This document shows, one piece after another, positions 1-49,563 of a DNA stretch of 49,563 nt (its first letter is position 1; each line of letters starts with the position of its first letter). Where the stretch lies: the NCBI GenBank assembly GCA_017433725.1, contig JAFRGQ010000059.1, positions 1 through 49,563 on the forward strand. Direction: 5' to 3'. This stretch comes from Lachnospiraceae bacterium. Its GTDB lineage: Bacteria; Bacillota; Clostridia; Lachnospirales; Lachnospiraceae. The translations under genes and the position numbers were made by a program. The notes beneath the pieces are model-generated. The model did no database searches, had not been told where the DNA came from, and worked only from the letters and a program-made list of their open reading frames with translations.

Positions 1-224
1 GCTCTGTGTTGTAATACCTGATGTAGGATTCAACAGCAGTAATCAGGTCTCCTTTTGAGGTGAACTTCTTGCCATAGTACATTTCCCGCTTCAAAATACC
101 CCAGAAACCTTCCATCGGCCCATTGTCGATACAATGGGCAAATCTGGACATACTCTGCTTCATATGATGTTTCTTTAAACGTGTACAGAAAGGTTTGCCT
201 GTATACTGGAAACCTCTGTCTGAA
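1..224 (-). mobile_element. IS3-family (IS150-like) OrfB C-terminal fragment
   Basis: Reading the minus strand without requiring a start codon gives the end of an IS3-type DDE integrase: SDRGFQYTGKPF, then a stretch with MSRFAHCIDNGPMEGFWGILK and the closing YIRYYNTE-like motif. The DNGPMEGFWG block carries the final catalytic Glu region typical of OrfB. The gene runs off the left edge. On its upstream side, near position 224, it joins an unrelated transposase fragment in the same frame, so it has no start, no OrfA and no complete catalytic core. It is a decayed remnant rather than an active element. Confidence 0.8.
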
Positions 225-454
225 CAAACCTTCTTATGTATCTTCACATGACATTCATCTTTATGTGGACAGTTGAGGCAGACATCCCGGGGGAATGATA
301 CGTACAAATGATGGCTTCCCTGAGAACAGCTTTTAGGAGTATGGCCTGCCGGGCATTTTAATACCCGGGTACCTTCTTCATTTAATACAAAGTCAGCATA
401 GATATCCGGAACCTCTATACCGCTAACTGCTGTGGTGACAAGCCGACCCCAACA
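225..454 (-). mobile_element. IS1182-type transposase internal fragment
   Basis: The minus strand encodes VPDIYADFVLNEEGTRVLKC, then a PAGHTPKSCS block and a CLNCPHKDEC cysteine cluster. This is the pattern of the region after the DDE core in IS1182/DDE_Tnp_1_6 transposases. The reading frame is closed upstream by a stop at 455-457 and passes in frame into the IS3-type fragment near position 224. Neither end shows a recognisable terminal inverted repeat. It is a broken piece; the exact junction is estimated from where family similarity switches. Confidence 0.65.
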
Positions 455-502
455 TCATCATAATATAGCCTGATTTTATTCCGTTAACGCACAAAACCGT
501 GA

Positions 503-531
503 TTGACATTGTATAAAGATGAACATATACT
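503..531 (+). promoter_or_regulatory. Sigma-A promoter of the ABC operon
   Basis: TTGACA at 503-508 and TATACT at 526-531 are separated by 17 nt. This near-consensus promoter lies 61 nt upstream of the lipoprotein start at 593. Confidence 0.85.
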
Positions 532-592
532 AAGAAAGTCTGAAAAACGAGACTTATAGTATCAGGGAACATATAGAATTAGGAGGATTATT

Positions 593-1495
593 ATGAAAAA
601 GAAAATTATGGCAGTACTTGTAGCAGCAGGTATGGTTGTATCGCTTGCAGCTTGCGGCGGCAGCAGCCAGACAGCAACAGGGACAGCAGAGTCCGCTGCA
701 GAGACAGTTGAATCCGCGGCAGAGTCAGTTGCATCTGCGGCAGAGACCGTTGAATCTACAGCAGCAGAAGCAGCCGAGAGTACCGCTGCTGAGGTAGCTA
801 CCGCGGATGCGGAGCTCGTAACTGTCACAGAAGGCAAACTCACCATGAGCACGAACGCTGCTTTCCCGCCGTATGAAATGACAACTGACAGCGGTGACCT
901 TGAAGGTATCGATATCGAGGTTGCAGGCGCTATCGCTAAGAAGCTTGGTCTTGAGCTTCAGGTAGATGATATGGACTTTGACGCAGCTCTTCTTGCGGCT
1001 CAGCAGGGCAAGAGCGATATCGTTATGGCAGGCGTTTCCGTAACAGAAGAGCGCCAGAAGGTCATGGAATTCTCGGATTCTTATGCAACGGGCGTTCAGG
1101 TCATCATCGTTAAGGAAGATTCTGATATTGCTTCCGTTGAAGATCTTGATGGCAAGATGATCGGCACACAGCGCGGCACAACAGGCAATATCTATTGCAC
1201 AGATGATTACGGCGAAGACCACATCACAACATATGACAACGGCCTTACAGCTGTTCAGGCTCTTATGAACGGACAGGTCGACTGTGTTGTTATCGATCAG
1301 GAGCCGGCCAAGGCATTTGTCGCTGCAAATCAGGGACTTAAGATACTTGATACCGAGTATGTTTCCGAAGATTATGCAATCGGTATGGCAAAGGGCAACA
1401 CAGCTCTTCAGAGTGCTGTAAATAAGGCGCTTGCAGAACTTCAGGAAGACGGTACGGTTCAGTCTATCGTTGACAAGTATATCGCTGCAAAATAA
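593..1495 (+). CDS. Amino-acid ABC transporter substrate-binding lipoprotein
   Basis: This 300-residue protein captures a polar amino acid outside the membrane and delivers it to the permease encoded next. Residues 1-21 form a lipoprotein signal peptide ending in the lipobox LAAC, with Cys21 the lipidated residue. Residues about 25-78 are an unusual Ala/Glu/Ser/Thr-rich spacer built from ESAAETV-like units. The rest is a family-3 solute-binding fold (SBP_bac_3), with the typical NAAFPPYE entry, GIDIEVA, SDIVMAGVSVTEER and a central GTQRGTTG segment. The start follows AGGAGG at 581-586. Family membership points to amino acids such as glutamine, cystine or arginine, but the ligand cannot be read from sequence. 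It is the first gene of a three-gene operon. Confidence 0.93.
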   Translation: MKKKIMAVLVAAGMVVSLAACGGSSQTATGTAESAAETVESAAESVASAAETVESTAAEAAESTAAEVATADAELVTVTEGKLTMSTNAAFPPYEMTTDSGDLEGIDIEVAGAIAKKLGLELQVDDMDFDAALLAAQQGKSDIVMAGVSVTEERQKVMEFSDSYATGVQVIIVKEDSDIASVEDLDGKMIGTQRGTTGNIYCTDDYGEDHITTYDNGLTAVQALMNGQVDCVVIDQEPAKAFVAANQGLKILDTEYVSEDYAIGMAKGNTALQSAVNKALAELQEDGTVQSIVDKYIAAK

Positions 1496-1507
1496 AGTAG
1501 TTTATTT

Positions 1508-1551
1508 CCGGATCCGGAGCAGTCTGAATTTACCGCGACGGATCCGGTTTC
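1508..1551 (+). terminator. Intercistronic hairpin, partial terminator
   Basis: CCGGATCCG at 1508-1516 pairs perfectly with CGGATCCGG at 1539-1547, followed by only three T residues. It lies between the binding-protein gene and the permease gene. Such leaky or 3'-protecting hairpins usually keep binding-protein mRNA in excess over transporter mRNA (inference). Confidence 0.55.
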
Positions 1552-1580
1552 CTATATAAAGAGAAGAAGGAGGCTTTAAA

Positions 1581-2345
1581 TTGGAAGAGTTGTATGAAGC
1601 CTTATCGCAGATGGCGACAAGCGGTGAAAAACTGAGCTTCACTCAAAACTTCTTTATGAAGTTTTATCAGGCTTTTCTGTACAATGAACGTTGGAAGCTC
1701 TATTTGGGAGGAGTCGGAACTACACTTCTGGTCACGGCCTGTGCCCTTATTTTCGGTATACTGCTCGGAATCATCGTCGCACTTGTCCGCACGGCTCATG
1801 ATCAGCAGAAGTCCCGGAAGAGTATTCTGCTTGGAATTTTGAATCTCATTTTCAAGATTTATGTAACGATTATCCGCGGTACGCCGATGATGGTACAGTT
1901 GCTTATCATGGGAATGGTCGTGTTCTCATCCAGCCGCAATTTTACATTTGTCGGAACACTGACGCTGGGCATCAATTCGGGTGCTTATGTTTCCGAGATC
2001 ATCCGCGGCGGTCTGATGGCTGTCGATTCCGGACAGATGGAGGCCGGACGCAGTCTGGGACTCAATTATATGACGACCATGATTCATATCATTATTCCTC
2101 AGGCTATCAAGTCAGTCCTGCCTGCTATGGGTAATGAGTTCATCATCCTTCTCAAGGATACTTCTCTTATCACTGTAATCGGCGGCAAGGAACTGCTTTA
2201 TGCCGCACAGGGAGTTATGAACCGTACATACGAGGCCATGTTCCCTCTGCTCATTACAGCAGTGATTTATCTGATACTCGTCATGATCTTTACGTATCTT
2301 CTCGGATTATTTGAAAGGAGGTTGAGACAGAGTGATCGCCGTTAA
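1581..2345 (+). CDS. Amino-acid ABC transporter permease
   Basis: This 254-residue inner-membrane permease belongs to the His/Glu/Gln/Arg/opine family. It starts at TTG 1581, supported by AAGGAGG at 1567-1573 with 7 nt spacing. A roughly 30-residue polar N-terminus is followed by about five hydrophobic helices: near 40-70, 90-120, 128-150, 190-210 and 222-245. The segment [13 protein letters not shown] and the coupling loop around [22 protein letters not shown] (EAA motif) are diagnostic and contact the ATPase. The last 14 nt overlap the ATPase gene, indicating translational coupling. Together with the neighbouring lipoprotein and ATPase it makes a complete uptake system. Confidence 0.93.
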
Positions 2346-3051
2346 GAATCTGCAGAAAAGTTTCGGAGGCCTGAAAGTCCTCGATGGTATCGACCTTGAT
2401 GTGGAACAGGGAGACGTGATCGTTCTTGTCGGTCCCTCCGGATGCGGAAAGTCCACATTCCTGAGATGTCTTACACATCTCGAAGAACCCACAGGCGGAC
2501 AGATTTTCCTGGATGGAAAAGAGGTAAAAGACCGCGATATCGATCAGGTGCGTTCGAAGATGGGGATGGTGTTCCAGCATTTTAATCTGTTTCCGCACAT
2601 GACCGTTAAGAAGAACATTACGCTGGCTCCTGTCCTTCTGAAGAAGAAGACGCAGGCAGAGGCCGATAAGCAGGCAATGGAACTGCTTGAGAGAATCGGA
2701 CTTGCTGACAAGGCGGACGAGTATCCGAATATGCTCTCCGGCGGACAGAAGCAGCGAATCGCCATTGTGCGGGCGTTGGCTATGGATCCGGAAGTCCTCC
2801 TCTTCGACGAGCCAACAAGTGCTCTCGATCCCGAGATGGTAGGCGAGGTTCTTGAGCTTATGAAAGTTCTTGCCAAGAACGGAATGACAATGGTTGTTGT
2901 TACGCACGAGATGGGATTTGCCAAGGAGGTCGCTTCGAGGGTGATTTTCATCGACAAGGGCAAGATTCAGGAGGATAAGCCTCCGCAGGAGTTCTTCGCC
3001 AATCCGGAGAATCCGAGGCTGCGTGATTTCCTGTCGAAGGTCCTCGTGTAA
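2332..3051 (+). CDS. Amino-acid ABC transporter ATP-binding protein
   Basis: This 239-residue ATPase energises the transporter and is close in pattern to GlnQ/ArtP. Walker [10 protein letters not shown] is at residues 34-42, the Q-loop lies in [12 protein letters not shown], the signature LSGGQKQR is near 134, and Walker [12 protein letters not shown] and the switch histidine in [10 protein letters not shown] follow. All catalytic elements are intact. It starts with GTG inside the end of the permease gene, with an AAAGGAGG site just upstream. Length is normal for the family. It is the last gene of the operon and is followed by a clear intrinsic terminator. Confidence 0.95.
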
Positions 3052-3099
3052 ACGAGGCTTAAAATACTTTATCCGCGATTGTTCCGTATTGTCATTTTC

Positions 3100-3249
3100 G
3101 GAAACTTTGTTTGCGGGAAATAAGCTTTATAAACTCAAGCCGGGGTGTCGTGGAAACGATGCTCCGGTTTTTTGTGCCATAGGAAACTTTGTTTGCAGTC
3201 TTTTTCAAGAACGCCTCAGCGTTGGTTTTGAGTCCTATGACAGAAACTT
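3100..3249. repeat. Short duplicated and palindromic sequences after the ABC operon
   Basis: The 15-mer GGAAACTTTGTTTGC occurs at 3100-3114 and again at 3182-3196. TTTGTGCCATAGGA (from about 3172) is nearly the reverse complement of TCCTATGACAGAAA (to about 3246), so the block is bounded by an imperfect inverted repeat. The same TTTTGTGYCATAGGAAACT string recurs at 43306, also just after a terminator. The space between the operon and the DUF362 gene contains these repeats, the terminator and a promoter, with no credible gene. Confidence 0.6.
3137..3173 (+). terminator. Intrinsic terminator of the ABC operon
   Basis: The stem AGCCGGGGTGTCGT/ACGATGCTCCGGTT (with G-T pairs) closes on a GGAA loop and is followed by TTTTTT. 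Confidence 0.85.
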
Positions 3250-3281
3250 AACTGTCTGATCAAAAGTTGCTACTTGTGCAA

Positions 3282-3310
3282 TTGAATTTGAACCAATGAA
3301 ATGATACAAT
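3282..3310 (+). promoter_or_regulatory. Sigma-A promoter of the DUF362 gene
   Basis: TTGAAT at 3282-3287 and TACAAT at 3305-3310 have a 17-nt spacer, 62 nt upstream of the start chosen at 3373. Confidence 0.7.
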
Positions 3311-3372
3311 GAATACACAAGTTACAACCCCCCGGGGAGGTTATATCCGGAATTCAGTAAAGGAGGATGCTT

Positions 3373-4410
3373 ATGAGTGACAAGAACGCTGTGCCGGGTA
3401 AGGACGGCAACAAGTATGTTCCGTTTGAAGAGAGAACAGGGGACACATCCGTTGTATATTTTACGAGAGATCTGTCAGCGGAAGGCCTGAAAAAGATTTA
3501 TGACAGAGTCTCCGAGGGTATCGAAGGCAAGATCGCGATAAAGCTTCACACCGGAGAGAGGAAAGGACCGAATATCATTCCGCGTCCGTGGGTAAGATCC
3601 CTGTATGATGAGAAGCTTCCGGGAGCAACGATTATTGAGACGAACACTTACTATGAGGGAGACCGTTACACAACGGAACAGCACAGGAAGACTCTGGAAG
3701 TGAACGGCTGGACATTCTGCCCGGTCGATATCACGGACGAGGACGGCGTGGCTGCGCTTCCCGTGAAAGATGGCAAATGGTTCGACGAGATGCATGTCGG
3801 TAAGAATCTTCTGAACTATGATTCCATGCTCACTCTTACACATTTTAAGGGGCATGTTCAGGGCGGTTTCGGCGGTTCCAACAAGAATATCGGGATTGGC
3901 TGCGCTGACGGAAGAATCGGAAAAAAGGAGATCCACTCTACCGCAGATGACATGTGGGGAAACCGCAAGGAAGAGCTTATGGAGCGCATCTCGGAATCTA
4001 CCAAGGCGACAATCGATCATTTTGCCGGTCATGTATCTTATATTAATGTTATGAGAAACATGTCTGTTTCCTGTGACTGTGAAGGCGTTGCGGCTGAGCC
4101 TGTCGTGACACCGGACGTCGGAATTCTGGCATCTTACGACATTCTGGCTGTCGATAACGCGTGTGTTGATCTTGTTTATAATCTGCCTTACGGTGGCGGT
4201 AAGGCATTAATCGAGCGCATTGAAAGCAGACATGGACTCAGACAGCTCTCCTATATGAAGGAGCTTGGCATGGGAAATGACAGATATGTGCTCATCGATA
4301 TCGACAACGATGATAAGGAGATCACGGCGAAAGAAGCGGTGAAGGATGTGGAGCCGGATTGGAAGCCGGATATGTTCAATGTCTTCTACGGACGGAACAA
4401 GATAAACTGA
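3373..4410 (+). CDS. DUF362 domain-containing protein
   Basis: This 345-residue cytoplasmic protein matches the DUF362 family: IAIKLHTGERKGPNIIPRPW near the N-terminus, a central GHVQGGFGGSNKNIGIGCAD block, then a region with NMSVSCDCEG and a Cys pair. ATG 3373 is preferred over ATG 3367 because AGGAGG occupies 3361-3366, directly against the earlier ATG, while 3373 has a 6-nt spacing. DUF362 proteins often accompany ferredoxin-like domains, but no CxxCxxC cluster is present here. The gene is monocistronic, with its own promoter and terminator. The biochemical function of the family is not established. Confidence 0.88.
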   Translation: MSDKNAVPGKDGNKYVPFEERTGDTSVVYFTRDLSAEGLKKIYDRVSEGIEGKIAIKLHTGERKGPNIIPRPWVRSLYDEKLPGATIIETNTYYEGDRYTTEQHRKTLEVNGWTFCPVDITDEDGVAALPVKDGKWFDEMHVGKNLLNYDSMLTLTHFKGHVQGGFGGSNKNIGIGCADGRIGKKEIHSTADDMWGNRKEELMERISESTKATIDHFAGHVSYINVMRNMSVSCDCEGVAAEPVVTPDVGILASYDILAVDNACVDLVYNLPYGGGKALIERIESRHGLRQLSYMKELGMGNDRYVLIDIDNDDKEITAKEAVKDVEPDWKPDMFNVFYGRNKIN

Positions 4411-4467
4411 TTGTGCATGAAAAAGCATATAGTCAACGTCAAAACATAATGATCTGAATATGAAGAA

Positions 4468-4505
4468 CTGCCGGTAGCTCGGAAGAGTGAAGCCGGCAGG
4501 TTTTC
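4468..4505 (+). terminator. Intrinsic terminator after DUF362 gene
   Basis: CTGCCGG at 4468-4474 pairs with CCGGCAG at 4493-4499, followed by TTTTCATTTT. Confidence 0.75.
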
Positions 4506-4533
4506 ATTTTCGGAGATAGAAAGCGGATATATG

Positions 4534-4542
4534 TGGTATACT
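4534..4542 (+). promoter_or_regulatory. Extended -10 promoter of the corA leader
   Basis: TGGTATACT gives a TG-n-TATACT extended -10 element. No good -35 box is visible 16-18 nt upstream. It would give corA a 5' leader of about 170 nt. Confidence 0.5.
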
Positions 4543-4571
4543 TATGTCATAAAATTGATTTCGGACTCCGG

Positions 4572-4639
4572 AAGTTTGAAAGTAAACTTTCGAACTTTGA
4601 TAGGCGGGTCAGATGACCATGCAAGCATGGTCGTCTGAC
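4572..4639 (+). promoter_or_regulatory. Two tandem hairpins in the corA leader
   Basis: Hairpin 1: AAGTTTGAAAGT (4572-4583), AA loop, ACTTTCGAACTT (4586-4597). Hairpin 2: GTCAGATGACCATG (4608-4621), CAAG loop, CATGGTCGTCTGAC (4626-4639). Hairpin 2 ends two bases before the AGGAGG of the mini-ORF at 4656. Neither has a U-tract, so they are not simple terminators. The recognised M-box riboswitch core was not seen. Confidence 0.6.
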
Positions 4640-4655
4640 ATAGGAGGAGCAAATT

Positions 4656-4688
4656 ATGGTATCACGATTTTTCCACCATACGTCTTAA
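4656..4688 (+). CDS. Ten-residue leader peptide upstream of corA
   Basis: ATG at 4656 follows a perfect AGGAGG (4642-4647) with 8 nt spacing and encodes MVSRFFHHTS before TAA. It ends 32 nt before the CorA start. Small leader peptides are known to control Mg2+ transporter genes in enterobacteria (mgtA/MgtL, corA/CorL), so a translational switch is plausible here. That is inference from position and ribosome binding site only. Confidence 0.5.
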   Translation: MVSRFFHHTS

Positions 4689-4720
4689 GAGCCTGAAAAT
4701 TATCTTGAGGAGAGAAGTCC

Positions 4721-5641
4721 ATGTATTTGCTGATTTCTGATAATCTTGAACAGGTTACCCCGGCAGAATGTATGAAGGCGACCAGACCCTATGTTGTTGT
4801 AATGGATTCGTCCGAATGGCAGAAGGAGAAGGATTCCTTCCGCATGGGTATCGACTTAGATATAGAATATGATCGGATTCATACCACCAAAGCCGAAGTC
4901 AACTATGATTCTCTGACCGGCGGTTTTACGATCCCGGACAAGCGTGACATCGCAGGGAGGAATCACGAGTTCACATTCGCACTGGATGAGAAAGGCGTTG
5001 TCTTCATCGACGACGATGGCCTGGCCAGACAGATCGTAGAAGAACTTCAGATGACGCGCAAGTGGAAAATTCCGAGCCTTGAACGATTTCTTTACGATTT
5101 CCTTAACAAGATCGTTTTCGGGGATCTCGCTTATCTGAATGAAGTGGAGGACAGACTGGCTGCAATTGAGGACAGTATTCTCGACGGATCAGTCAGCAAA
5201 AAGGCATTGACCTATATTGTTGAAATGCGCAGAGAACTCCTTCGTCTTCGAACGCACTATGAACAGCTGATCGATCTGGGGCAGGAGCTCGGAGAGAACG
5301 AGAATAATTTCTTCGCAGAACACAATCTTCGCTATTTTGATATGTTCACTGCAAGGGTAATGCGGCTGCAGGATATCGTTACTTATCTTCGTGACTACAG
5401 TGTGCAGGTAAGGGATCTGTACGCGAATCAGATTGCCGTCCAGCAGAATAATACCATGACGATCCTGACGGTCGTGACGACGATCTTCATGCCTCTGACT
5501 TTGATCGTCGGCTGGTACGGCATGAACTTTCGGTATATGCCGGAGCTGGATTCACCGCTCGGCTATCCGATCGTCATCATAGTGTGCCTTGCGATTGTGA
5601 TTGTGAGTATTATCTTTTTCCGGAAAAAGAACTGGCTGTAG
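4721..5641 (+). CDS. corA: CorA-family magnesium transporter
   Basis: This 306-residue protein is a CorA-type divalent cation channel, pentameric in characterised members. The large N-terminal cytoplasmic domain (about residues 1-240) is acidic and helical and ends in the long stalk helix. Two C-terminal membrane segments follow, at about 245-263 and 278-298. The first ends in the signature YGMN, the selectivity filter of the family, and the protein finishes with a basic tail (RKKNWL). The start has a TGAGGAGAG site. A leader with hairpins and a ten-codon ORF precedes it, and a terminator lies 66 nt after its stop. Mg2+ is the usual substrate; Co2+ or Ni2+ cannot be excluded. Confidence 0.92.
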   Translation: MYLLISDNLEQVTPAECMKATRPYVVVMDSSEWQKEKDSFRMGIDLDIEYDRIHTTKAEVNYDSLTGGFTIPDKRDIAGRNHEFTFALDEKGVVFIDDDGLARQIVEELQMTRKWKIPSLERFLYDFLNKIVFGDLAYLNEVEDRLAAIEDSILDGSVSKKALTYIVEMRRELLRLRTHYEQLIDLGQELGENENNFFAEHNLRYFDMFTARVMRLQDIVTYLRDYSVQVRDLYANQIAVQQNNTMTILTVVTTIFMPLTLIVGWYGMNFRYMPELDSPLGYPIVIIVCLAIVIVSIIFFRKKNWL

Positions 5642-5647
5642 ATCTTT

Positions 5648-6799
5648 TCACAGATGCAGCAGCATGCAGGCTATCATAAATTTCATTCTGTCTTCAGAAC
5701 GCTCAAGGCTGCTCCCGAGCAGCCTTTTTATATTGCCGAGCTGGTAGATTACCGTGTTTCTGTGCATGAACATTTTCGATGCGACCGCCTGGATGCTGCC
5801 GTTATTCAGCAGATACTGCTCCAAGATTTCCACATAATTCGAGCCGTGTTTTTTGTCATACTCTATGAGGGGCAGGAGCTGATTCTCACCCATCTCTTTC
5901 AGCAGCTGGTCGTCTGAGACGAGCGCAAGAATTCTGTATATGCCCATATCGTCGAACCACATAATTCTCTTACTAAGCTGATGGGACGCTCTTAGAGCGG
6001 CCTTTGCTCTGTGATAGCAGAGATGGAGGCTGCCGAGATCTATCATAAGACTGCTTCCTCCGGCATAGATTGAGTGATCTTTCATGCGCACTTCTGTTCT
6101 GTGAATGAATGCGTCGACGAGCTCATGCAGCTCGTCTTCGGGGACTGCGTTCACTACTATTACAAAGCAGGAATCATAATAAAAGAAGCAAGCGTTGTGT
6201 GTGAGGCTCTCAAGATAGAGCTGGAGCTGGAAGCTTATCCTGCGTCGCTCGACCGTATCCATGCTGTCCAGACCATCCAGTGTGATCAGGATGATCTGAA
6301 AGGTACCGTCGACATCGAAGTAGGGGAGCAGCTCATTTTTGAACTGTTGCGTAAGATCGGGCTTTTCGATTGCCCCTATTAAAGCCTGCGAGATCTGCTC
6401 ATCCGCCATGCCCTGGAGAAGAATACGCATATCGAGATCTTTCGTCATCTCAAAGAGTTCTGTGCTCCACGGAACGGTCAGGAGCGGAAAGCTGTTCTCA
6501 TCGCAATATCGGATCAGGGATTCCGGAACCTCCGTGATATACATGCCGGTATTGATGATAAGCCCCGAGGCATCGAGACGGATGAGGTTCGATACCAGTT
6601 TCAATTGGGATTCTTCGTCCTGAAAGCCGAACCCCGTCGTGATTGCCAGGTCTTTTCCCTTGAAATTATTGAGAATCTTAAGGTCCTCAATAAGCAGGAT
6701 CCAGCTGATGGAGTTGGACCATCCGTTTGCTCCTGCGAGAAGTTCCATTCCGTATCGTGCTTTTGAGACGGTCAGCATGTCTTCAATCGTAAATCCCAT
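5648..6799 (-). CDS. PucR-family transcriptional regulator
   Basis: This 383-residue protein has the PucR layout. An N-terminal PucR sensor domain (residues about 5-125) contains GANGWSNSISWILLIED and LAITTGFGFQDEE. A central GGDEF-like region (about 165-290) follows, and a C-terminal helix-turn-helix of the HTH_30 type (about 325-380) reads YLLNNGSIQAVASKMFMHRNTVIYQL. Members regulate purine catabolism, amino-acid use or transport, often beside their targets. Here the neighbours are corA (convergent, 6 nt between stops) and a small ORF read divergently, so the target is unclear. The Shine-Dalgarno is weak. A palindrome at 6905-6931 in the divergent gap is a candidate binding site. Confidence 0.9.
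   Translation of the reverse strand: MGFTIEDMLTVSKARYGMELLAGANGWSNSISWILLIEDLKILNNFKGKDLAITTGFGFQDEESQLKLVSNLIRLDASGLIINTGMYITEVPESLIRYCDENSFPLLTVPWSTELFEMTKDLDMRILLQGMADEQISQALIGAIEKPDLTQQFKNELLPYFDVDGTFQIILITLDGLDSMDTVERRRISFQLQLYLESLTHNACFFYYDSCFVIVVNAVPEDELHELVDAFIHRTEVRMKDHSIYAGGSSLMIDLGSLHLCYHRAKAALRASHQLSKRIMWFDDMGIYRILALVSDDQLLKEMGENQLLPLIEYDKKHGSNYVEILEQYLLNNGSIQAVASKMFMHRNTVIYQLGNIKRLLGSSLERSEDRMKFMIACMLLHL
5707..5730 (+). terminator. corA terminator inside the convergent pucR-type gene
   Basis: GGCTGCTC (5707-5714) pairs with GAGCAGCC (5717-5724), followed by TTTTTA. The hairpin lies within the last codons of the opposite-strand regulator gene, so it must also encode protein on the minus strand. 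Confidence 0.75.
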
Positions 6800-6904
6800 A
6801 TATTTCTTACTGTTCCAATCATCGGCGATGGCGATTGGACTTCTCCTTTTCTTTTTGCTTTCGGTTTATCGGTGAAATCTGAAAACGACATTCTTATGAG
6901 TTTG

Positions 6905-6931
6905 GATATATGTGCTTTCAGTACATATATC
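6905..6931. promoter_or_regulatory. Palindrome in the pucR/small-ORF divergent region
   Basis: GATATATGTGC (6905-6915) and GTACATATATC (6921-6931) form an inverted repeat with one mismatch and a 5-nt centre. It sits between the divergently read regulator and the small ORF at 7056 and is a candidate operator. A second imperfect palindrome (CCAATC...GATTGG, 6815-6838) lies just upstream of the regulator start. Confidence 0.5.
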
Positions 6932-7055
6932 ATAGCACAAATTCAGATGTGCAGCCTATAGATAACCGGAAAATTTGCGGTAATATATAGTCATAAGATA
7001 CAAAAGGGAAAAGAAAGACGATAAGAAGAAGAGAAAAGAAAGGGAGGTCGTTATC

Positions 7056-7214
7056 ATGTTATCATTTCCGATTGATTTTTATTGTGAATATCATAAAGAA
7101 GATCCTGCTCCGGAATGGATGACAGGGGAGAGAATGAGCTTCTGTGAGCAGCCGGAAACAAGAGAGAACGGTGTCCTTGGCGGAATCATGGAGTTCCTCA
7201 GCAGACTGTTCTGA
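7056..7214 (+). CDS. Small hypothetical protein, 52 residues
   Basis: ATG at 7056 follows AGGGAGG (7041-7047) with good spacing and opens a 52-codon frame beginning MLSFPIDFYCEYHKEDPAPE and ending GGIMEFLSRLF. It is acidic, has Cys10 and Cys30, and ends in a short amphipathic helix. A strong terminator starts 16 nt after the stop, so the unit has its own ribosome binding site and end. No family was recognised. Divergent orientation from the PucR-type gene across a palindrome suggests it may be that regulator's target. Confidence 0.6.
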   Translation: MLSFPIDFYCEYHKEDPAPEWMTGERMSFCEQPETRENGVLGGIMEFLSRLF

Positions 7215-7230
7215 GAAACGGATAAGATAC

Positions 7231-7270
7231 GGGATGTGAAGATGAGAGATCATTTTCACATCCCTTTTTT
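7231..7270 (+). terminator. Intrinsic terminator of the small ORF
   Basis: GGGATGTGAA (7231-7240) pairs perfectly with TTCACATCCC (7255-7264), followed by TTTTTT. Confidence 0.85.
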
Positions 7271-7302
7271 CGTTATTTTCTTTAAGTGCATAGAAAAACA
7301 GA

Positions 7303-7331
7303 TTGACAAACCAGCCGACATAAATTAGAAT
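7303..7331 (+). promoter_or_regulatory. Sigma-A promoter of the T-box operon
   Basis: TTGACA at 7303-7308 and TAGAAT at 7326-7331 with a 17-nt spacer, directly upstream of the T-box leader. Confidence 0.8.
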
Positions 7332-7365
7332 CTTTCATTAGATGTGACAAAATATTAAATTTATA

Positions 7366-7640
7366 TAAATGCGATGAAGGCACTATGCAATTTGCCCACC
7401 ACCACAGAGATCCGACGGTTGGTGCGAGTCGGAGTGAGTACAATGCGCAGTCTCATGCCGGAGCAGATTTCCTGAAGGCGAACGCTGTGTAGGGAAATCC
7501 GGAAGGTCCCGTTATCAAGGCCAGGTACTTTATTGAGTACTACAGAGCGGTCGCTTGCGCGGCAATCTGGGTGGTACCGCGATTAATTGATTAGTCGTCC
7601 CAGAGGTTCATTATTGTTCGTGAGCCTCTGGGTTTTTTTT
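7366..7640 (+). promoter_or_regulatory. T-box riboswitch, probably leucine-specific
   Basis: The leader holds the conserved T-box sequence GGGTGGTACCGCG (about 7569-7581), which pairs with the uncharged tRNA acceptor end. It is followed by a terminator: CCCAGAGGTTCA (7599-7610) with TGAGCCTCTGGG (7621-7632), then eight T residues. Stem I spans about 7375-7460, with GGCA (7379-7382) closing on TGCC (7456-7459). The specifier loop then presents CTC at 7452-7454 followed by A, a leucine codon. The LeuA-like protein downstream supports leucine. The specifier assignment is by hand folding and is less certain than the T-box itself. Confidence 0.9.
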
Positions 7641-7758
7641 TCATTAGGAAAAAGTTACCGATTGGCCATACCGCTTCATAGCAAGAGATATGCGGCGTAA
7701 GTCGTGGCTGCAGGGCTTCCGGACAGGTACTTATCTATAGAAAGGAAAAAAGAGAATC

Positions 7759-9168
7759 ATGAGAACACTGAAATTCATCGACATGACCCTTAGACAGGCT
7801 GCAAATGCCCGCGGCAGAGAGCTCTCCTTCAAGGAGAAACTCGAGGTAGCGAGAAGCCTCGACCGATTGAAGGCAGATACGATCGAGCTCGCACCGATTT
7901 CTGACAGCAAGGCCGATCAGCTTGCCAATCGGACCATCGCTTCCATGGTGGTGACAAGAATCTCCGCGGCAGTCGATATTTCAGTCGGCAATATTGAGCA
8001 GACATGGGAAAGCGTTAAGCCGGCTAAGAAACCGAAGCTCAACATTATTGCACCGGTTTCGACCGTTCAGATGGAGTATATGTGCCATAAGAAAGCCGGC
8101 GCTATGCTTGAACTCATCACAGAATCCGTAAAGAAGGCCCGTTTCTACACGGAGTTCGTTGAATTCTCCGCTGAGGATGCGACCCGCGCAGAGCCGGAAT
8201 TCCTGTATAAGGCGCTTAACGCTGCTATCGATGCGGGTGCTTACAAGATCACGGTCTGCGATACTGCAGGCATAATGATGCCGGATGAATTCGGCACATT
8301 TGTCAGAGAAATCATGAAAAATGTTCCGGGTCTCGCAGATATCGAGCTTTATGTAGAAATCAGGGATACCATCAACATGGCGGTTGCCTGTGCCGCTCAG
8401 GCAGTCAGAGAAGGCGCAGTAGGCGTAAAATGCACCGCCCTGCCGAACGGCTATCCGACCATGGAGGAGCTTGCCGAGTTCGTGGCAGTCAAGGGTAATG
8501 ACCTCGATATCACTACGCAGGTCCGCGTGACGGAACTTCATCGCGCTGTAGGACAGCTGAAGAGAATCCTTGATCCGCAGGAAGACGATCAGTCCCGCTT
8601 TAATAATATCGGGCTTGAAGACATTGCAAATGTCTGCCTTGACAAAAACGATGATATCAGCGAGGTGACCAAGGTCGTTCGCCAGATGGGCTATGATCTC
8701 AGCGAGGAGGACAATGCCCGCGTATTCGAGTCTTTCCTCAGAGTTGCTGCCAAAAAGACATATGTAGGAACCAAAGAGCTGGATGCAATTATCGCAAGTA
8801 CCGCCATGCAGGTGCCGTCCACATATACATTGAAGACATATGTAATCAACAGCGGAAATGTTATCACCGCGACTGCAAATATTCTTCTCGTGAAGGACGG
8901 TGAAGAAATCCGTGGCGTAGGTATCGGCGACGGTCCGATCGATGCTTCTTTCCAGGCTATTGAGCAGATCATAGGACATCACTATGAACTCGATGATTTC
9001 CAGATCCAGACGGTAACGGAAGGCCGTGACGCCATGGGAAGCGCTCTTGTTAAGCTTCGCGCCGGCGGCCGCGTCTATTCAGGAAACGGCATTTCAACGG
9101 ATATTATCGGGGCTTCGATCCGGGCTTATATCAGTGCTTTGAACAAGATTGTTTATGAGGATGCATAA
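7759..9168 (+). CDS. LeuA/HMGL-like protein with degenerate active site
   Basis: This 469-residue protein has the architecture of 2-isopropylmalate synthase: an HMGL-like TIM barrel (residues about 1-270) and a C-terminal LeuA regulatory domain (about 350-466). The latter shows GVGIGDGPIDASFQAIEQI and the TDIIGASIRAYISALN end, the leucine-binding module. Parts of the barrel are conserved (VEFSAEDATRAE at 134-145, CDTAGIMMP from 167). The metal site is not: the LRDG motif reads LRQA (R12, Q13), HxH reads ExR (E200, R202), and the GERAGN region reads LPNGYPTM (228-235). Condensing activity is therefore doubtful; a leucine sensor or repurposed enzyme is possible. It is first in the T-box operon, with an AAAGGA site. 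Confidence 0.88.
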   Translation: MRTLKFIDMTLRQAANARGRELSFKEKLEVARSLDRLKADTIELAPISDSKADQLANRTIASMVVTRISAAVDISVGNIEQTWESVKPAKKPKLNIIAPVSTVQMEYMCHKKAGAMLELITESVKKARFYTEFVEFSAEDATRAEPEFLYKALNAAIDAGAYKITVCDTAGIMMPDEFGTFVREIMKNVPGLADIELYVEIRDTINMAVACAAQAVREGAVGVKCTALPNGYPTMEELAEFVAVKGNDLDITTQVRVTELHRAVGQLKRILDPQEDDQSRFNNIGLEDIANVCLDKNDDISEVTKVVRQMGYDLSEEDNARVFESFLRVAAKKTYVGTKELDAIIASTAMQVPSTYTLKTYVINSGNVITATANILLVKDGEEIRGVGIGDGPIDASFQAIEQIIGHHYELDDFQIQTVTEGRDAMGSALVKLRAGGRVYSGNGISTDIIGASIRAYISALNKIVYEDA

Positions 9169-9307
9169 TATCCGGGCTGATATTTCGACAAGGACTCATG
9201 CAGAGGCGGTTCTCAGTTTTCAGGAACCGTTCCTGCCGGATGACTGTCGGGATACTTTCGAGCAACGATGAGTGACAATGAGTGAAAAGTAAGAGGAGGT
9301 TTACGTC

Positions 9308-11806
9308 TTGAAACTGTCATTCTCTATCCAGAATTGGAATAATATGAGCTGGGATGAATTCTGCAGCGTTGCTGTTTACACGCGCATGCAGGGTATCGAG
9401 CTTTATGATATACACAGCCCTGTCTTCCGCGGAAAGGGCAGTCCTACGAACCCGGAGCGGGCGGCATCCGTAAGACGGCATCTGATTGCAGATCATCTTC
9501 AGCTGCCGTGTATCAACACCGTAAAGGACTTCACTTCTCCGGATTTCATCAGAGAGTTCACGGAATGTCTCACGGTAGCCGTGAATCTCGGCATAAGCTG
9601 CATCGGCATTCATACTTCGGAGAGCGATCCGGAAAAATGTGTGGAGCCGCTCGGCATTCTCCTTGATATAGTCGGAGAAAAACCGGTGACTGTTCTTGTC
9701 GAGACTGCGGATGCCTACGCGGATACGAGCCGTCTGCGCGATCTCCTGAATCGTTTCTCTGACGACAGGCTTGCAGCCCTCTGGGATATGCACACAACTG
9801 TGTTCGAGGGCGGAGAGAGTGCCGAAACGACGATCACAAATCTGGGTGCATATGTAAAACATGTACACATTCATGACTGTCGGCAAGAGGATGGAAAAAT
9901 CATTCCCGAACTGATCGGTGAAGGCCAGCTTCCTCTTCAGGATCTCATGGACGCCCTTCGCTCGGTCAACTACGACAGTTATGTATCGCTCGAGTGGGAT
10001 CCGAATTGGATGGAAGGACTTGAGGATATTGAGATCATTCTGACGCATTATGAGAACGGGATGCGTCCGTTTGAAAATACAAAGCGCGGCAAACGCCATC
10101 TCTACTGGAGCAACCGTCATGTAGGACGGTACGTCTGGAAGAAGGGCGACCTGATCGACAAGACGTTTCCGCAGGTTCTGGATACCATGGTCGAAGAGTT
10201 CCCGGATCAGACGGCAATCCGTTATACAACATTGGATTATACAAGAACATACAGCCAGTTCAGGGATGATGTCGATGAGTTTGCCCGCACGCTGGTATCC
10301 CTCGGCGTTAAAGCCGGTTCCAAGGTCACGATCTGGGCGACAAATGTTCCCCAGTGGTTTCTGACCTTCTGGGCAGCCACGAAGATCGGCGCTGTTCTTG
10401 TTACGATGAATACCGCTTACAAGATTCATGAAGCGGAGTATCTGCTTCGCCAGTCGGATACGCATACGCTGGTCATGATCGAAGGCTACAGAGATTCCGA
10501 TTATAACAGCATCATTAATGAGCTCTGCCCGGAGATTAAAGATAATAAGCCGGGTAAGCCGCTCCATACGAGACGTCTTCCGTTCCTTCGCAACGTCATT
10601 ACAGTCGGTTTCCGCATGCCCGGCGCTCTGACCTGGGAGGAATCCCTCGAGTATGCGTCACGCACCCCGATCGAAGAGATCAATCGCATGGCTGCGGCAG
10701 TCGATGTGAACGATGTCTGCAATATGCAGTATACGTCCGGAACGACTGGATTCCCGAAGGGTGTTATGCTGACACATTACAATATTGTTAATGACGGTAA
10801 GAGTATCGGCGACGGAATGGATCTGTCTACGGAAGATCGTATGATGATCCAGGTGCCGATGTTCCACTGCTTCGGCATGGTACTCGCTATGACTGCAACG
10901 ATGACCCACGGCGGCACGATTCTTCCGATTCCGTATTTCTCGCCGAAGTCGTCGCTTTCCTGCATACACAATGAGCATATCACTGCTTTCCACGGCGTGC
11001 CGACGATGTTCATTGCGATGCTGTCGCATCCGGATTTCGAGAAGACCAGTTTTGCACATATGAGGACCGGTATCATGGCAGGAAGTCCCTGCCCGATCGC
11101 TGTCATGCGGGATGTCGTCGAGAAGATGCATATGCCGGAAATTGTTATTGTTTACGGTCAGACCGAGGCTTCGCCGGGCTGCACGATGAGCCGCACTACG
11201 GATTCTCTGGAAGTCCGCGTCACGACCGTCGGAAGCGCTTTCCCGGAAGTCGAGTGCAAGATCGTGGATCCGGAGACCGGTGAGGATTGTCCGGACGAGG
11301 TCATCGGAGAGTTTGTAGCCCGCGGATATAATATTATGAAGGGTTACTACAAGATGCCGAAGGCAACAGCCTCTGCAATCGATAAGGACGGTTGGCTGCA
11401 TACAGGCGACCTTGCCTGCAGAACGAAGGAAGGCAATTACAGAATTACAGGCCGTCTGAAGGATATGATCATCCGCGGCGGTGAGAATATTTACCCGAAG
11501 GAGATCGAGGAATTCATTTATACACATCCGAAGGTAAGCGATGTTCAGGTCATCGGCGTTCCGGATCAGGCGATGGGCGAGGAGATCATGGCCTGCATCA
11601 TCCTCAAGGAGGGCGAGACCATGACGGTCGAGGAGATGAAGAAATTCGTACTTGACCACATGGCGAAGCACAAGGTGCCGAAGTACATCGATTTCGTGGA
11701 CGGATTCCCGATGAACGATGCGGGTAAGATCCAAAAGTATAAGATGCGTGAGCAGGCGATTGAGAAGCTCGGGCTGCAGAAGGCGGCGAGTATTGTAACG
11801 GCTTAA
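9308..11806 (+). CDS. TIM-barrel isomerase-like domain fused to acyl-CoA synthetase
   Basis: This 832-residue two-domain protein starts at TTG 9308 after AGAGGAGG. Residues 1-255 form a xylose-isomerase/AP-endonuclease-2-type barrel with a plausible metal site kept: Glu132 (VLVETAD), Asp160 (WDMHT), His186/His188 (VHIHD) and Glu229 (SLEWDP). Residues about 280-825 are an AMP-forming ligase with the P-loop YTSGTTGFPKG (475-485), YGQTEASPG, GWLHTGDL, the hinge GRLKDMIIRGGENIYPKEIE and the C-terminal catalytic Lys in NDAGKIQKYKMRE. It most resembles fatty- or short-chain acyl-CoA synthetases (FadD/AcsF type). The combination is unusual. It is 139 nt downstream of the LeuA-like gene, with no terminator between, so it is likely in the T-box operon. 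The substrate is unknown. Confidence 0.9.
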   Translation: MKLSFSIQNWNNMSWDEFCSVAVYTRMQGIELYDIHSPVFRGKGSPTNPERAASVRRHLIADHLQLPCINTVKDFTSPDFIREFTECLTVAVNLGISCIGIHTSESDPEKCVEPLGILLDIVGEKPVTVLVETADAYADTSRLRDLLNRFSDDRLAALWDMHTTVFEGGESAETTITNLGAYVKHVHIHDCRQEDGKIIPELIGEGQLPLQDLMDALRSVNYDSYVSLEWDPNWMEGLEDIEIILTHYENGMRPFENTKRGKRHLYWSNRHVGRYVWKKGDLIDKTFPQVLDTMVEEFPDQTAIRYTTLDYTRTYSQFRDDVDEFARTLVSLGVKAGSKVTIWATNVPQWFLTFWAATKIGAVLVTMNTAYKIHEAEYLLRQSDTHTLVMIEGYRDSDYNSIINELCPEIKDNKPGKPLHTRRLPFLRNVITVGFRMPGALTWEESLEYASRTPIEEINRMAAAVDVNDVCNMQYTSGTTGFPKGVMLTHYNIVNDGKSIGDGMDLSTEDRMMIQVPMFHCFGMVLAMTATMTHGGTILPIPYFSPKSSLSCIHNEHITAFHGVPTMFIAMLSHPDFEKTSFAHMRTGIMAGSPCPIAVMRDVVEKMHMPEIVIVYGQTEASPGCTMSRTTDSLEVRVTTVGSAFPEVECKIVDPETGEDCPDEVIGEFVARGYNIMKGYYKMPKATASAIDKDGWLHTGDLACRTKEGNYRITGRLKDMIIRGGENIYPKEIEEFIYTHPKVSDVQVIGVPDQAMGEEIMACIILKEGETMTVEEMKKFVLDHMAKHKVPKYIDFVDGFPMNDAGKIQKYKMREQAIEKLGLQKAASIVTA

Positions 11807-11826
11807 GTACATGTAAGAAAGCTGAC

Positions 11827-11865
11827 TTACCGAAGCAGACGGGAAAAACCGTTATGCTTCGGTAA
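11827..11865 (+). promoter_or_regulatory. Hairpin between ligase fusion and PFOR genes
   Basis: TTACCGAAGCA (11827-11837) pairs perfectly with TGCTTCGGTAA (11855-11865), with an inner ACGG/CCGT. No U-tract follows, so it may be an mRNA processing or stability element rather than a terminator. Confidence 0.55.
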
Positions 11866-11900
11866 ATCTGACATAAGAGAGAAACTCGGAGGAAAACATT

Positions 11901-14900
11901 ATGAGTGACAGACAGAAGCAATATGTGACGGTGGACGGTAATGAAGCCGCCGCTTATATTGCATATGCATTCACTGAAATAGCGGCTATTTATCCAATTA
12001 CACCTTCCTCGCCGATGGCGGGAAAAACAGACGTCTGGTCTGCCAACGGAAAGAAGAACATCTTCGGTCAGCGCGTCCGCCTCGTTGAGATGCAGGCGGA
12101 ATCCGGCGCGATCGCAGCCGTTCACGGTGCACTTGAGACCGGAGCTCTGGCGACAAGTTTTACTTCTTCGCAGGGACTTATGCTGATGATCCCGACCATG
12201 CACCGCATTGCCGGTGAGCGTCTCCCGGGCGTACTTCATGTGGCCAGCCGTACGGTCGGCTCCCACGCGCTCTCTATATTCGGAGATCATTCGGATGTAT
12301 ATAACTGCCGTCAGACGGGATTTGCCCTTCTTGCGAGCGGCGATGTTCAGGAGGTCATGGACCTTGCAGGCGTGGCACATCTTTCGGCAATCAAGGGGCT
12401 TGTACCGTTCATTCATTTCTTTGACGGTTTCCGCACATCTCATGAGCTGGACAAAGTCGAGCAGATGAACTACGCGGATCTGGCGGACCTTGTTGACTAT
12501 GAGGCTCTGGACGCATGGCGTGCACAGGCGCTCAATCCGGAACATCCGATGATCCGCGCGACTGTTCAGAATCCGGATATTTTCTTCCAGATGAGAGAAG
12601 CCAACAACAATGATTATTCAGCATTGCCGGATATCGTAGAAGGATATCTCGGAAAGATCAGCGAGATTACAGGCAGAGAGTACCACATCTTCAATTATTA
12701 CGGAGCGCCGGATGCAGAACGTGTCATTATCGCGATGGGATCCGTTTCCGGATGCATCAAGGAGACGGTCGACTTTCTGAACGCGCGCGGCGAGAAAGTC
12801 GGTTTTGTACAGGTCCATCTGTATCGGCCGTTCGATATCAGCCGTTTCGTTGCTGCGATACCTGCTACATGCAAGTCGATTGCTGTTCTGGACCGCACAA
12901 AAGAGATGGGAAGCGCCGGCGAGCCTCTGTATCAGGATGTCTGTACAGCGCTTCGCGGACGCAGCGACCTCGTTGTGGTCGGCGGCCGTTACGGTCTGTC
13001 CTCCAAGGATACCACGCCGTCCCAGATCGCAGCCGTCTTTGCGAACCTGCTTGAGGAGAAGCCGGTCAACAGTTTTACGATCGGTATTAATGACGACGTG
13101 ACACATCTGTCTCTGAAGGAAAAGGAAGTCCTGAATCTTGAGGAAGACGGACTTGTCAGCTGCAAATTCTGGGGTCTCGGCTCTGACGGTACCGTCGGCG
13201 CCAACAAGAATACGGTCGAGATCATCAATTCGCATACAGACAAATTCGCACAGGCTTATTTCGAATATGACGCAAAGAAATCGTTCGGCGTAACGAAGAG
13301 CCATCTCCGTTTCGGCGACAGACCGATCCGTTCGTCCTATTACGTAAAATCCGCAGACTTCATTGCCTGCCACAACCCGACATATATCGAGAAGTACGAC
13401 ATCGCATCGGAAGTCAAGCCGGGCGGTACGCTCCTCATCAACTGCCCGTGGGATACGGCAGAGCTTGATAAGCATATTCCCGCAAATGCAAAGCGAGAAA
13501 TCGCAAATAAGGGCATTCAGCTGTACACGATCGACGCCACGAAGATTGCACGCGATCTCGGACTCGGCGGCCACTTTAACATGGTCCTTCAGTCCGCTTT
13601 CTTCAACCTCATGCCGGTCATTCCGGTCGAGGATTCTGTCCGCTACATGAAGGCGGCAGCGGAGAAGACATATTTCGCAAAAGGAGAGGACGTCGTAAAA
13701 CGTAATCTGGCGGCTATAGACGCGGGGTGCAGTGCATTTGTCCACATCGATGTTCCGGATTCATGGAAGGATGCCGAGGATGCTCCGAAGAAAGAGAGAA
13801 ATGTACCGGCTGTCGTCACGGAAATCCTTGAGCCGATCAACGCCCAGAAGGGTGATGACCTGTCGGTCAGCCAGCTGGCAAGATATAAGGACGGCGTCAT
13901 GGACATGGGTCTTACAGCCTATGAAAAACGCGGAATCGCTGTCCGCGTACCGGTATGGAATCCGGAAACATGTATCCAGTGCAACAGATGCGCTTATGTC
14001 TGCCCGCATGCGGTCGTCCGCCCGTATCTTATGACGGAGGAGGAGAAGAGCGCAATGCCGGAAGGCATGAAGATCGCACCGGCAAAAGGTAAGCAGGTCG
14101 CAGGCATGTACTTTACGATGCAGGTGAGCGAGCTCGACTGCACGGGCTGCGGCAGCTGCGCAAATGTCTGCCCGGCTAAAGGCAAAGCACTCACCATGGT
14201 CCCGGCTTCCGAGGCCGCTGATACATCCGCTGCATGGGAGTACGCGCTGAATCTGCCCGAAAAGAAAGATATCTTCGATCCGTATTCGGTCAAGGGAAGC
14301 CAGTTCCGCAGACCGCTCGTCGAGTTCTCGGCAGCATGCGCCGGTTGCGGCGAGACGCCGTACGCAAAGCTTCTCACTCAGCTTTACGGAGATCGTGTTT
14401 ACTGGGCAAATGCGACCGGCTGCTCTCAGGCGTGGGGTTCCGCGATGCCGGGTATCCCGTATACTGTAAATCAGAAGGGCCGCGGACCTGCATGGTCCAA
14501 TTCCCTGTTTGAAAATAACGCTGAGTTCTCTCTCGGCATGGTGCTGTCGGTCAATCAGCAGCGTCTGCATGAGAAAGACAGAGTGGAAGAATATCGTAGT
14601 GTCTGCACAGACAGTGCAGCCTGCGAGGCGATGGATGAGTGGATTGCGACGTTTGAAGATTTCGAGAAGTCGCTCGAGACCAGCGAAAAGCTGATAGAGG
14701 CTCTCTCAAAGTTGGACGATGAAGAAGCAAAGGCAATTCTTCGCTATAAGGACCAGCTTGTCAAGAAGACTTTCTGGATGTACGGCGGCGACGGCTGGGC
14801 GTATGATATCGGATTCGGCGGTCTGGATCACGTAATCGCCAGCGGCGAGAACGTCAACGTCCTGATCGTGGATACGGAGGTCTATTCCAACACAGGCGGT

Positions 14901-15392
14901 CAGTCTTCCAAGGCTACTCCGGTCGGTGCGGTCGCACAGTTCGCGGCATCCGGCAAGAAGCAGCCGAAGAAGGATCTCGGCAGTATGCTCATGACATACG
15001 GCAAGGTCTATGTTGCACAGGTGGCTATGGGAGCGGATTACAATCAGCTGATCAAGGCGGTCCGCGAAGCGCAGGACTATGACGGTCCGAGTGTTATCAT
15101 CGCTTACGCGCCGTGCCAGGAGCATGGACTTCGCTGCGGAACGGATAGAGTGCAGGATGAGATGAAGAAGGCGGTAGACGCCGGCTATTGGTTCCTGTAC
15201 CGGTTCAACCCGGAAACCGAGCCGAAGTTCCACCTTGACTCGAAGGAGCCTTCCATCGATTATGAGGAGTTCCTGAACGGAGAGGTGAGGTACGCATCGC
15301 TGAGACGTACGTTCCCGGAGAATGCAAAAGCGCTGTTCGAGGAGGGGGCTAAGCTCGCGAAGGAGAGGTACGAGAAGTACAGAAATATGTAA
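11901..15392 (+). CDS. nifJ: Pyruvate:ferredoxin (flavodoxin) oxidoreductase
   Basis: This single-chain 1163-residue enzyme is of normal length. It oxidatively decarboxylates a 2-oxoacid, normally pyruvate, to acyl-CoA and CO2 while reducing ferredoxin, or runs in reverse. Domain order: alpha N-terminal part with YPITPSSPMA (33-42), the gamma domain (about 415-630), and two 4Fe-4S motifs, CIQCNRCAYVCP (from about 691) and CTGCGSCANVCP (from about 746). The thiamine-diphosphate domain has CAGCGETPYAKL (about 812) and the GDGWAYDIGFGGLDHV metal motif. All cofactor motifs are intact. GGAGG precedes the ATG. It lies 94 nt after the ligase fusion with no terminator, so it may be co-transcribed, although PFOR genes often have their own promoter. 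Confidence 0.95.
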   Translation: MSDRQKQYVTVDGNEAAAYIAYAFTEIAAIYPITPSSPMAGKTDVWSANGKKNIFGQRVRLVEMQAESGAIAAVHGALETGALATSFTSSQGLMLMIPTMHRIAGERLPGVLHVASRTVGSHALSIFGDHSDVYNCRQTGFALLASGDVQEVMDLAGVAHLSAIKGLVPFIHFFDGFRTSHELDKVEQMNYADLADLVDYEALDAWRAQALNPEHPMIRATVQNPDIFFQMREANNNDYSALPDIVEGYLGKISEITGREYHIFNYYGAPDAERVIIAMGSVSGCIKETVDFLNARGEKVGFVQVHLYRPFDISRFVAAIPATCKSIAVLDRTKEMGSAGEPLYQDVCTALRGRSDLVVVGGRYGLSSKDTTPSQIAAVFANLLEEKPVNSFTIGINDDVTHLSLKEKEVLNLEEDGLVSCKFWGLGSDGTVGANKNTVEIINSHTDKFAQAYFEYDAKKSFGVTKSHLRFGDRPIRSSYYVKSADFIACHNPTYIEKYDIASEVKPGGTLLINCPWDTAELDKHIPANAKREIANKGIQLYTIDATKIARDLGLGGHFNMVLQSAFFNLMPVIPVEDSVRYMKAAAEKTYFAKGEDVVKRNLAAIDAGCSAFVHIDVPDSWKDAEDAPKKERNVPAVVTEILEPINAQKGDDLSVSQLARYKDGVMDMGLTAYEKRGIAVRVPVWNPETCIQCNRCAYVCPHAVVRPYLMTEEEKSAMPEGMKIAPAKGKQVAGMYFTMQVSELDCTGCGSCANVCPAKGKALTMVPASEAADTSAAWEYALNLPEKKDIFDPYSVKGSQFRRPLVEFSAACAGCGETPYAKLLTQLYGDRVYWANATGCSQAWGSAMPGIPYTVNQKGRGPAWSNSLFENNAEFSLGMVLSVNQQRLHEKDRVEEYRSVCTDSAACEAMDEWIATFEDFEKSLETSEKLIEALSKLDDEEAKAILRYKDQLVKKTFWMYGGDGWAYDIGFGGLDHVIASGENVNVLIVDTEVYSNTGGQSSKATPVGAVAQFAASGKKQPKKDLGSMLMTYGKVYVAQVAMGADYNQLIKAVREAQDYDGPSVIIAYAPCQEHGLRCGTDRVQDEMKKAVDAGYWFLYRFNPETEPKFHLDSKEPSIDYEEFLNGEVRYASLRRTFPENAKALFEEGAKLAKERYEKYRNM

Positions 15393-15410
15393 AGCTGTTT
15401 ACAACATATA

Positions 15411-15460
15411 AAAGAGCACCGGCGGGACGATTACGATTTGTTTCGCCGGTGCTCTTTCTA
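15411..15460. terminator. Bidirectional terminator between PFOR and phosphatase genes
   Basis: AAAGAGCACCGGCG (15411-15424) pairs perfectly with CGCCGGTGCTCTTT (15444-15457). T-rich sequence follows on both strands, suiting the two convergent genes. Confidence 0.85.
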
Positions 15461-16231
15461 TCACTCAAGATATAGATCTCTGATTTTTGCGATATCTTCA
15501 GCGGACAGGTCATATTCCGTCCTGAAGAAATCCTCGTAACTCGGGTATTTCTTCTGAATGGTAGTTAAAGCATATGCGGCGAATGATCTGCACACGCCCT
15601 CCTTGACCCACAGAAAAGTCCGGAGATTCTTGCTGAGTCTGGACAGAATCCTGAACTTGGACATCTGTTCCCTGATCAGTGACTTTCTGTATTTATTCGT
15701 CAGTTCGAAATCATCAAGGATCGTCTCCTCGTCGACGCCGAGCAGGAGAAGAATGAGCATTGCCGCGATTCCTGTACGGTCCTTGCCCTGCGTGCAGTGA
15801 AAGAGCATGGGTACACGTTCCCTGAGAATGAGTTGGAACATCTTATAATAGGCGTCATTGTCAAATGCAACGTGAGCGTAAAGATGCTTCCCGAAGCTCT
15901 CCATTTTGTTAAGACCCGGTTCTTTCATGGCCATGAGTACCATCTTGCGTGAAGAATAGTCGATCTCATTTATATCGTTGTCATTCATGGCGGTGTAATG
16001 GTAGTTGGTGGCTCCGTCGATGGGAGGATCCGGGAACGTGATATGCTCAATGGTACTGCGCAGATCAACAATGCTTTTTAATCCTAATCGCCCGACGGCT
16101 GCCAGCTCGCGTTCATCCATGAATGCAAGCGCGCCGCTGCGGTAGAACATTCCTTTTTTGACGGTGCGTCCGTCTTTCGTCTTATAGCCTCCGAGTTCGC
16201 GGAAATTGTGCTCGTGTTTGAAACCTGCCAT
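15461..16231 (-). CDS. Tyrosine/dual-specificity protein phosphatase
   Basis: This 256-residue protein is of the Y_phosphatase3 type. The N-terminus has the family signature NFRELGGYKTKDGRTVKKG and FYRSGAL, followed by IVDLRS. The catalytic P-loop is HCTQGKDRTG, with nucleophile Cys146 and Arg152. There is no signal peptide, so it is cytoplasmic. Relatives dephosphorylate phosphotyrosine and sometimes phosphoinositides. It is monocistronic and converges on the PFOR gene, sharing a terminator hairpin. Its substrate in this organism is unknown; the Ser/Thr kinases encoded at the right of the window are not obvious partners. Confidence 0.9.
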   Translation of the reverse strand: MAGFKHEHNFRELGGYKTKDGRTVKKGMFYRSGALAFMDERELAAVGRLGLKSIVDLRSTIEHITFPDPPIDGATNYHYTAMNDNDINEIDYSSRKMVLMAMKEPGLNKMESFGKHLYAHVAFDNDAYYKMFQLILRERVPMLFHCTQGKDRTGIAAMLILLLLGVDEETILDDFELTNKYRKSLIREQMSKFRILSRLSKNLRTFLWVKEGVCRSFAAYALTTIQKKYPSYEDFFRTEYDLSAEDIAKIRDLYLE

Positions 16232-16262
16232 AGTGTGACCTCATATACATAGCCGGCTTTAC

Positions 16263-16405
16263 GGAATAACTAAAATTTCTTAGTACCGCTGCCAGCGAGA
16301 CAGAGCGCAATAAGTGAGATAGGAAATCTTCGATTTCCGTGATCGAACTTATGCTGTGCAGCGTCCCGCCGATGCAGTATTTGTATGATGAGACTTAGTT
16401 ATTCC
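16263..16405. repeat. MITE-like imperfect inverted repeat, 143 bp
   Basis: Perfect 11-bp ends, GGAATAACTAA at 16263-16273 and TTAGTTATTCC at 16395-16405, enclose arms that continue to pair through GCGAGAC/GTCCCGC, ATAAGT/ACTTAT and GGAAATC/GATTTCC around a TTC loop. No coding frame lies inside and no clear target duplication was seen. It could be a miniature transposable element or a long structured RNA. It fills most of the gap between the phosphatase start and the AraC gene end. Confidence 0.6.
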
Positions 16406-16481
16406 TTGAATGGGAAATTTTTGCGAATAATCATTCTGATTATAACACAAAGCCGTTGTATATGCACATTTTTAGCTGTAA

Positions 16482-17369
16482 TCACTCCGGGTCAAAGTTC
16501 ACATTTTCCAGAAACTTCTTCTTGAACACATTCCTATATTTCAGCGGAGACACCCCCTTCTCATTTTTAAAGACCCTGCTGAAATACATGGGATTCTCAT
16601 AACCGACGATATGCGCTATATTAGCGACAGTCTCATCTGTTGTCTCGAGAAGAATCTGTGCATTGCGCATGCGCGCATGCAGAATAAATTTCGTGGGTGA
16701 GATACCGACGACGCCGCGGAAACATTTGTTGAACCAACTGATACTCATGTTTCTCGATGCGGCATATTCCTCAATATTTATACTCTCATTGTAGTGCTCT
16801 CTGAAATAATCCTTGGCGTATGATACTTCCGCCTGTGCGAACCCGGATATTTTCAGATTTTTCTGGTTCATTTTTCTGTTGATCGTCATCATGAGTTCCC
16901 TGAACAGGCAAATCAGCATCTCCTCATATTGAAGGGGACATTCTATAAGCTCATCCCTCATCTTCTTAAAAAGATCCTCATATTCGTATGATATTCCGGT
17001 ATGCAGTACATACTTATCCAGCGGAATGCTGTAGTGTTTCAGAATATTTTTGACCTGGCCGCCCGTAAAATGCACGAACCAGTACTGAGAATTGTCCTTA
17101 CCAAGAAAAAAATAACGCTGTTCCTGTTTGGGCTGATACAGCACCATATTGCCGGCCGGAACAATAATCTCCTTATCATCAAGCTGAAAATGCCCTTCAC
17201 CTGCAGCTACGTATATGAGCTGCCAGTCTATGCGTCCCTTCGGGCGCCAGGTCGGCAGTTTCGGCCATGATTGAAGCTGATAGGTGCCGACACTCAGAAT
17301 CCGAAGGTCCATCTTAGTTTCCTTGAAAGGAATTCTGGAATTATTAAGATAACCTGAATTTACGTACAT
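16482..17369 (-). CDS. AraC-family transcriptional regulator
   Basis: This is a 295-residue protein when started at ATG 17369. A longer frame opens at 17390, but the strong site CTCCCTCCTT (minus AAGGAGGGAG, 17376-17385) lies inside it and is well spaced for 17369. Residues about 20-160 form a cupin-type sugar-sensing domain (FQLDDKEIIVPAGNMVLYQP). Residues about 190-290 are two AraC helix-turn-helix units, with NIEEYAASRNMSISWFNKCF and the signature segment IAHIVGYENPMYFSRVFKNEKG. It is divergent from the beta-galactosidase and sugar transporter genes, so it very likely activates them in response to a galactoside (inference). Confidence 0.92.
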   Translation of the reverse strand: MYVNSGYLNNSRIPFKETKMDLRILSVGTYQLQSWPKLPTWRPKGRIDWQLIYVAAGEGHFQLDDKEIIVPAGNMVLYQPKQEQRYFFLGKDNSQYWFVHFTGGQVKNILKHYSIPLDKYVLHTGISYEYEDLFKKMRDELIECPLQYEEMLICLFRELMMTINRKMNQKNLKISGFAQAEVSYAKDYFREHYNESINIEEYAASRNMSISWFNKCFRGVVGISPTKFILHARMRNAQILLETTDETVANIAHIVGYENPMYFSRVFKNEKGVSPLKYRNVFKKKFLENVNFDPE

Positions 17370-17469
17370 AATAGTCTCCCTCCTTGGCATAAAAACTAGC
17401 TACACAGTACAAACTCAGAACAGTCTGGCCATGGAACAATGGAGCTTCGGCACAGTTCGGCTGCTGAGA

Positions 17470-17497
17470 TTTATAGTTTACAAAATATATTGGACAA
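17470..17497 (-). promoter_or_regulatory. Candidate promoter of the AraC gene
   Basis: On the minus strand TTGTCC (17497-17492) and TATAAA (17475-17470) are separated by 16 nt, about 100 nt before the start at 17369. Confidence 0.45.
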
Positions 17498-17588
17498 TTT
17501 CCACAGGCATAAGGATTTGTGCATAAAATGAATCGCTTTGTTCATATGCTTTTAAATGTGTGAATTGTATCATTTCTTATATAACTGT

Positions 17589-17600
17589 CGTTTCGAAACG
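17589..17600. promoter_or_regulatory. Perfect palindrome upstream of beta-galactosidase
   Basis: CGTTTCGAAACG is a perfect 12-bp palindrome 49 nt before the TTG start, and TTTCGAA recurs at 17641-17647. It is a candidate operator or leader element. Nothing else strong is visible in the AraC/galactosidase gap. Confidence 0.35.
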
Positions 17601-17648
17601 GGCACTTGTTGCCTTGAACGCATTTGGAGAGAAGGGGGTGTTTCGAAC

Positions 17649-20600
17649 TTGATTGTACCAAGACTCTATGAAGATCTGTCGGTTCTGCATCAGAATACCG
17701 TACCTTACCACTGTTACTTTATTCCAACCTCGAATTCCGCAGAGAATACAGGCGCTGTTCCTGCCGCGGAGGATTCCGACCGCGCGCAGATTCTCAGCGG
17801 ATGCAAATGGCTCTTTCGCTATTATCCAGGCATCCATACACTGCGCGAAGAGTTCTACCGGCAGGATTATGTGCCGGATGACAAATGGCGGCGTGAGAGC
17901 GTCCCGTTTTGCTGGCAGATGAGAGGGTATGACGAGAACCAGTATACAAATATCCGGTACCCGTTTCCCTTTGATCCGCCCTATGTTCCTCAGGATAATC
18001 CATGCGGCACCTATCTTCAGCGGTTTACGTGGCACAAAACTCCGGAAGCTCCGCGCACATACCTGAATTTTGAAGGGGTCGACTCTTGTTTTTTTGTATG
18101 GCTGAACGGTGTTTATGTCGGATACAGCCAGGTCACGCATCACACCTCGGAGTTCGAGGTCACGGAGCTGTTAAAAGAGGGGGAGAACCTGCTGGCGGTC
18201 CTTGTACTCAAGTGGTGTGACGGATCCTATCTGGAAGATCAGGACAAATTCAGGATGTCCGGCATCATCAGGGATGTCTATCTGGTAAGCCGTCCGGAAA
18301 ATCACATAGAGGATTATGTGATAACGACCGCATTGTCGCAGGATATGAAGACTGCTGAACTTAAAATAAAATTCTCGTTCAGCGGAGAGAAGGTACCGGT
18401 ACACATTGAGCTTGCCCTGTCTGCAGTCTCGGTTACGGGAGGTGATAAAAACCCGAAAACGGACGGTATAACGGTAACCGGAGCTGACTCGGATTCCCTC
18501 GAAAGACAGGAAGATATTTCGCTGAAATCAGGACTTGTCCTTGAGACCGACTTAGGTAAGAGGGATGAAATCAGTCTCAGGATTGATAATCCTTATCTCT
18601 GGAACGCCGAGTCACCGAACCTTTACACGCTTATTCTGAAGACTCCGGGTGAAACGATCACGGAGAAGGTTGGATTCAGAAGGGTCTGTGTGGAGGACGG
18701 AGTTCTGCTCCTGAACGATAGTCCGATCAAATTCAGGGGCGTCAACCGCCATGAATCGGATCCGGTAACAGGGTCCGCTGTGACAAGGGAGCAGGTCGAA
18801 AGAGATCTCCGCCTGATAAAAGACCACAATTTTAACGCAGTTCGTGCCAGTCACTACCCGGATGTGCCTTATTTCTATCAGTTATGCGATGAAATGGGTC
18901 TTTATGTGATCGATGAGGCGGATAATGAGAGTCATGGGACAGCTCCTCTCTATTTTAACGAGGATGACTATGCAGAGCGCATGAGGCTGGCACATGTACA
19001 GATTGCGGACAATCCCGCATTTGTACTGCCGACTCTTGATCGCGTTAGATCCATGGTCCTGCGCAATCGGAACAGACCTTGCATACTCGTCTGGTCCATG
19101 GGAAATGAGTGCGGGTACGGATGTACATTTGAAGAATCTCTCCGCTGGACGAAAGAGACAGATCCCACAAGGCTTACCCACTATGAGAGCGCGTTCTACA
19201 TGCCCCGGGACAGGGAATACGATGTCTCGAACATCGACCTCTTCGGCAGAATGTATCCTCCTTTTGATGAGGTCACAGACTATCTGAAGAGCAATCCGAA
19301 AAAGCCGCTTCTGCTCGTGGAGTATTGTCATTCCATGGGGAACAGTCCCGGAGATTTTCAGGAATACAGAGATCTGACGGAGAAGTATCCGCGCCTTTGC
19401 GGAGGATTTGTGTGGGAATTCTGCGATCACGCGGTTCTGAAAGGATATACGGAAGACGGAAGCCCCATGTATCTGTATGGCGGAGATCACGGCGAACTTC
19501 AGCATGACGGCAATTTCTGTCTTGACGGTCTGGTCTACCCGGACAGGAGACCGCATACAGGTCTGTATGAATATAAAAATGTACACAGGCCGCTCCGAGC
19601 TGACTATGACCTCGAAGAAGGACTACTCACGATCGGGAACTACTGGGATTTCACTGATCCGTCGACCTGCGTACAGGCTCACTACACTTTGACACAGGAT
19701 GGTGCGGAAATCGAAAGCGGCGTGATAGAAATCCCGCATATTGCTCCGCATGATAAGGAACAAGTTCCGCTTGAACTTGAGATTCCGGATAAAGGCAGAT
19801 GCTTCCTGCTCATCACATATATCATGGAGAAGGCAGCCGGAGGCCTTGCAAAGGGTCATATTCTCGGATTTGACGAGATAAGGATCCGAAATGCGGACAG
19901 CAGGTTCTGGAGGGCAGCGGAACTTTCTGCCGGTGAAGACGGGAACAGAGATTTTGTCATTGAGACACCTGTTGTACGTGAAAACGATAACCAAATTACA
20001 GTCTCCGGCAGGAACTTTACATATACGATGGACACCCTCTCCGGTCTTTTCATCTCTTTTGAAGTTTCCGGCAGGGAGTTCCTCAAGGCTCCGATTGATT
20101 TTAACCTGTGGAGAGCACCGACAGACAATGATAGTGCGCCCGCCGAATTATGGAGATGGGAACGTCTTGATCACACAGTGACCCGCGCATATGAGGTTAG
20201 AGCCGGGGCGGAGAAGGATACCGTCGTGATCCGTGTCCGTCAATCGGTTGCAGCCATGTCCGTTAAGCCGTTCCTCAGGATAAACGTCGGGTACACGATC
20301 TATCCTGACGGCAGAATTCGGGCCGACATTGAAGCTGATAAGGACCCGGAGGTACTTACTCTTCCGAGACTCGGACTTCGGATGTTCTTTAGCCCGGAAC
20401 TTGCGAATACTGAGTATTACGGCATAGGTCCGAAAGAGAGTTATATAGACAAATGCCGCAGCGGGACGCACGGCCTCTTTACCTCGAAAGTAGCGGACCT
20501 TCATGAGGACTACATAAGGCCGCAGGAGAACGGCAGCCATTGTGACTGCGATTATGTGAGGCTTGACGGTGGCGGCATGGAGTTTACGGTGGTGACTGCA

Positions 20601-20837
20601 GGCGAGGAAACATTTTCCTTTAACGCCTCCCTGTATACGCAGGAGGAACTTGAGAGCAAAAGACACAATTATGAACTTGAAAAATGCGGAGATACCGTTC
20701 TGTGCATAGACCATCGTATGGCGGGGATCGGATCAAAGAGCTGCGGTCCGGATCTCTCGAAGGAGTACAGGGTCGACGCGGATCATTATAAATTTGCAAT
20801 TGTCATGAAGCCGGATAGGACATTATTTAAAAATTAA
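17649..20837 (+). CDS. lacZ: Beta-galactosidase, glycoside hydrolase family 2
   Basis: This is a 1062-residue LacZ-type enzyme when started at TTG 17649, supported by AGAAGGGGG about 10 nt upstream. The frame extends to ATG 17556, but that segment (MCELYHFLYN...) has no family similarity, whereas PRLYEDLSVLHQNT is the normal start. Domains in order: GH2 sugar-binding (about 50-220), Ig-like, TIM barrel with FRGVNRHESDP and NAVRASHYPDVPYF, acid/base Glu in WSMGNECGYG, nucleophile Glu in LLVEYCHSMGN, then a second Ig domain and the small-chain domain with WRAPTDND. There is no signal peptide, so it hydrolyses imported galactosides in the cytoplasm. The transporter gene follows after 10 nt. Confidence 0.93.
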   Translation: MIVPRLYEDLSVLHQNTVPYHCYFIPTSNSAENTGAVPAAEDSDRAQILSGCKWLFRYYPGIHTLREEFYRQDYVPDDKWRRESVPFCWQMRGYDENQYTNIRYPFPFDPPYVPQDNPCGTYLQRFTWHKTPEAPRTYLNFEGVDSCFFVWLNGVYVGYSQVTHHTSEFEVTELLKEGENLLAVLVLKWCDGSYLEDQDKFRMSGIIRDVYLVSRPENHIEDYVITTALSQDMKTAELKIKFSFSGEKVPVHIELALSAVSVTGGDKNPKTDGITVTGADSDSLERQEDISLKSGLVLETDLGKRDEISLRIDNPYLWNAESPNLYTLILKTPGETITEKVGFRRVCVEDGVLLLNDSPIKFRGVNRHESDPVTGSAVTREQVERDLRLIKDHNFNAVRASHYPDVPYFYQLCDEMGLYVIDEADNESHGTAPLYFNEDDYAERMRLAHVQIADNPAFVLPTLDRVRSMVLRNRNRPCILVWSMGNECGYGCTFEESLRWTKETDPTRLTHYESAFYMPRDREYDVSNIDLFGRMYPPFDEVTDYLKSNPKKPLLLVEYCHSMGNSPGDFQEYRDLTEKYPRLCGGFVWEFCDHAVLKGYTEDGSPMYLYGGDHGELQHDGNFCLDGLVYPDRRPHTGLYEYKNVHRPLRADYDLEEGLLTIGNYWDFTDPSTCVQAHYTLTQDGAEIESGVIEIPHIAPHDKEQVPLELEIPDKGRCFLLITYIMEKAAGGLAKGHILGFDEIRIRNADSRFWRAAELSAGEDGNRDFVIETPVVRENDNQITVSGRNFTYTMDTLSGLFISFEVSGREFLKAPIDFNLWRAPTDNDSAPAELWRWERLDHTVTRAYEVRAGAEKDTVVIRVRQSVAAMSVKPFLRINVGYTIYPDGRIRADIEADKDPEVLTLPRLGLRMFFSPELANTEYYGIGPKESYIDKCRSGTHGLFTSKVADLHEDYIRPQENGSHCDCDYVRLDGGGMEFTVVTAGEETFSFNASLYTQEELESKRHNYELEKCGDTVLCIDHRMAGIGSKSCGPDLSKEYRVDADHYKFAIVMKPDRTLFKN

Positions 20838-20847
20838 GGGGGAAAGT

Positions 20848-22224
20848 ATGCAGGAAAAAACTTATTTAAAATGGTATAACAAGGTCGGTTACGGCTCCGG
20901 CGACATCGCGGGCAATGTTGTGTATGCCCTGCTGTCGGCATTTGTCATGATCTTCCTCACCGACACGGTCGGCATGAACGCCGGCGTGGTCGGCACGCTG
21001 ATCGCGGTTTCGAAGCTGTTCGATGGCGTGAGTGATATTTTCTTCGGATCTCTGATCGATAAGACGCATACAAAGATGGGAAAAGCGCGCCCGTGGATGT
21101 TCTACGGCTTCTTCGGATGCGCGCTCTGTCTCGTGGCGATCTTCTGCATTCCGGCAGATATCAGTCCGACAGCCCAGTATGCGTGGTTCTTCATCGCGTA
21201 TACACTGCTGAACGCCGGCTTCTATACAGCGAATAACATTGCTTATTCCGCACTGACAGCGCTTGTCACGAAGAATAACCATGAGCGCGTCCAGATGGGA
21301 TCGATCCGATTTATGTTCGCTTTCGGAACCAGCATGCTCATCCAGACGATCACTGTCGGTATGGTAGCCTATTTCGGAGGCGGTGCCGCTGCCTGGAGAA
21401 CCGTTGCGGTCATCTACGCGGTCGTCGGCATCATTTCCAACACAATTTCCGTCTTCTCCGTGAAAGAGCTTCCGCCGGAAGAACTCGACGACGCGGAGAT
21501 AACGAAGCAGCCTGGCGAGGAGGAGAAGTACAGTCTGCTCGATGCATTCAAGCTGCTCATTCAGAATAAATATTATCTTATGATCTGTGCTTCCTATATT
21601 CTGATGCAGATTTATTCCGCTACGCTGAACATGGGCATTTACTATATGACGTATGTGCTCAAAAATGCAAACCTGCTCGGCGTTTTCTCCTGGGCCATCA
21701 ACATTCCGATGATCATAGGCCTTCTGTTCACACCGACCCTGGTCGCAAAATGGGGTGGCATGTACAGGCTCAACCTCACAGGTTACACGCTCGGAACACT
21801 CGGAAGACTTGGCGTAGTCATTGCGGGTTATCTCGGCTCCGTTCCGCTGATGCTTGCTTTCACGGCAATCGCGGCAATCGGCATGAGTCCGCTGCAGGGA
21901 GATATGAATGCATTGATCGCAACATGTTCTGAGTACACCTACCTTACAAGCGGTAAGCGCGTCGACGGCACCATGTATTCCTGCACTTCTCTGGGAACCA
22001 AGCTGGGCGGAGGTATCGGTACGGCGCTGGCCGGATGGCTGCTGGCTTTCAGCGGTTACGTCGGCGGAGCTGCCGAGCAGAGTGCATCCTGTCTGAATAT
22101 GCTTCACATCATGTATCTGTGGATGCCGATGTGCTTTAACCTGCTGATTACCCTGATCCTGACAAGGCTCAATGTTGAGAAAGCAAACGAAGACATCAGG
22201 GCCAAACAGCATGGCAGGGGATAA
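20848..22224 (+). CDS. GPH-family sugar:cation symporter
   Basis: This 458-residue membrane protein has about twelve transmembrane helices. It opens with the glycoside-pentoside-hexuronide (MelB/LacS) pattern KVGYGSGDIAGNVVYALLSAF, FLTDTVGMNAGVVG and KLFDGVSDIFFGSLIDKTHTKMGKARPW, where the two Asp residues are the cation-site type of MelB. No EIIA-like tail is present, unlike LacS. AAGGGGG precedes the ATG. It sits 10 nt after the beta-galactosidase gene and must be co-transcribed; together they form a galactoside uptake and cleavage unit under the AraC regulator. Lactose or another beta-galactoside is the likely substrate. Confidence 0.92.
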   Translation: MQEKTYLKWYNKVGYGSGDIAGNVVYALLSAFVMIFLTDTVGMNAGVVGTLIAVSKLFDGVSDIFFGSLIDKTHTKMGKARPWMFYGFFGCALCLVAIFCIPADISPTAQYAWFFIAYTLLNAGFYTANNIAYSALTALVTKNNHERVQMGSIRFMFAFGTSMLIQTITVGMVAYFGGGAAAWRTVAVIYAVVGIISNTISVFSVKELPPEELDDAEITKQPGEEEKYSLLDAFKLLIQNKYYLMICASYILMQIYSATLNMGIYYMTYVLKNANLLGVFSWAINIPMIIGLLFTPTLVAKWGGMYRLNLTGYTLGTLGRLGVVIAGYLGSVPLMLAFTAIAAIGMSPLQGDMNALIATCSEYTYLTSGKRVDGTMYSCTSLGTKLGGGIGTALAGWLLAFSGYVGGAAEQSASCLNMLHIMYLWMPMCFNLLITLILTRLNVEKANEDIRAKQHGRG

Positions 22225-22238
22225 TCGAATATGCTGCA

Positions 22239-22267
22239 TTGCCTTTTTCTCAAATAGAACATATAAT
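22239..22267 (+). promoter_or_regulatory. Sigma-A promoter of trpS
   Basis: TTGCCT (22239-22244) and TATAAT (22262-22267) with a 17-nt spacer, 42 nt before the start codon. No T-box is present in this leader. Confidence 0.75.
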
Positions 22268-22309
22268 ACAGTTTGAACCTAAAGATTTCAAACGGCGAGG
22301 AGAAAAAGG

Positions 22310-23416
22310 ATGAGCAAGATTATTTTGACCGGTGACAGGCCTACGGGCAGATTACATATAGGACACTATGTCGGATCCCTGAGACGGAGAGTAGAGCTTC
22401 AGAATTCAGGGAAATTTGATGAAATTTATATCATGATAGCAGATGCGCAGGCTCTGACCGACAACATGGACAATCCGGAGAAGGTGCGTGAAAATATCAT
22501 TGAGGTAGCGCTCGACTACCTTTCTGTCGGCCTTGATCCCGCAAAGTCCAACCTGTTCATCCAGTCGCAGGTCGTGGAACTCACAGAGCTGACTTTCTAC
22601 TATATGAATCTGGTCACAGTCGCAAGACTTCAGAGAAACCCGACGGTCAAGGCCGAGATCCAGATGAGAAAGTTCGAGAACAGCATCCCTGTCGGTTTCT
22701 TTACCTATCCGATCAGCCAGGCTTCCGATATCACCGCGTTTAAGGCTACGACCGTACCTGTCGGTGAGGACCAGGAACCGATGATCGAGCAGACAAGAGA
22801 AATCGTGAGAAAGTTCAATTCGACATACGGTGACGGCCATACACTGGTCGAGCCGGAGATTCTTCTTCCGGATAATGACGCATGTCTCCGCCTTCCGGGT
22901 ACAGACGGAAAAGCCAAGATGAGCAAGTCGCTCGGAAACTGCATTTATCTCTCTGATACGCAGCAGGAAGTCAAGAAGAAGGTCATGAGTATGTATACCG
23001 ATCCCGGACATCTGAAAGTTTCCGATCCGGGAAAAATCGAGGGCAATACTGTATTCATTTATCTTGACGCGTTCTGCAAGGATGAGCATTTTGCTAAATA
23101 TCTTCCGGATTACGCAAATCTCGACGAGCTCAAGGCACACTATCAGCGCGGCGGTCTCGGCGATGTCAAGGTCAAGAAATTCCTGATCAAGGTGCTTGAG
23201 GAGGAGCTTGCTCCGATCCGTGCACGCAGAAGAGAGTATGAGAACAACATTGAGTATGTCTACGAAGTGCTGAAGAAGGGAACCGAGGCCGCACGGGCCA
23301 AGGCTGCGCAGACGCTTGCCGATGTAAAGAGTGCGATGCGTATCAACTATTTTGAAGACACGGAGATGATTCAGAGGCAGCAGGCATACTTTAACGAGTT
23401 GCATAAGAAGCAGTAA
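22310..23416 (+). CDS. trpS: Tryptophanyl-tRNA synthetase
   Basis: This 368-residue class I synthetase charges tRNA-Trp. It opens with [20 protein letters not shown] (HIGH motif) and carries [11 protein letters not shown] (KMSKS motif) around residue 205. It also has the [17 protein letters not shown] active-site helix of the TrpS family. It is somewhat longer than the usual 330-residue form, mainly through a longer C-terminal helical part. GGCGAGGAG precedes the ATG. It has its own promoter and an AT-rich terminator and is independent of the galactoside operon. Confidence 0.95.
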
Positions 23417-23434
23417 TTATTCTTTATCGCGCGA

Positions 23435-23457
23435 TTGTATAAATTTTATACATTTTT
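23435..23457 (+). terminator. AT-rich terminator after trpS
   Basis: TGTATAAA and TTTATACA form a short AT-rich hairpin followed by TTTTTT. The stem is weak. Confidence 0.5.
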
Positions 23458-23462
23458 TAGTA

Positions 23463-23490
23463 TTGACTTATTTTATAGAAGTAATATAGT
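23463..23490 (+). promoter_or_regulatory. Candidate promoter of the CstA gene
   Basis: TTGACT (23463-23468) and TATAGT (23485-23490) with 16 nt spacing. A second TATAAT at 23498-23503, preceded by TG, is an alternative -10. Confidence 0.55.
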
Positions 23491-23604
23491 GAAAGTGTAT
23501 AATACTGTTGCGCTGATCATGTAATAATGCAACAAAGTTCATAAAAAGACAGAGCATGATTGGCCTTTTCTAAATTATAAAATCTTTACGAAGGGGGCGA
23601 TTTT

Positions 23605-25077
23605 ATGATTAGCTTTATTATCTGTCTGGCACTTTTGATATGCAGCTACTTTACTTACGGTAAAGTAGTCGACGGAGCATTTGCTCCGGATGACCGTGAG
23701 ACACCGGCTGTTGCAATCAATGACGGAATTGACTATGTTGTCCTTCCGGCATGGAAACTGTTTCTTGTCCAGCTCCTGAATATTGCGGGACTTGGCCCGA
23801 TCTTCGGTGCTATGCAGGGTGCCCTGTGGGGACCAATCGTATTCCTGTGGATCACATTCGGTACAATTTTCGCAGGTGCTGTTCATGACTACTTCGCAGG
23901 TATGCTTTCCGAGAGAAATAACGGTGCATCCATCTCAGAAGTTATCGGTATCTATTTGGGACCGGTCATGAAGACGGTCATGCGTATTTTCGCAGTTGTT
24001 CTTCTGGTCATGGTCGGTACTGTATTCGCAGTAGGTCCGGCAGGCCTTCTGGTCAAGCTTCTCACAGAGAAGGGTGTTACGGGCCCGTTCGCACAGACAA
24101 CCGTATGGCTTGCAATTATCCTGATTTACTATTTCATCGCAACATTTATTTCCATCGATGCGATCATCGGTCGTATTTATCCTGTTTTCGGATTCTGCCT
24201 GATCGCTATGGCTGTCGGCGTTATCATCGGTATCCCGACTCACGGATATGCAATCCCTGAGATCTGGGCAAACTTCAGAAGTATGCATCCGGCAGGAACC
24301 CCTGTATGGAGCTTTATGTTCATCACAGTCGCCTGCGGTGCTATTTCCGGTTTCCATTCAACACAGTCTCCGCTGATGGCACGCTGCCTGAAGTCTGAGA
24401 GACAGGGTCACTTCGTATTCTACGGCGCAATGGTCGCTGAGGGCTGCATCGCTCTGATCTGGGCTGCAGCAGGTTGCTCACTGTATGAAGTAACAGACGG
24501 ACTGAACACCGGCCTCGCAGCTATTCTTGCAGACGGTCAGTCAGCAGCTATCTATGATGTATGTGTTCATACGATGGGGTCTGTCGGCGTTATCCTTGCC
24601 ATGCTCGGCGTTATCGCATGCCCGATCACATCCGGCGATACTGCATTCCGTTCCGCAAGACTTACACTTGCAGACTGGCTGAAGATCGACCAGGAGTCTT
24701 ATGCAAATCGTCTGAAGCTTTGTATCCCGGTACTTGGCGCAGGTGCATTCCTCGGCTTTGGTAACACGCTCGGATTCCTGAGCTATACGGTAATCTGGAG
24801 ATACTTCAGCTGGACAAATCAGACTCTCGCAATGATCGTTCTCTGGGCAGGTGCAATGTACCTTGTACAGGAGGGCAAGAACTACAAGATCTGCATGATC
24901 CCGGCTACATTCATGAGTGCGGTTTCCGCTACATATTTCGTCATGGCTCCCGAGTGCCTCGGCATGATTCCTGCACTGACCAACAATACGCTTGTTGCTT
25001 ATCCGGCAGGTATCGTTATTGCGATCGCATTCCTCGCTATATTCCTGAAGAGTGCTAAGAAGTATCAGACCGCATAA
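23605..25077 (+). CDS. cstA: CstA-family carbon starvation transporter
   Basis: This 490-residue polytopic membrane protein is of the short CstA form found in Bacillota and anaerobes, with about thirteen hydrophobic segments. Diagnostic stretches include the FGAMQGALWGPIVFLWITFG core, GAVHDYFAGMLSERNNGASISE, GAISGFHSTQSPLMARCL, and CPITSGDTAFRSARLTLADW late in the protein. The family transports pyruvate (CstA/BtsT) or peptides. GAAGGGGGCG precedes the ATG. It is a single-gene unit with its own promoter and a long-stem terminator. Pyruvate uptake would fit the fermentative gene content, but the substrate is inferred. Confidence 0.9.
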   Translation: MISFIICLALLICSYFTYGKVVDGAFAPDDRETPAVAINDGIDYVVLPAWKLFLVQLLNIAGLGPIFGAMQGALWGPIVFLWITFGTIFAGAVHDYFAGMLSERNNGASISEVIGIYLGPVMKTVMRIFAVVLLVMVGTVFAVGPAGLLVKLLTEKGVTGPFAQTTVWLAIILIYYFIATFISIDAIIGRIYPVFGFCLIAMAVGVIIGIPTHGYAIPEIWANFRSMHPAGTPVWSFMFITVACGAISGFHSTQSPLMARCLKSERQGHFVFYGAMVAEGCIALIWAAAGCSLYEVTDGLNTGLAAILADGQSAAIYDVCVHTMGSVGVILAMLGVIACPITSGDTAFRSARLTLADWLKIDQESYANRLKLCIPVLGAGAFLGFGNTLGFLSYTVIWRYFSWTNQTLAMIVLWAGAMYLVQEGKNYKICMIPATFMSAVSATYFVMAPECLGMIPALTNNTLVAYPAGIVIAIAFLAIFLKSAKKYQTA

Positions 25078-25116
25078 AACTCAGGCGCGATGTTGCATAG
25101 AATGAACATATAAACT

Positions 25117-25205
25117 GTCGCACAGACACAACATAACGGTATGGTGACATTATATGCAGGTGTCGGCCGGAGGCGCTTATGTTGGTCTGTGCGGCTTTTC
25201 TTTTT
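25117..25205 (+). terminator. Long-stem terminator after cstA
   Basis: The 20-nt arm 25117-25136 pairs with the 19-nt arm 25177-25195 (GTCGCACAGAC.../...GTCTGTGCGGC) with one bulge and a G-T pair, followed by TTTTCTTTTT. Confidence 0.75.
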
Positions 25206-25221
25206 ACCCGGGGAGGTTATT

Positions 25222-26226
25222 ATGCTCTTTTCACCTGTACCTTTCGGAAAAATCATACTGGATCCGAATATTTTGAAAGAGGACCGGAAAAAGTGTATCA
25301 AAGCAGGTCCCTGCGGAATGGGAGAGCGTGCCCTCTACCTGAACAGCTTTTATTTATCCAGAAGATATTATGTCGTGTATTCGGAAATACGGCGCGTATT
25401 TAAGCGGATCGCCATGAGCAGCGGCGGATTTACCGGAAAGGGTGCGTTCAGCACGATTCCCTATCTTGTTGTTGTCCTGAAGGACGGACGCGAAAAGCAG
25501 TGCAATTTTAAGGTAGAGGAGAATGTCGATGTCATTTTGAAATGGATTGCAAAGAACCATCCTGAGATTTCTACCGTGACGGAGAAGGCTGAGAGAGCAG
25601 CGGCACTTCAAAAAGGACAGGTGAAAGCGGATGTCCCGAAAGAAGTGCAACATGAGATCGACCGCATCCGAAGCGATGAGGCATATCTTGAGAAAAAGCC
25701 TGAGATATATCAGAGGCTTTCGGCAGCGGTAAGAAGGAAGCGCACGATTGATCAAATGCCGAAGAGCAGCGTGATTCTGGTATCCGCAATCGCGCTTGCC
25801 GGTTTCATAGGGCTGGCGTCGGGAATATATTTTCTGACAAGCGGCGAGCCGTACGGTCCGTATCTTCTTCTCTTCGGAGCGGCTTTTCTGTTTTTTTCGC
25901 TGGCAGCGGGCACTCTGCCGGTCGGAAGAAACACAAAAGCGGCCGTGCAAAAGGAATGGAGGACGGCTGTTGCGGAATCGGAGCGATATATTTCCGGAAA
26001 GGCCGGTTTTTTCCTCCCGCCTCAGTATGCGCATCCGGTCGTCTGCGAGCGCATGATTCGCGTTTTGGAGAGCGGGCGGGCAAAAACGTGCCGGGAAGCA
26101 CTGGATACTGTAAAGAGAGATCTGAAGAGTTTGAATTCCGGCGTGAAAGTGAGCCGGGAGGAACATGATGAGGTGGTGCAGGTGAAGCCGCTGTTCCTTG
26201 AGTGTAACTATCAGGACAAGATTTAA
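25222..26226 (+). CDS. Hypothetical protein with two membrane segments
   Basis: This is a 334-residue protein when started at ATG 25222, which follows GGGGAGG; the frame extends to 25141 but that part overlaps the cstA terminator. The N-terminal half (about 1-115) looks like a small beta-rich, PH-like domain (ALYLNSFYLSRRYYVVYSEI, then YLVVVLKDGREKQCNFKV). A charged helical linker comes next, then two adjacent hydrophobic helices (about 185-205 and 212-232) and a cytoplasmic helical tail ending ECNYQDKI. No family was recognised with confidence. It is first in a three-gene run with a MoxR-like ATPase and a vWA protein, so it may be their membrane anchor. Confidence 0.75.
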   Translation: MLFSPVPFGKIILDPNILKEDRKKCIKAGPCGMGERALYLNSFYLSRRYYVVYSEIRRVFKRIAMSSGGFTGKGAFSTIPYLVVVLKDGREKQCNFKVEENVDVILKWIAKNHPEISTVTEKAERAAALQKGQVKADVPKEVQHEIDRIRSDEAYLEKKPEIYQRLSAAVRRKRTIDQMPKSSVILVSAIALAGFIGLASGIYFLTSGEPYGPYLLLFGAAFLFFSLAAGTLPVGRNTKAAVQKEWRTAVAESERYISGKAGFFLPPQYAHPVVCERMIRVLESGRAKTCREALDTVKRDLKSLNSGVKVSREEHDEVVQVKPLFLECNYQDKI

Positions 26227-26256
26227 TCTGTGAAAGAGATTTGCAGGAGGATTATT

Positions 26257-27180
26257 ATGAAAGATACACTCGCATTCCTGAGAGAGGAAGGCGTGTCGGC
26301 GGATCTGATAGCCGGCGTCGAAGCGTTTCGAAATACATATTCCGTGAAGGAAAAGTACAGGGACAGGATACCGGATCCGTCTTACCGCTATTACGGAAAG
26401 GATGTGTGGGAGAGGGCACTGGCAGCGCTCCTTTCCGGGAGAAATCTGCTTCTTTCAGGACCGAAAGCGACCGGAAAGAATGTGTTGTGTGAGAACCTGG
26501 CGGCGGCATTTGCCATGCCGGTATGGAATGTATCCTTCCACATTAATATGGATGCGACCTACCTGATCGGAACGGATACGTTCGACGGCGAGAAGGTTAC
26601 TTTCAGACCCGGACCGATTTACCTCTGCGCTAAGGAGGGCGGATTCGGTGTCCTCGATGAGATCAATATGGCGAAGAACGAGTCGCTTGCGGTCCTGCAC
26701 AGCGCACTGGATTTCCGTCGTGCGATCGATGTGCCGGGTTATGATCTTATCAGGGTGAAACCTGAAACAAGGTTCATCGGCACAATGAATTACGGCTATG
26801 CGGGCACGAGAGAGCTGAATGAGGCTCTGAGCTCGCGATTTGCGGTCCTGTCCATGCCGGAGATCGGTTCGGCAGATCTTGAGCGGCTCATCATGAACAG
26901 CTTTCCCACTATGAGCGGGAAGATCTGCGGACAGTTCGTGAAGCTCTTCGAGGAGCTTCTGCTGAAGACACAGAAGGCGGAGATTTCGGACAGGGCGCTG
27001 GATTTGCGCGGTCTTCTGGATGCGCTAAGCCTGATTAAGCAGGGGCTGACAGCTGGACAGGCGCTGGAAATGTGTATAGTCAATAAGACATTTGACGCGT
27101 ATGAGAGGACACTGATAACGGATGTGGTGCGTTCCAGGATCCCGGCTGAGATGGGGCACGGGGCGGTCTTTGGGGACTGA
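26257..27180 (+). CDS. MoxR-like AAA ATPase
   Basis: This is a 307-residue protein when started at ATG 26257 behind GCAGGAGG; an upstream in-frame GTG at 26230 lacks a site. It has an AAA_5/MoxR core: Walker A at 68-75 reads GPKATGKN, with Asn where Ser or Thr is usual. A sensor-type TYLIGTDTFDG segment follows, then Walker B GVLDEINMA (131-139), sensor 1 in FIGTMNYGY and an arginine-finger segment NEALSSRFAVL. MoxR ATPases act as chaperones with vWA partners, and a vWA protein gene follows directly. The role of this pair is not established. Confidence 0.87.
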   Translation: MKDTLAFLREEGVSADLIAGVEAFRNTYSVKEKYRDRIPDPSYRYYGKDVWERALAALLSGRNLLLSGPKATGKNVLCENLAAAFAMPVWNVSFHINMDATYLIGTDTFDGEKVTFRPGPIYLCAKEGGFGVLDEINMAKNESLAVLHSALDFRRAIDVPGYDLIRVKPETRFIGTMNYGYAGTRELNEALSSRFAVLSMPEIGSADLERLIMNSFPTMSGKICGQFVKLFEELLLKTQKAEISDRALDLRGLLDALSLIKQGLTAGQALEMCIVNKTFDAYERTLITDVVRSRIPAEMGHGAVFGD

Positions 27181-27263
27181 CCGGAACGATAGAACCCGGA
27201 AGGGAACGCAGGAATCCTGCGCGAAACGGAAAATCAGTTTCAGCGGGATAAAAGGAACGCTAT

Positions 27264-29042
27264 ATGATCAGAAAAGAATATGCAGGAAACGCAAGGCGTG
27301 CCAGAAACTACATATGGAATGCAGCGGGGCGGTATGATTTTGAACCGCCCTATCTTGCTTTTTATCCTACAGGTGAAGTGGATATGTATTTCAACATGGT
27401 CATCGGTCTCGCTGTCAAGTGGTTCGATATGAGCAGGCTGCAGGATTTCTTCAACTCTTATGCCGCTTCCCGAAGCGCAGACGAGTATGATGAGCTCCTC
27501 TGGCTGGGTATAGAGAACAGCGTGTATGAGAAGGAGATAAGCGAAAGACCGGTGATGGCTGATCTCAGGAAGGACAGGGCGTCGGATTTCTTCCGCATGC
27601 TGCAGGGCATGTCAAGACAGCAGATGGAAATGCAGAGCATGCTCACATATGAGCAGCAGAACGCCCGATGGTCCGAAGTCATGGGAAAGAGGGTTTTTCT
27701 GACGGGAAAGCAGAAGAGAATCAGCGAGGCGTTGCTTTTTCCGGGAAGTCTGGACACGGAGAGCCTGATAGAAAGAATGAGCGGATTTCTCGAAGAATTC
27801 TTCCGGTATGTGCCCGGAAAGACGAAGGAATCACGCAGTATGGGCGGACTTCGGGATGCTATCTTTCGCGGATTCGGAAAACGCCGTGGCAGAAGCGAAA
27901 AACTTATGCTCCGGGTCGGTGACGGCGGCGGTACGACCGACAGGGATGTGCAGCTTACCCATACAGCAGGTATGCGGTTCGGGTTTGCACCCGGAGAAAA
28001 AGATGAGGAATATGTAAGGAGCATTTTCGGGGAATGTATCTACAGTGAAAACGAGATGCAACTCCTGGAGAGTATGCTGTGCGTGGATGCGGATGCCGCC
28101 TCGAGGCTGTGGGTGTGCTCTGCTCGGAATGCGGATGAGAGGATCGATGACCGCAATAGTACATCAAGGTCCGGAAATGAGAACAAAGACGTGCGCGAGG
28201 TTCTCCGCAAGATGGCTTCTCAGAAAGAGCGGAACAAGAAATACAGAGCGGATCACGCCCTCATGATTGAAGAGAGTGTGAAGCGGCTCACCGCGGAACT
28301 GGACACGGTCTTTTCCGGGTATGCCAGACATTTGCCTGAAAAAGCCAAAGCCGGAAGGCTTGTTGCGAGACAGGCCTATCGAATGAGCGTGCTCCACGAC
28401 CCGTATGTCTTTTTGCGGGACGGGGATGAAATTGAGAATCGCATCAGCGTGACGCTTCTTCTGGACGCCTCCATGTCGCGGCTGCATGCTCAGGAACTCA
28501 TTGCCGCCGAGTCCTATGTGATCGCGAGGAGCCTCCTCAAAAACGATGTCCCGGTCCAGATATTATCCTACCGTACCATCAGAGGGTTCACGGTGGTTCA
28601 GAGACTGAAGGGATTAGAATCAAAAGATGCGGAGGGCGTCTTCCATTACGCAGCCGGAGGCTGGAACCGTGATGCGCTCGCTTTCCGCCTCGTTCGGCAG
28701 ATGATCAATGAACAGGATCCGGAAAGAAGATGGAGTCATCTCCTGCTGATACTGACGGATGCAAGTCCGAACGACTCGATGCCGCTTGCGGTTCCCGGAA
28801 CCCGCTTTAACGGGCGTGAATACGAGGGTGCTTTGTCCGTTCGGGAGGCGCAGAAGGCAGTAAAGGAACTTCGAGCTGACGGAATCAGAACCTCCGCGGT
28901 GTTCCTGGGAGCCGGTGCGCACCTTGACAATGTTCACCAGATTTTCGGTAAGGAGTATGTGAGAATTTCGAAAATCGCTCAGCTTTCGGACGGAGTATCC
29001 TCTCTGATAGAGATGGTGCTGAGAGAGTCTCCGCCGGATTGA
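27264..29042 (+). CDS. vWA-domain protein partnered with MoxR-like ATPase
   Basis: This 592-residue soluble protein has a C-terminal von Willebrand factor A domain (about 393-585). The MIDAS motif is LLLDASMSR (DASMS at 401-405), followed by LTDASPND. The N-terminal 390 residues are mostly helical and charged, with a Gly-rich VGDGGGTTDRD segment near 218-227. AAAAGGAACG lies upstream of the ATG. The layout resembles the CoxE/YehP-like vWA partners of MoxR ATPases. It is the last gene of the three-gene unit, and no strong terminator is seen in the 100 nt before the convergent gene. Confidence 0.85.
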   Translation: MIRKEYAGNARRARNYIWNAAGRYDFEPPYLAFYPTGEVDMYFNMVIGLAVKWFDMSRLQDFFNSYAASRSADEYDELLWLGIENSVYEKEISERPVMADLRKDRASDFFRMLQGMSRQQMEMQSMLTYEQQNARWSEVMGKRVFLTGKQKRISEALLFPGSLDTESLIERMSGFLEEFFRYVPGKTKESRSMGGLRDAIFRGFGKRRGRSEKLMLRVGDGGGTTDRDVQLTHTAGMRFGFAPGEKDEEYVRSIFGECIYSENEMQLLESMLCVDADAASRLWVCSARNADERIDDRNSTSRSGNENKDVREVLRKMASQKERNKKYRADHALMIEESVKRLTAELDTVFSGYARHLPEKAKAGRLVARQAYRMSVLHDPYVFLRDGDEIENRISVTLLLDASMSRLHAQELIAAESYVIARSLLKNDVPVQILSYRTIRGFTVVQRLKGLESKDAEGVFHYAAGGWNRDALAFRLVRQMINEQDPERRWSHLLLILTDASPNDSMPLAVPGTRFNGREYEGALSVREAQKAVKELRADGIRTSAVFLGAGAHLDNVHQIFGKEYVRISKIAQLSDGVSSLIEMVLRESPPD

Positions 29043-29144
29043 AGTATGAGTCACCAAAAAGACCAGTTGCAGGAATCGGAATGAGATTGTAACTGCCTTT
29101 GCGGGAGAGGAGACACAGAAAAAGGGTGCGCTCCCCACTCACGC

Positions 29145-29474
29145 TCAGATATAGGATCTTTTCGTCTTCAGGGCCGCATCGGTCATAAGGGTCTCGTCGA
29201 TCTCGGCAACCAGACCGTTCCGGAGAAGGATCTCATTGGCTTTTTCCACATCGCTTTCTTTTACTTTGATAAAATACACTTCGCGGTCGACTTTTCCTTT
29301 TTGACCGAAATCACGCGGGTCGAGCTTGGCACCGCATCCACCCGCCATGACGCTTTCCTGCAGATAATGTCCGGCTTTAAAACCGGTGAGACCGCCTTCT
29401 TTGAGGGCGGTTTTTATCTGCGCCCAGGTCTCCTTATCTTTTTTCTTATAAATATCAGTTCTTTTTTCAAACAT
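29145..29474 (-). CDS. Small hypothetical cytoplasmic protein
   Basis: This is a 109-residue protein when started at ATG 29474, behind AAAGGAGG; a longer frame begins at 29495 upstream of that site. The sequence is hydrophilic and charged, with KEGGLTGFKAGHYLQES and a GGCGAKLDP segment in the middle. Its second half (VYFIKVKESDVEKANEILLR) resembles a small ferredoxin-like alpha/beta unit as in DUF2007-type proteins, but the match is weak. It is last of three minus-strand genes. Confidence 0.65.
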   Translation of the reverse strand: MFEKRTDIYKKKDKETWAQIKTALKEGGLTGFKAGHYLQESVMAGGCGAKLDPRDFGQKGKVDREVYFIKVKESDVEKANEILLRNGLVAEIDETLMTDAALKTKRSYI

Positions 29475-29510
29475 GTGAGCCTCCTTTATCATCAAAACTT
29501 TCCGGATTGT

Positions 29511-29936
29511 TCATTTGAGATTGATAAATATGAGTCCTACCAAACAGATTGCTGTTCCAAGCAGTTTATTCCAGGTCAAAGATTCGCGGTAAAGAAAAAA
29601 ACCGACAAGCAGAAGCGTTATCGCAAGAAAAGCGCTCTGTACTATAAACCCTGTACTGACCTGCCAACCCGCTTTATACGCATAAATCCACCCGGCTTCC
29701 AATCCTACGATCACAATACCGAGGACGGCCGGTGCCCAGTTCATCTTCCCGTATTCCTTCAGCAGATTCCCGTCAGATCCCAGCACAAAATAGAGGATTG
29801 CACTTGCCACCGCTCCCATCAGATATGTTACGATCAGTGATGCGAACGGATTCATCTCTTTCGGTACGGATTTGGCGCAAATCTGATAGACGGTATTAGA
29901 TGCTATCAGAAGCACCATAGGCCAGATATAAGACAT
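29511..29936 (-). CDS. EamA-like half-size membrane transporter
   Basis: This is a 141-residue protein when started at ATG 29936, supported by GGAAAGGAAA upstream; the longer frame from 29972 overlaps the preceding gene end. It has about five hydrophobic helices, a single EamA/DMT unit, and ends LLGTAICLVGLIFINLK, typical of the last helix of that repeat. Half-size EamA proteins work as dimers to move metabolites or drugs. It follows the FMN reductase gene on the minus strand and is probably co-transcribed. Confidence 0.8.
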   Translation of the reverse strand: MSYIWPMVLLIASNTVYQICAKSVPKEMNPFASLIVTYLMGAVASAILYFVLGSDGNLLKEYGKMNWAPAVLGIVIVGLEAGWIYAYKAGWQVSTGFIVQSAFLAITLLLVGFFLYRESLTWNKLLGTAICLVGLIFINLK

Positions 29937-29968
29937 TGTACGTATTTCCTTTCCTGAGTATATATATG

Positions 29969-30544
29969 TCAATCAAGATCCATGTCCGCTATAGCTGCTT
30001 CCGAAGATTGCATTATTGCTTCGACATCGGCTCCGTACAGATCCAGGCCGACAGCTTCGATTTTTCTGACTTTCGAAATACCATAGAAATTCTGTGCCAG
30101 CGACTTTACATAGCCAAAGCCAAACTCTTCCGGAACGTATGATCCGCCGGCTGTCGTCACATAATACAGGCTGTCTGCCCTGCACATACCGACAGGTATG
30201 CCGTCTTCCGTGTATCGGAAAGTGATCCCCACGACGTTGATTTGCTCGAAATACTGTTTTAATGCGGCGGGAAAGGAAAGATCCCAATACGGTGCTGCTA
30301 TCACGATGGTCTCAGCCTCCGAAAACTTTCGTGCAAGGTCGAACACGGGATTGCTGAAATCCTGTTCGGAAATAAGCCGATCGCGCATATTGAGAAAGTC
30401 ATCGTTTACGACGGGGAAAGAAATCTCGTGAAGACGCAGCTCCTCAACAGGACTGTTCAATTTTGAGAGCAGCTTTTTCGCCAGCCGCTCAGTTCGTGAT
30501 TCTTTCCGCACACATGCATTAATAAATAGTACTGATTTTTTCAT
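29969..30544 (-). CDS. Flavodoxin-fold NAD(P)H oxidoreductase (AzoR-like)
   Basis: This 191-residue protein has a flavodoxin-2 fold. SVLFINACVRKESRTERLAK is the phosphate-binding loop region for FMN, IVIAAPYWDLSFPAALKQYFEQ is the characteristic mid-segment, and YYVTTAGGSY forms the third FMN contact. It resembles FMN-dependent NADH:quinone or azo reductases. It is the first of three minus-strand genes. The physiological acceptor is not apparent. Confidence 0.88.
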   Translation of the reverse strand: MKKSVLFINACVRKESRTERLAKKLLSKLNSPVEELRLHEISFPVVNDDFLNMRDRLISEQDFSNPVFDLARKFSEAETIVIAAPYWDLSFPAALKQYFEQINVVGITFRYTEDGIPVGMCRADSLYYVTTAGGSYVPEEFGFGYVKSLAQNFYGISKVRKIEAVGLDLYGADVEAIMQSSEAAIADMDLD

Positions 30545-30651
30545 TATATATCCTCGCTAAATTCCACTCGTGAAAGTTCGGGTCAGAATGATACTGTGGT
30601 TACGGTAATCATTACACTATTATAAACCGGGATGGAGGTTTTTAAACAGTA

Positions 30652-30723
30652 TTTTATTCTTCATCGCACAATACTTGTGACGTAAGTCTATGATACGCGC
30701 GCAAAGTGATACTCGCCTTCATC
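30652..30723 (+). repeat. 72-nt dispersed repeat, copy 1
   Basis: This copy starts TTTTATTCTTCATCGCACAA and ends CGCCTTCATC. By hand alignment it matches the reverse complement of 34216-34287 at about 64 of 72 positions. It lies in the gap before butyrate kinase. No gene is visible between 30545 and 30856 apart from this repeat and a promoter. Confidence 0.75.
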
Positions 30724-30749
30724 AATAAGCAGGACCGGTATTTAAAGGA

Positions 30750-30779
30750 TTGCACGAATCATATGAATAGTGGTAAAAT
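30750..30779 (+). promoter_or_regulatory. Candidate promoter of buk-pta
   Basis: TTGCAC (30750-30755) and TAAAAT (30774-30779) with an 18-nt spacer, 78 nt before the buk start. Confidence 0.5.
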
Positions 30780-30856
30780 CAGAAATTATTATTCTTCATA
30801 GAGTAAAGACCTCCGGCAGGAAGGCCTTAAATTTGAAGTTTAACGAGGGAGAGAAT

Positions 30857-31972
30857 ATGTCTGACGATAAAAAGAAACTGCTTATAATCAATCCGGGCTC
30901 GACATCGACGAAGGTCAGCCTTTTTCTGGATGAGGAGTGTCTGTTCGAAAAGAACCTGTTCCACGACGCGCCTGAGCTTCTGAAATATAAACATGTGAAC
31001 GACCAACTGCCGTTCAGATGCGGTGTCATTCTGAACATGCTTGCGGAGGAAAATGTAGATCCGTATGAGATCGACGCTTTTGTGGGACGCGGAGGCAGCG
31101 CCTGCACGCAGCCGGGCGGACTTACGAAAATAGATCAAAAACTGTTCGACGATACAGTGGCGGCTGTCGGCGGTTCCGAGCATCCGGCTAAGCTGGGTGT
31201 CATGATTGCATGGACATTTGCACAGAAATACGGGAAAGAAGCTTTTACACTCAATCCTACAAATGTCGATGAGTATTGCGACTATGCGAGACTTACGGGA
31301 ATCAAGGGTATTTATCGTGTTTCACACTCACACGTACTGAACCAGAAAGCGGTGGCTGCGTACCATGCGGGCAAGCTCGGAAAGAAGTATGAAGATTGTA
31401 ATTTTATCGTCGCACACATCGATGGCGGCATCACTGTAAGCGCACATGACCACGGCCGCATGGTCGACGGAAATATGGGCGCGGACGGCGAGGGTGCATT
31501 TACGCCCACGAGAATCGGCTCTCTGCCGGTACTTCAGCTGCTGGATTATCTGGAAACACACTCTATAGATGAGGTGAGACTGGCATGCGCGAGATCCGGC
31601 GGATTTGTACAGTATTTCGGAACATCCAACTCAGATACGATCCATGAGCTTGTCGATCGCGGAGATAAGAAAGCTGTACTTATCTGGAATACGATGATTT
31701 ATCAGATCTGCAAGATGATCGGGGAGATGAGTGCAGTGCTTTGCGGGAAGGTGGACGGAATTCTTCTGACCGGAGGTCTGATGCGTTTTCAGGATATTGG
31801 GGAGACGATTGAGAAGCGATGCGGATTTATTGCGCCGATCAGCGTGTATCCCGGTGAGATGGAACAGGAGGCGTTGGCTCTTCCGACATTGGAGGCGCTC
31901 AGAGGAGAGCGCATTGCGATGAAGTACTCCGGTCATAATGTATGGGATGGATTTGACTTCCTGAATGAATAG
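30857..31972 (+). CDS. buk: Butyrate kinase
   Basis: This is a 371-residue protein when started at ATG 30857 (GAGGGAGAG site); the frame runs up to 30770 but that extension has no support. It belongs to the acetate/butyrate kinase (ASKHA) family: LLIINPGSTSTKVSLF at the N-terminus, FVGRGGSACTQPGGL, FTLNPTNVDEYCDYARLTGI, AHIDGGITVSAHDHGRMVDGN and LLTGGLMRF. It interconverts acyl phosphate and acid while forming ATP. The specificity is for butyrate or branched short-chain acids by family similarity. The next gene overlaps or abuts and encodes a phosphotransacetylase. Confidence 0.92.
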   Translation: MSDDKKKLLIINPGSTSTKVSLFLDEECLFEKNLFHDAPELLKYKHVNDQLPFRCGVILNMLAEENVDPYEIDAFVGRGGSACTQPGGLTKIDQKLFDDTVAAVGGSEHPAKLGVMIAWTFAQKYGKEAFTLNPTNVDEYCDYARLTGIKGIYRVSHSHVLNQKAVAAYHAGKLGKKYEDCNFIVAHIDGGITVSAHDHGRMVDGNMGADGEGAFTPTRIGSLPVLQLLDYLETHSIDEVRLACARSGGFVQYFGTSNSDTIHELVDRGDKKAVLIWNTMIYQICKMIGEMSAVLCGKVDGILLTGGLMRFQDIGETIEKRCGFIAPISVYPGEMEQEALALPTLEALRGERIAMKYSGHNVWDGFDFLNE

Positions 31973-31985
31973 TGAGGTATGGGCC

Positions 31986-32981
31986 ATGAGCATGATAGAA
32001 AGGGTAAAAGAAAAGGCAAGAGCTGACAGAAAGACCATCGTGTTCCCGGAGGGGATTGAGGAGAGAACAATTCAGGCAGCGGCGGAACTGGTCAAAGAGA
32101 AACTCGTCGACCCTGTTCTTCTCGGAAAACCGGAAGAAATCAGGGGCGAAGCTAAGAGGCTCGGCGTCGATCTGACAGGTATCCGAATTGAGGATCCCGC
32201 GGATAGTGATAGATTCCGGACATATGCGGACAGTCTCTATGAACTCAGGAAAGCAAAGGGTGTGACGCCTGAGAAAGCGGAAGAACTGACACTGGATCCG
32301 ATGTATTATGGCATCATGATGGTGAAAATGGGAGATGCGGACGGTCTGGTTTCAGGAGCTGTCCACACTACGGGAGATATGTTAAGACCTGCCTTGCAGA
32401 TTATCAGGACTAAGCCGGGTATGAAGATCGTCTCTTCAAGCTTCCTCATGGACTGCCCGGATAAAAGTCTCGGTGAGGATGGTCTTCTGGTCTATGCAGA
32501 CTGCGTTGTCATGCCCAGCCCAACGGAAGAGGAACTTGCTTACATCGCTGTGGCGGCAGCGGATACTGCCCGCACACTTTGCGGCATCGAAGAACCGCGT
32601 GTAGCGATGCTGTCATTCTCAACAAAGGGAAGTGCAAAGCATGAGTCTGTTTCCAAGATGCAGCGGGCGGTTGAGATAGCACATAAAATCGCTCCGGACC
32701 TTCTTCTGGATGGCGAGATGCAGTTCGACGCGGCTCTGGTACCGGAGATCGGGGCAAGTAAAGCCAAGGGAAGTCCGGTCGCGGGACGTGCCAACGTCCT
32801 TATATTCCCGGACCTGCAGGCCGGCAATATCGGTTATAAGATCACACAGAGAATCGGCGGAGCAGAATGCTTTGCCGTGTTACAGGGACTGCAGAAACCG
32901 TGTAACGATCTGTCCCGTGGCTGCAGCGTTGAAGATATCGTAAATACGGCAGCCATGACGGCAGTTCAGGCACAGTCATAA
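31986..32981 (+). CDS. pta: Phosphate acetyltransferase
   Basis: This is a 331-residue protein when started at ATG 31986, after GTGAGG; an earlier in-frame ATG at 31965 lies within the end of buk. Motifs are those of Pta: TIVFPEGIEERTIQAA, GLVSGAVHTTGDMLRPALQI, MLSFSTKGSAKHES and the C-terminal block GYKITQRIGGAECFAVLQGL with NDLSRGCSVEDIV. It interconverts acetyl-CoA and acetyl phosphate. It is coupled to butyrate kinase rather than acetate kinase, so it might act on longer acyl-CoA, or the kinase on acetate. A strong terminator follows. Confidence 0.9.
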   Translation: MSMIERVKEKARADRKTIVFPEGIEERTIQAAAELVKEKLVDPVLLGKPEEIRGEAKRLGVDLTGIRIEDPADSDRFRTYADSLYELRKAKGVTPEKAEELTLDPMYYGIMMVKMGDADGLVSGAVHTTGDMLRPALQIIRTKPGMKIVSSSFLMDCPDKSLGEDGLLVYADCVVMPSPTEEELAYIAVAAADTARTLCGIEEPRVAMLSFSTKGSAKHESVSKMQRAVEIAHKIAPDLLLDGEMQFDAALVPEIGASKAKGSPVAGRANVLIFPDLQAGNIGYKITQRIGGAECFAVLQGLQKPCNDLSRGCSVEDIVNTAAMTAVQAQS

Positions 32982-32991
32982 GATAAGGCGA

Positions 32992-33045
32992 GCAGCTGAC
33001 TGCAATGCCGATTTGATCGGGCATTGCGGTTAGCTGCTTTTCTCT
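32992..33045 (+). terminator. Intrinsic terminator of buk-pta
   Basis: GCAGCTGACTGCAATGCC (32992-33009) pairs with GGCATTGCGGTTAGCTGC (33020-33037), with two G-T or mismatched positions, followed by TTTTCTCTTT. Confidence 0.85.
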
Positions 33046-33048
33046 TTG

Positions 33049-33087
33049 TTCTTCATCGTGAGTACAATCTCGCGATGAAGAATAAAA
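33049..33087 (+). repeat. REP-like palindrome of the TTCTTCATCG family
   Basis: TTCTTCATCGTGAG and CTCGCGATGAAGAA pair around TACAAT. The core is nearly identical to the reverse complement of 34191-34224, so both belong to one dispersed family with the 72-nt repeat. Confidence 0.7.
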
Positions 33088-33100
33088 GCTTCCGCTACAC

Positions 33101-33198
33101 AATGCTTCACTGGAGCATTGCTACGCATGCTTAGGCACGGCGGATCGCAGACATCCTTGGCGCCGCGCATGTCGCGGCAAGAACGACGAGGCGTTCTT
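33101..33198. other. Cluster of three short hairpins
   Basis: In about 100 nt there are AATGCT...AGCATT (33101-33119), GCCGCG...CGCGGC (33162-33178) and AAGAACG...GCGTTCTT (33179-33198). None has a U-tract. The cluster lies between the buk-pta terminator and the BirA-like gene and contains no coding frame. It may be repeat debris or a structured leader. Confidence 0.45.
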
Positions 33199-33208
33199 CA
33201 AAAGTAAT

Positions 33209-33236
33209 CCACGAGCGAGTGAATTCGTGGTATAGT
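33209..33236 (+). promoter_or_regulatory. Palindromic operator with extended -10 promoter
   Basis: CCACGA (33209-33214) and TCGTGG (33225-33230) form a 22-bp inverted repeat. Its right end runs directly into TGGTATAGT, an extended -10 (TATAGT at 33231-33236). A repressor bound here would block the promoter. The HTH protein encoded 41 nt downstream is the obvious candidate. Confidence 0.5.
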
Positions 33237-33277
33237 AATGAACAGCAAAGACCTGAAATCACCAGTGGGGTATAGCT

Positions 33278-34102
33278 ATGAATACAAGAGAAAAAGTGAT
33301 AGCGGCACTCGAGAAAGAGAAAGGCGCATATGTATCGGGAGAAGCTCTGGCTAAGACCTGTAATGTTTCCAGAAACGCCATCTGGAAAAGCATTAATGAG
33401 CTCCGGAAAAGCGGATACCCCATAGAGTCTGTCAACAACAGGGGATATAAACTGGACGAAGGCAGCGATATCATCTCAAAAGCCGGAATCTGCATGTATC
33501 TTCAGATGACAGAAGAACATGAAGGATCGGACCGATACGACCGGGAAGAACCTGTTCTTTCAGGTAACGATATGGAGGCGGATTCGAAGAAAGCATGCAC
33601 CGGGTTCATAGATCCCGACAGGATATATGTCTACAGAGAGCTCGACTCTACCAACAATGAAGCAAAGAGAAATATTCTTTTCGAAAATGCCCGTATCCTT
33701 CACGGGATGGTTTTTGTCGCTATACACCAGACTGCCGGCAGAGGACACGGCGGAAGCAGTTTTTCCTCACCGGACGGCGGGATTTATTTCAGCATGATTC
33801 TTGAGCCTGACAAGATGAGGGAAAATGATATTCCTGTTACGGAAATGATATCAGATGCTGTCATGACTGTTCTCGAAAGCAATTATCACGTTAAGACAAA
33901 AAAGATGAGGGACAGCTCCCTCTATGTCGGAGACGAGAAAGTCTGCGGAATTCTGACAGAAGGATTTTCCGATCTTGAGACGGGGATTTTCAGCAACTAT
34001 ATTGTCGGAATCGGAATCAGGGTCCGCAAGCTGCAGGCTCTCGGTAATACTGCACCACAGAAAAACAGGGTCATAGCTGATATAATCAGAGCTTTGATCT
34101 GA
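33278..34102 (+). CDS. BirA-like HTH protein with altered ligase site
   Basis: This 274-residue protein has an N-terminal HTH_11 domain (residues 1-65, GEALAKTCNVSRNAIWKSIN) followed by a biotin-protein-ligase fold. A 30-35 residue polar insertion lies at about 85-115. The biotinyl-AMP loop normally GRGRRG reads GRGHGG (about 154), the KWPND motif reads KKMRD (about 208, Lys kept), and GIGINV reads GIGIRV. The protein ends right after the catalytic fold, without the C-terminal SH3-like domain. Ligase activity is therefore doubtful; it may act only as a repressor, perhaps of itself through the palindrome at 33209. Other BirA-group ligand specificity is possible. Confidence 0.8.
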   Translation: MNTREKVIAALEKEKGAYVSGEALAKTCNVSRNAIWKSINELRKSGYPIESVNNRGYKLDEGSDIISKAGICMYLQMTEEHEGSDRYDREEPVLSGNDMEADSKKACTGFIDPDRIYVYRELDSTNNEAKRNILFENARILHGMVFVAIHQTAGRGHGGSSFSSPDGGIYFSMILEPDKMRENDIPVTEMISDAVMTVLESNYHVKTKKMRDSSLYVGDEKVCGILTEGFSDLETGIFSNYIVGIGIRVRKLQALGNTAPQKNRVIADIIRALI

Positions 34103-34117
34103 GGTAACAGAAAGTTT

Positions 34118-34147
34118 ATGACACAGACTTGCAGTAAATTGTATAAT
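34118..34147 (+). promoter_or_regulatory. Candidate promoter of the SpoIIE-type gene
   Basis: ATGACA (34118-34123) and TATAAT (34142-34147) with an 18-nt spacer. The repeat hairpin at 34181 would lie in the 5' leader. Confidence 0.55.
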
Positions 34148-34180
34148 GAAATGAGTGCAGTATCGCTATACCGATCATAC

Positions 34181-34287
34181 GGTTACACCCGTCTTCATCG
34201 CGAAATTGTACTCACGATGAAGACGAGTGTAACCTTGCGCGCGTATCATAGATTCACGTCACGAGTATTGCGCGATGAAGAATAAAA
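34181..34287 (-). repeat. Dispersed repeat copy 2 with 20-bp hairpin
   Basis: GGTTACACCCGTCTTCATCG (34181-34200) pairs with the arm at 34215-34234, with one mismatch. The segment 34216-34287 is the inverted copy of the 72-nt repeat at 30652. It ends in the CGCGATGAAGAATAAAA motif also seen at 33071-33087. Confidence 0.8.
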
Positions 34288-34335
34288 CAGATGCAGAAAG
34301 GCACAGAGGCGTAAAGCGCTTGGGGAGGTGCATTC

Positions 34336-36501
34336 TTGAAGAAGATAATGGGAATGACATTTGGCGGCCTTCAGAAAAAGATGGTCAGGCTCGTAATGCT
34401 GGTTTTGTGCCTGGCAATCGGTGCACTCACCGTGGTATCTTTTTTTCAGGACAGAATGCTGATCAGACTTGTAGAAGGTACACGTATCGAGCAACAGCAG
34501 GCTATATCCGGCACTTCAAAGGAGACGATGTCACAGGTCCTTGAGGATTCGTTCGTGAGGATGACGGGAGTTGAGGCAGAGAATGCGGATCATGAGTTTT
34601 CCGAGGTGGTCAATGATATCACTATGCTTCAGAGCATGGCGGAGGAGCTTCTGAGGAACCGGGATTCACTGGAGCCTGTCAGGATCGGCGGACCGGATAT
34701 CTCCAAGGACGGTACTGCATCGGCATTTGCTCTGAGTGAAACCGGGGTTGATTACACAAAGTCAGAATTGCTCGGCGCAGTAGCCCATATGAGCAGCACC
34801 ATGACTGCCATGCTGAATAGTTCCGATAAGTTAAGTTCCTGTTTTATCGGACTTGAGGACGGAACACATCTTGCGGTTGACAATACAACGGCAGATAAAC
34901 TGGATGAGAACGGAAATCAGATACCTTTTGCAGTACGGCAAAGACCGTGGTACAGAGGAGCTGTTCAGGATAACGGAATACATTTTACAGGTGTCATACG
35001 GGATGCATTTGACAGCGAGATGTGTGTGACCTGCTCAGTTCCGGTCATCGTGGATGACAAAATTATGGGCGTTGTCGGAATTGACATCAATATGGCAAGT
35101 ATAGATGAGTTTATTACATCTTCTTCCGGCGAGGGCGGATGCCTTTTTATAGTCAACAATAACGGGCAGGTAATATTTGCGCCTGAAAACAACGGCCTGT
35201 TTGAGACAGAACTTGCGGAGGATGCCGCAGATCTGAGGGAGAGCAGTAATACGCAGCTGGCTCAGTTCATTCGGCAGGCTCTCAGCGAGAAAACAGATCT
35301 GATGTCCGTGACCCTGAGCGGGAAGGATTACTATGTTGCGGGCGTACCGATGCCGACAGTCGGCTGGGCAATGATCATGGCCGTCGATAAGGAGCTTACG
35401 GAACAGCCGGAAAAACAGCTGCTTGCAGAATATGACAGTATCAACGCGGATGCAAGCGCCGCGTTTCGGGCGGGAAATGCAAAAATACTGAGTACTTCTG
35501 TACTTCTTGTGCTGGCTATCATCCTCATAGGATCATATCTGGCACTCTCTGCGTCACGAAATATCGTTAAGCCGATCGAGGAGATGACAAAGGATATCAA
35601 CCGCAGCAGCGAGACCGGTTCGCTGTTCGTCATGAAGGATGCCTACAGAACGGATGACGAGATCGAAGTACTCGCAGAGGCATTTACGGATCTCTCGAAA
35701 AAGACAAAGCAGTACATAGCAGACATAACCGAGATCACAAGGGAAAAAGAGCGCGTAAGCACAGAACTTCATATGGCTAACCGGATCCAGAACAGTATGC
35801 TTCCCGGCGTGTTTCCGCCGTTCCCGGACCGAAAGGAATTCGATATTTATGCTACCATGGGTCCGGCCAGGGAGGTCGGCGGAGATTTCTATGATTTCTT
35901 CCTGATTGACGAAGAACATCTGGGCATGGTCATGGCCGATGTCAGCGGCAAGGGCGTTCCTGCCGCACTGTTCATGATGATCTCGAAAGTCATCCTGCAG
36001 AGCTATGCGATGCTCGGACAGAGCCCGTCTGAGATACTGAACAAGACAAATGAAGCCATATGCTCCAGCAATCAGGAGGATATGTTCGTCACTGTCTGGA
36101 TCGGAATCCTTGAGATCAGTACCGGAAAAATAACTGCGGCAAATGCCGGCCACGAATATCCCGCACTTATGCAGGACGGAAAATTCGCCCTTTTGCGGGA
36201 TAAGCACGGACTCGTGCTCGGCGGTATGGAAGGTATTCTCTACGTCGATTACGAAATAATGCTGCATCCGGGTGATAAGCTGTTCCTCTACACAGACGGT
36301 ATTCCCGAAGCATCAGACGGAGACTATAATATGTTCGGGACGGACGGGATGCTTGAAGCGTTGAACAAAGATGTCGATTCAACGCCGCGGGAAACCCTGA
36401 ATAACGTGCAGGAAGCGGTGGAAAGCTTTGTCAAAGGGGCGGAACAGTTCGATGATATGACTATGCTGTGTCTGGAGTACAAAGGTATAACAGACCGGTA
36501 A
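34336..36501 (+). CDS. Membrane sensor with SpoIIE/PP2C-type phosphatase
   Basis: This 721-residue receptor starts at TTG 34336 after GGGGAGG (34323-34328). Order: transmembrane helix (about 18-38), a large extracellular dCache-like sensor (about 40-370, with RQRPWYRGAV and VVGIDINM typical of Cache), a second membrane helix (about 385-403), HAMP (about 404-460), a short coiled coil, and a SpoIIE/RsbU phosphatase (about 485-715). Phosphatase metal motifs are GGDFYDFF, VMADVSGKGVPAALFM and LYTDGIPEA. RsbU-like proteins dephosphorylate anti-anti-sigma factors, linking an outside signal to gene expression. No anti-sigma or STAS gene is adjacent. Confidence 0.92.
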   Translation: MKKIMGMTFGGLQKKMVRLVMLVLCLAIGALTVVSFFQDRMLIRLVEGTRIEQQQAISGTSKETMSQVLEDSFVRMTGVEAENADHEFSEVVNDITMLQSMAEELLRNRDSLEPVRIGGPDISKDGTASAFALSETGVDYTKSELLGAVAHMSSTMTAMLNSSDKLSSCFIGLEDGTHLAVDNTTADKLDENGNQIPFAVRQRPWYRGAVQDNGIHFTGVIRDAFDSEMCVTCSVPVIVDDKIMGVVGIDINMASIDEFITSSSGEGGCLFIVNNNGQVIFAPENNGLFETELAEDAADLRESSNTQLAQFIRQALSEKTDLMSVTLSGKDYYVAGVPMPTVGWAMIMAVDKELTEQPEKQLLAEYDSINADASAAFRAGNAKILSTSVLLVLAIILIGSYLALSASRNIVKPIEEMTKDINRSSETGSLFVMKDAYRTDDEIEVLAEAFTDLSKKTKQYIADITEITREKERVSTELHMANRIQNSMLPGVFPPFPDRKEFDIYATMGPAREVGGDFYDFFLIDEEHLGMVMADVSGKGVPAALFMMISKVILQSYAMLGQSPSEILNKTNEAICSSNQEDMFVTVWIGILEISTGKITAANAGHEYPALMQDGKFALLRDKHGLVLGGMEGILYVDYEIMLHPGDKLFLYTDGIPEASDGDYNMFGTDGMLEALNKDVDSTPRETLNNVQEAVESFVKGAEQFDDMTMLCLEYKGITDR

Positions 36502-36515
36502 TTAAGGGGTGAATT

Positions 36516-37007
36516 ATGCGGAACAAAAGTACTCTTTTTATTGCACAGGCTGCAATGATAGCGGCAGTTTATGTTGTTCTTACCTTTGTATTTGCACCTA
36601 TATCTTTTGGGGAAATACAGGTAAGGATATCTGAAGCTTTGACGATCCTGCCGGTGTTCACGCCGGCAGCTATTCCGGGACTCTTCGTGGGATGTCGGCT
36701 CGGCAATATGTTAAGCGGAGCTTACCTTCCCGATGTCATTTTCGGCAGCCTTGCAACACTGCTCGGCGCCATCGGGACAAGAGCACTGAGGAACGCATCC
36801 CCGTTCTTTGCTCCGCTCCCTCCAATCATCGCCAATGCATTGATCGTGCCGTTTGTTCTTCGATATACCTACGGAGTTGCGCTTCCTATCCCTCTTATGA
36901 TGCTGACAGTCGGCGTGGGTGAAGTGATCTCCTGCGGCGGACTCGGACTGATTCTATATTTTACGTTGGGGACGCGTTTGAAATCCATATTTCGGGATAA
37001 CGGTTAA
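36516..37007 (+). CDS. queT: QueT-family queuosine-precursor transporter
   Basis: This 163-residue membrane protein has about five or six helices and matches QueT, the substrate-binding S component of an energy-coupling-factor transporter: AAVYVVLTFVFAPISFGEIQ, VRISEALTILPVFTPAAIPG and GCRLGNMLSGAYLPDVIFGS. It likely captures preQ1 or another queuosine precursor. The usual preQ1 riboswitch is absent because the gene starts only 14 nt after the phosphatase stop. The ECF ATPase and T components are not in the window. Confidence 0.9.
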   Translation: MRNKSTLFIAQAAMIAAVYVVLTFVFAPISFGEIQVRISEALTILPVFTPAAIPGLFVGCRLGNMLSGAYLPDVIFGSLATLLGAIGTRALRNASPFFAPLPPIIANALIVPFVLRYTYGVALPIPLMMLTVGVGEVISCGGLGLILYFTLGTRLKSIFRDNG

Positions 37008-37040
37008 GAACAGAACAGGTATAAGACCGGGAGGTGCATA

Positions 37041-37325
37041 ATGATACGACAGCGTATTGTATTCAGAGGCAGGGTCCAGGGAGTGGGATTCCGATACAGA
37101 GCGAGAATGGCTGCTGCGCAGATCGGCGTGACCGGATGGGTCAGAAATAATCCGGACGGCACTGTGACCATGGAAATACAGGGAACGGAAGAGCAGATTG
37201 ACAGCGTTATTATCGCAATTGAGAGAAGTAAGTTCATACAGATCGACTCGATGGATGTGAAATCTCTGCCGCTGATAGAAAAGGAGCAGGATTTTCAGCC
37301 TGTAAGAAGTTATTACGGATTCTGA
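37041..37325 (+). CDS. acyP: Acylphosphatase
   Basis: This 94-residue enzyme hydrolyses carboxyl-phosphate bonds. It contains the family signature GRVQGVGFRYRARMAA, with the catalytic Arg in GFRYR, and GWVRNNPDGTVTMEIQG, with the catalytic Asn. GGGAGG lies upstream of the ATG. Complete and of normal length, it is the third gene in the run behind the SpoIIE-type phosphatase. It might limit acyl phosphates such as those made by buk and pta (speculative). Confidence 0.92.
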   Translation: MIRQRIVFRGRVQGVGFRYRARMAAAQIGVTGWVRNNPDGTVTMEIQGTEEQIDSVIIAIERSKFIQIDSMDVKSLPLIEKEQDFQPVRSYYGF

Positions 37326-37389
37326 GACGGGTATTCCGGAATGGAAGAGTGCTCTCAGCATTTTAGAAGAATCGAAAAAGGACTATTCT

Positions 37390-38622
37390 ATGTATCCGCC
37401 TGTTCACGAGAGACCTGAAAATTTGTTTACATTTGAACGATTGGACATGTTATGGGAGCGATATCCGCAGTACCATGACATGTCCACTTTTGCTGCGCTT
37501 GACGTACTGTTAGAAGAACATGAATCCTACCGGAAGGACTTTGAGGATCTTCGGGAGGAATATGAGACGAATCATTACGACAGATTTCTTGTGCAGCTTT
37601 CCTGGTCCGATCTGGCTTACAGGCATGCGACCAAACAACTCATAGAAGAAGCGCCCCCTTTTGAAGAGAATGCTTATGTGAAGAGCTTTATCGGCCAGTT
37701 TTCGGACATAGATACAGACCGGAAGGCATGCTTTCTGTTTCCCGAAAGTTATGTCTCTCAGTACTTCGTTATCACGGAGGTATGCAAAAGGGCTGAAGAC
37801 TTTCATCCTGTTAAGAGCCTTTTCCCGGATGAGGAGAAGATTCACTATCTGGCGGTCTTCGACAAACAGAATATGGATGATGTACTTCTCATGTACCACC
37901 TGCTCTACACCAATTCGTCCAGTGAAGTTTTCGGCGGTTATTCGCTCTATGACTATCCTTTTCCTTGGTATCAAAATCATCTTTGGGAAAATGGCGTGGT
38001 CCTCAGATCTCCGTATCTGCCTGACAGACTGGCCAAATATCAGGGGAATCTGCCTTATTACCACAATCCCGCAAAGACGGTTTATGTGAGGCGGAATATC
38101 GAGCACATGCTGGAATGCGGGTACTTCGCCTCCGAGCTTGAGTTCTTCCTTGCGCTGACCAGAGTCATCATGCCTTTTTTTCAGTGGTGGTATACGGATC
38201 TTTCTCTCTATGAGGAGAAGGACGGATTCCGAACGGATTGGAGACTGGAGAGGACAAAGATTAGGACAAATCTCACAGCGGAAGGCGTCATAAAACCCAA
38301 ATGGAAGCATGAACTCTCATTGTTCCACGCTGTCAGACGAAAGCACCCGGATACCTTATATCAGTATCGCCCGAAATGGCTCGGAAGGCAGAGTCTTGAT
38401 CTCTATGTTCCTTCTCTTCGAACGGCAATTGAGTATCAGGGCGTTCAGCATTACCGCCCGATTGATTTCTTCGGCGGGGAGGAAGCGCTGGCTCAGAGGC
38501 AGGAGCTTGATATCCAGAAGAGAAGGCTCTGCGAGGAGAATAACGTTCGGCTGATTGAGTGGCCGTACAGCCTTGAGCCGGCCGAGAAAAACATTCGGAA
38601 AGTGTTCGCAGGTGAAAATTGA
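37390..38622 (+). CDS. Hypothetical protein with C-terminal PD-(D/E)xK-like domain
   Basis: This 410-residue soluble protein starts behind AAAAAGGA. The first 280 residues are not recognised; they are rich in aromatic residues (YPFPWYQNHLW, PFFQWWYTDLS). Residues about 305-408 look like a Vsr/DUF559-type nuclease fold: WKHELSLFHAVRR, then QYRPKWLGRQSLDLYVPSL (candidate Asp), AIEYQGVQHYRP (candidate Glu and Gln) and RQELDIQKRRLCEENNVRLI (Asp and Lys). A nuclease role is inferred from these spacings only. No toxin, modification or repair partner is adjacent. Confidence 0.7.
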   Translation: MYPPVHERPENLFTFERLDMLWERYPQYHDMSTFAALDVLLEEHESYRKDFEDLREEYETNHYDRFLVQLSWSDLAYRHATKQLIEEAPPFEENAYVKSFIGQFSDIDTDRKACFLFPESYVSQYFVITEVCKRAEDFHPVKSLFPDEEKIHYLAVFDKQNMDDVLLMYHLLYTNSSSEVFGGYSLYDYPFPWYQNHLWENGVVLRSPYLPDRLAKYQGNLPYYHNPAKTVYVRRNIEHMLECGYFASELEFFLALTRVIMPFFQWWYTDLSLYEEKDGFRTDWRLERTKIRTNLTAEGVIKPKWKHELSLFHAVRRKHPDTLYQYRPKWLGRQSLDLYVPSLRTAIEYQGVQHYRPIDFFGGEEALAQRQELDIQKRRLCEENNVRLIEWPYSLEPAEKNIRKVFAGEN

Positions 38623-38745
38623 AGTTTTTTGAGCTGAATCCGATATGTTTGCGTGGAGAATCAGCAAGAGCATCGTATGTCTGATTCTGCGATGAGTATA
38701 GAAAACATAAGAGATATCCGGAGCAGAAAAGAGAGAGGAAAAACT

Positions 38746-39741
38746 ATGAGCAGGAAAGTATTGATTATCAACACAGGAGGAACCCTCTCCTCTGTCGCCA
38801 AAGAATACGGCCTTACGCCGGGTCTCACAACGGACTCCATGCTGCGGGAGCTGCACATTTTGGCCGGTGAAGCAGAACTGACAACGCTGGAATACGCGTC
38901 TGTTGACAGCGCCAACATTTTTCCGGAAGACTGGGCAAAGCTCGCAAGTCTGATCAGTGAAAAGCGTGAATGTGTTGACGGGATTGTTGTCATTCACGGA
39001 ACGGATACACTTGCTTATACGTCCTCCATGCTCTCTTTTATGCTTCAAAATATCCGTATCCCGGTAGTCATTACCGGCAGCCAGCTGTCTATCTCGAATC
39101 CGGTAGCGGACGCGATGGAGAACCTTCGCTGCGCTATTTATATGGCACAGACCGGATGCCCGGGCGTATTTGTTGCTTTCAACAGGAAGGTAATGCTCGG
39201 ATGCCGTGCGTCGAAGGTGAGAGCGCTGAGTTTTGACGCATTCGACAGTATCAACTGTCCGAATGTTGCGGAAATCAGCTCCATCGGCATGAAAATCAAT
39301 CAGCAGGTACTGCCCGGAAGGAGAGGCGTTTTCCGTCTGCAGAACAAATACTGTCAGGATGTTGCTGTCCTCAAACTGTTTCCGGGAATGCACCGCAAGG
39401 TCCTCGGAATGTATGCAGATCAGGGATACCGCGCTATTTATATAGAGGCGTTCGGACTTGGCGGTATGCCCTTTGTGAAACATGATTTTATCGGTGAGAT
39501 CCGCAGCCTGGTAGCAGAGGGGATAACAGTACTGGTCGGTACGCAGTGCCGATTTGAGGGAAGCAGCCTCTCGGTCTATGAGACGGGGCGAAGGGCGATA
39601 GAAGCCGGTGTCCTGCAGGCCTATGATATGACGACGGAAGCGGCGGTGACCAAGCTGATGTGGGTACTTGGACAGACAGATGATCCTGCTGAGATCCGTG
39701 AGTATTTTCAGTTGAACCTGTGCGGCGAAGTGAAGATTTAA
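38746..39741 (+). CDS. L-asparaginase, cytoplasmic type I
   Basis: This is a 331-residue protein when started at ATG 38746, after GAGAGGAAAA; the frame reaches 38653 but that lead has no family similarity. It hydrolyses asparagine to aspartate and ammonia. Catalytic motif 1 is IINTGGTLSSVAKEYG, motif 2 is VVIHGTDTLAYTSSML, and FNRKVMLGCRASKV and TQCRFEGSSLSVYETG follow as in AnsA-type enzymes. No signal peptide is present, which fits the cytoplasmic type. It is a single gene with no promoter or terminator that stands out. Confidence 0.9.
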   Translation: MSRKVLIINTGGTLSSVAKEYGLTPGLTTDSMLRELHILAGEAELTTLEYASVDSANIFPEDWAKLASLISEKRECVDGIVVIHGTDTLAYTSSMLSFMLQNIRIPVVITGSQLSISNPVADAMENLRCAIYMAQTGCPGVFVAFNRKVMLGCRASKVRALSFDAFDSINCPNVAEISSIGMKINQQVLPGRRGVFRLQNKYCQDVAVLKLFPGMHRKVLGMYADQGYRAIYIEAFGLGGMPFVKHDFIGEIRSLVAEGITVLVGTQCRFEGSSLSVYETGRRAIEAGVLQAYDMTTEAAVTKLMWVLGQTDDPAEIREYFQLNLCGEVKI

Positions 39742-39767
39742 CTTTAGAAATATATACTGTGAGTTCT

Positions 39768-39795
39768 TTGATTATTGAACTTTATCTGTTATAAT
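39768..39795 (+). promoter_or_regulatory. Promoter of the surface protein gene
   Basis: TTGATT (39768-39773) and TATAAT (39790-39795), with a 16-nt spacer and an extended TG (TGTTATAAT). Confidence 0.7.
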
Positions 39796-39835
39796 TAATC
39801 CGTTAATGTTTTTTAGATCAAAAAAGGAGCCGTAT

Positions 39836-42800
39836 ATGAGAGCAAAGATCCTGTCTCGTATGTCAGTTATTCTAACTGCAGTTTTCCTTACAATGAGTTT
39901 TTCAGGTACTGCTTATGCTGAAACCAATTCTGCCGCCACTATGAGCCTTCAGAATCATAAAGGCACAGTGAAAATTACGGATTCGAAAGGAAAAACGCGA
40001 TCTGTGCTGGAAAATGTTCGCTTCGACAGCGGTGACACGGTAAGCACAGGCAAGGATTGCTCTGCATCCGTTGCGCTGGATTCAAACAAAGTTGTCTCAA
40101 TGTCCGAGAACAGTACTGTAGAATTCAAGAAGCAGACGAATGCCATAGAATTGAATATGAAAGAAGGAGAGATCCTTTTTGATGTACAGAGAAAGCTGGA
40201 TCCTAAGGAGAAACTGGATGTCAGGACCGGCGCTATGTCGATCGGTATCAGCGGCGCGATTGTTGCTCTTGAGGTGAGTCCGCAAGCAGCTACAATAGGC
40301 TCTGTATCCAAAACGGAAAGCCTCAAAGTTCTATCCGGTACAGCCGAAGCTGTCTGCACGGATGAAGCCGGGATCCGAAGAGTAGTATCAGTCCCGGCAG
40401 GTCATAAGCTTACCATCACCGATAAGGACGGAGATAGCTCGGCGGATGAAATTTCCGAACCTGCGGAGATGGAATACAGTGATCTCAATGCGTTTGAAAA
40501 AACAGAGATAAATAACTCGGATTCCGTGAAGCGAAGGGTTTCCGAAAACAAAAATTTAACAGCGGATGACTATTCCGCGAACGGAGACTGGGTCATTAAT
40601 AATGAAATCAAGCTTGTTGCCCCAAGCGCCAGCAAGACCTATGACGGTACACCGCTTACCTGCAAAGAAGGGGTAAAGGTTTACGGGCTTCCGGAGGACT
40701 TCAGAATTGAAGCAAAGGTGAGAGGTCAAATTACGAATGCCGGATCGTCCGACAATATGATTCATTATTATACGATATTCAACGCGGGCAATGAGGACGT
40801 TACATCACACTTTAAGAATATTAAAACAGTTAAGGGAAAGCTGGTTGTGAATCCCGCTACGCTTACTGTGTGGACAGGAAGTGCCGAAAAAGAGCATGAC
40901 GGGAAACCTCTTAAGAATTCCGAAGCAAGGCTTGGCAGTTATATAATTCCTGATCCGGAAGAACCTGAATGGTACAATATGTCTTATGCCGCTGTCGGAA
41001 AACAGAAGGATTTTGAAGTTCAGGTATTGTACGGCATATGCGGTAATTCTCATGTATACGGAACAAATCCGCTTACCGGAATTACGAAAGATGTCGAACT
41101 TCGAGTCGGGCAGGAACTTACTGTTTGGCTGACGGATAAAGACGGGGATGAAAGCATTAAGTTCGAAACCACATCGATTTCAGCCGAAGAATTGCCGGAT
41201 GAAGTTCTTCAGTTGTATTCGGACAATAAAGAGCTTTTAGCAAGAGCATGCTCTGATGCTAAGTGGAAGCAGTCAGAAGTTGAAAAGCTTATTCAGAAGC
41301 GGATTAATAAAAAAAGTACCGATAGTACATCAAGAGTACCCTGGAACGGCAATCTGACCTCAGGTATTCAGAATACCGGGGTGACAACGAAAGCACCGAA
41401 TAGTCCCGGTTCCTTCACTCTTCTTACGACCGGTTCTGATAAAAAAGGCAATCAGGTTCCAAAGAAGCTGACCAAGTATGGTCTGTCAGTCAAAAAAGAA
41501 TACGCTGATAGTCTGATGAAAGATTATACAAATGTGCACATCAATATCATGTCCGATATCAACGATTATAAGGAAAGACCTCTCGGAAGTGCGGAATCAA
41601 AGTTTGTATCTCATCAGATTGATAATAGAATCAAAGTAGTTGCAACCGGCAGTCAGACCGACACCGGATCAGGCAAGAACACATATAAGATTGATTGGCG
41701 CGGAGCTGACGAAAAGAATTATAAAATTGATGAACAGCTCGGCACGCTTACTGTAAAGGAAAAGCAAAACGCTTCGGGGAGCAACAGTAGTTCTTCCGGT
41801 TCTAATGGTTCCCGAGGTTCTTCCAACCCTGTCGGTTCAGTTGTATCGTACATTATTGAATATCTGGACTGGCCTTTTGAAGATACAACTCCCATAACAT
41901 TTGAAACTCCATCATACAGTAGGCCATATGACGGAACTCCTCTGACAGTGAACGAGGTAACAGCTACCGGACTTCCGGACGGCTATACTTTCACAGCTGA
42001 GACATCGGGAATGCAGACAGATGTTGGTGAATGTGAAAACAGCATCGCCGAGTACAGGATTTATGATGCAGCAGGCAATGATGTAACGGAGCAGTTCGTA
42101 AATGTAGATTATCAGATCGGCACCCTTACTGTAACGCAGGCGAATGCTACGGTAACAACCGTTTCGGCAGAGAAAGTATACGATGGGGTACCGTTCAGTG
42201 CCGGCGATATTGGTATTTCGGGGCTTGCGGAAGCGGATAGAGAGAGGGTAACGGTCACAGCGACCGGAACAATCACGGACGTTGGAAGTGTAGCCAACAC
42301 GTACACGATCGACTGGGGTGACGTCAACAGTGATAACTATTTCCTGAGCGAGGAACTCGGTACGCTTACTGTTACAGCTCGAGATGCAGTTGTGTATACC
42401 GGATCAGCTGAGAAGGAGTACGACGCAGAGGAGCTGACGTGTCAGGACGCTTGGATTGAAGGGCTTACAGCAGCGGATGACGAGAAGGTAGCAGTCACAG
42501 CGACCGGAACGATCACGGACGTCGGAAGTGTAGTTAACACGTACACGATCAATTGGGGTGATGTGAACGCGAACAACTATAATCTGTCAGATAATCTCGG
42601 AGCACTTACGGTTACACCGGTCGAGATAATATTTGATCTCCATTGCCAGGATTACGAAGGCTTCACGTATGAGTATAGTGGATATCCGATCGTGCCTGAA
42701 TGGGTCGAAGGTCGTTATTCGGAAGAGAGTAATATTATAGAGGAAGGCTATTCGTTGATAGCGGATGAGGAAGGATATGTGACGACATTGGTTGAAACAT

Positions 42801-43192
42801 TCCTGCTAAGAGGTACCGATAAGATAGAAATCAGGGTAAATGGCTACACGGATGTCGGAACCTATGAGCTTATTCCTGAAGTGAACTTCATTAGCGGTTC
42901 TTCGACGAATTATATCTGGAGTATCGTAAATAACGTGATGACTATCTCACCTGCTCCTTTAGTGGTCTATACGGGTTCGGCTCAAAAAGTATATGATGAA
43001 TACCCGCTTACGAATGAGCACGCCGGCATAGACGGATTGAAGGATACGGACGCTGTAACCATAATGGCCGATGGGATGCTTTCAGAAGTCGGAGAGGTGC
43101 CCAACACATATATGATCGACTGGGGCGATACAAATCCGAATAATTATTTCATTACTGAGGAGCTTGGAATTCTGAGCGTGCAGGAACCGTAA
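39836..43192 (+). CDS. Secreted FecR-domain protein with MBG-type repeats
   Basis: This is a 1118-residue protein when started at ATG 39836 behind AAAAAGGAG. A signal peptide ends at AYA (residues 26-28). Residues about 35-200 form a FecR-like beta domain (GTVKITDSKGKTRSV, FDSGDTVSTG, GAMSIGISGAIVALE). The remainder holds at least five MBG-type beta repeats, recognisable by (K/R)xYDGxPLT and NTYTIDWGDVNxxNYxxxxELGTLTV, plus a Ser/Gly linker near 650-670. No LPXTG anchor, SLH repeats or terminal membrane helix is present, so it is probably secreted or held non-covalently. In MBG proteins the repeats act as stalks. The function is unknown. Confidence 0.85.
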   Translation: MRAKILSRMSVILTAVFLTMSFSGTAYAETNSAATMSLQNHKGTVKITDSKGKTRSVLENVRFDSGDTVSTGKDCSASVALDSNKVVSMSENSTVEFKKQTNAIELNMKEGEILFDVQRKLDPKEKLDVRTGAMSIGISGAIVALEVSPQAATIGSVSKTESLKVLSGTAEAVCTDEAGIRRVVSVPAGHKLTITDKDGDSSADEISEPAEMEYSDLNAFEKTEINNSDSVKRRVSENKNLTADDYSANGDWVINNEIKLVAPSASKTYDGTPLTCKEGVKVYGLPEDFRIEAKVRGQITNAGSSDNMIHYYTIFNAGNEDVTSHFKNIKTVKGKLVVNPATLTVWTGSAEKEHDGKPLKNSEARLGSYIIPDPEEPEWYNMSYAAVGKQKDFEVQVLYGICGNSHVYGTNPLTGITKDVELRVGQELTVWLTDKDGDESIKFETTSISAEELPDEVLQLYSDNKELLARACSDAKWKQSEVEKLIQKRINKKSTDSTSRVPWNGNLTSGIQNTGVTTKAPNSPGSFTLLTTGSDKKGNQVPKKLTKYGLSVKKEYADSLMKDYTNVHINIMSDINDYKERPLGSAESKFVSHQIDNRIKVVATGSQTDTGSGKNTYKIDWRGADEKNYKIDEQLGTLTVKEKQNASGSNSSSSGSNGSRGSSNPVGSVVSYIIEYLDWPFEDTTPITFETPSYSRPYDGTPLTVNEVTATGLPDGYTFTAETSGMQTDVGECENSIAEYRIYDAAGNDVTEQFVNVDYQIGTLTVTQANATVTTVSAEKVYDGVPFSAGDIGISGLAEADRERVTVTATGTITDVGSVANTYTIDWGDVNSDNYFLSEELGTLTVTARDAVVYTGSAEKEYDAEELTCQDAWIEGLTAADDEKVAVTATGTITDVGSVVNTYTINWGDVNANNYNLSDNLGALTVTPVEIIFDLHCQDYEGFTYEYSGYPIVPEWVEGRYSEESNIIEEGYSLIADEEGYVTTLVETFLLRGTDKIEIRVNGYTDVGTYELIPEVNFISGSSTNYIWSIVNNVMTISPAPLVVYTGSAQKVYDEYPLTNEHAGIDGLKDTDAVTIMADGMLSEVGEVPNTYMIDWGDTNPNNYFITEELGILSVQEP
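42246..42585 (+). repeat. Near-identical internal repeats, 240-nt period
   Basis: 42246-42345 and 42486-42585 are nearly identical (GTCACAGCGACCGGAAC..., ...ACACGTACACGATC) at an exact 240-nt offset. They encode TATGTITDVGSV-NTYTI in two successive MBG repeats, so one repeat arose by recent duplication. Confidence 0.8.
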
Positions 43193-43273
43193 ATGCTTCT
43201 GCTGTCGGGTCTTTCATAGTCAGAAGGAACAGAAACCGGCTCATGAAAAACGTAATCTATACTGTTGTTGCAG

Positions 43274-43309
43274 CTGCGCTGATCACTAATATGGTCGGCG
43301 CAGTTTTTT
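43274..43309 (+). terminator. Intrinsic terminator downstream of the surface protein
   Basis: CTGCGCTGATCA (43274-43285) pairs with TGGTCGGCGCAG (43292-43303), with G-T pairs, followed by TTTTTT. Confidence 0.8.
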
Positions 43310-43392
43310 GTGTCATAGGAAACTGCGTTCCCTATGACATAAAAACGCTCCGCGAGCAAAGTCCTGCTGCGCTCCCCTCATGATTGAGGGGA
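43306..43392. repeat. Palindromic repeats between surface protein and TetR genes
   Basis: TGTCATAGG (43311-43319) and CCTATGACA (about 43331-43339) form a hairpin whose left arm matches the sequence at 3175-3190. CCCCTCATGATTGAGGGG (43375-43392) is a second palindrome. The 407-nt gap (43193-43599) otherwise contains the terminator and a lone TATAAT at 43571-43576; no gene was seen. Confidence 0.6.
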
Positions 43393-43599
43393 TGTTGGAG
43401 TTGAAGTCCGCTTGCGGAATTTGTCCCATAATCTGAGAAAATACTGAAAACCTGTTGCATATACGTAAGAGGAAAGCTTATAATCAATAATCAGATTATC
43501 GATAAAGTCATTATCGAATGTTATCCGGCCATAATTATTGTAAATTGTATAAATTGCCGGATTAGTAGGATATAATATTAATTGAAGGAGGTATGTAAA

Positions 43600-44223
43600 A
43601 TGTCTGTTCCTGATAAAAGTATAGATCCCCGACTGCTGTCCGCAGCGATGGAAGAGTTTTTAGAAATGGGGTATGAAAAAGCTTCTCTGAAAAACATCTG
43701 CAGTAAAGCGGGTGTCACAACAGGTGCGCTATATAAACGATATAAGGGCAAGGAAGATCTGTTCGGCGCTCTCGTAACAGATCTGATTAGAGATATGGAA
43801 AAGTATATGACCTCTATACCGGATGAGGTATTAAAGAGCTTCACCGACCGGGAGCTTTATGAATCCCTGTCTATGCCGACGGAAATGGTCATAGCATGGT
43901 TTCAGCTTCTGTATGAGCAAAAAGATGCGTTCACGCTTCTGGTAAAATGTTCAGCGGGGACAAAATATGCCAACTTCAATCAGGAGTGGGCAGGAAGAAT
44001 GAATGAAATCGACTATATGAACTATCTTGAAGCCAGAAAGCGCGGGATGACTGACAAAATCGTGACAGAGGAAGAAATGTACTGCCTGACAAGTGCTATC
44101 TGGGTAATGTTCTTGGCGCCGTTCATTCGTAATTTCACATGGGAGCAGATCGTCGAGCACGCTCAGTATCTTCATGATTTTTTAAACTTGCGCAAAGCGC
44201 TTGGAATTAAGGAACCCGATTGA
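43600..44223 (+). CDS. TetR/AcrR-family regulator
   Basis: This is a 207-residue protein when started at ATG 43600, because AAGGAGG (43585-43591) lies just upstream; the frame reaches TTG 43582. The N-terminal TetR helix-turn-helix (about 10-57) reads MEEFLEMGYEKASLKNICSKAGVTTGALYKRYKGKEDLF. The C-terminal ligand domain has no recognisable subclass. The next gene starts 39 nt later on the same strand, so this may be the first gene of the kinase operon and could control it. Confidence 0.92.
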   Translation: MSVPDKSIDPRLLSAAMEEFLEMGYEKASLKNICSKAGVTTGALYKRYKGKEDLFGALVTDLIRDMEKYMTSIPDEVLKSFTDRELYESLSMPTEMVIAWFQLLYEQKDAFTLLVKCSAGTKYANFNQEWAGRMNEIDYMNYLEARKRGMTDKIVTEEEMYCLTSAIWVMFLAPFIRNFTWEQIVEHAQYLHDFLNLRKALGIKEPD

Positions 44224-44261
44224 TAGAGCCCGATGACCCGGAAAAGAAAGGAAACAACGGC

Positions 44262-44696
44262 ATGACAGAAAGAGTTTCAACACAGGAATTATGGGGAAAG
44301 CTTTTCAAGGCCAATGCGGTGGAGGACTATCTGGATGCCGCAGGCGATTGTCAGTTACCGGAGTTTTCTGAGTATATCAAGGCGCTTTGTTCAGAAAAAG
44401 GGGAAAATGCAGAGAACGTGATAAGGCGCGGAAATATTGAATCATCATACGGGCACAGACTCTTTAAAGGAACTCGAAAACCCTCGCGGGATACCGTGCT
44501 GAAATTGGCTTTCGGTCTTGAAATGGATTCGGATGGAGCGCAGCAATTGCTTAAGGTCGCCAGAGTCACTGCACTTCATCCTCGTGTCAAGAGAGACGCA
44601 GTGATAGCATATTGCCTGTATCATCACAAGAGTTTTACAGAGGTGCAGCAGCTTCTTTACGACAACAATCTGCCCACGATAGGTGAAAAAACGTAA
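44262..44696 (+). CDS. HTH protein coupled to the Ser/Thr kinase gene
   Basis: This is a 144-residue protein when started at ATG 44262 behind AAAGGAAAC. Residues about 38-95 look like an XRE-type helix-turn-helix (VIRRGNIESSYGHRLFKGTR, KPSRDTVLKLAFGLEM). A helical C-terminal segment follows, HPRVKRDAVIAYCLYHHKSF. Its stop TAA overlaps the kinase ATG by one base (TAATG at 44694-44698), so the two are translationally coupled. It may be the kinase's substrate or DNA-binding output (inference). Confidence 0.75.
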   Translation: MTERVSTQELWGKLFKANAVEDYLDAAGDCQLPEFSEYIKALCSEKGENAENVIRRGNIESSYGHRLFKGTRKPSRDTVLKLAFGLEMDSDGAQQLLKVARVTALHPRVKRDAVIAYCLYHHKSFTEVQQLLYDNNLPTIGEKT

Positions 44697-46060
44697 TGAA
44701 GAATGATGATATTCTAAATGAAATTTTGGAATCATACAGCGATACCGAATATCCGGAAGAGTTTTCTTCGGAGTTTGATATCATGGAGTGTTTATCCGAA
44801 CAAAACGGAATATGTACCTTTCTTGTGCAAGACCATAAAAGTGCCGAGTACATAGCGAAATGTTTTGATAAGACGTTATGGAAAAATCTCACTGGTAATG
44901 ATATCCTGACGAATCTTTCTCATAAAGGACTTCCGGGGTATTTTGGTACCTATGAGAACGATTCCATGACGATTACCGTACGTGAATATGTGGAAGGGGA
45001 TTCTCTGGACCGGTATGCCGCCGAGCATAATCTTTCACAGGAGGAAATAGTTAATATCTGCATACAGCTTTGCGATATTCTTGCTTATCTGCATCACAGA
45101 GAGCCGCCTGTAATTCATCGCGATATAAAACCGCAGAACATCATTATCAGACCGGATGGAAGTGTAGTTCTGATTGACTTTGATATTGCGCGTTTACACA
45201 AGCAGGAAAATGATACAGACACAGTATTTTTCGGAACACGTTCCTACGCACCGCCGGAGCAGTATGGGTTTTCACAGACGGATGAACGAACGGATATCTA
45301 TTCTATGGGAATTCTGCTCAGATGGCTGCTCACGGGTAGTACAAGAGAGAACAGCAACATCAAGGTATATCCTCCGCTTGCAAAGATTATTAAGAAATGC
45401 ACCGGATTTTCCCCAAAAGACCGTTTTTCCGATGTGGATCAGGTCAGGAAAGCACTCATGAGGGCAAACCCGCGCTCGCAGAGAATTCGTATGAGTTTTC
45501 TTGCAATCTGTATGGCGGCTGCTGTGGGTATTCTTGTCTTTGGAGGAATAAGGATTTATCGGTATGTCACATATACACCCTTTACGGATGGAGCAATTCC
45601 GGCGTATATGACCGACGAGGAAAGAGTGCAAGATGCGGTCAGTTACTTGAAAAACAAGTATGGTACGGACATCTTTGATAATGATACCGACATAGCTCAT
45701 GTGGGAGACCTGCGCAGGGCGATGATCGAACTCTATGGACTCGACAGAGATTATGTTTACGGAATCAACACGGATATGCCTCAGGAGAATGATGCGTACT
45801 TCCTGCCCTGGGGATGGGAAGATGAACAGAATATAGACAGGGATCCGGTGATCTATGCGGCTGTTAAAGCGCATGATGCATCCATAGTTGCTGACTGGTC
45901 AAGTCTAAAGGATGACAATGGGTTTTATCCGGGGGTGAGAGTTGCGGTAGCATTTGCCGAAAAGCATGGCATTACGGAAGGTGCCAACAAACCGTTAGAT
46001 CTTACACTTGGGGATATGGCGCTTATTCTGGCAAATACGGATCGAGTATTTGAAAAATGA
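44696..46060 (+). CDS. Membrane Ser/Thr protein kinase with extracytoplasmic domain
   Basis: This 454-residue protein has a cytoplasmic Hanks-type kinase domain (about 25-255) with likely ATP-binding Lys55, catalytic HRDIKPQN (141-148) and the Mg motif DFD (161-163) where DFG is usual. GTRSYAPPEQ lies in the activation segment. The glycine-rich loop is poorly conserved. One membrane helix follows (about 267-286) and then a 165-residue C-terminal domain that should lie outside the cell, with DEERVQDAVSYLKNKYGTDIF. No PASTA repeats are present. The start is fused to the upstream stop (TAATG). A terminator follows at 46125. Confidence 0.9.
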   Translation: MKNDDILNEILESYSDTEYPEEFSSEFDIMECLSEQNGICTFLVQDHKSAEYIAKCFDKTLWKNLTGNDILTNLSHKGLPGYFGTYENDSMTITVREYVEGDSLDRYAAEHNLSQEEIVNICIQLCDILAYLHHREPPVIHRDIKPQNIIIRPDGSVVLIDFDIARLHKQENDTDTVFFGTRSYAPPEQYGFSQTDERTDIYSMGILLRWLLTGSTRENSNIKVYPPLAKIIKKCTGFSPKDRFSDVDQVRKALMRANPRSQRIRMSFLAICMAAAVGILVFGGIRIYRYVTYTPFTDGAIPAYMTDEERVQDAVSYLKNKYGTDIFDNDTDIAHVGDLRRAMIELYGLDRDYVYGINTDMPQENDAYFLPWGWEDEQNIDRDPVIYAAVKAHDASIVADWSSLKDDNGFYPGVRVAVAFAEKHGITEGANKPLDLTLGDMALILANTDRVFEK

Positions 46061-46124
46061 TTTGCGCGTTCTCGTGAATTCAGATTCGCGCGATGACGAA
46101 TAGAAATAAATATCAGAAATATGC

Positions 46125-46154
46125 AGAGGTGGTCTGGCAGACCACCTCTTTTTG
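46125..46154 (+). terminator. Intrinsic terminator after the membrane kinase
   Basis: AGAGGTGGTCTG (46125-46136) pairs with CAGACCACCTCT (46138-46149), followed by TTTTTG. It separates the kinase operon from the FHA-kinase gene. Confidence 0.9.
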
Positions 46155-46270
46155 TTGTGTTTTTGATACGATTATCTGAGAAGAAATATGACTGACTGAT
46201 ATAAAAAGTCGGGGATAGTATACCGAATTTGGAAGATGTCAGCTAACGCCGACCCGAATCCCGCGCCAAG

Positions 46271-46300
46271 GCTCGCGAGCGGGACTTGAACGAATGATGA
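46271..46300 (+). repeat. Shared leader element, copies at 46271 and 48940
   Basis: CTCGCGAGCGGGACTTGAAC (46272-46291) recurs as CTCGCGAGCGAGATTTGAAC at 48941-48960. Both are followed by a purine-rich segment with ATGA. They lie 17-37 nt before the ribosome binding sites of the FHA-kinase gene and the Clp-N-like gene, so a shared leader or operator is possible. Confidence 0.55.
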
Positions 46301-46316
46301 TACTTAGGAGGGTGAA

Positions 46317-48095
46317 ATGAAAGAAAAAATAATTATCGAGATAATAAAAGGCGAAGGTGCGGGACAGAAGTATGAATATGAAGACGCGGAGCGGGTTTTT
46401 GTGGGACGTCAGTCTGACTGCGGGATCGTGCTTCCCGAAAAAACAGTGTCAAGATATCACTGCCTGCTTGATATCAACCCTCCTACGGTAAAACTTCAGG
46501 ATTTCGGAAGCTTGAACGGCACCTTTCTGAATGATATTAAGATCGGTCAGAGAGAAAGGGATAAATCATGGGAAGAAGCCAGCCGTGATGCGCATAAAGA
46601 GTATGAACTGCATGACGGAGACGTGATTGGGATCGGCAAGAAGTGCAAATTGAAATGTACCGTCGAAGAGCCGGATATCATGGCTATTTCAGGTGCCTGG
46701 GACGGAACTATGCCTGACGGAGTGGAGGATGAAGAGAATCCGGCAGTATATGACGGAATTGGCTTCATGGGGAATGAGGCTGCGGCAGAAGAACCGGAAG
46801 CTGTACCGGAAGGAACGATAGAAACGGCGGAAAAAGGACGGTCGGAAGCAGCAGATTGGTCGAAAGCAGCGGAGAAAACATCGGAAAAAGGACAGTCGGA
46901 AGCAGCGGCTTGGTCTGAAGCAACGGAGAAAGCATCGGAAAAAGGACAGTCGGAAGCAGCAGTTTGGACTGAAGAATCGGTGGAGAAGACCGGAAAAGAA
47001 CAGAGAGTAGATTCGGAAGCAGAATCTGAAAAAGTGCCGGAAGAAGAGCCGAAAGAAGAGCCGGAACAGAAGGATCAAAAGCATGACGAAGAGATGGATA
47101 AGATTCTGGGAGAGCTCCTGATAGCAATACTCGGAGGAAAGCAGGAGCGACCTGTCGGTCCTTCGCCCGTGGAAGGCTTCGATAAGATAGCGCTTCTCGG
47201 TAAAGGCGGGATGGGAGAAGTATGGAAAGTGAGGGAGAACAAGACCGGAAAGCTCTATGCGCTGAAGACCATGCTGCCTCAGATTGCCGGTGACAAAAAA
47301 GCAAGAGACATGTTCCTCAGGGAAGCAAAGCTCACAGAGTTTTTGGATCATGAAAATGTTGTCCGCACCTATAAGACGGGATTTTCCAACAATGTCTACT
47401 ATATTCTGATGGATATATGCGAAGGCGGGAGCGTCGATGATCTGATGAAACGACATGGCGGAAAGCTTCCTATCAATCTTGCAACATTCATTATTCTTCA
47501 GGCTTTGGAAGGACTGGAATATGTTCACAATGTTCCGGTGCAGGCTGAGATCGTCAAAAGAGGGCTCTTTGGCGGACGCAGGGAAAAGCTTATGGATGCG
47601 AAGGGTCTGGTACACCGGGATTTTAAGCCGGGTAATATTTTCCTTATGGATAAGAGTGATCATCCTGTCGCGAAGGTAGCGGATTTCGGCATGGCAAAGG
47701 CTTTCCAGGCAGCCGGGTTCACCACTATGAGTTCGGAAGGAATGGTCAAAGGTACAGTCCCGTTCATGCCCCGCCAGCAGGCTCTTGATTGCCGTTTTGC
47801 GAAACCCGAGGTCGATGTTTGGGCTGCTGCTGCCAGCTATTACTATATGCTTACAGGTCAATTCCCGAAGAACTTCAGACAGGGAGTAAACATGTGGCAG
47901 ATTCTTGTCACGGAGAGCGCTACGCCTATCAGGCAGAGGGATTCTTCCGTACCGGAAAGGCTTGCGCAGGTGATTGACAGGGCACTTGTTGAGAGACCGG
48001 TGATCGGCTGCAATTCAGCAGCAGCCCTTCGTTATGACATTATAAGAGCACTGCCGGAAGGAAGCCGGAACTATTGTATGGATATAATTGATTGA
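46317..48095 (+). CDS. FHA-domain Ser/Thr protein kinase
   Basis: This 592-residue soluble protein starts behind AGGAGGG. The N-terminal FHA domain (about 25-105) has VGRQSDCGIVLPEKTVSRYH and LQDFGSLNGTFLND, the phosphothreonine-binding residues. An acidic, Ala/Glu/Lys-rich linker (about 140-265) includes three 18-residue repeats. The kinase domain (about 285-575) has LGKGGMGEVWKV, YALK, HRDFKPGN near 433 and DFGMAK near 456. About 25 extra residues (VPVQAEIVKRGLFGGRREKL...) are inserted before HRD. The FHA domain could bind the autophosphorylated kinase or a partner. It has a PP2C gene directly downstream. Confidence 0.92.
   Translation: MKEKIIIEIIKGEGAGQKYEYEDAERVFVGRQSDCGIVLPEKTVSRYHCLLDINPPTVKLQDFGSLNGTFLNDIKIGQRERDKSWEEASRDAHKEYELHDGDVIGIGKKCKLKCTVEEPDIMAISGAWDGTMPDGVEDEENPAVYDGIGFMGNEAAAEEPEAVPEGTIETAEKGRSEAADWSKAAEKTSEKGQSEAAAWSEATEKASEKGQSEAAVWTEESVEKTGKEQRVDSEAESEKVPEEEPKEEPEQKDQKHDEEMDKILGELLIAILGGKQERPVGPSPVEGFDKIALLGKGGMGEVWKVRENKTGKLYALKTMLPQIAGDKKARDMFLREAKLTEFLDHENVVRTYKTGFSNNVYYILMDICEGGSVDDLMKRHGGKLPINLATFIILQALEGLEYVHNVPVQAEIVKRGLFGGRREKLMDAKGLVHRDFKPGNIFLMDKSDHPVAKVADFGMAKAFQAAGFTTMSSEGMVKGTVPFMPRQQALDCRFAKPEVDVWAAAASYYYMLTGQFPKNFRQGVNMWQILVTESATPIRQRDSSVPERLAQVIDRALVERPVIGCNSAAALRYDIIRALPEGSRNYCMDIID
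46830..46991 (+). repeat. Three tandem 54-nt repeats in the FHA-kinase linker
   Basis: Units begin at 46830, 46884 and 46938 and encode EKGxSEAAxWSxxxEKxS. The third diverges in its second half. Confidence 0.85.
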
Positions 48096-48135
48096 TACTA
48101 CGGTTTAGTGATTTGAATGAATATGCAGGGATGAT

Positions 48136-48900
48136 ATGAAGAGTAAGCATTTCAGATATGAGTACCGGTTTGCTGGTCAGGTCGATATCGGGAAAAGCAG
48201 GAAGAGTAATCAAGATGAGGTGATTCTTTCGCCCGAGAGAGGATTTTTTGCGGTTTCCGATGGTATGGGAGGACTTGAGCAGGGCGGAAAGGCTTCGGAA
48301 TATGTGAAAAAAGCACTGCCTGTTACGATAGGAACAGGTGAACATAAATTTTCTCAGCTAAATGCGGAGGAAGCGTCCGACTTCCTTCGCAATACTGTCC
48401 GATTAATCAGCGACAGGCTTTATGAACAGGGAAACGCGTGGGGGCATATCCGATTCGGGGCTACGCTGGCAGGAGTACTGCTTCACGATGACAAGGCAAT
48501 ATTTGTATGTCTCGGAGACAGCAGGGGATATCTTCTTCCAAAATACAAGAAGAATCCGGTGCAGATTACAGAAGACATGAACATTGCAGGTTATCTTGTC
48601 AGAAACGGTGAGATGACAAAGGAGCAGGCGAAAAATGATTACAGAAGCTCCCGCCTCACCGCTTTTGTCGGAATGCCGAAACCTGCGACGCCGGAGACCT
48701 ATATCGTCGATGTGAAGCCGGGAGACCGGATACTCCTGTGCAGTGACGGACTGTACGGAATGGTGGAGGAACGAAAAATGGCGAGGATCATGCGCTCTTC
48801 CGGAAATCCGGAAACAGTCTGCGGTAAGCTGATAGATGAAGCTAACAAAAATGGCGGAAGAGATAATATTTCAGCGGCATACATATATTTCTCAGCGTGA
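48136..48900 (+). CDS. PP2C-family Ser/Thr protein phosphatase
   Basis: This 254-residue phosphatase has the metal-binding motifs of the PppA/PrpC type: KSNQDEVILSPERGFFAVSDGMGG, FGATLAGVLL, VCLGDSRGYL, LLCSDGLYGMV and GGRDNISAAYI. It is soluble. It should reverse phosphorylation by the FHA-kinase encoded 40 nt upstream and perhaps by the membrane kinase. This kinase/phosphatase pairing is common in bacterial signalling loci. All catalytic Asp residues are present. The Shine-Dalgarno is weak (GCAGGGATGAT). Confidence 0.93.
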   Translation: MKSKHFRYEYRFAGQVDIGKSRKSNQDEVILSPERGFFAVSDGMGGLEQGGKASEYVKKALPVTIGTGEHKFSQLNAEEASDFLRNTVRLISDRLYEQGNAWGHIRFGATLAGVLLHDDKAIFVCLGDSRGYLLPKYKKNPVQITEDMNIAGYLVRNGEMTKEQAKNDYRSSRLTAFVGMPKPATPETYIVDVKPGDRILLCSDGLYGMVEERKMARIMRSSGNPETVCGKLIDEANKNGGRDNISAAYIYFSA

Positions 48901-48996
48901 GATGCCCCTCGCCTCTGTAGGCGGTGGGCAACAAACAAGTCTCGCGAGCGAGATTTGAACACATGAATACAGAAAAGATGATTACGGGGGTCCATT

Positions 48997-49563
48997 ATGG
49001 AGGTTTCTAAAACTGTAGATTATGTAATGAATGAGGCATCAGTCGAGGCTAAGAGAGGGATGAAGAGATTTACATCTCAGGAGCATATATTTCTGGGGAT
49101 TCTCAAACTGACAGGGATTACGGCTTCAGACATTACTGACGGGCGTGAGGATAATGCGCAGGCCCTGAGCAGAGAAATCAGCGAGCTGAAGCAGCTGTTT
49201 GAACAGATATTTGAAATACGTATCGATCATATGAGAGAGATACTCCGGTTGGAAACCATGCTGAGCAGGAAAGTAGTACCGGCCGATGTTGACGCTCTGC
49301 ATAACAGGGCAAAAGAGATCGCAGGGATGCGAGGCAGTTCAGTGTGCTGTGCCGTGGATCTGCTCAATGTAATCCTTGAGAATCCGCCTGAGACGTTAAG
49401 AGCGGCAATGAGGATTGAAAGATGGAAGGATAGAAGCTCCGAATGGCCGCACGGCACTGTTTACGTAGAGGAAGAAACCGACGGCACCGTTTATGAGGAG
49501 GAAGAAACCGACGGCACCGTTTATGAGGAGGAAGAAACCGACGGCACCGTTTATGAAGAGGAA
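48997..49563 (+). CDS. Clp-N-like protein, truncated by the window edge
   Basis: ATG 48997 after ACGGGGG opens a frame still open at the right edge (189 codons shown). Residues about 1-150 resemble the Clp N-terminal repeat domain: VMNEASVEAKRGMKRFTSQE and HIFLGILKL, then a coiled-coil-like insert, then LHNRAKEIAGMRGSSVCCAVDLLNVILENP. This suggests a ClpA/B/C-like substrate-recognition module, possibly with an AAA domain beyond the window. From residue 159 a 10-residue unit, EETDGTVYEE, is repeated. Its place after kinase, FHA and phosphatase genes suggests a signalling-linked effector. Confidence 0.7.
   Translation, partial: MEVSKTVDYVMNEASVEAKRGMKRFTSQEHIFLGILKLTGITASDITDGREDNAQALSREISELKQLFEQIFEIRIDHMREILRLETMLSRKVVPADVDALHNRAKEIAGMRGSSVCCAVDLLNVILENPPETLRAAMRIERWKDRSSEWPHGTVYVEEETDGTVYEEEETDGTVYEEEETDGTVYEEE
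49471..49563 (+). repeat. Near-perfect 30-nt tandem repeats at the right edge
   Basis: Units at 49471-49500 and 49501-49530 are identical, and 49531-49560 differs by one base. A degenerate partial unit precedes them and another begins at 49561. They encode an acidic decapeptide and probably continue past the window. Confidence 0.9.

Follow-up and report, generated by a model that had tools for sequence, protein, structure and literature searches.

What use a bacterium could have for a 2-isopropylmalate synthase (LeuA) stripped of the residues that hold its metal is the question raised by a gene, here called pLeuA, in a 49,563-nucleotide stretch of DNA from a Lachnospiraceae bacterium (G000; assembly 76.8% complete). 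This whole stretch is referred to as the window. The gene occupies positions 7759-9168 of the + strand and encodes, in an intact frame, 469 amino acids. Pfam recognizes an HMGL-like barrel (residues 4-261, E 5.5e-36, over the cut-off) followed by the LeuA_dimer domain (PF08502, residues 338-464; 107.3 bits against a cut-off of 24.9, E 6.8e-31). Among NCBIfam models the bacterial LeuA ones score closest to pLeuA, and all LeuA models remain far under their cut-offs (best 302 bits, cut-off 532). An earlier note on this DNA had described a LeuA-like protein with its catalytic metal site gone and its regulatory domain kept, and had suggested a leucine sensor, a scaffold, or a new enzyme. Our answer is that some gut bacteria, mostly without the usual leucine genes, probably keep a disabled LeuA as a leucine sensor. 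As to its setting, we give roughly even chances to a leucine T-box operon that constitutes a replacement route to leucine from isovalerate, in which the dead LeuA is the regulatory subunit that senses leucine.

Relatives were present in 554 stretches, of which 80 were kept; nine more, from eight same-family genomes (two from G175), bring the loci examined to 89, and most of them come from metagenome-assembled genomes. The closest named relative in the scan, the metagenome-assembled Lachnospiraceae genome RUG12161, encodes a protein 99% identical to pLeuA; we take the RUG prefix to denote rumen genomes, and other records are titled as rumen or gut samples from goats, sheep, and deer. The 80 kept loci share 61-99% identity with the window and their frames are open, while whole-gene dN/dS of 0.055 to 0.092 in four of six pairs, with dS near saturation and not computable in the other two, indicates purifying selection. 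The earlier statements that the gene is intact and not simply decaying are therefore sustained. The alignment comprises the window and 87 further sequences, excluding two partial ones (L063 and L095) and two true LeuA (L096 and L097); within these 88, L094 is partial, L087 repeats L037, L061 and L062 belong to one genome, and L006 is 99% identical to the window. With the two true LeuA, both from the same taxonomic family, as reference for the ligand positions, the metal-binding Asp, first His, second His, and Asn are retained in 0, 1, 0, and 0 of the 88 pLeuA, and the loss noticed in one sequence is borne out across the clade. All 88 have a gap where the GERxGN loop has G-E-R, and, judged by the same alignment, the deletion of GIHQDG from the catalytic linker (SGIHQDG in LeuA) is likewise clade-wide (88/88), a feature that the earlier note had not described. 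The letters it had read in the window (LRQA, ExR, and LPNGYPTM) are correct, and the question it posed, whether the Q/E/R substitutions are conserved among homologues, receives a negative answer: E stands at the Asp position in 48 sequences and Q in 27, 62 sequences have Q at the first His position and 79 have S at the second, and the window's E-x-R is a minority form of the usual Q-x-S, its R occurring in 3 of 88. What the clade has in common, as far as alignment can tell, is the loss of the ligands without any fixed new motif. Relocation of the ligands within pLeuA was considered and rejected, since the structure model shows an ordinary barrel and no invariant or nearly invariant His is found in the barrel among 41 sequences.

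The catalytic site has gone, and the regulatory domain is the best-conserved part of the protein. Mean identity is 77.5% in the regulatory domain and 54.8% in the barrel of pLeuA, a pattern reversed in true LeuA (41.7% versus 68.5%, n=11). Within LeuA_dimer, the GDGP motif (residues 390-393), T420, and G422 are invariant in 41 pLeuA sequences and align with the leucine site and capping loop of Mycobacterium tuberculosis LeuA, whose residue positions were counted by eye from a printed alignment and whose roles we take partly from general knowledge. The window's regulatory domain alone, used as a query, yielded no solved relative (two matches only, E 0.4-0.5), and M. tuberculosis LeuA was found with a mixed alignment of ten rows, four pLeuA and six others, of which one (L102) contributes only the end of the domain and a fused HTH and another (L107) lacks the start of the domain. 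A structure model of pLeuA (mean pLDDT 86) finds its best fold matches in LeuA-type structures, leucine-bound 3FIG among them; the large rmsd (11-14) against full-length LeuA structures compares whole chains, and a different mutual orientation of the domains would account for it.

It is doubtful that pLeuA is instead an active enzyme of new, metal-free chemistry, one that would handle, for example, an acyl-CoA or a 2-oxo acid in the old active site under inhibition by leucine. The barrel's remaining identity, its invariant residues (D140 and K224 among them in 41 sequences), and the retention of Arg12 in 71 and Thr169 in 70 of 88 sequences speak for such an activity; the latter two are presumably the LeuA keto-acid positions, and their persistence makes ligand binding or other chemistry possible. 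However, the residues at the former metal positions vary among members (E, Q, A, L; Q, E, S), unlike those of a new catalytic site, the GIHQDG linker is deleted, and the barrel is under less constraint than the regulatory domain. Of the three roles first suggested, the comparative evidence thus favours the leucine sensor, the sensing domain being the best-conserved part, with a scaffold or new chemistry still in play.

The leader of the gene points to leucine as well. A promoter-like site, TTGACA-17-TAGAAT, at 7303-7331 (+) matches the consensus at 11 of 12 positions and is the best of 13 in 7100-15700, where shuffles yield 8.0 (sd 3.4), and it thus counts as a consensus match only. The T-box announced by the earlier note is real (RF00230, 7365-7605, +; 113.7 bits, E 1.7e-24), and its specifier, CUC (leucine), was read from the covariance model alignment (CAG-U-CUC-A) in a register that we assume from the known glyQS leader. 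The T-box has an intrinsic terminator (7599-7632, +; 13-pair stem and T run), which shares CCC with the 3' side of the antiterminator, and the region 7480-7640 folds at z -3.99. From 7759 to 15392 on the + strand, a consensus scan found one weak terminator-like site, 9671-9687, within the next gene. The T-box core motif lies within 330 nt upstream of pLeuA in 66 of the 82 loci with at least 450 nt upstream and is absent in the other 16, and CUC stands in register in 64 of the 66, relatives at 41-48% identity among them. In the remaining two, L030 and L082, the specifier has changed or the leader is rearranged. Eight of ten submitted loci pass the Rfam threshold as T-boxes (L014 and L030 do not).

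Behind pLeuA lies a gene (9308-11806, +; 832 aa) that joins a xylose-isomerase-like TIM barrel (residues 29-231) to an AMP-forming acyl-CoA ligase (residues 294-807; Pfam PF01261, PF00501, and PF13193). Downstream sequence of at least 600 nt is available in 84 of the 89 loci examined, and in every one of these the fusion is the next gene, starting within 600 nt; estimated gaps reach down to -4 nt, with overlaps of 4 or 1 nt in nine loci. The ligase part hardly varies: across 60 sequences, 255 of its 552 columns are at least 97% conserved. Its TIM barrel (window 9308-10132) drifts, and this includes what we take to be the metal ligands of the xylose-isomerase-like fold, E132 (50/60), D160 (35/60), H162 (31/60), and E229 (22/60). 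The ligase may therefore carry a second non-catalytic barrel, which on these conservation patterns may offer an attractive docking site for pLeuA. A protein of about 270 aa, amidohydrolase-like by eye, often stands between the ligase gene and the one that follows (cluster 4, 17 loci).

That third gene (11901-15392, +) encodes an operon-specific paralogue of the NifJ/PFOR-type 2-oxoacid:ferredoxin oxidoreductases (TIGR02176, 1728 bits, cut-off 911). At an identity threshold of 59%, set by the analyst, it is found downstream in 39 of the 45 loci with at least 4500 nt on that side and is missing in six. A tree was built from 41 PFORs, many of which are truncated where their loci end. It groups 22 operon copies and a copy from G115 (C39, a contig that starts with the end of the ligase gene) in one clade with FastTree support of 1.0, separate from 18 other PFORs of carriers and controls; the nearest branch is the second PFOR of the window's own genome. 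Thirteen positions are fixed differently (at least 90%) between the operon clade and the others, several of them beside the ANATGCS motif. Four of ten same-family carriers (G075, G092, G096, and G120) have one full PFOR only, outside the operon clade, so that another enzyme would have to carboxylate there; all four contain a POR_N frame (355-358 aa), and that of G096 exceeds the VorB cut-off and lies near an MbcS-like acyl-CoA synthetase.

The context also includes what the carriers lack. Among 200 same-family genomes, pLeuA occurs in ten, from ten genera, and a LeuA_dimer protein other than pLeuA (either true LeuA or something related, for instance citramalate synthase) is found in one of these (G175) versus 182 of 190 non-carriers (Fisher p 2e-10). 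A second LeuA-type protein was detected in 8 of 53 carrier entries (52 genomes, G081 and G218 being the same), and that of G229 is pLeuA again. LeuB exceeds its cut-off in 1 of 24 carriers picked from the 53 entries versus 28 of 30 non-carriers picked for high completeness (p 6e-12); this and the other gene-loss counts and p values are raw with respect to common ancestry and to gaps in the assemblies. LeuB-like frames that score 245-267 bits, short of the cut-off (353), are present in five carriers. IlvC is over its cut-off in 11 of the 24, and hence the operon might act on other branched acids, or part of the carriers might be auxotrophic. These claims of absence rest on many genomes rather than on the window's own incomplete one, and they include Lachnospiraceae bacterium FE2018 (JNKK01000004; L037, with identical coordinates in G081), a carrier that is 95% complete and not labelled as metagenome-assembled, in which IlvC is present and neither a second LeuA nor LeuB is over the cut-off. 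Matches to PF00330 occur in 47 of 53 carrier entries, mostly in frames of aconitase size, and several carriers without a second LeuA have PF00330 frames of 420-450 aa. No LeuC-sized PF00330 frame was found in the nine same-family carriers that lack a second LeuA, except for some odd proteins of the window's own genome. These lie on contig C8 (L116:7159-14736), where, behind the second PFOR, genes for a short aconitase-like protein and a LeuD-LeuC-like fusion precede one that resembles phosphate butyryltransferase (under cut-off). Given that the fusion is over broad aconitase-family cut-offs and under that of the LEU2 equivalog (407 versus 610 bits), LeuCD-like chemistry may be within reach of this genome. 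Its other HMGL proteins are two subunits of carboxylase/decarboxylase type over the cut-off and a NifV-like synthase under it (144 versus 463 bits). In the window itself, a butyrate kinase gene overlaps that for phosphate acetyltransferase (30770-32981, both over cut-off), and TetR-like, HTH, Ser/Thr kinase, FHA-kinase, and PP2C-like genes, recognized by reading the translations by eye, follow one another at 43582-48900.

A leucine T-box thus precedes genes for a ligase and a 2-oxoacid synthase, mostly in genomes that lack LeuA and LeuB, and a ligase and an oxidoreductase induced by leucine starvation in such organisms would match the needs of a route that carboxylates isovalerate. It is the ligase and PFOR genes, the leucine specifier, and the missing LeuA and LeuB that turn the general guess of the earlier note into a specific hypothesis. 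The three genes would be transcribed together, switched on through the T-box when charged leucine tRNA is lacking. The ligase would activate isovalerate to isovaleryl-CoA, the PFOR paralogue would combine isovaleryl-CoA with CO2 and reduced ferredoxin to 2-oxoisocaproate, and an aminotransferase encoded elsewhere would complete leucine. Such a route would be expected to need a feedback sensor, and given that the most constrained part of its first gene is a leucine-sensing domain, pLeuA is proposed as the regulatory subunit: a former isopropylmalate synthase that would have lost catalysis and retained its leucine-binding dimer domain, most likely docking on the TIM-barrel/ligase protein and shutting the ligase when leucine is plentiful. 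Observed are the order of the genes, the T-box codon for leucine, the vanished catalytic site, the inverted conservation, the separate PFOR clade, and, in most of the carriers tested, the lack of LeuB and of another LeuA-type protein; the joint transcription of the genes, the acid used by the ligase, the binding of leucine, and the contact with the ligase and its sign are inferred. That the operon is the genetic basis of the isovalerate-to-leucine pathway of the rumen, with the dead LeuA as feedback docked on the ligase's degenerate TIM barrel, is a fuller claim, and we put its chances somewhat below even. The isovalerate route in rumen bacteria reportedly goes back to Allison and co-workers (1962, 1966), the 1962 study being said to have found isovalerate incorporated into leucine by rumen ruminococci.

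Whether leucine is the product or merely the signal deserves consideration, although it seems improbable that the operon makes something else or works on another acid (isobutyrate, 2-methylbutyrate, or an aromatic acid). The best NCBIfam match of the ligase is a generic fatty-acid ligase model under its cut-off (691 versus 832), the PFOR too may take another substrate, and IlvC is under its cut-off in 13 of 24 carriers, so that valine and isoleucine may need such a route too. Nevertheless, the T-box specifier is a leucine codon almost without exception, the losses include the leucine-specific LeuB, and in G096 and the window's own genome other acids could be served by a separate VorB that stands next to an MbcS-like ligase (under cut-off). 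Two further readings are unlikely. An ordinary isopropylmalate synthase, with its ligands elsewhere or functionally replaced, would agree with the matches to both HMGL-like and LeuA_dimer and with the LeuA-type fold, but it has very little chance of being correct given the clade-wide loss of ligands and linker and the NCBIfam scores, and in the 23 of 24 carriers with LeuB under its cut-off isopropylmalate would lead nowhere. That pLeuA is a decaying leuA carried along by its operon, for which the lost catalytic site might speak, is hardly credible in view of the open and conserved frames, the low dN/dS, and the unfailing presence of the ligase gene behind it.

The proposed isovalerate route with pLeuA as its sensor invites comparison with known systems. 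HisZ is a catalytically dead HisRS-like regulatory subunit of HisG; by analogy, pLeuA could be another dead enzyme paralogue kept as a subunit that responds to an amino acid and controls a neighbouring enzyme, although HisZ differs in fold and pathway, pLeuA is no member of its family, and the pLeuA complex is a proposal. From LeuA itself, with which it shares domain order, barrel fold, and the LeuA_dimer domain, pLeuA differs in lacking the metal ligands and the GIHQDG linker, in length (469 aa versus 505 and 520 aa in two LeuA compared), and in being followed by the ligase fusion in place of leuBCD. Some of the same genomes also have VOR and MbcS-like acyl-CoA synthetase genes, which resemble the operon in placing a ligase beside a 2-oxoacid:ferredoxin oxidoreductase (two clusters) and differ in that both enzymes are of other families and no pLeuA stands alongside; four such stretches contained no T-box over the Rfam threshold. 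On contig C46 of the window's own genome (L166:5003-9465), VorB (over cut-off) and a beta-type subunit adjoin a 773-aa HTH-cupin-acyl-CoA synthetase fusion, MbcS-like by a score under the cut-off, and together they may convert branched acids to keto acids by a second route. Leucine sensing appears in yet another form in a same-family genome, where a true LeuA (L102:1159-3147; G144, C3) carries an AraC-type DNA-binding domain behind LeuA_dimer (HTH_18, E 1.3e-18). This architecture suggests that leucine sensing is coupled to transcription in LeuA-AraC-type fusions, and many LeuA_dimer frames of 660-690 aa may be the same fusion.

Branched acids are growth factors for rumen ruminococci. Isovalerate carboxylation to leucine is reported from the rumen (PMC7356843), and isoacids serve as feed additives for ruminants (PMC12272956). 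A proteome study of 2020 still says of the back-conversion of branched fatty acids into branched amino acids that it 'was not proven yet', naming a ferredoxin oxidoreductase as its theoretical enzyme (PMC7709123). A literature search in which most subscription papers were out of reach found no paper assigning genes to the isovalerate carboxylation route, and none on the pLeuA operon or on a dead LeuA as sensor. The operon resembles the rumen pathway in predicted chemistry, habitat, and end product, and is a candidate for its genes. In giving named candidate genes for the isovalerate-to-leucine route, it may represent the long-sought basis of the conversion of fatty acid to leucine. More broadly, a sensor of a lost pathway would have been retained and rewired to police the replacement pathway, and, if true, this would clearly exemplify a feedback sensor that has survived its parent enzyme.
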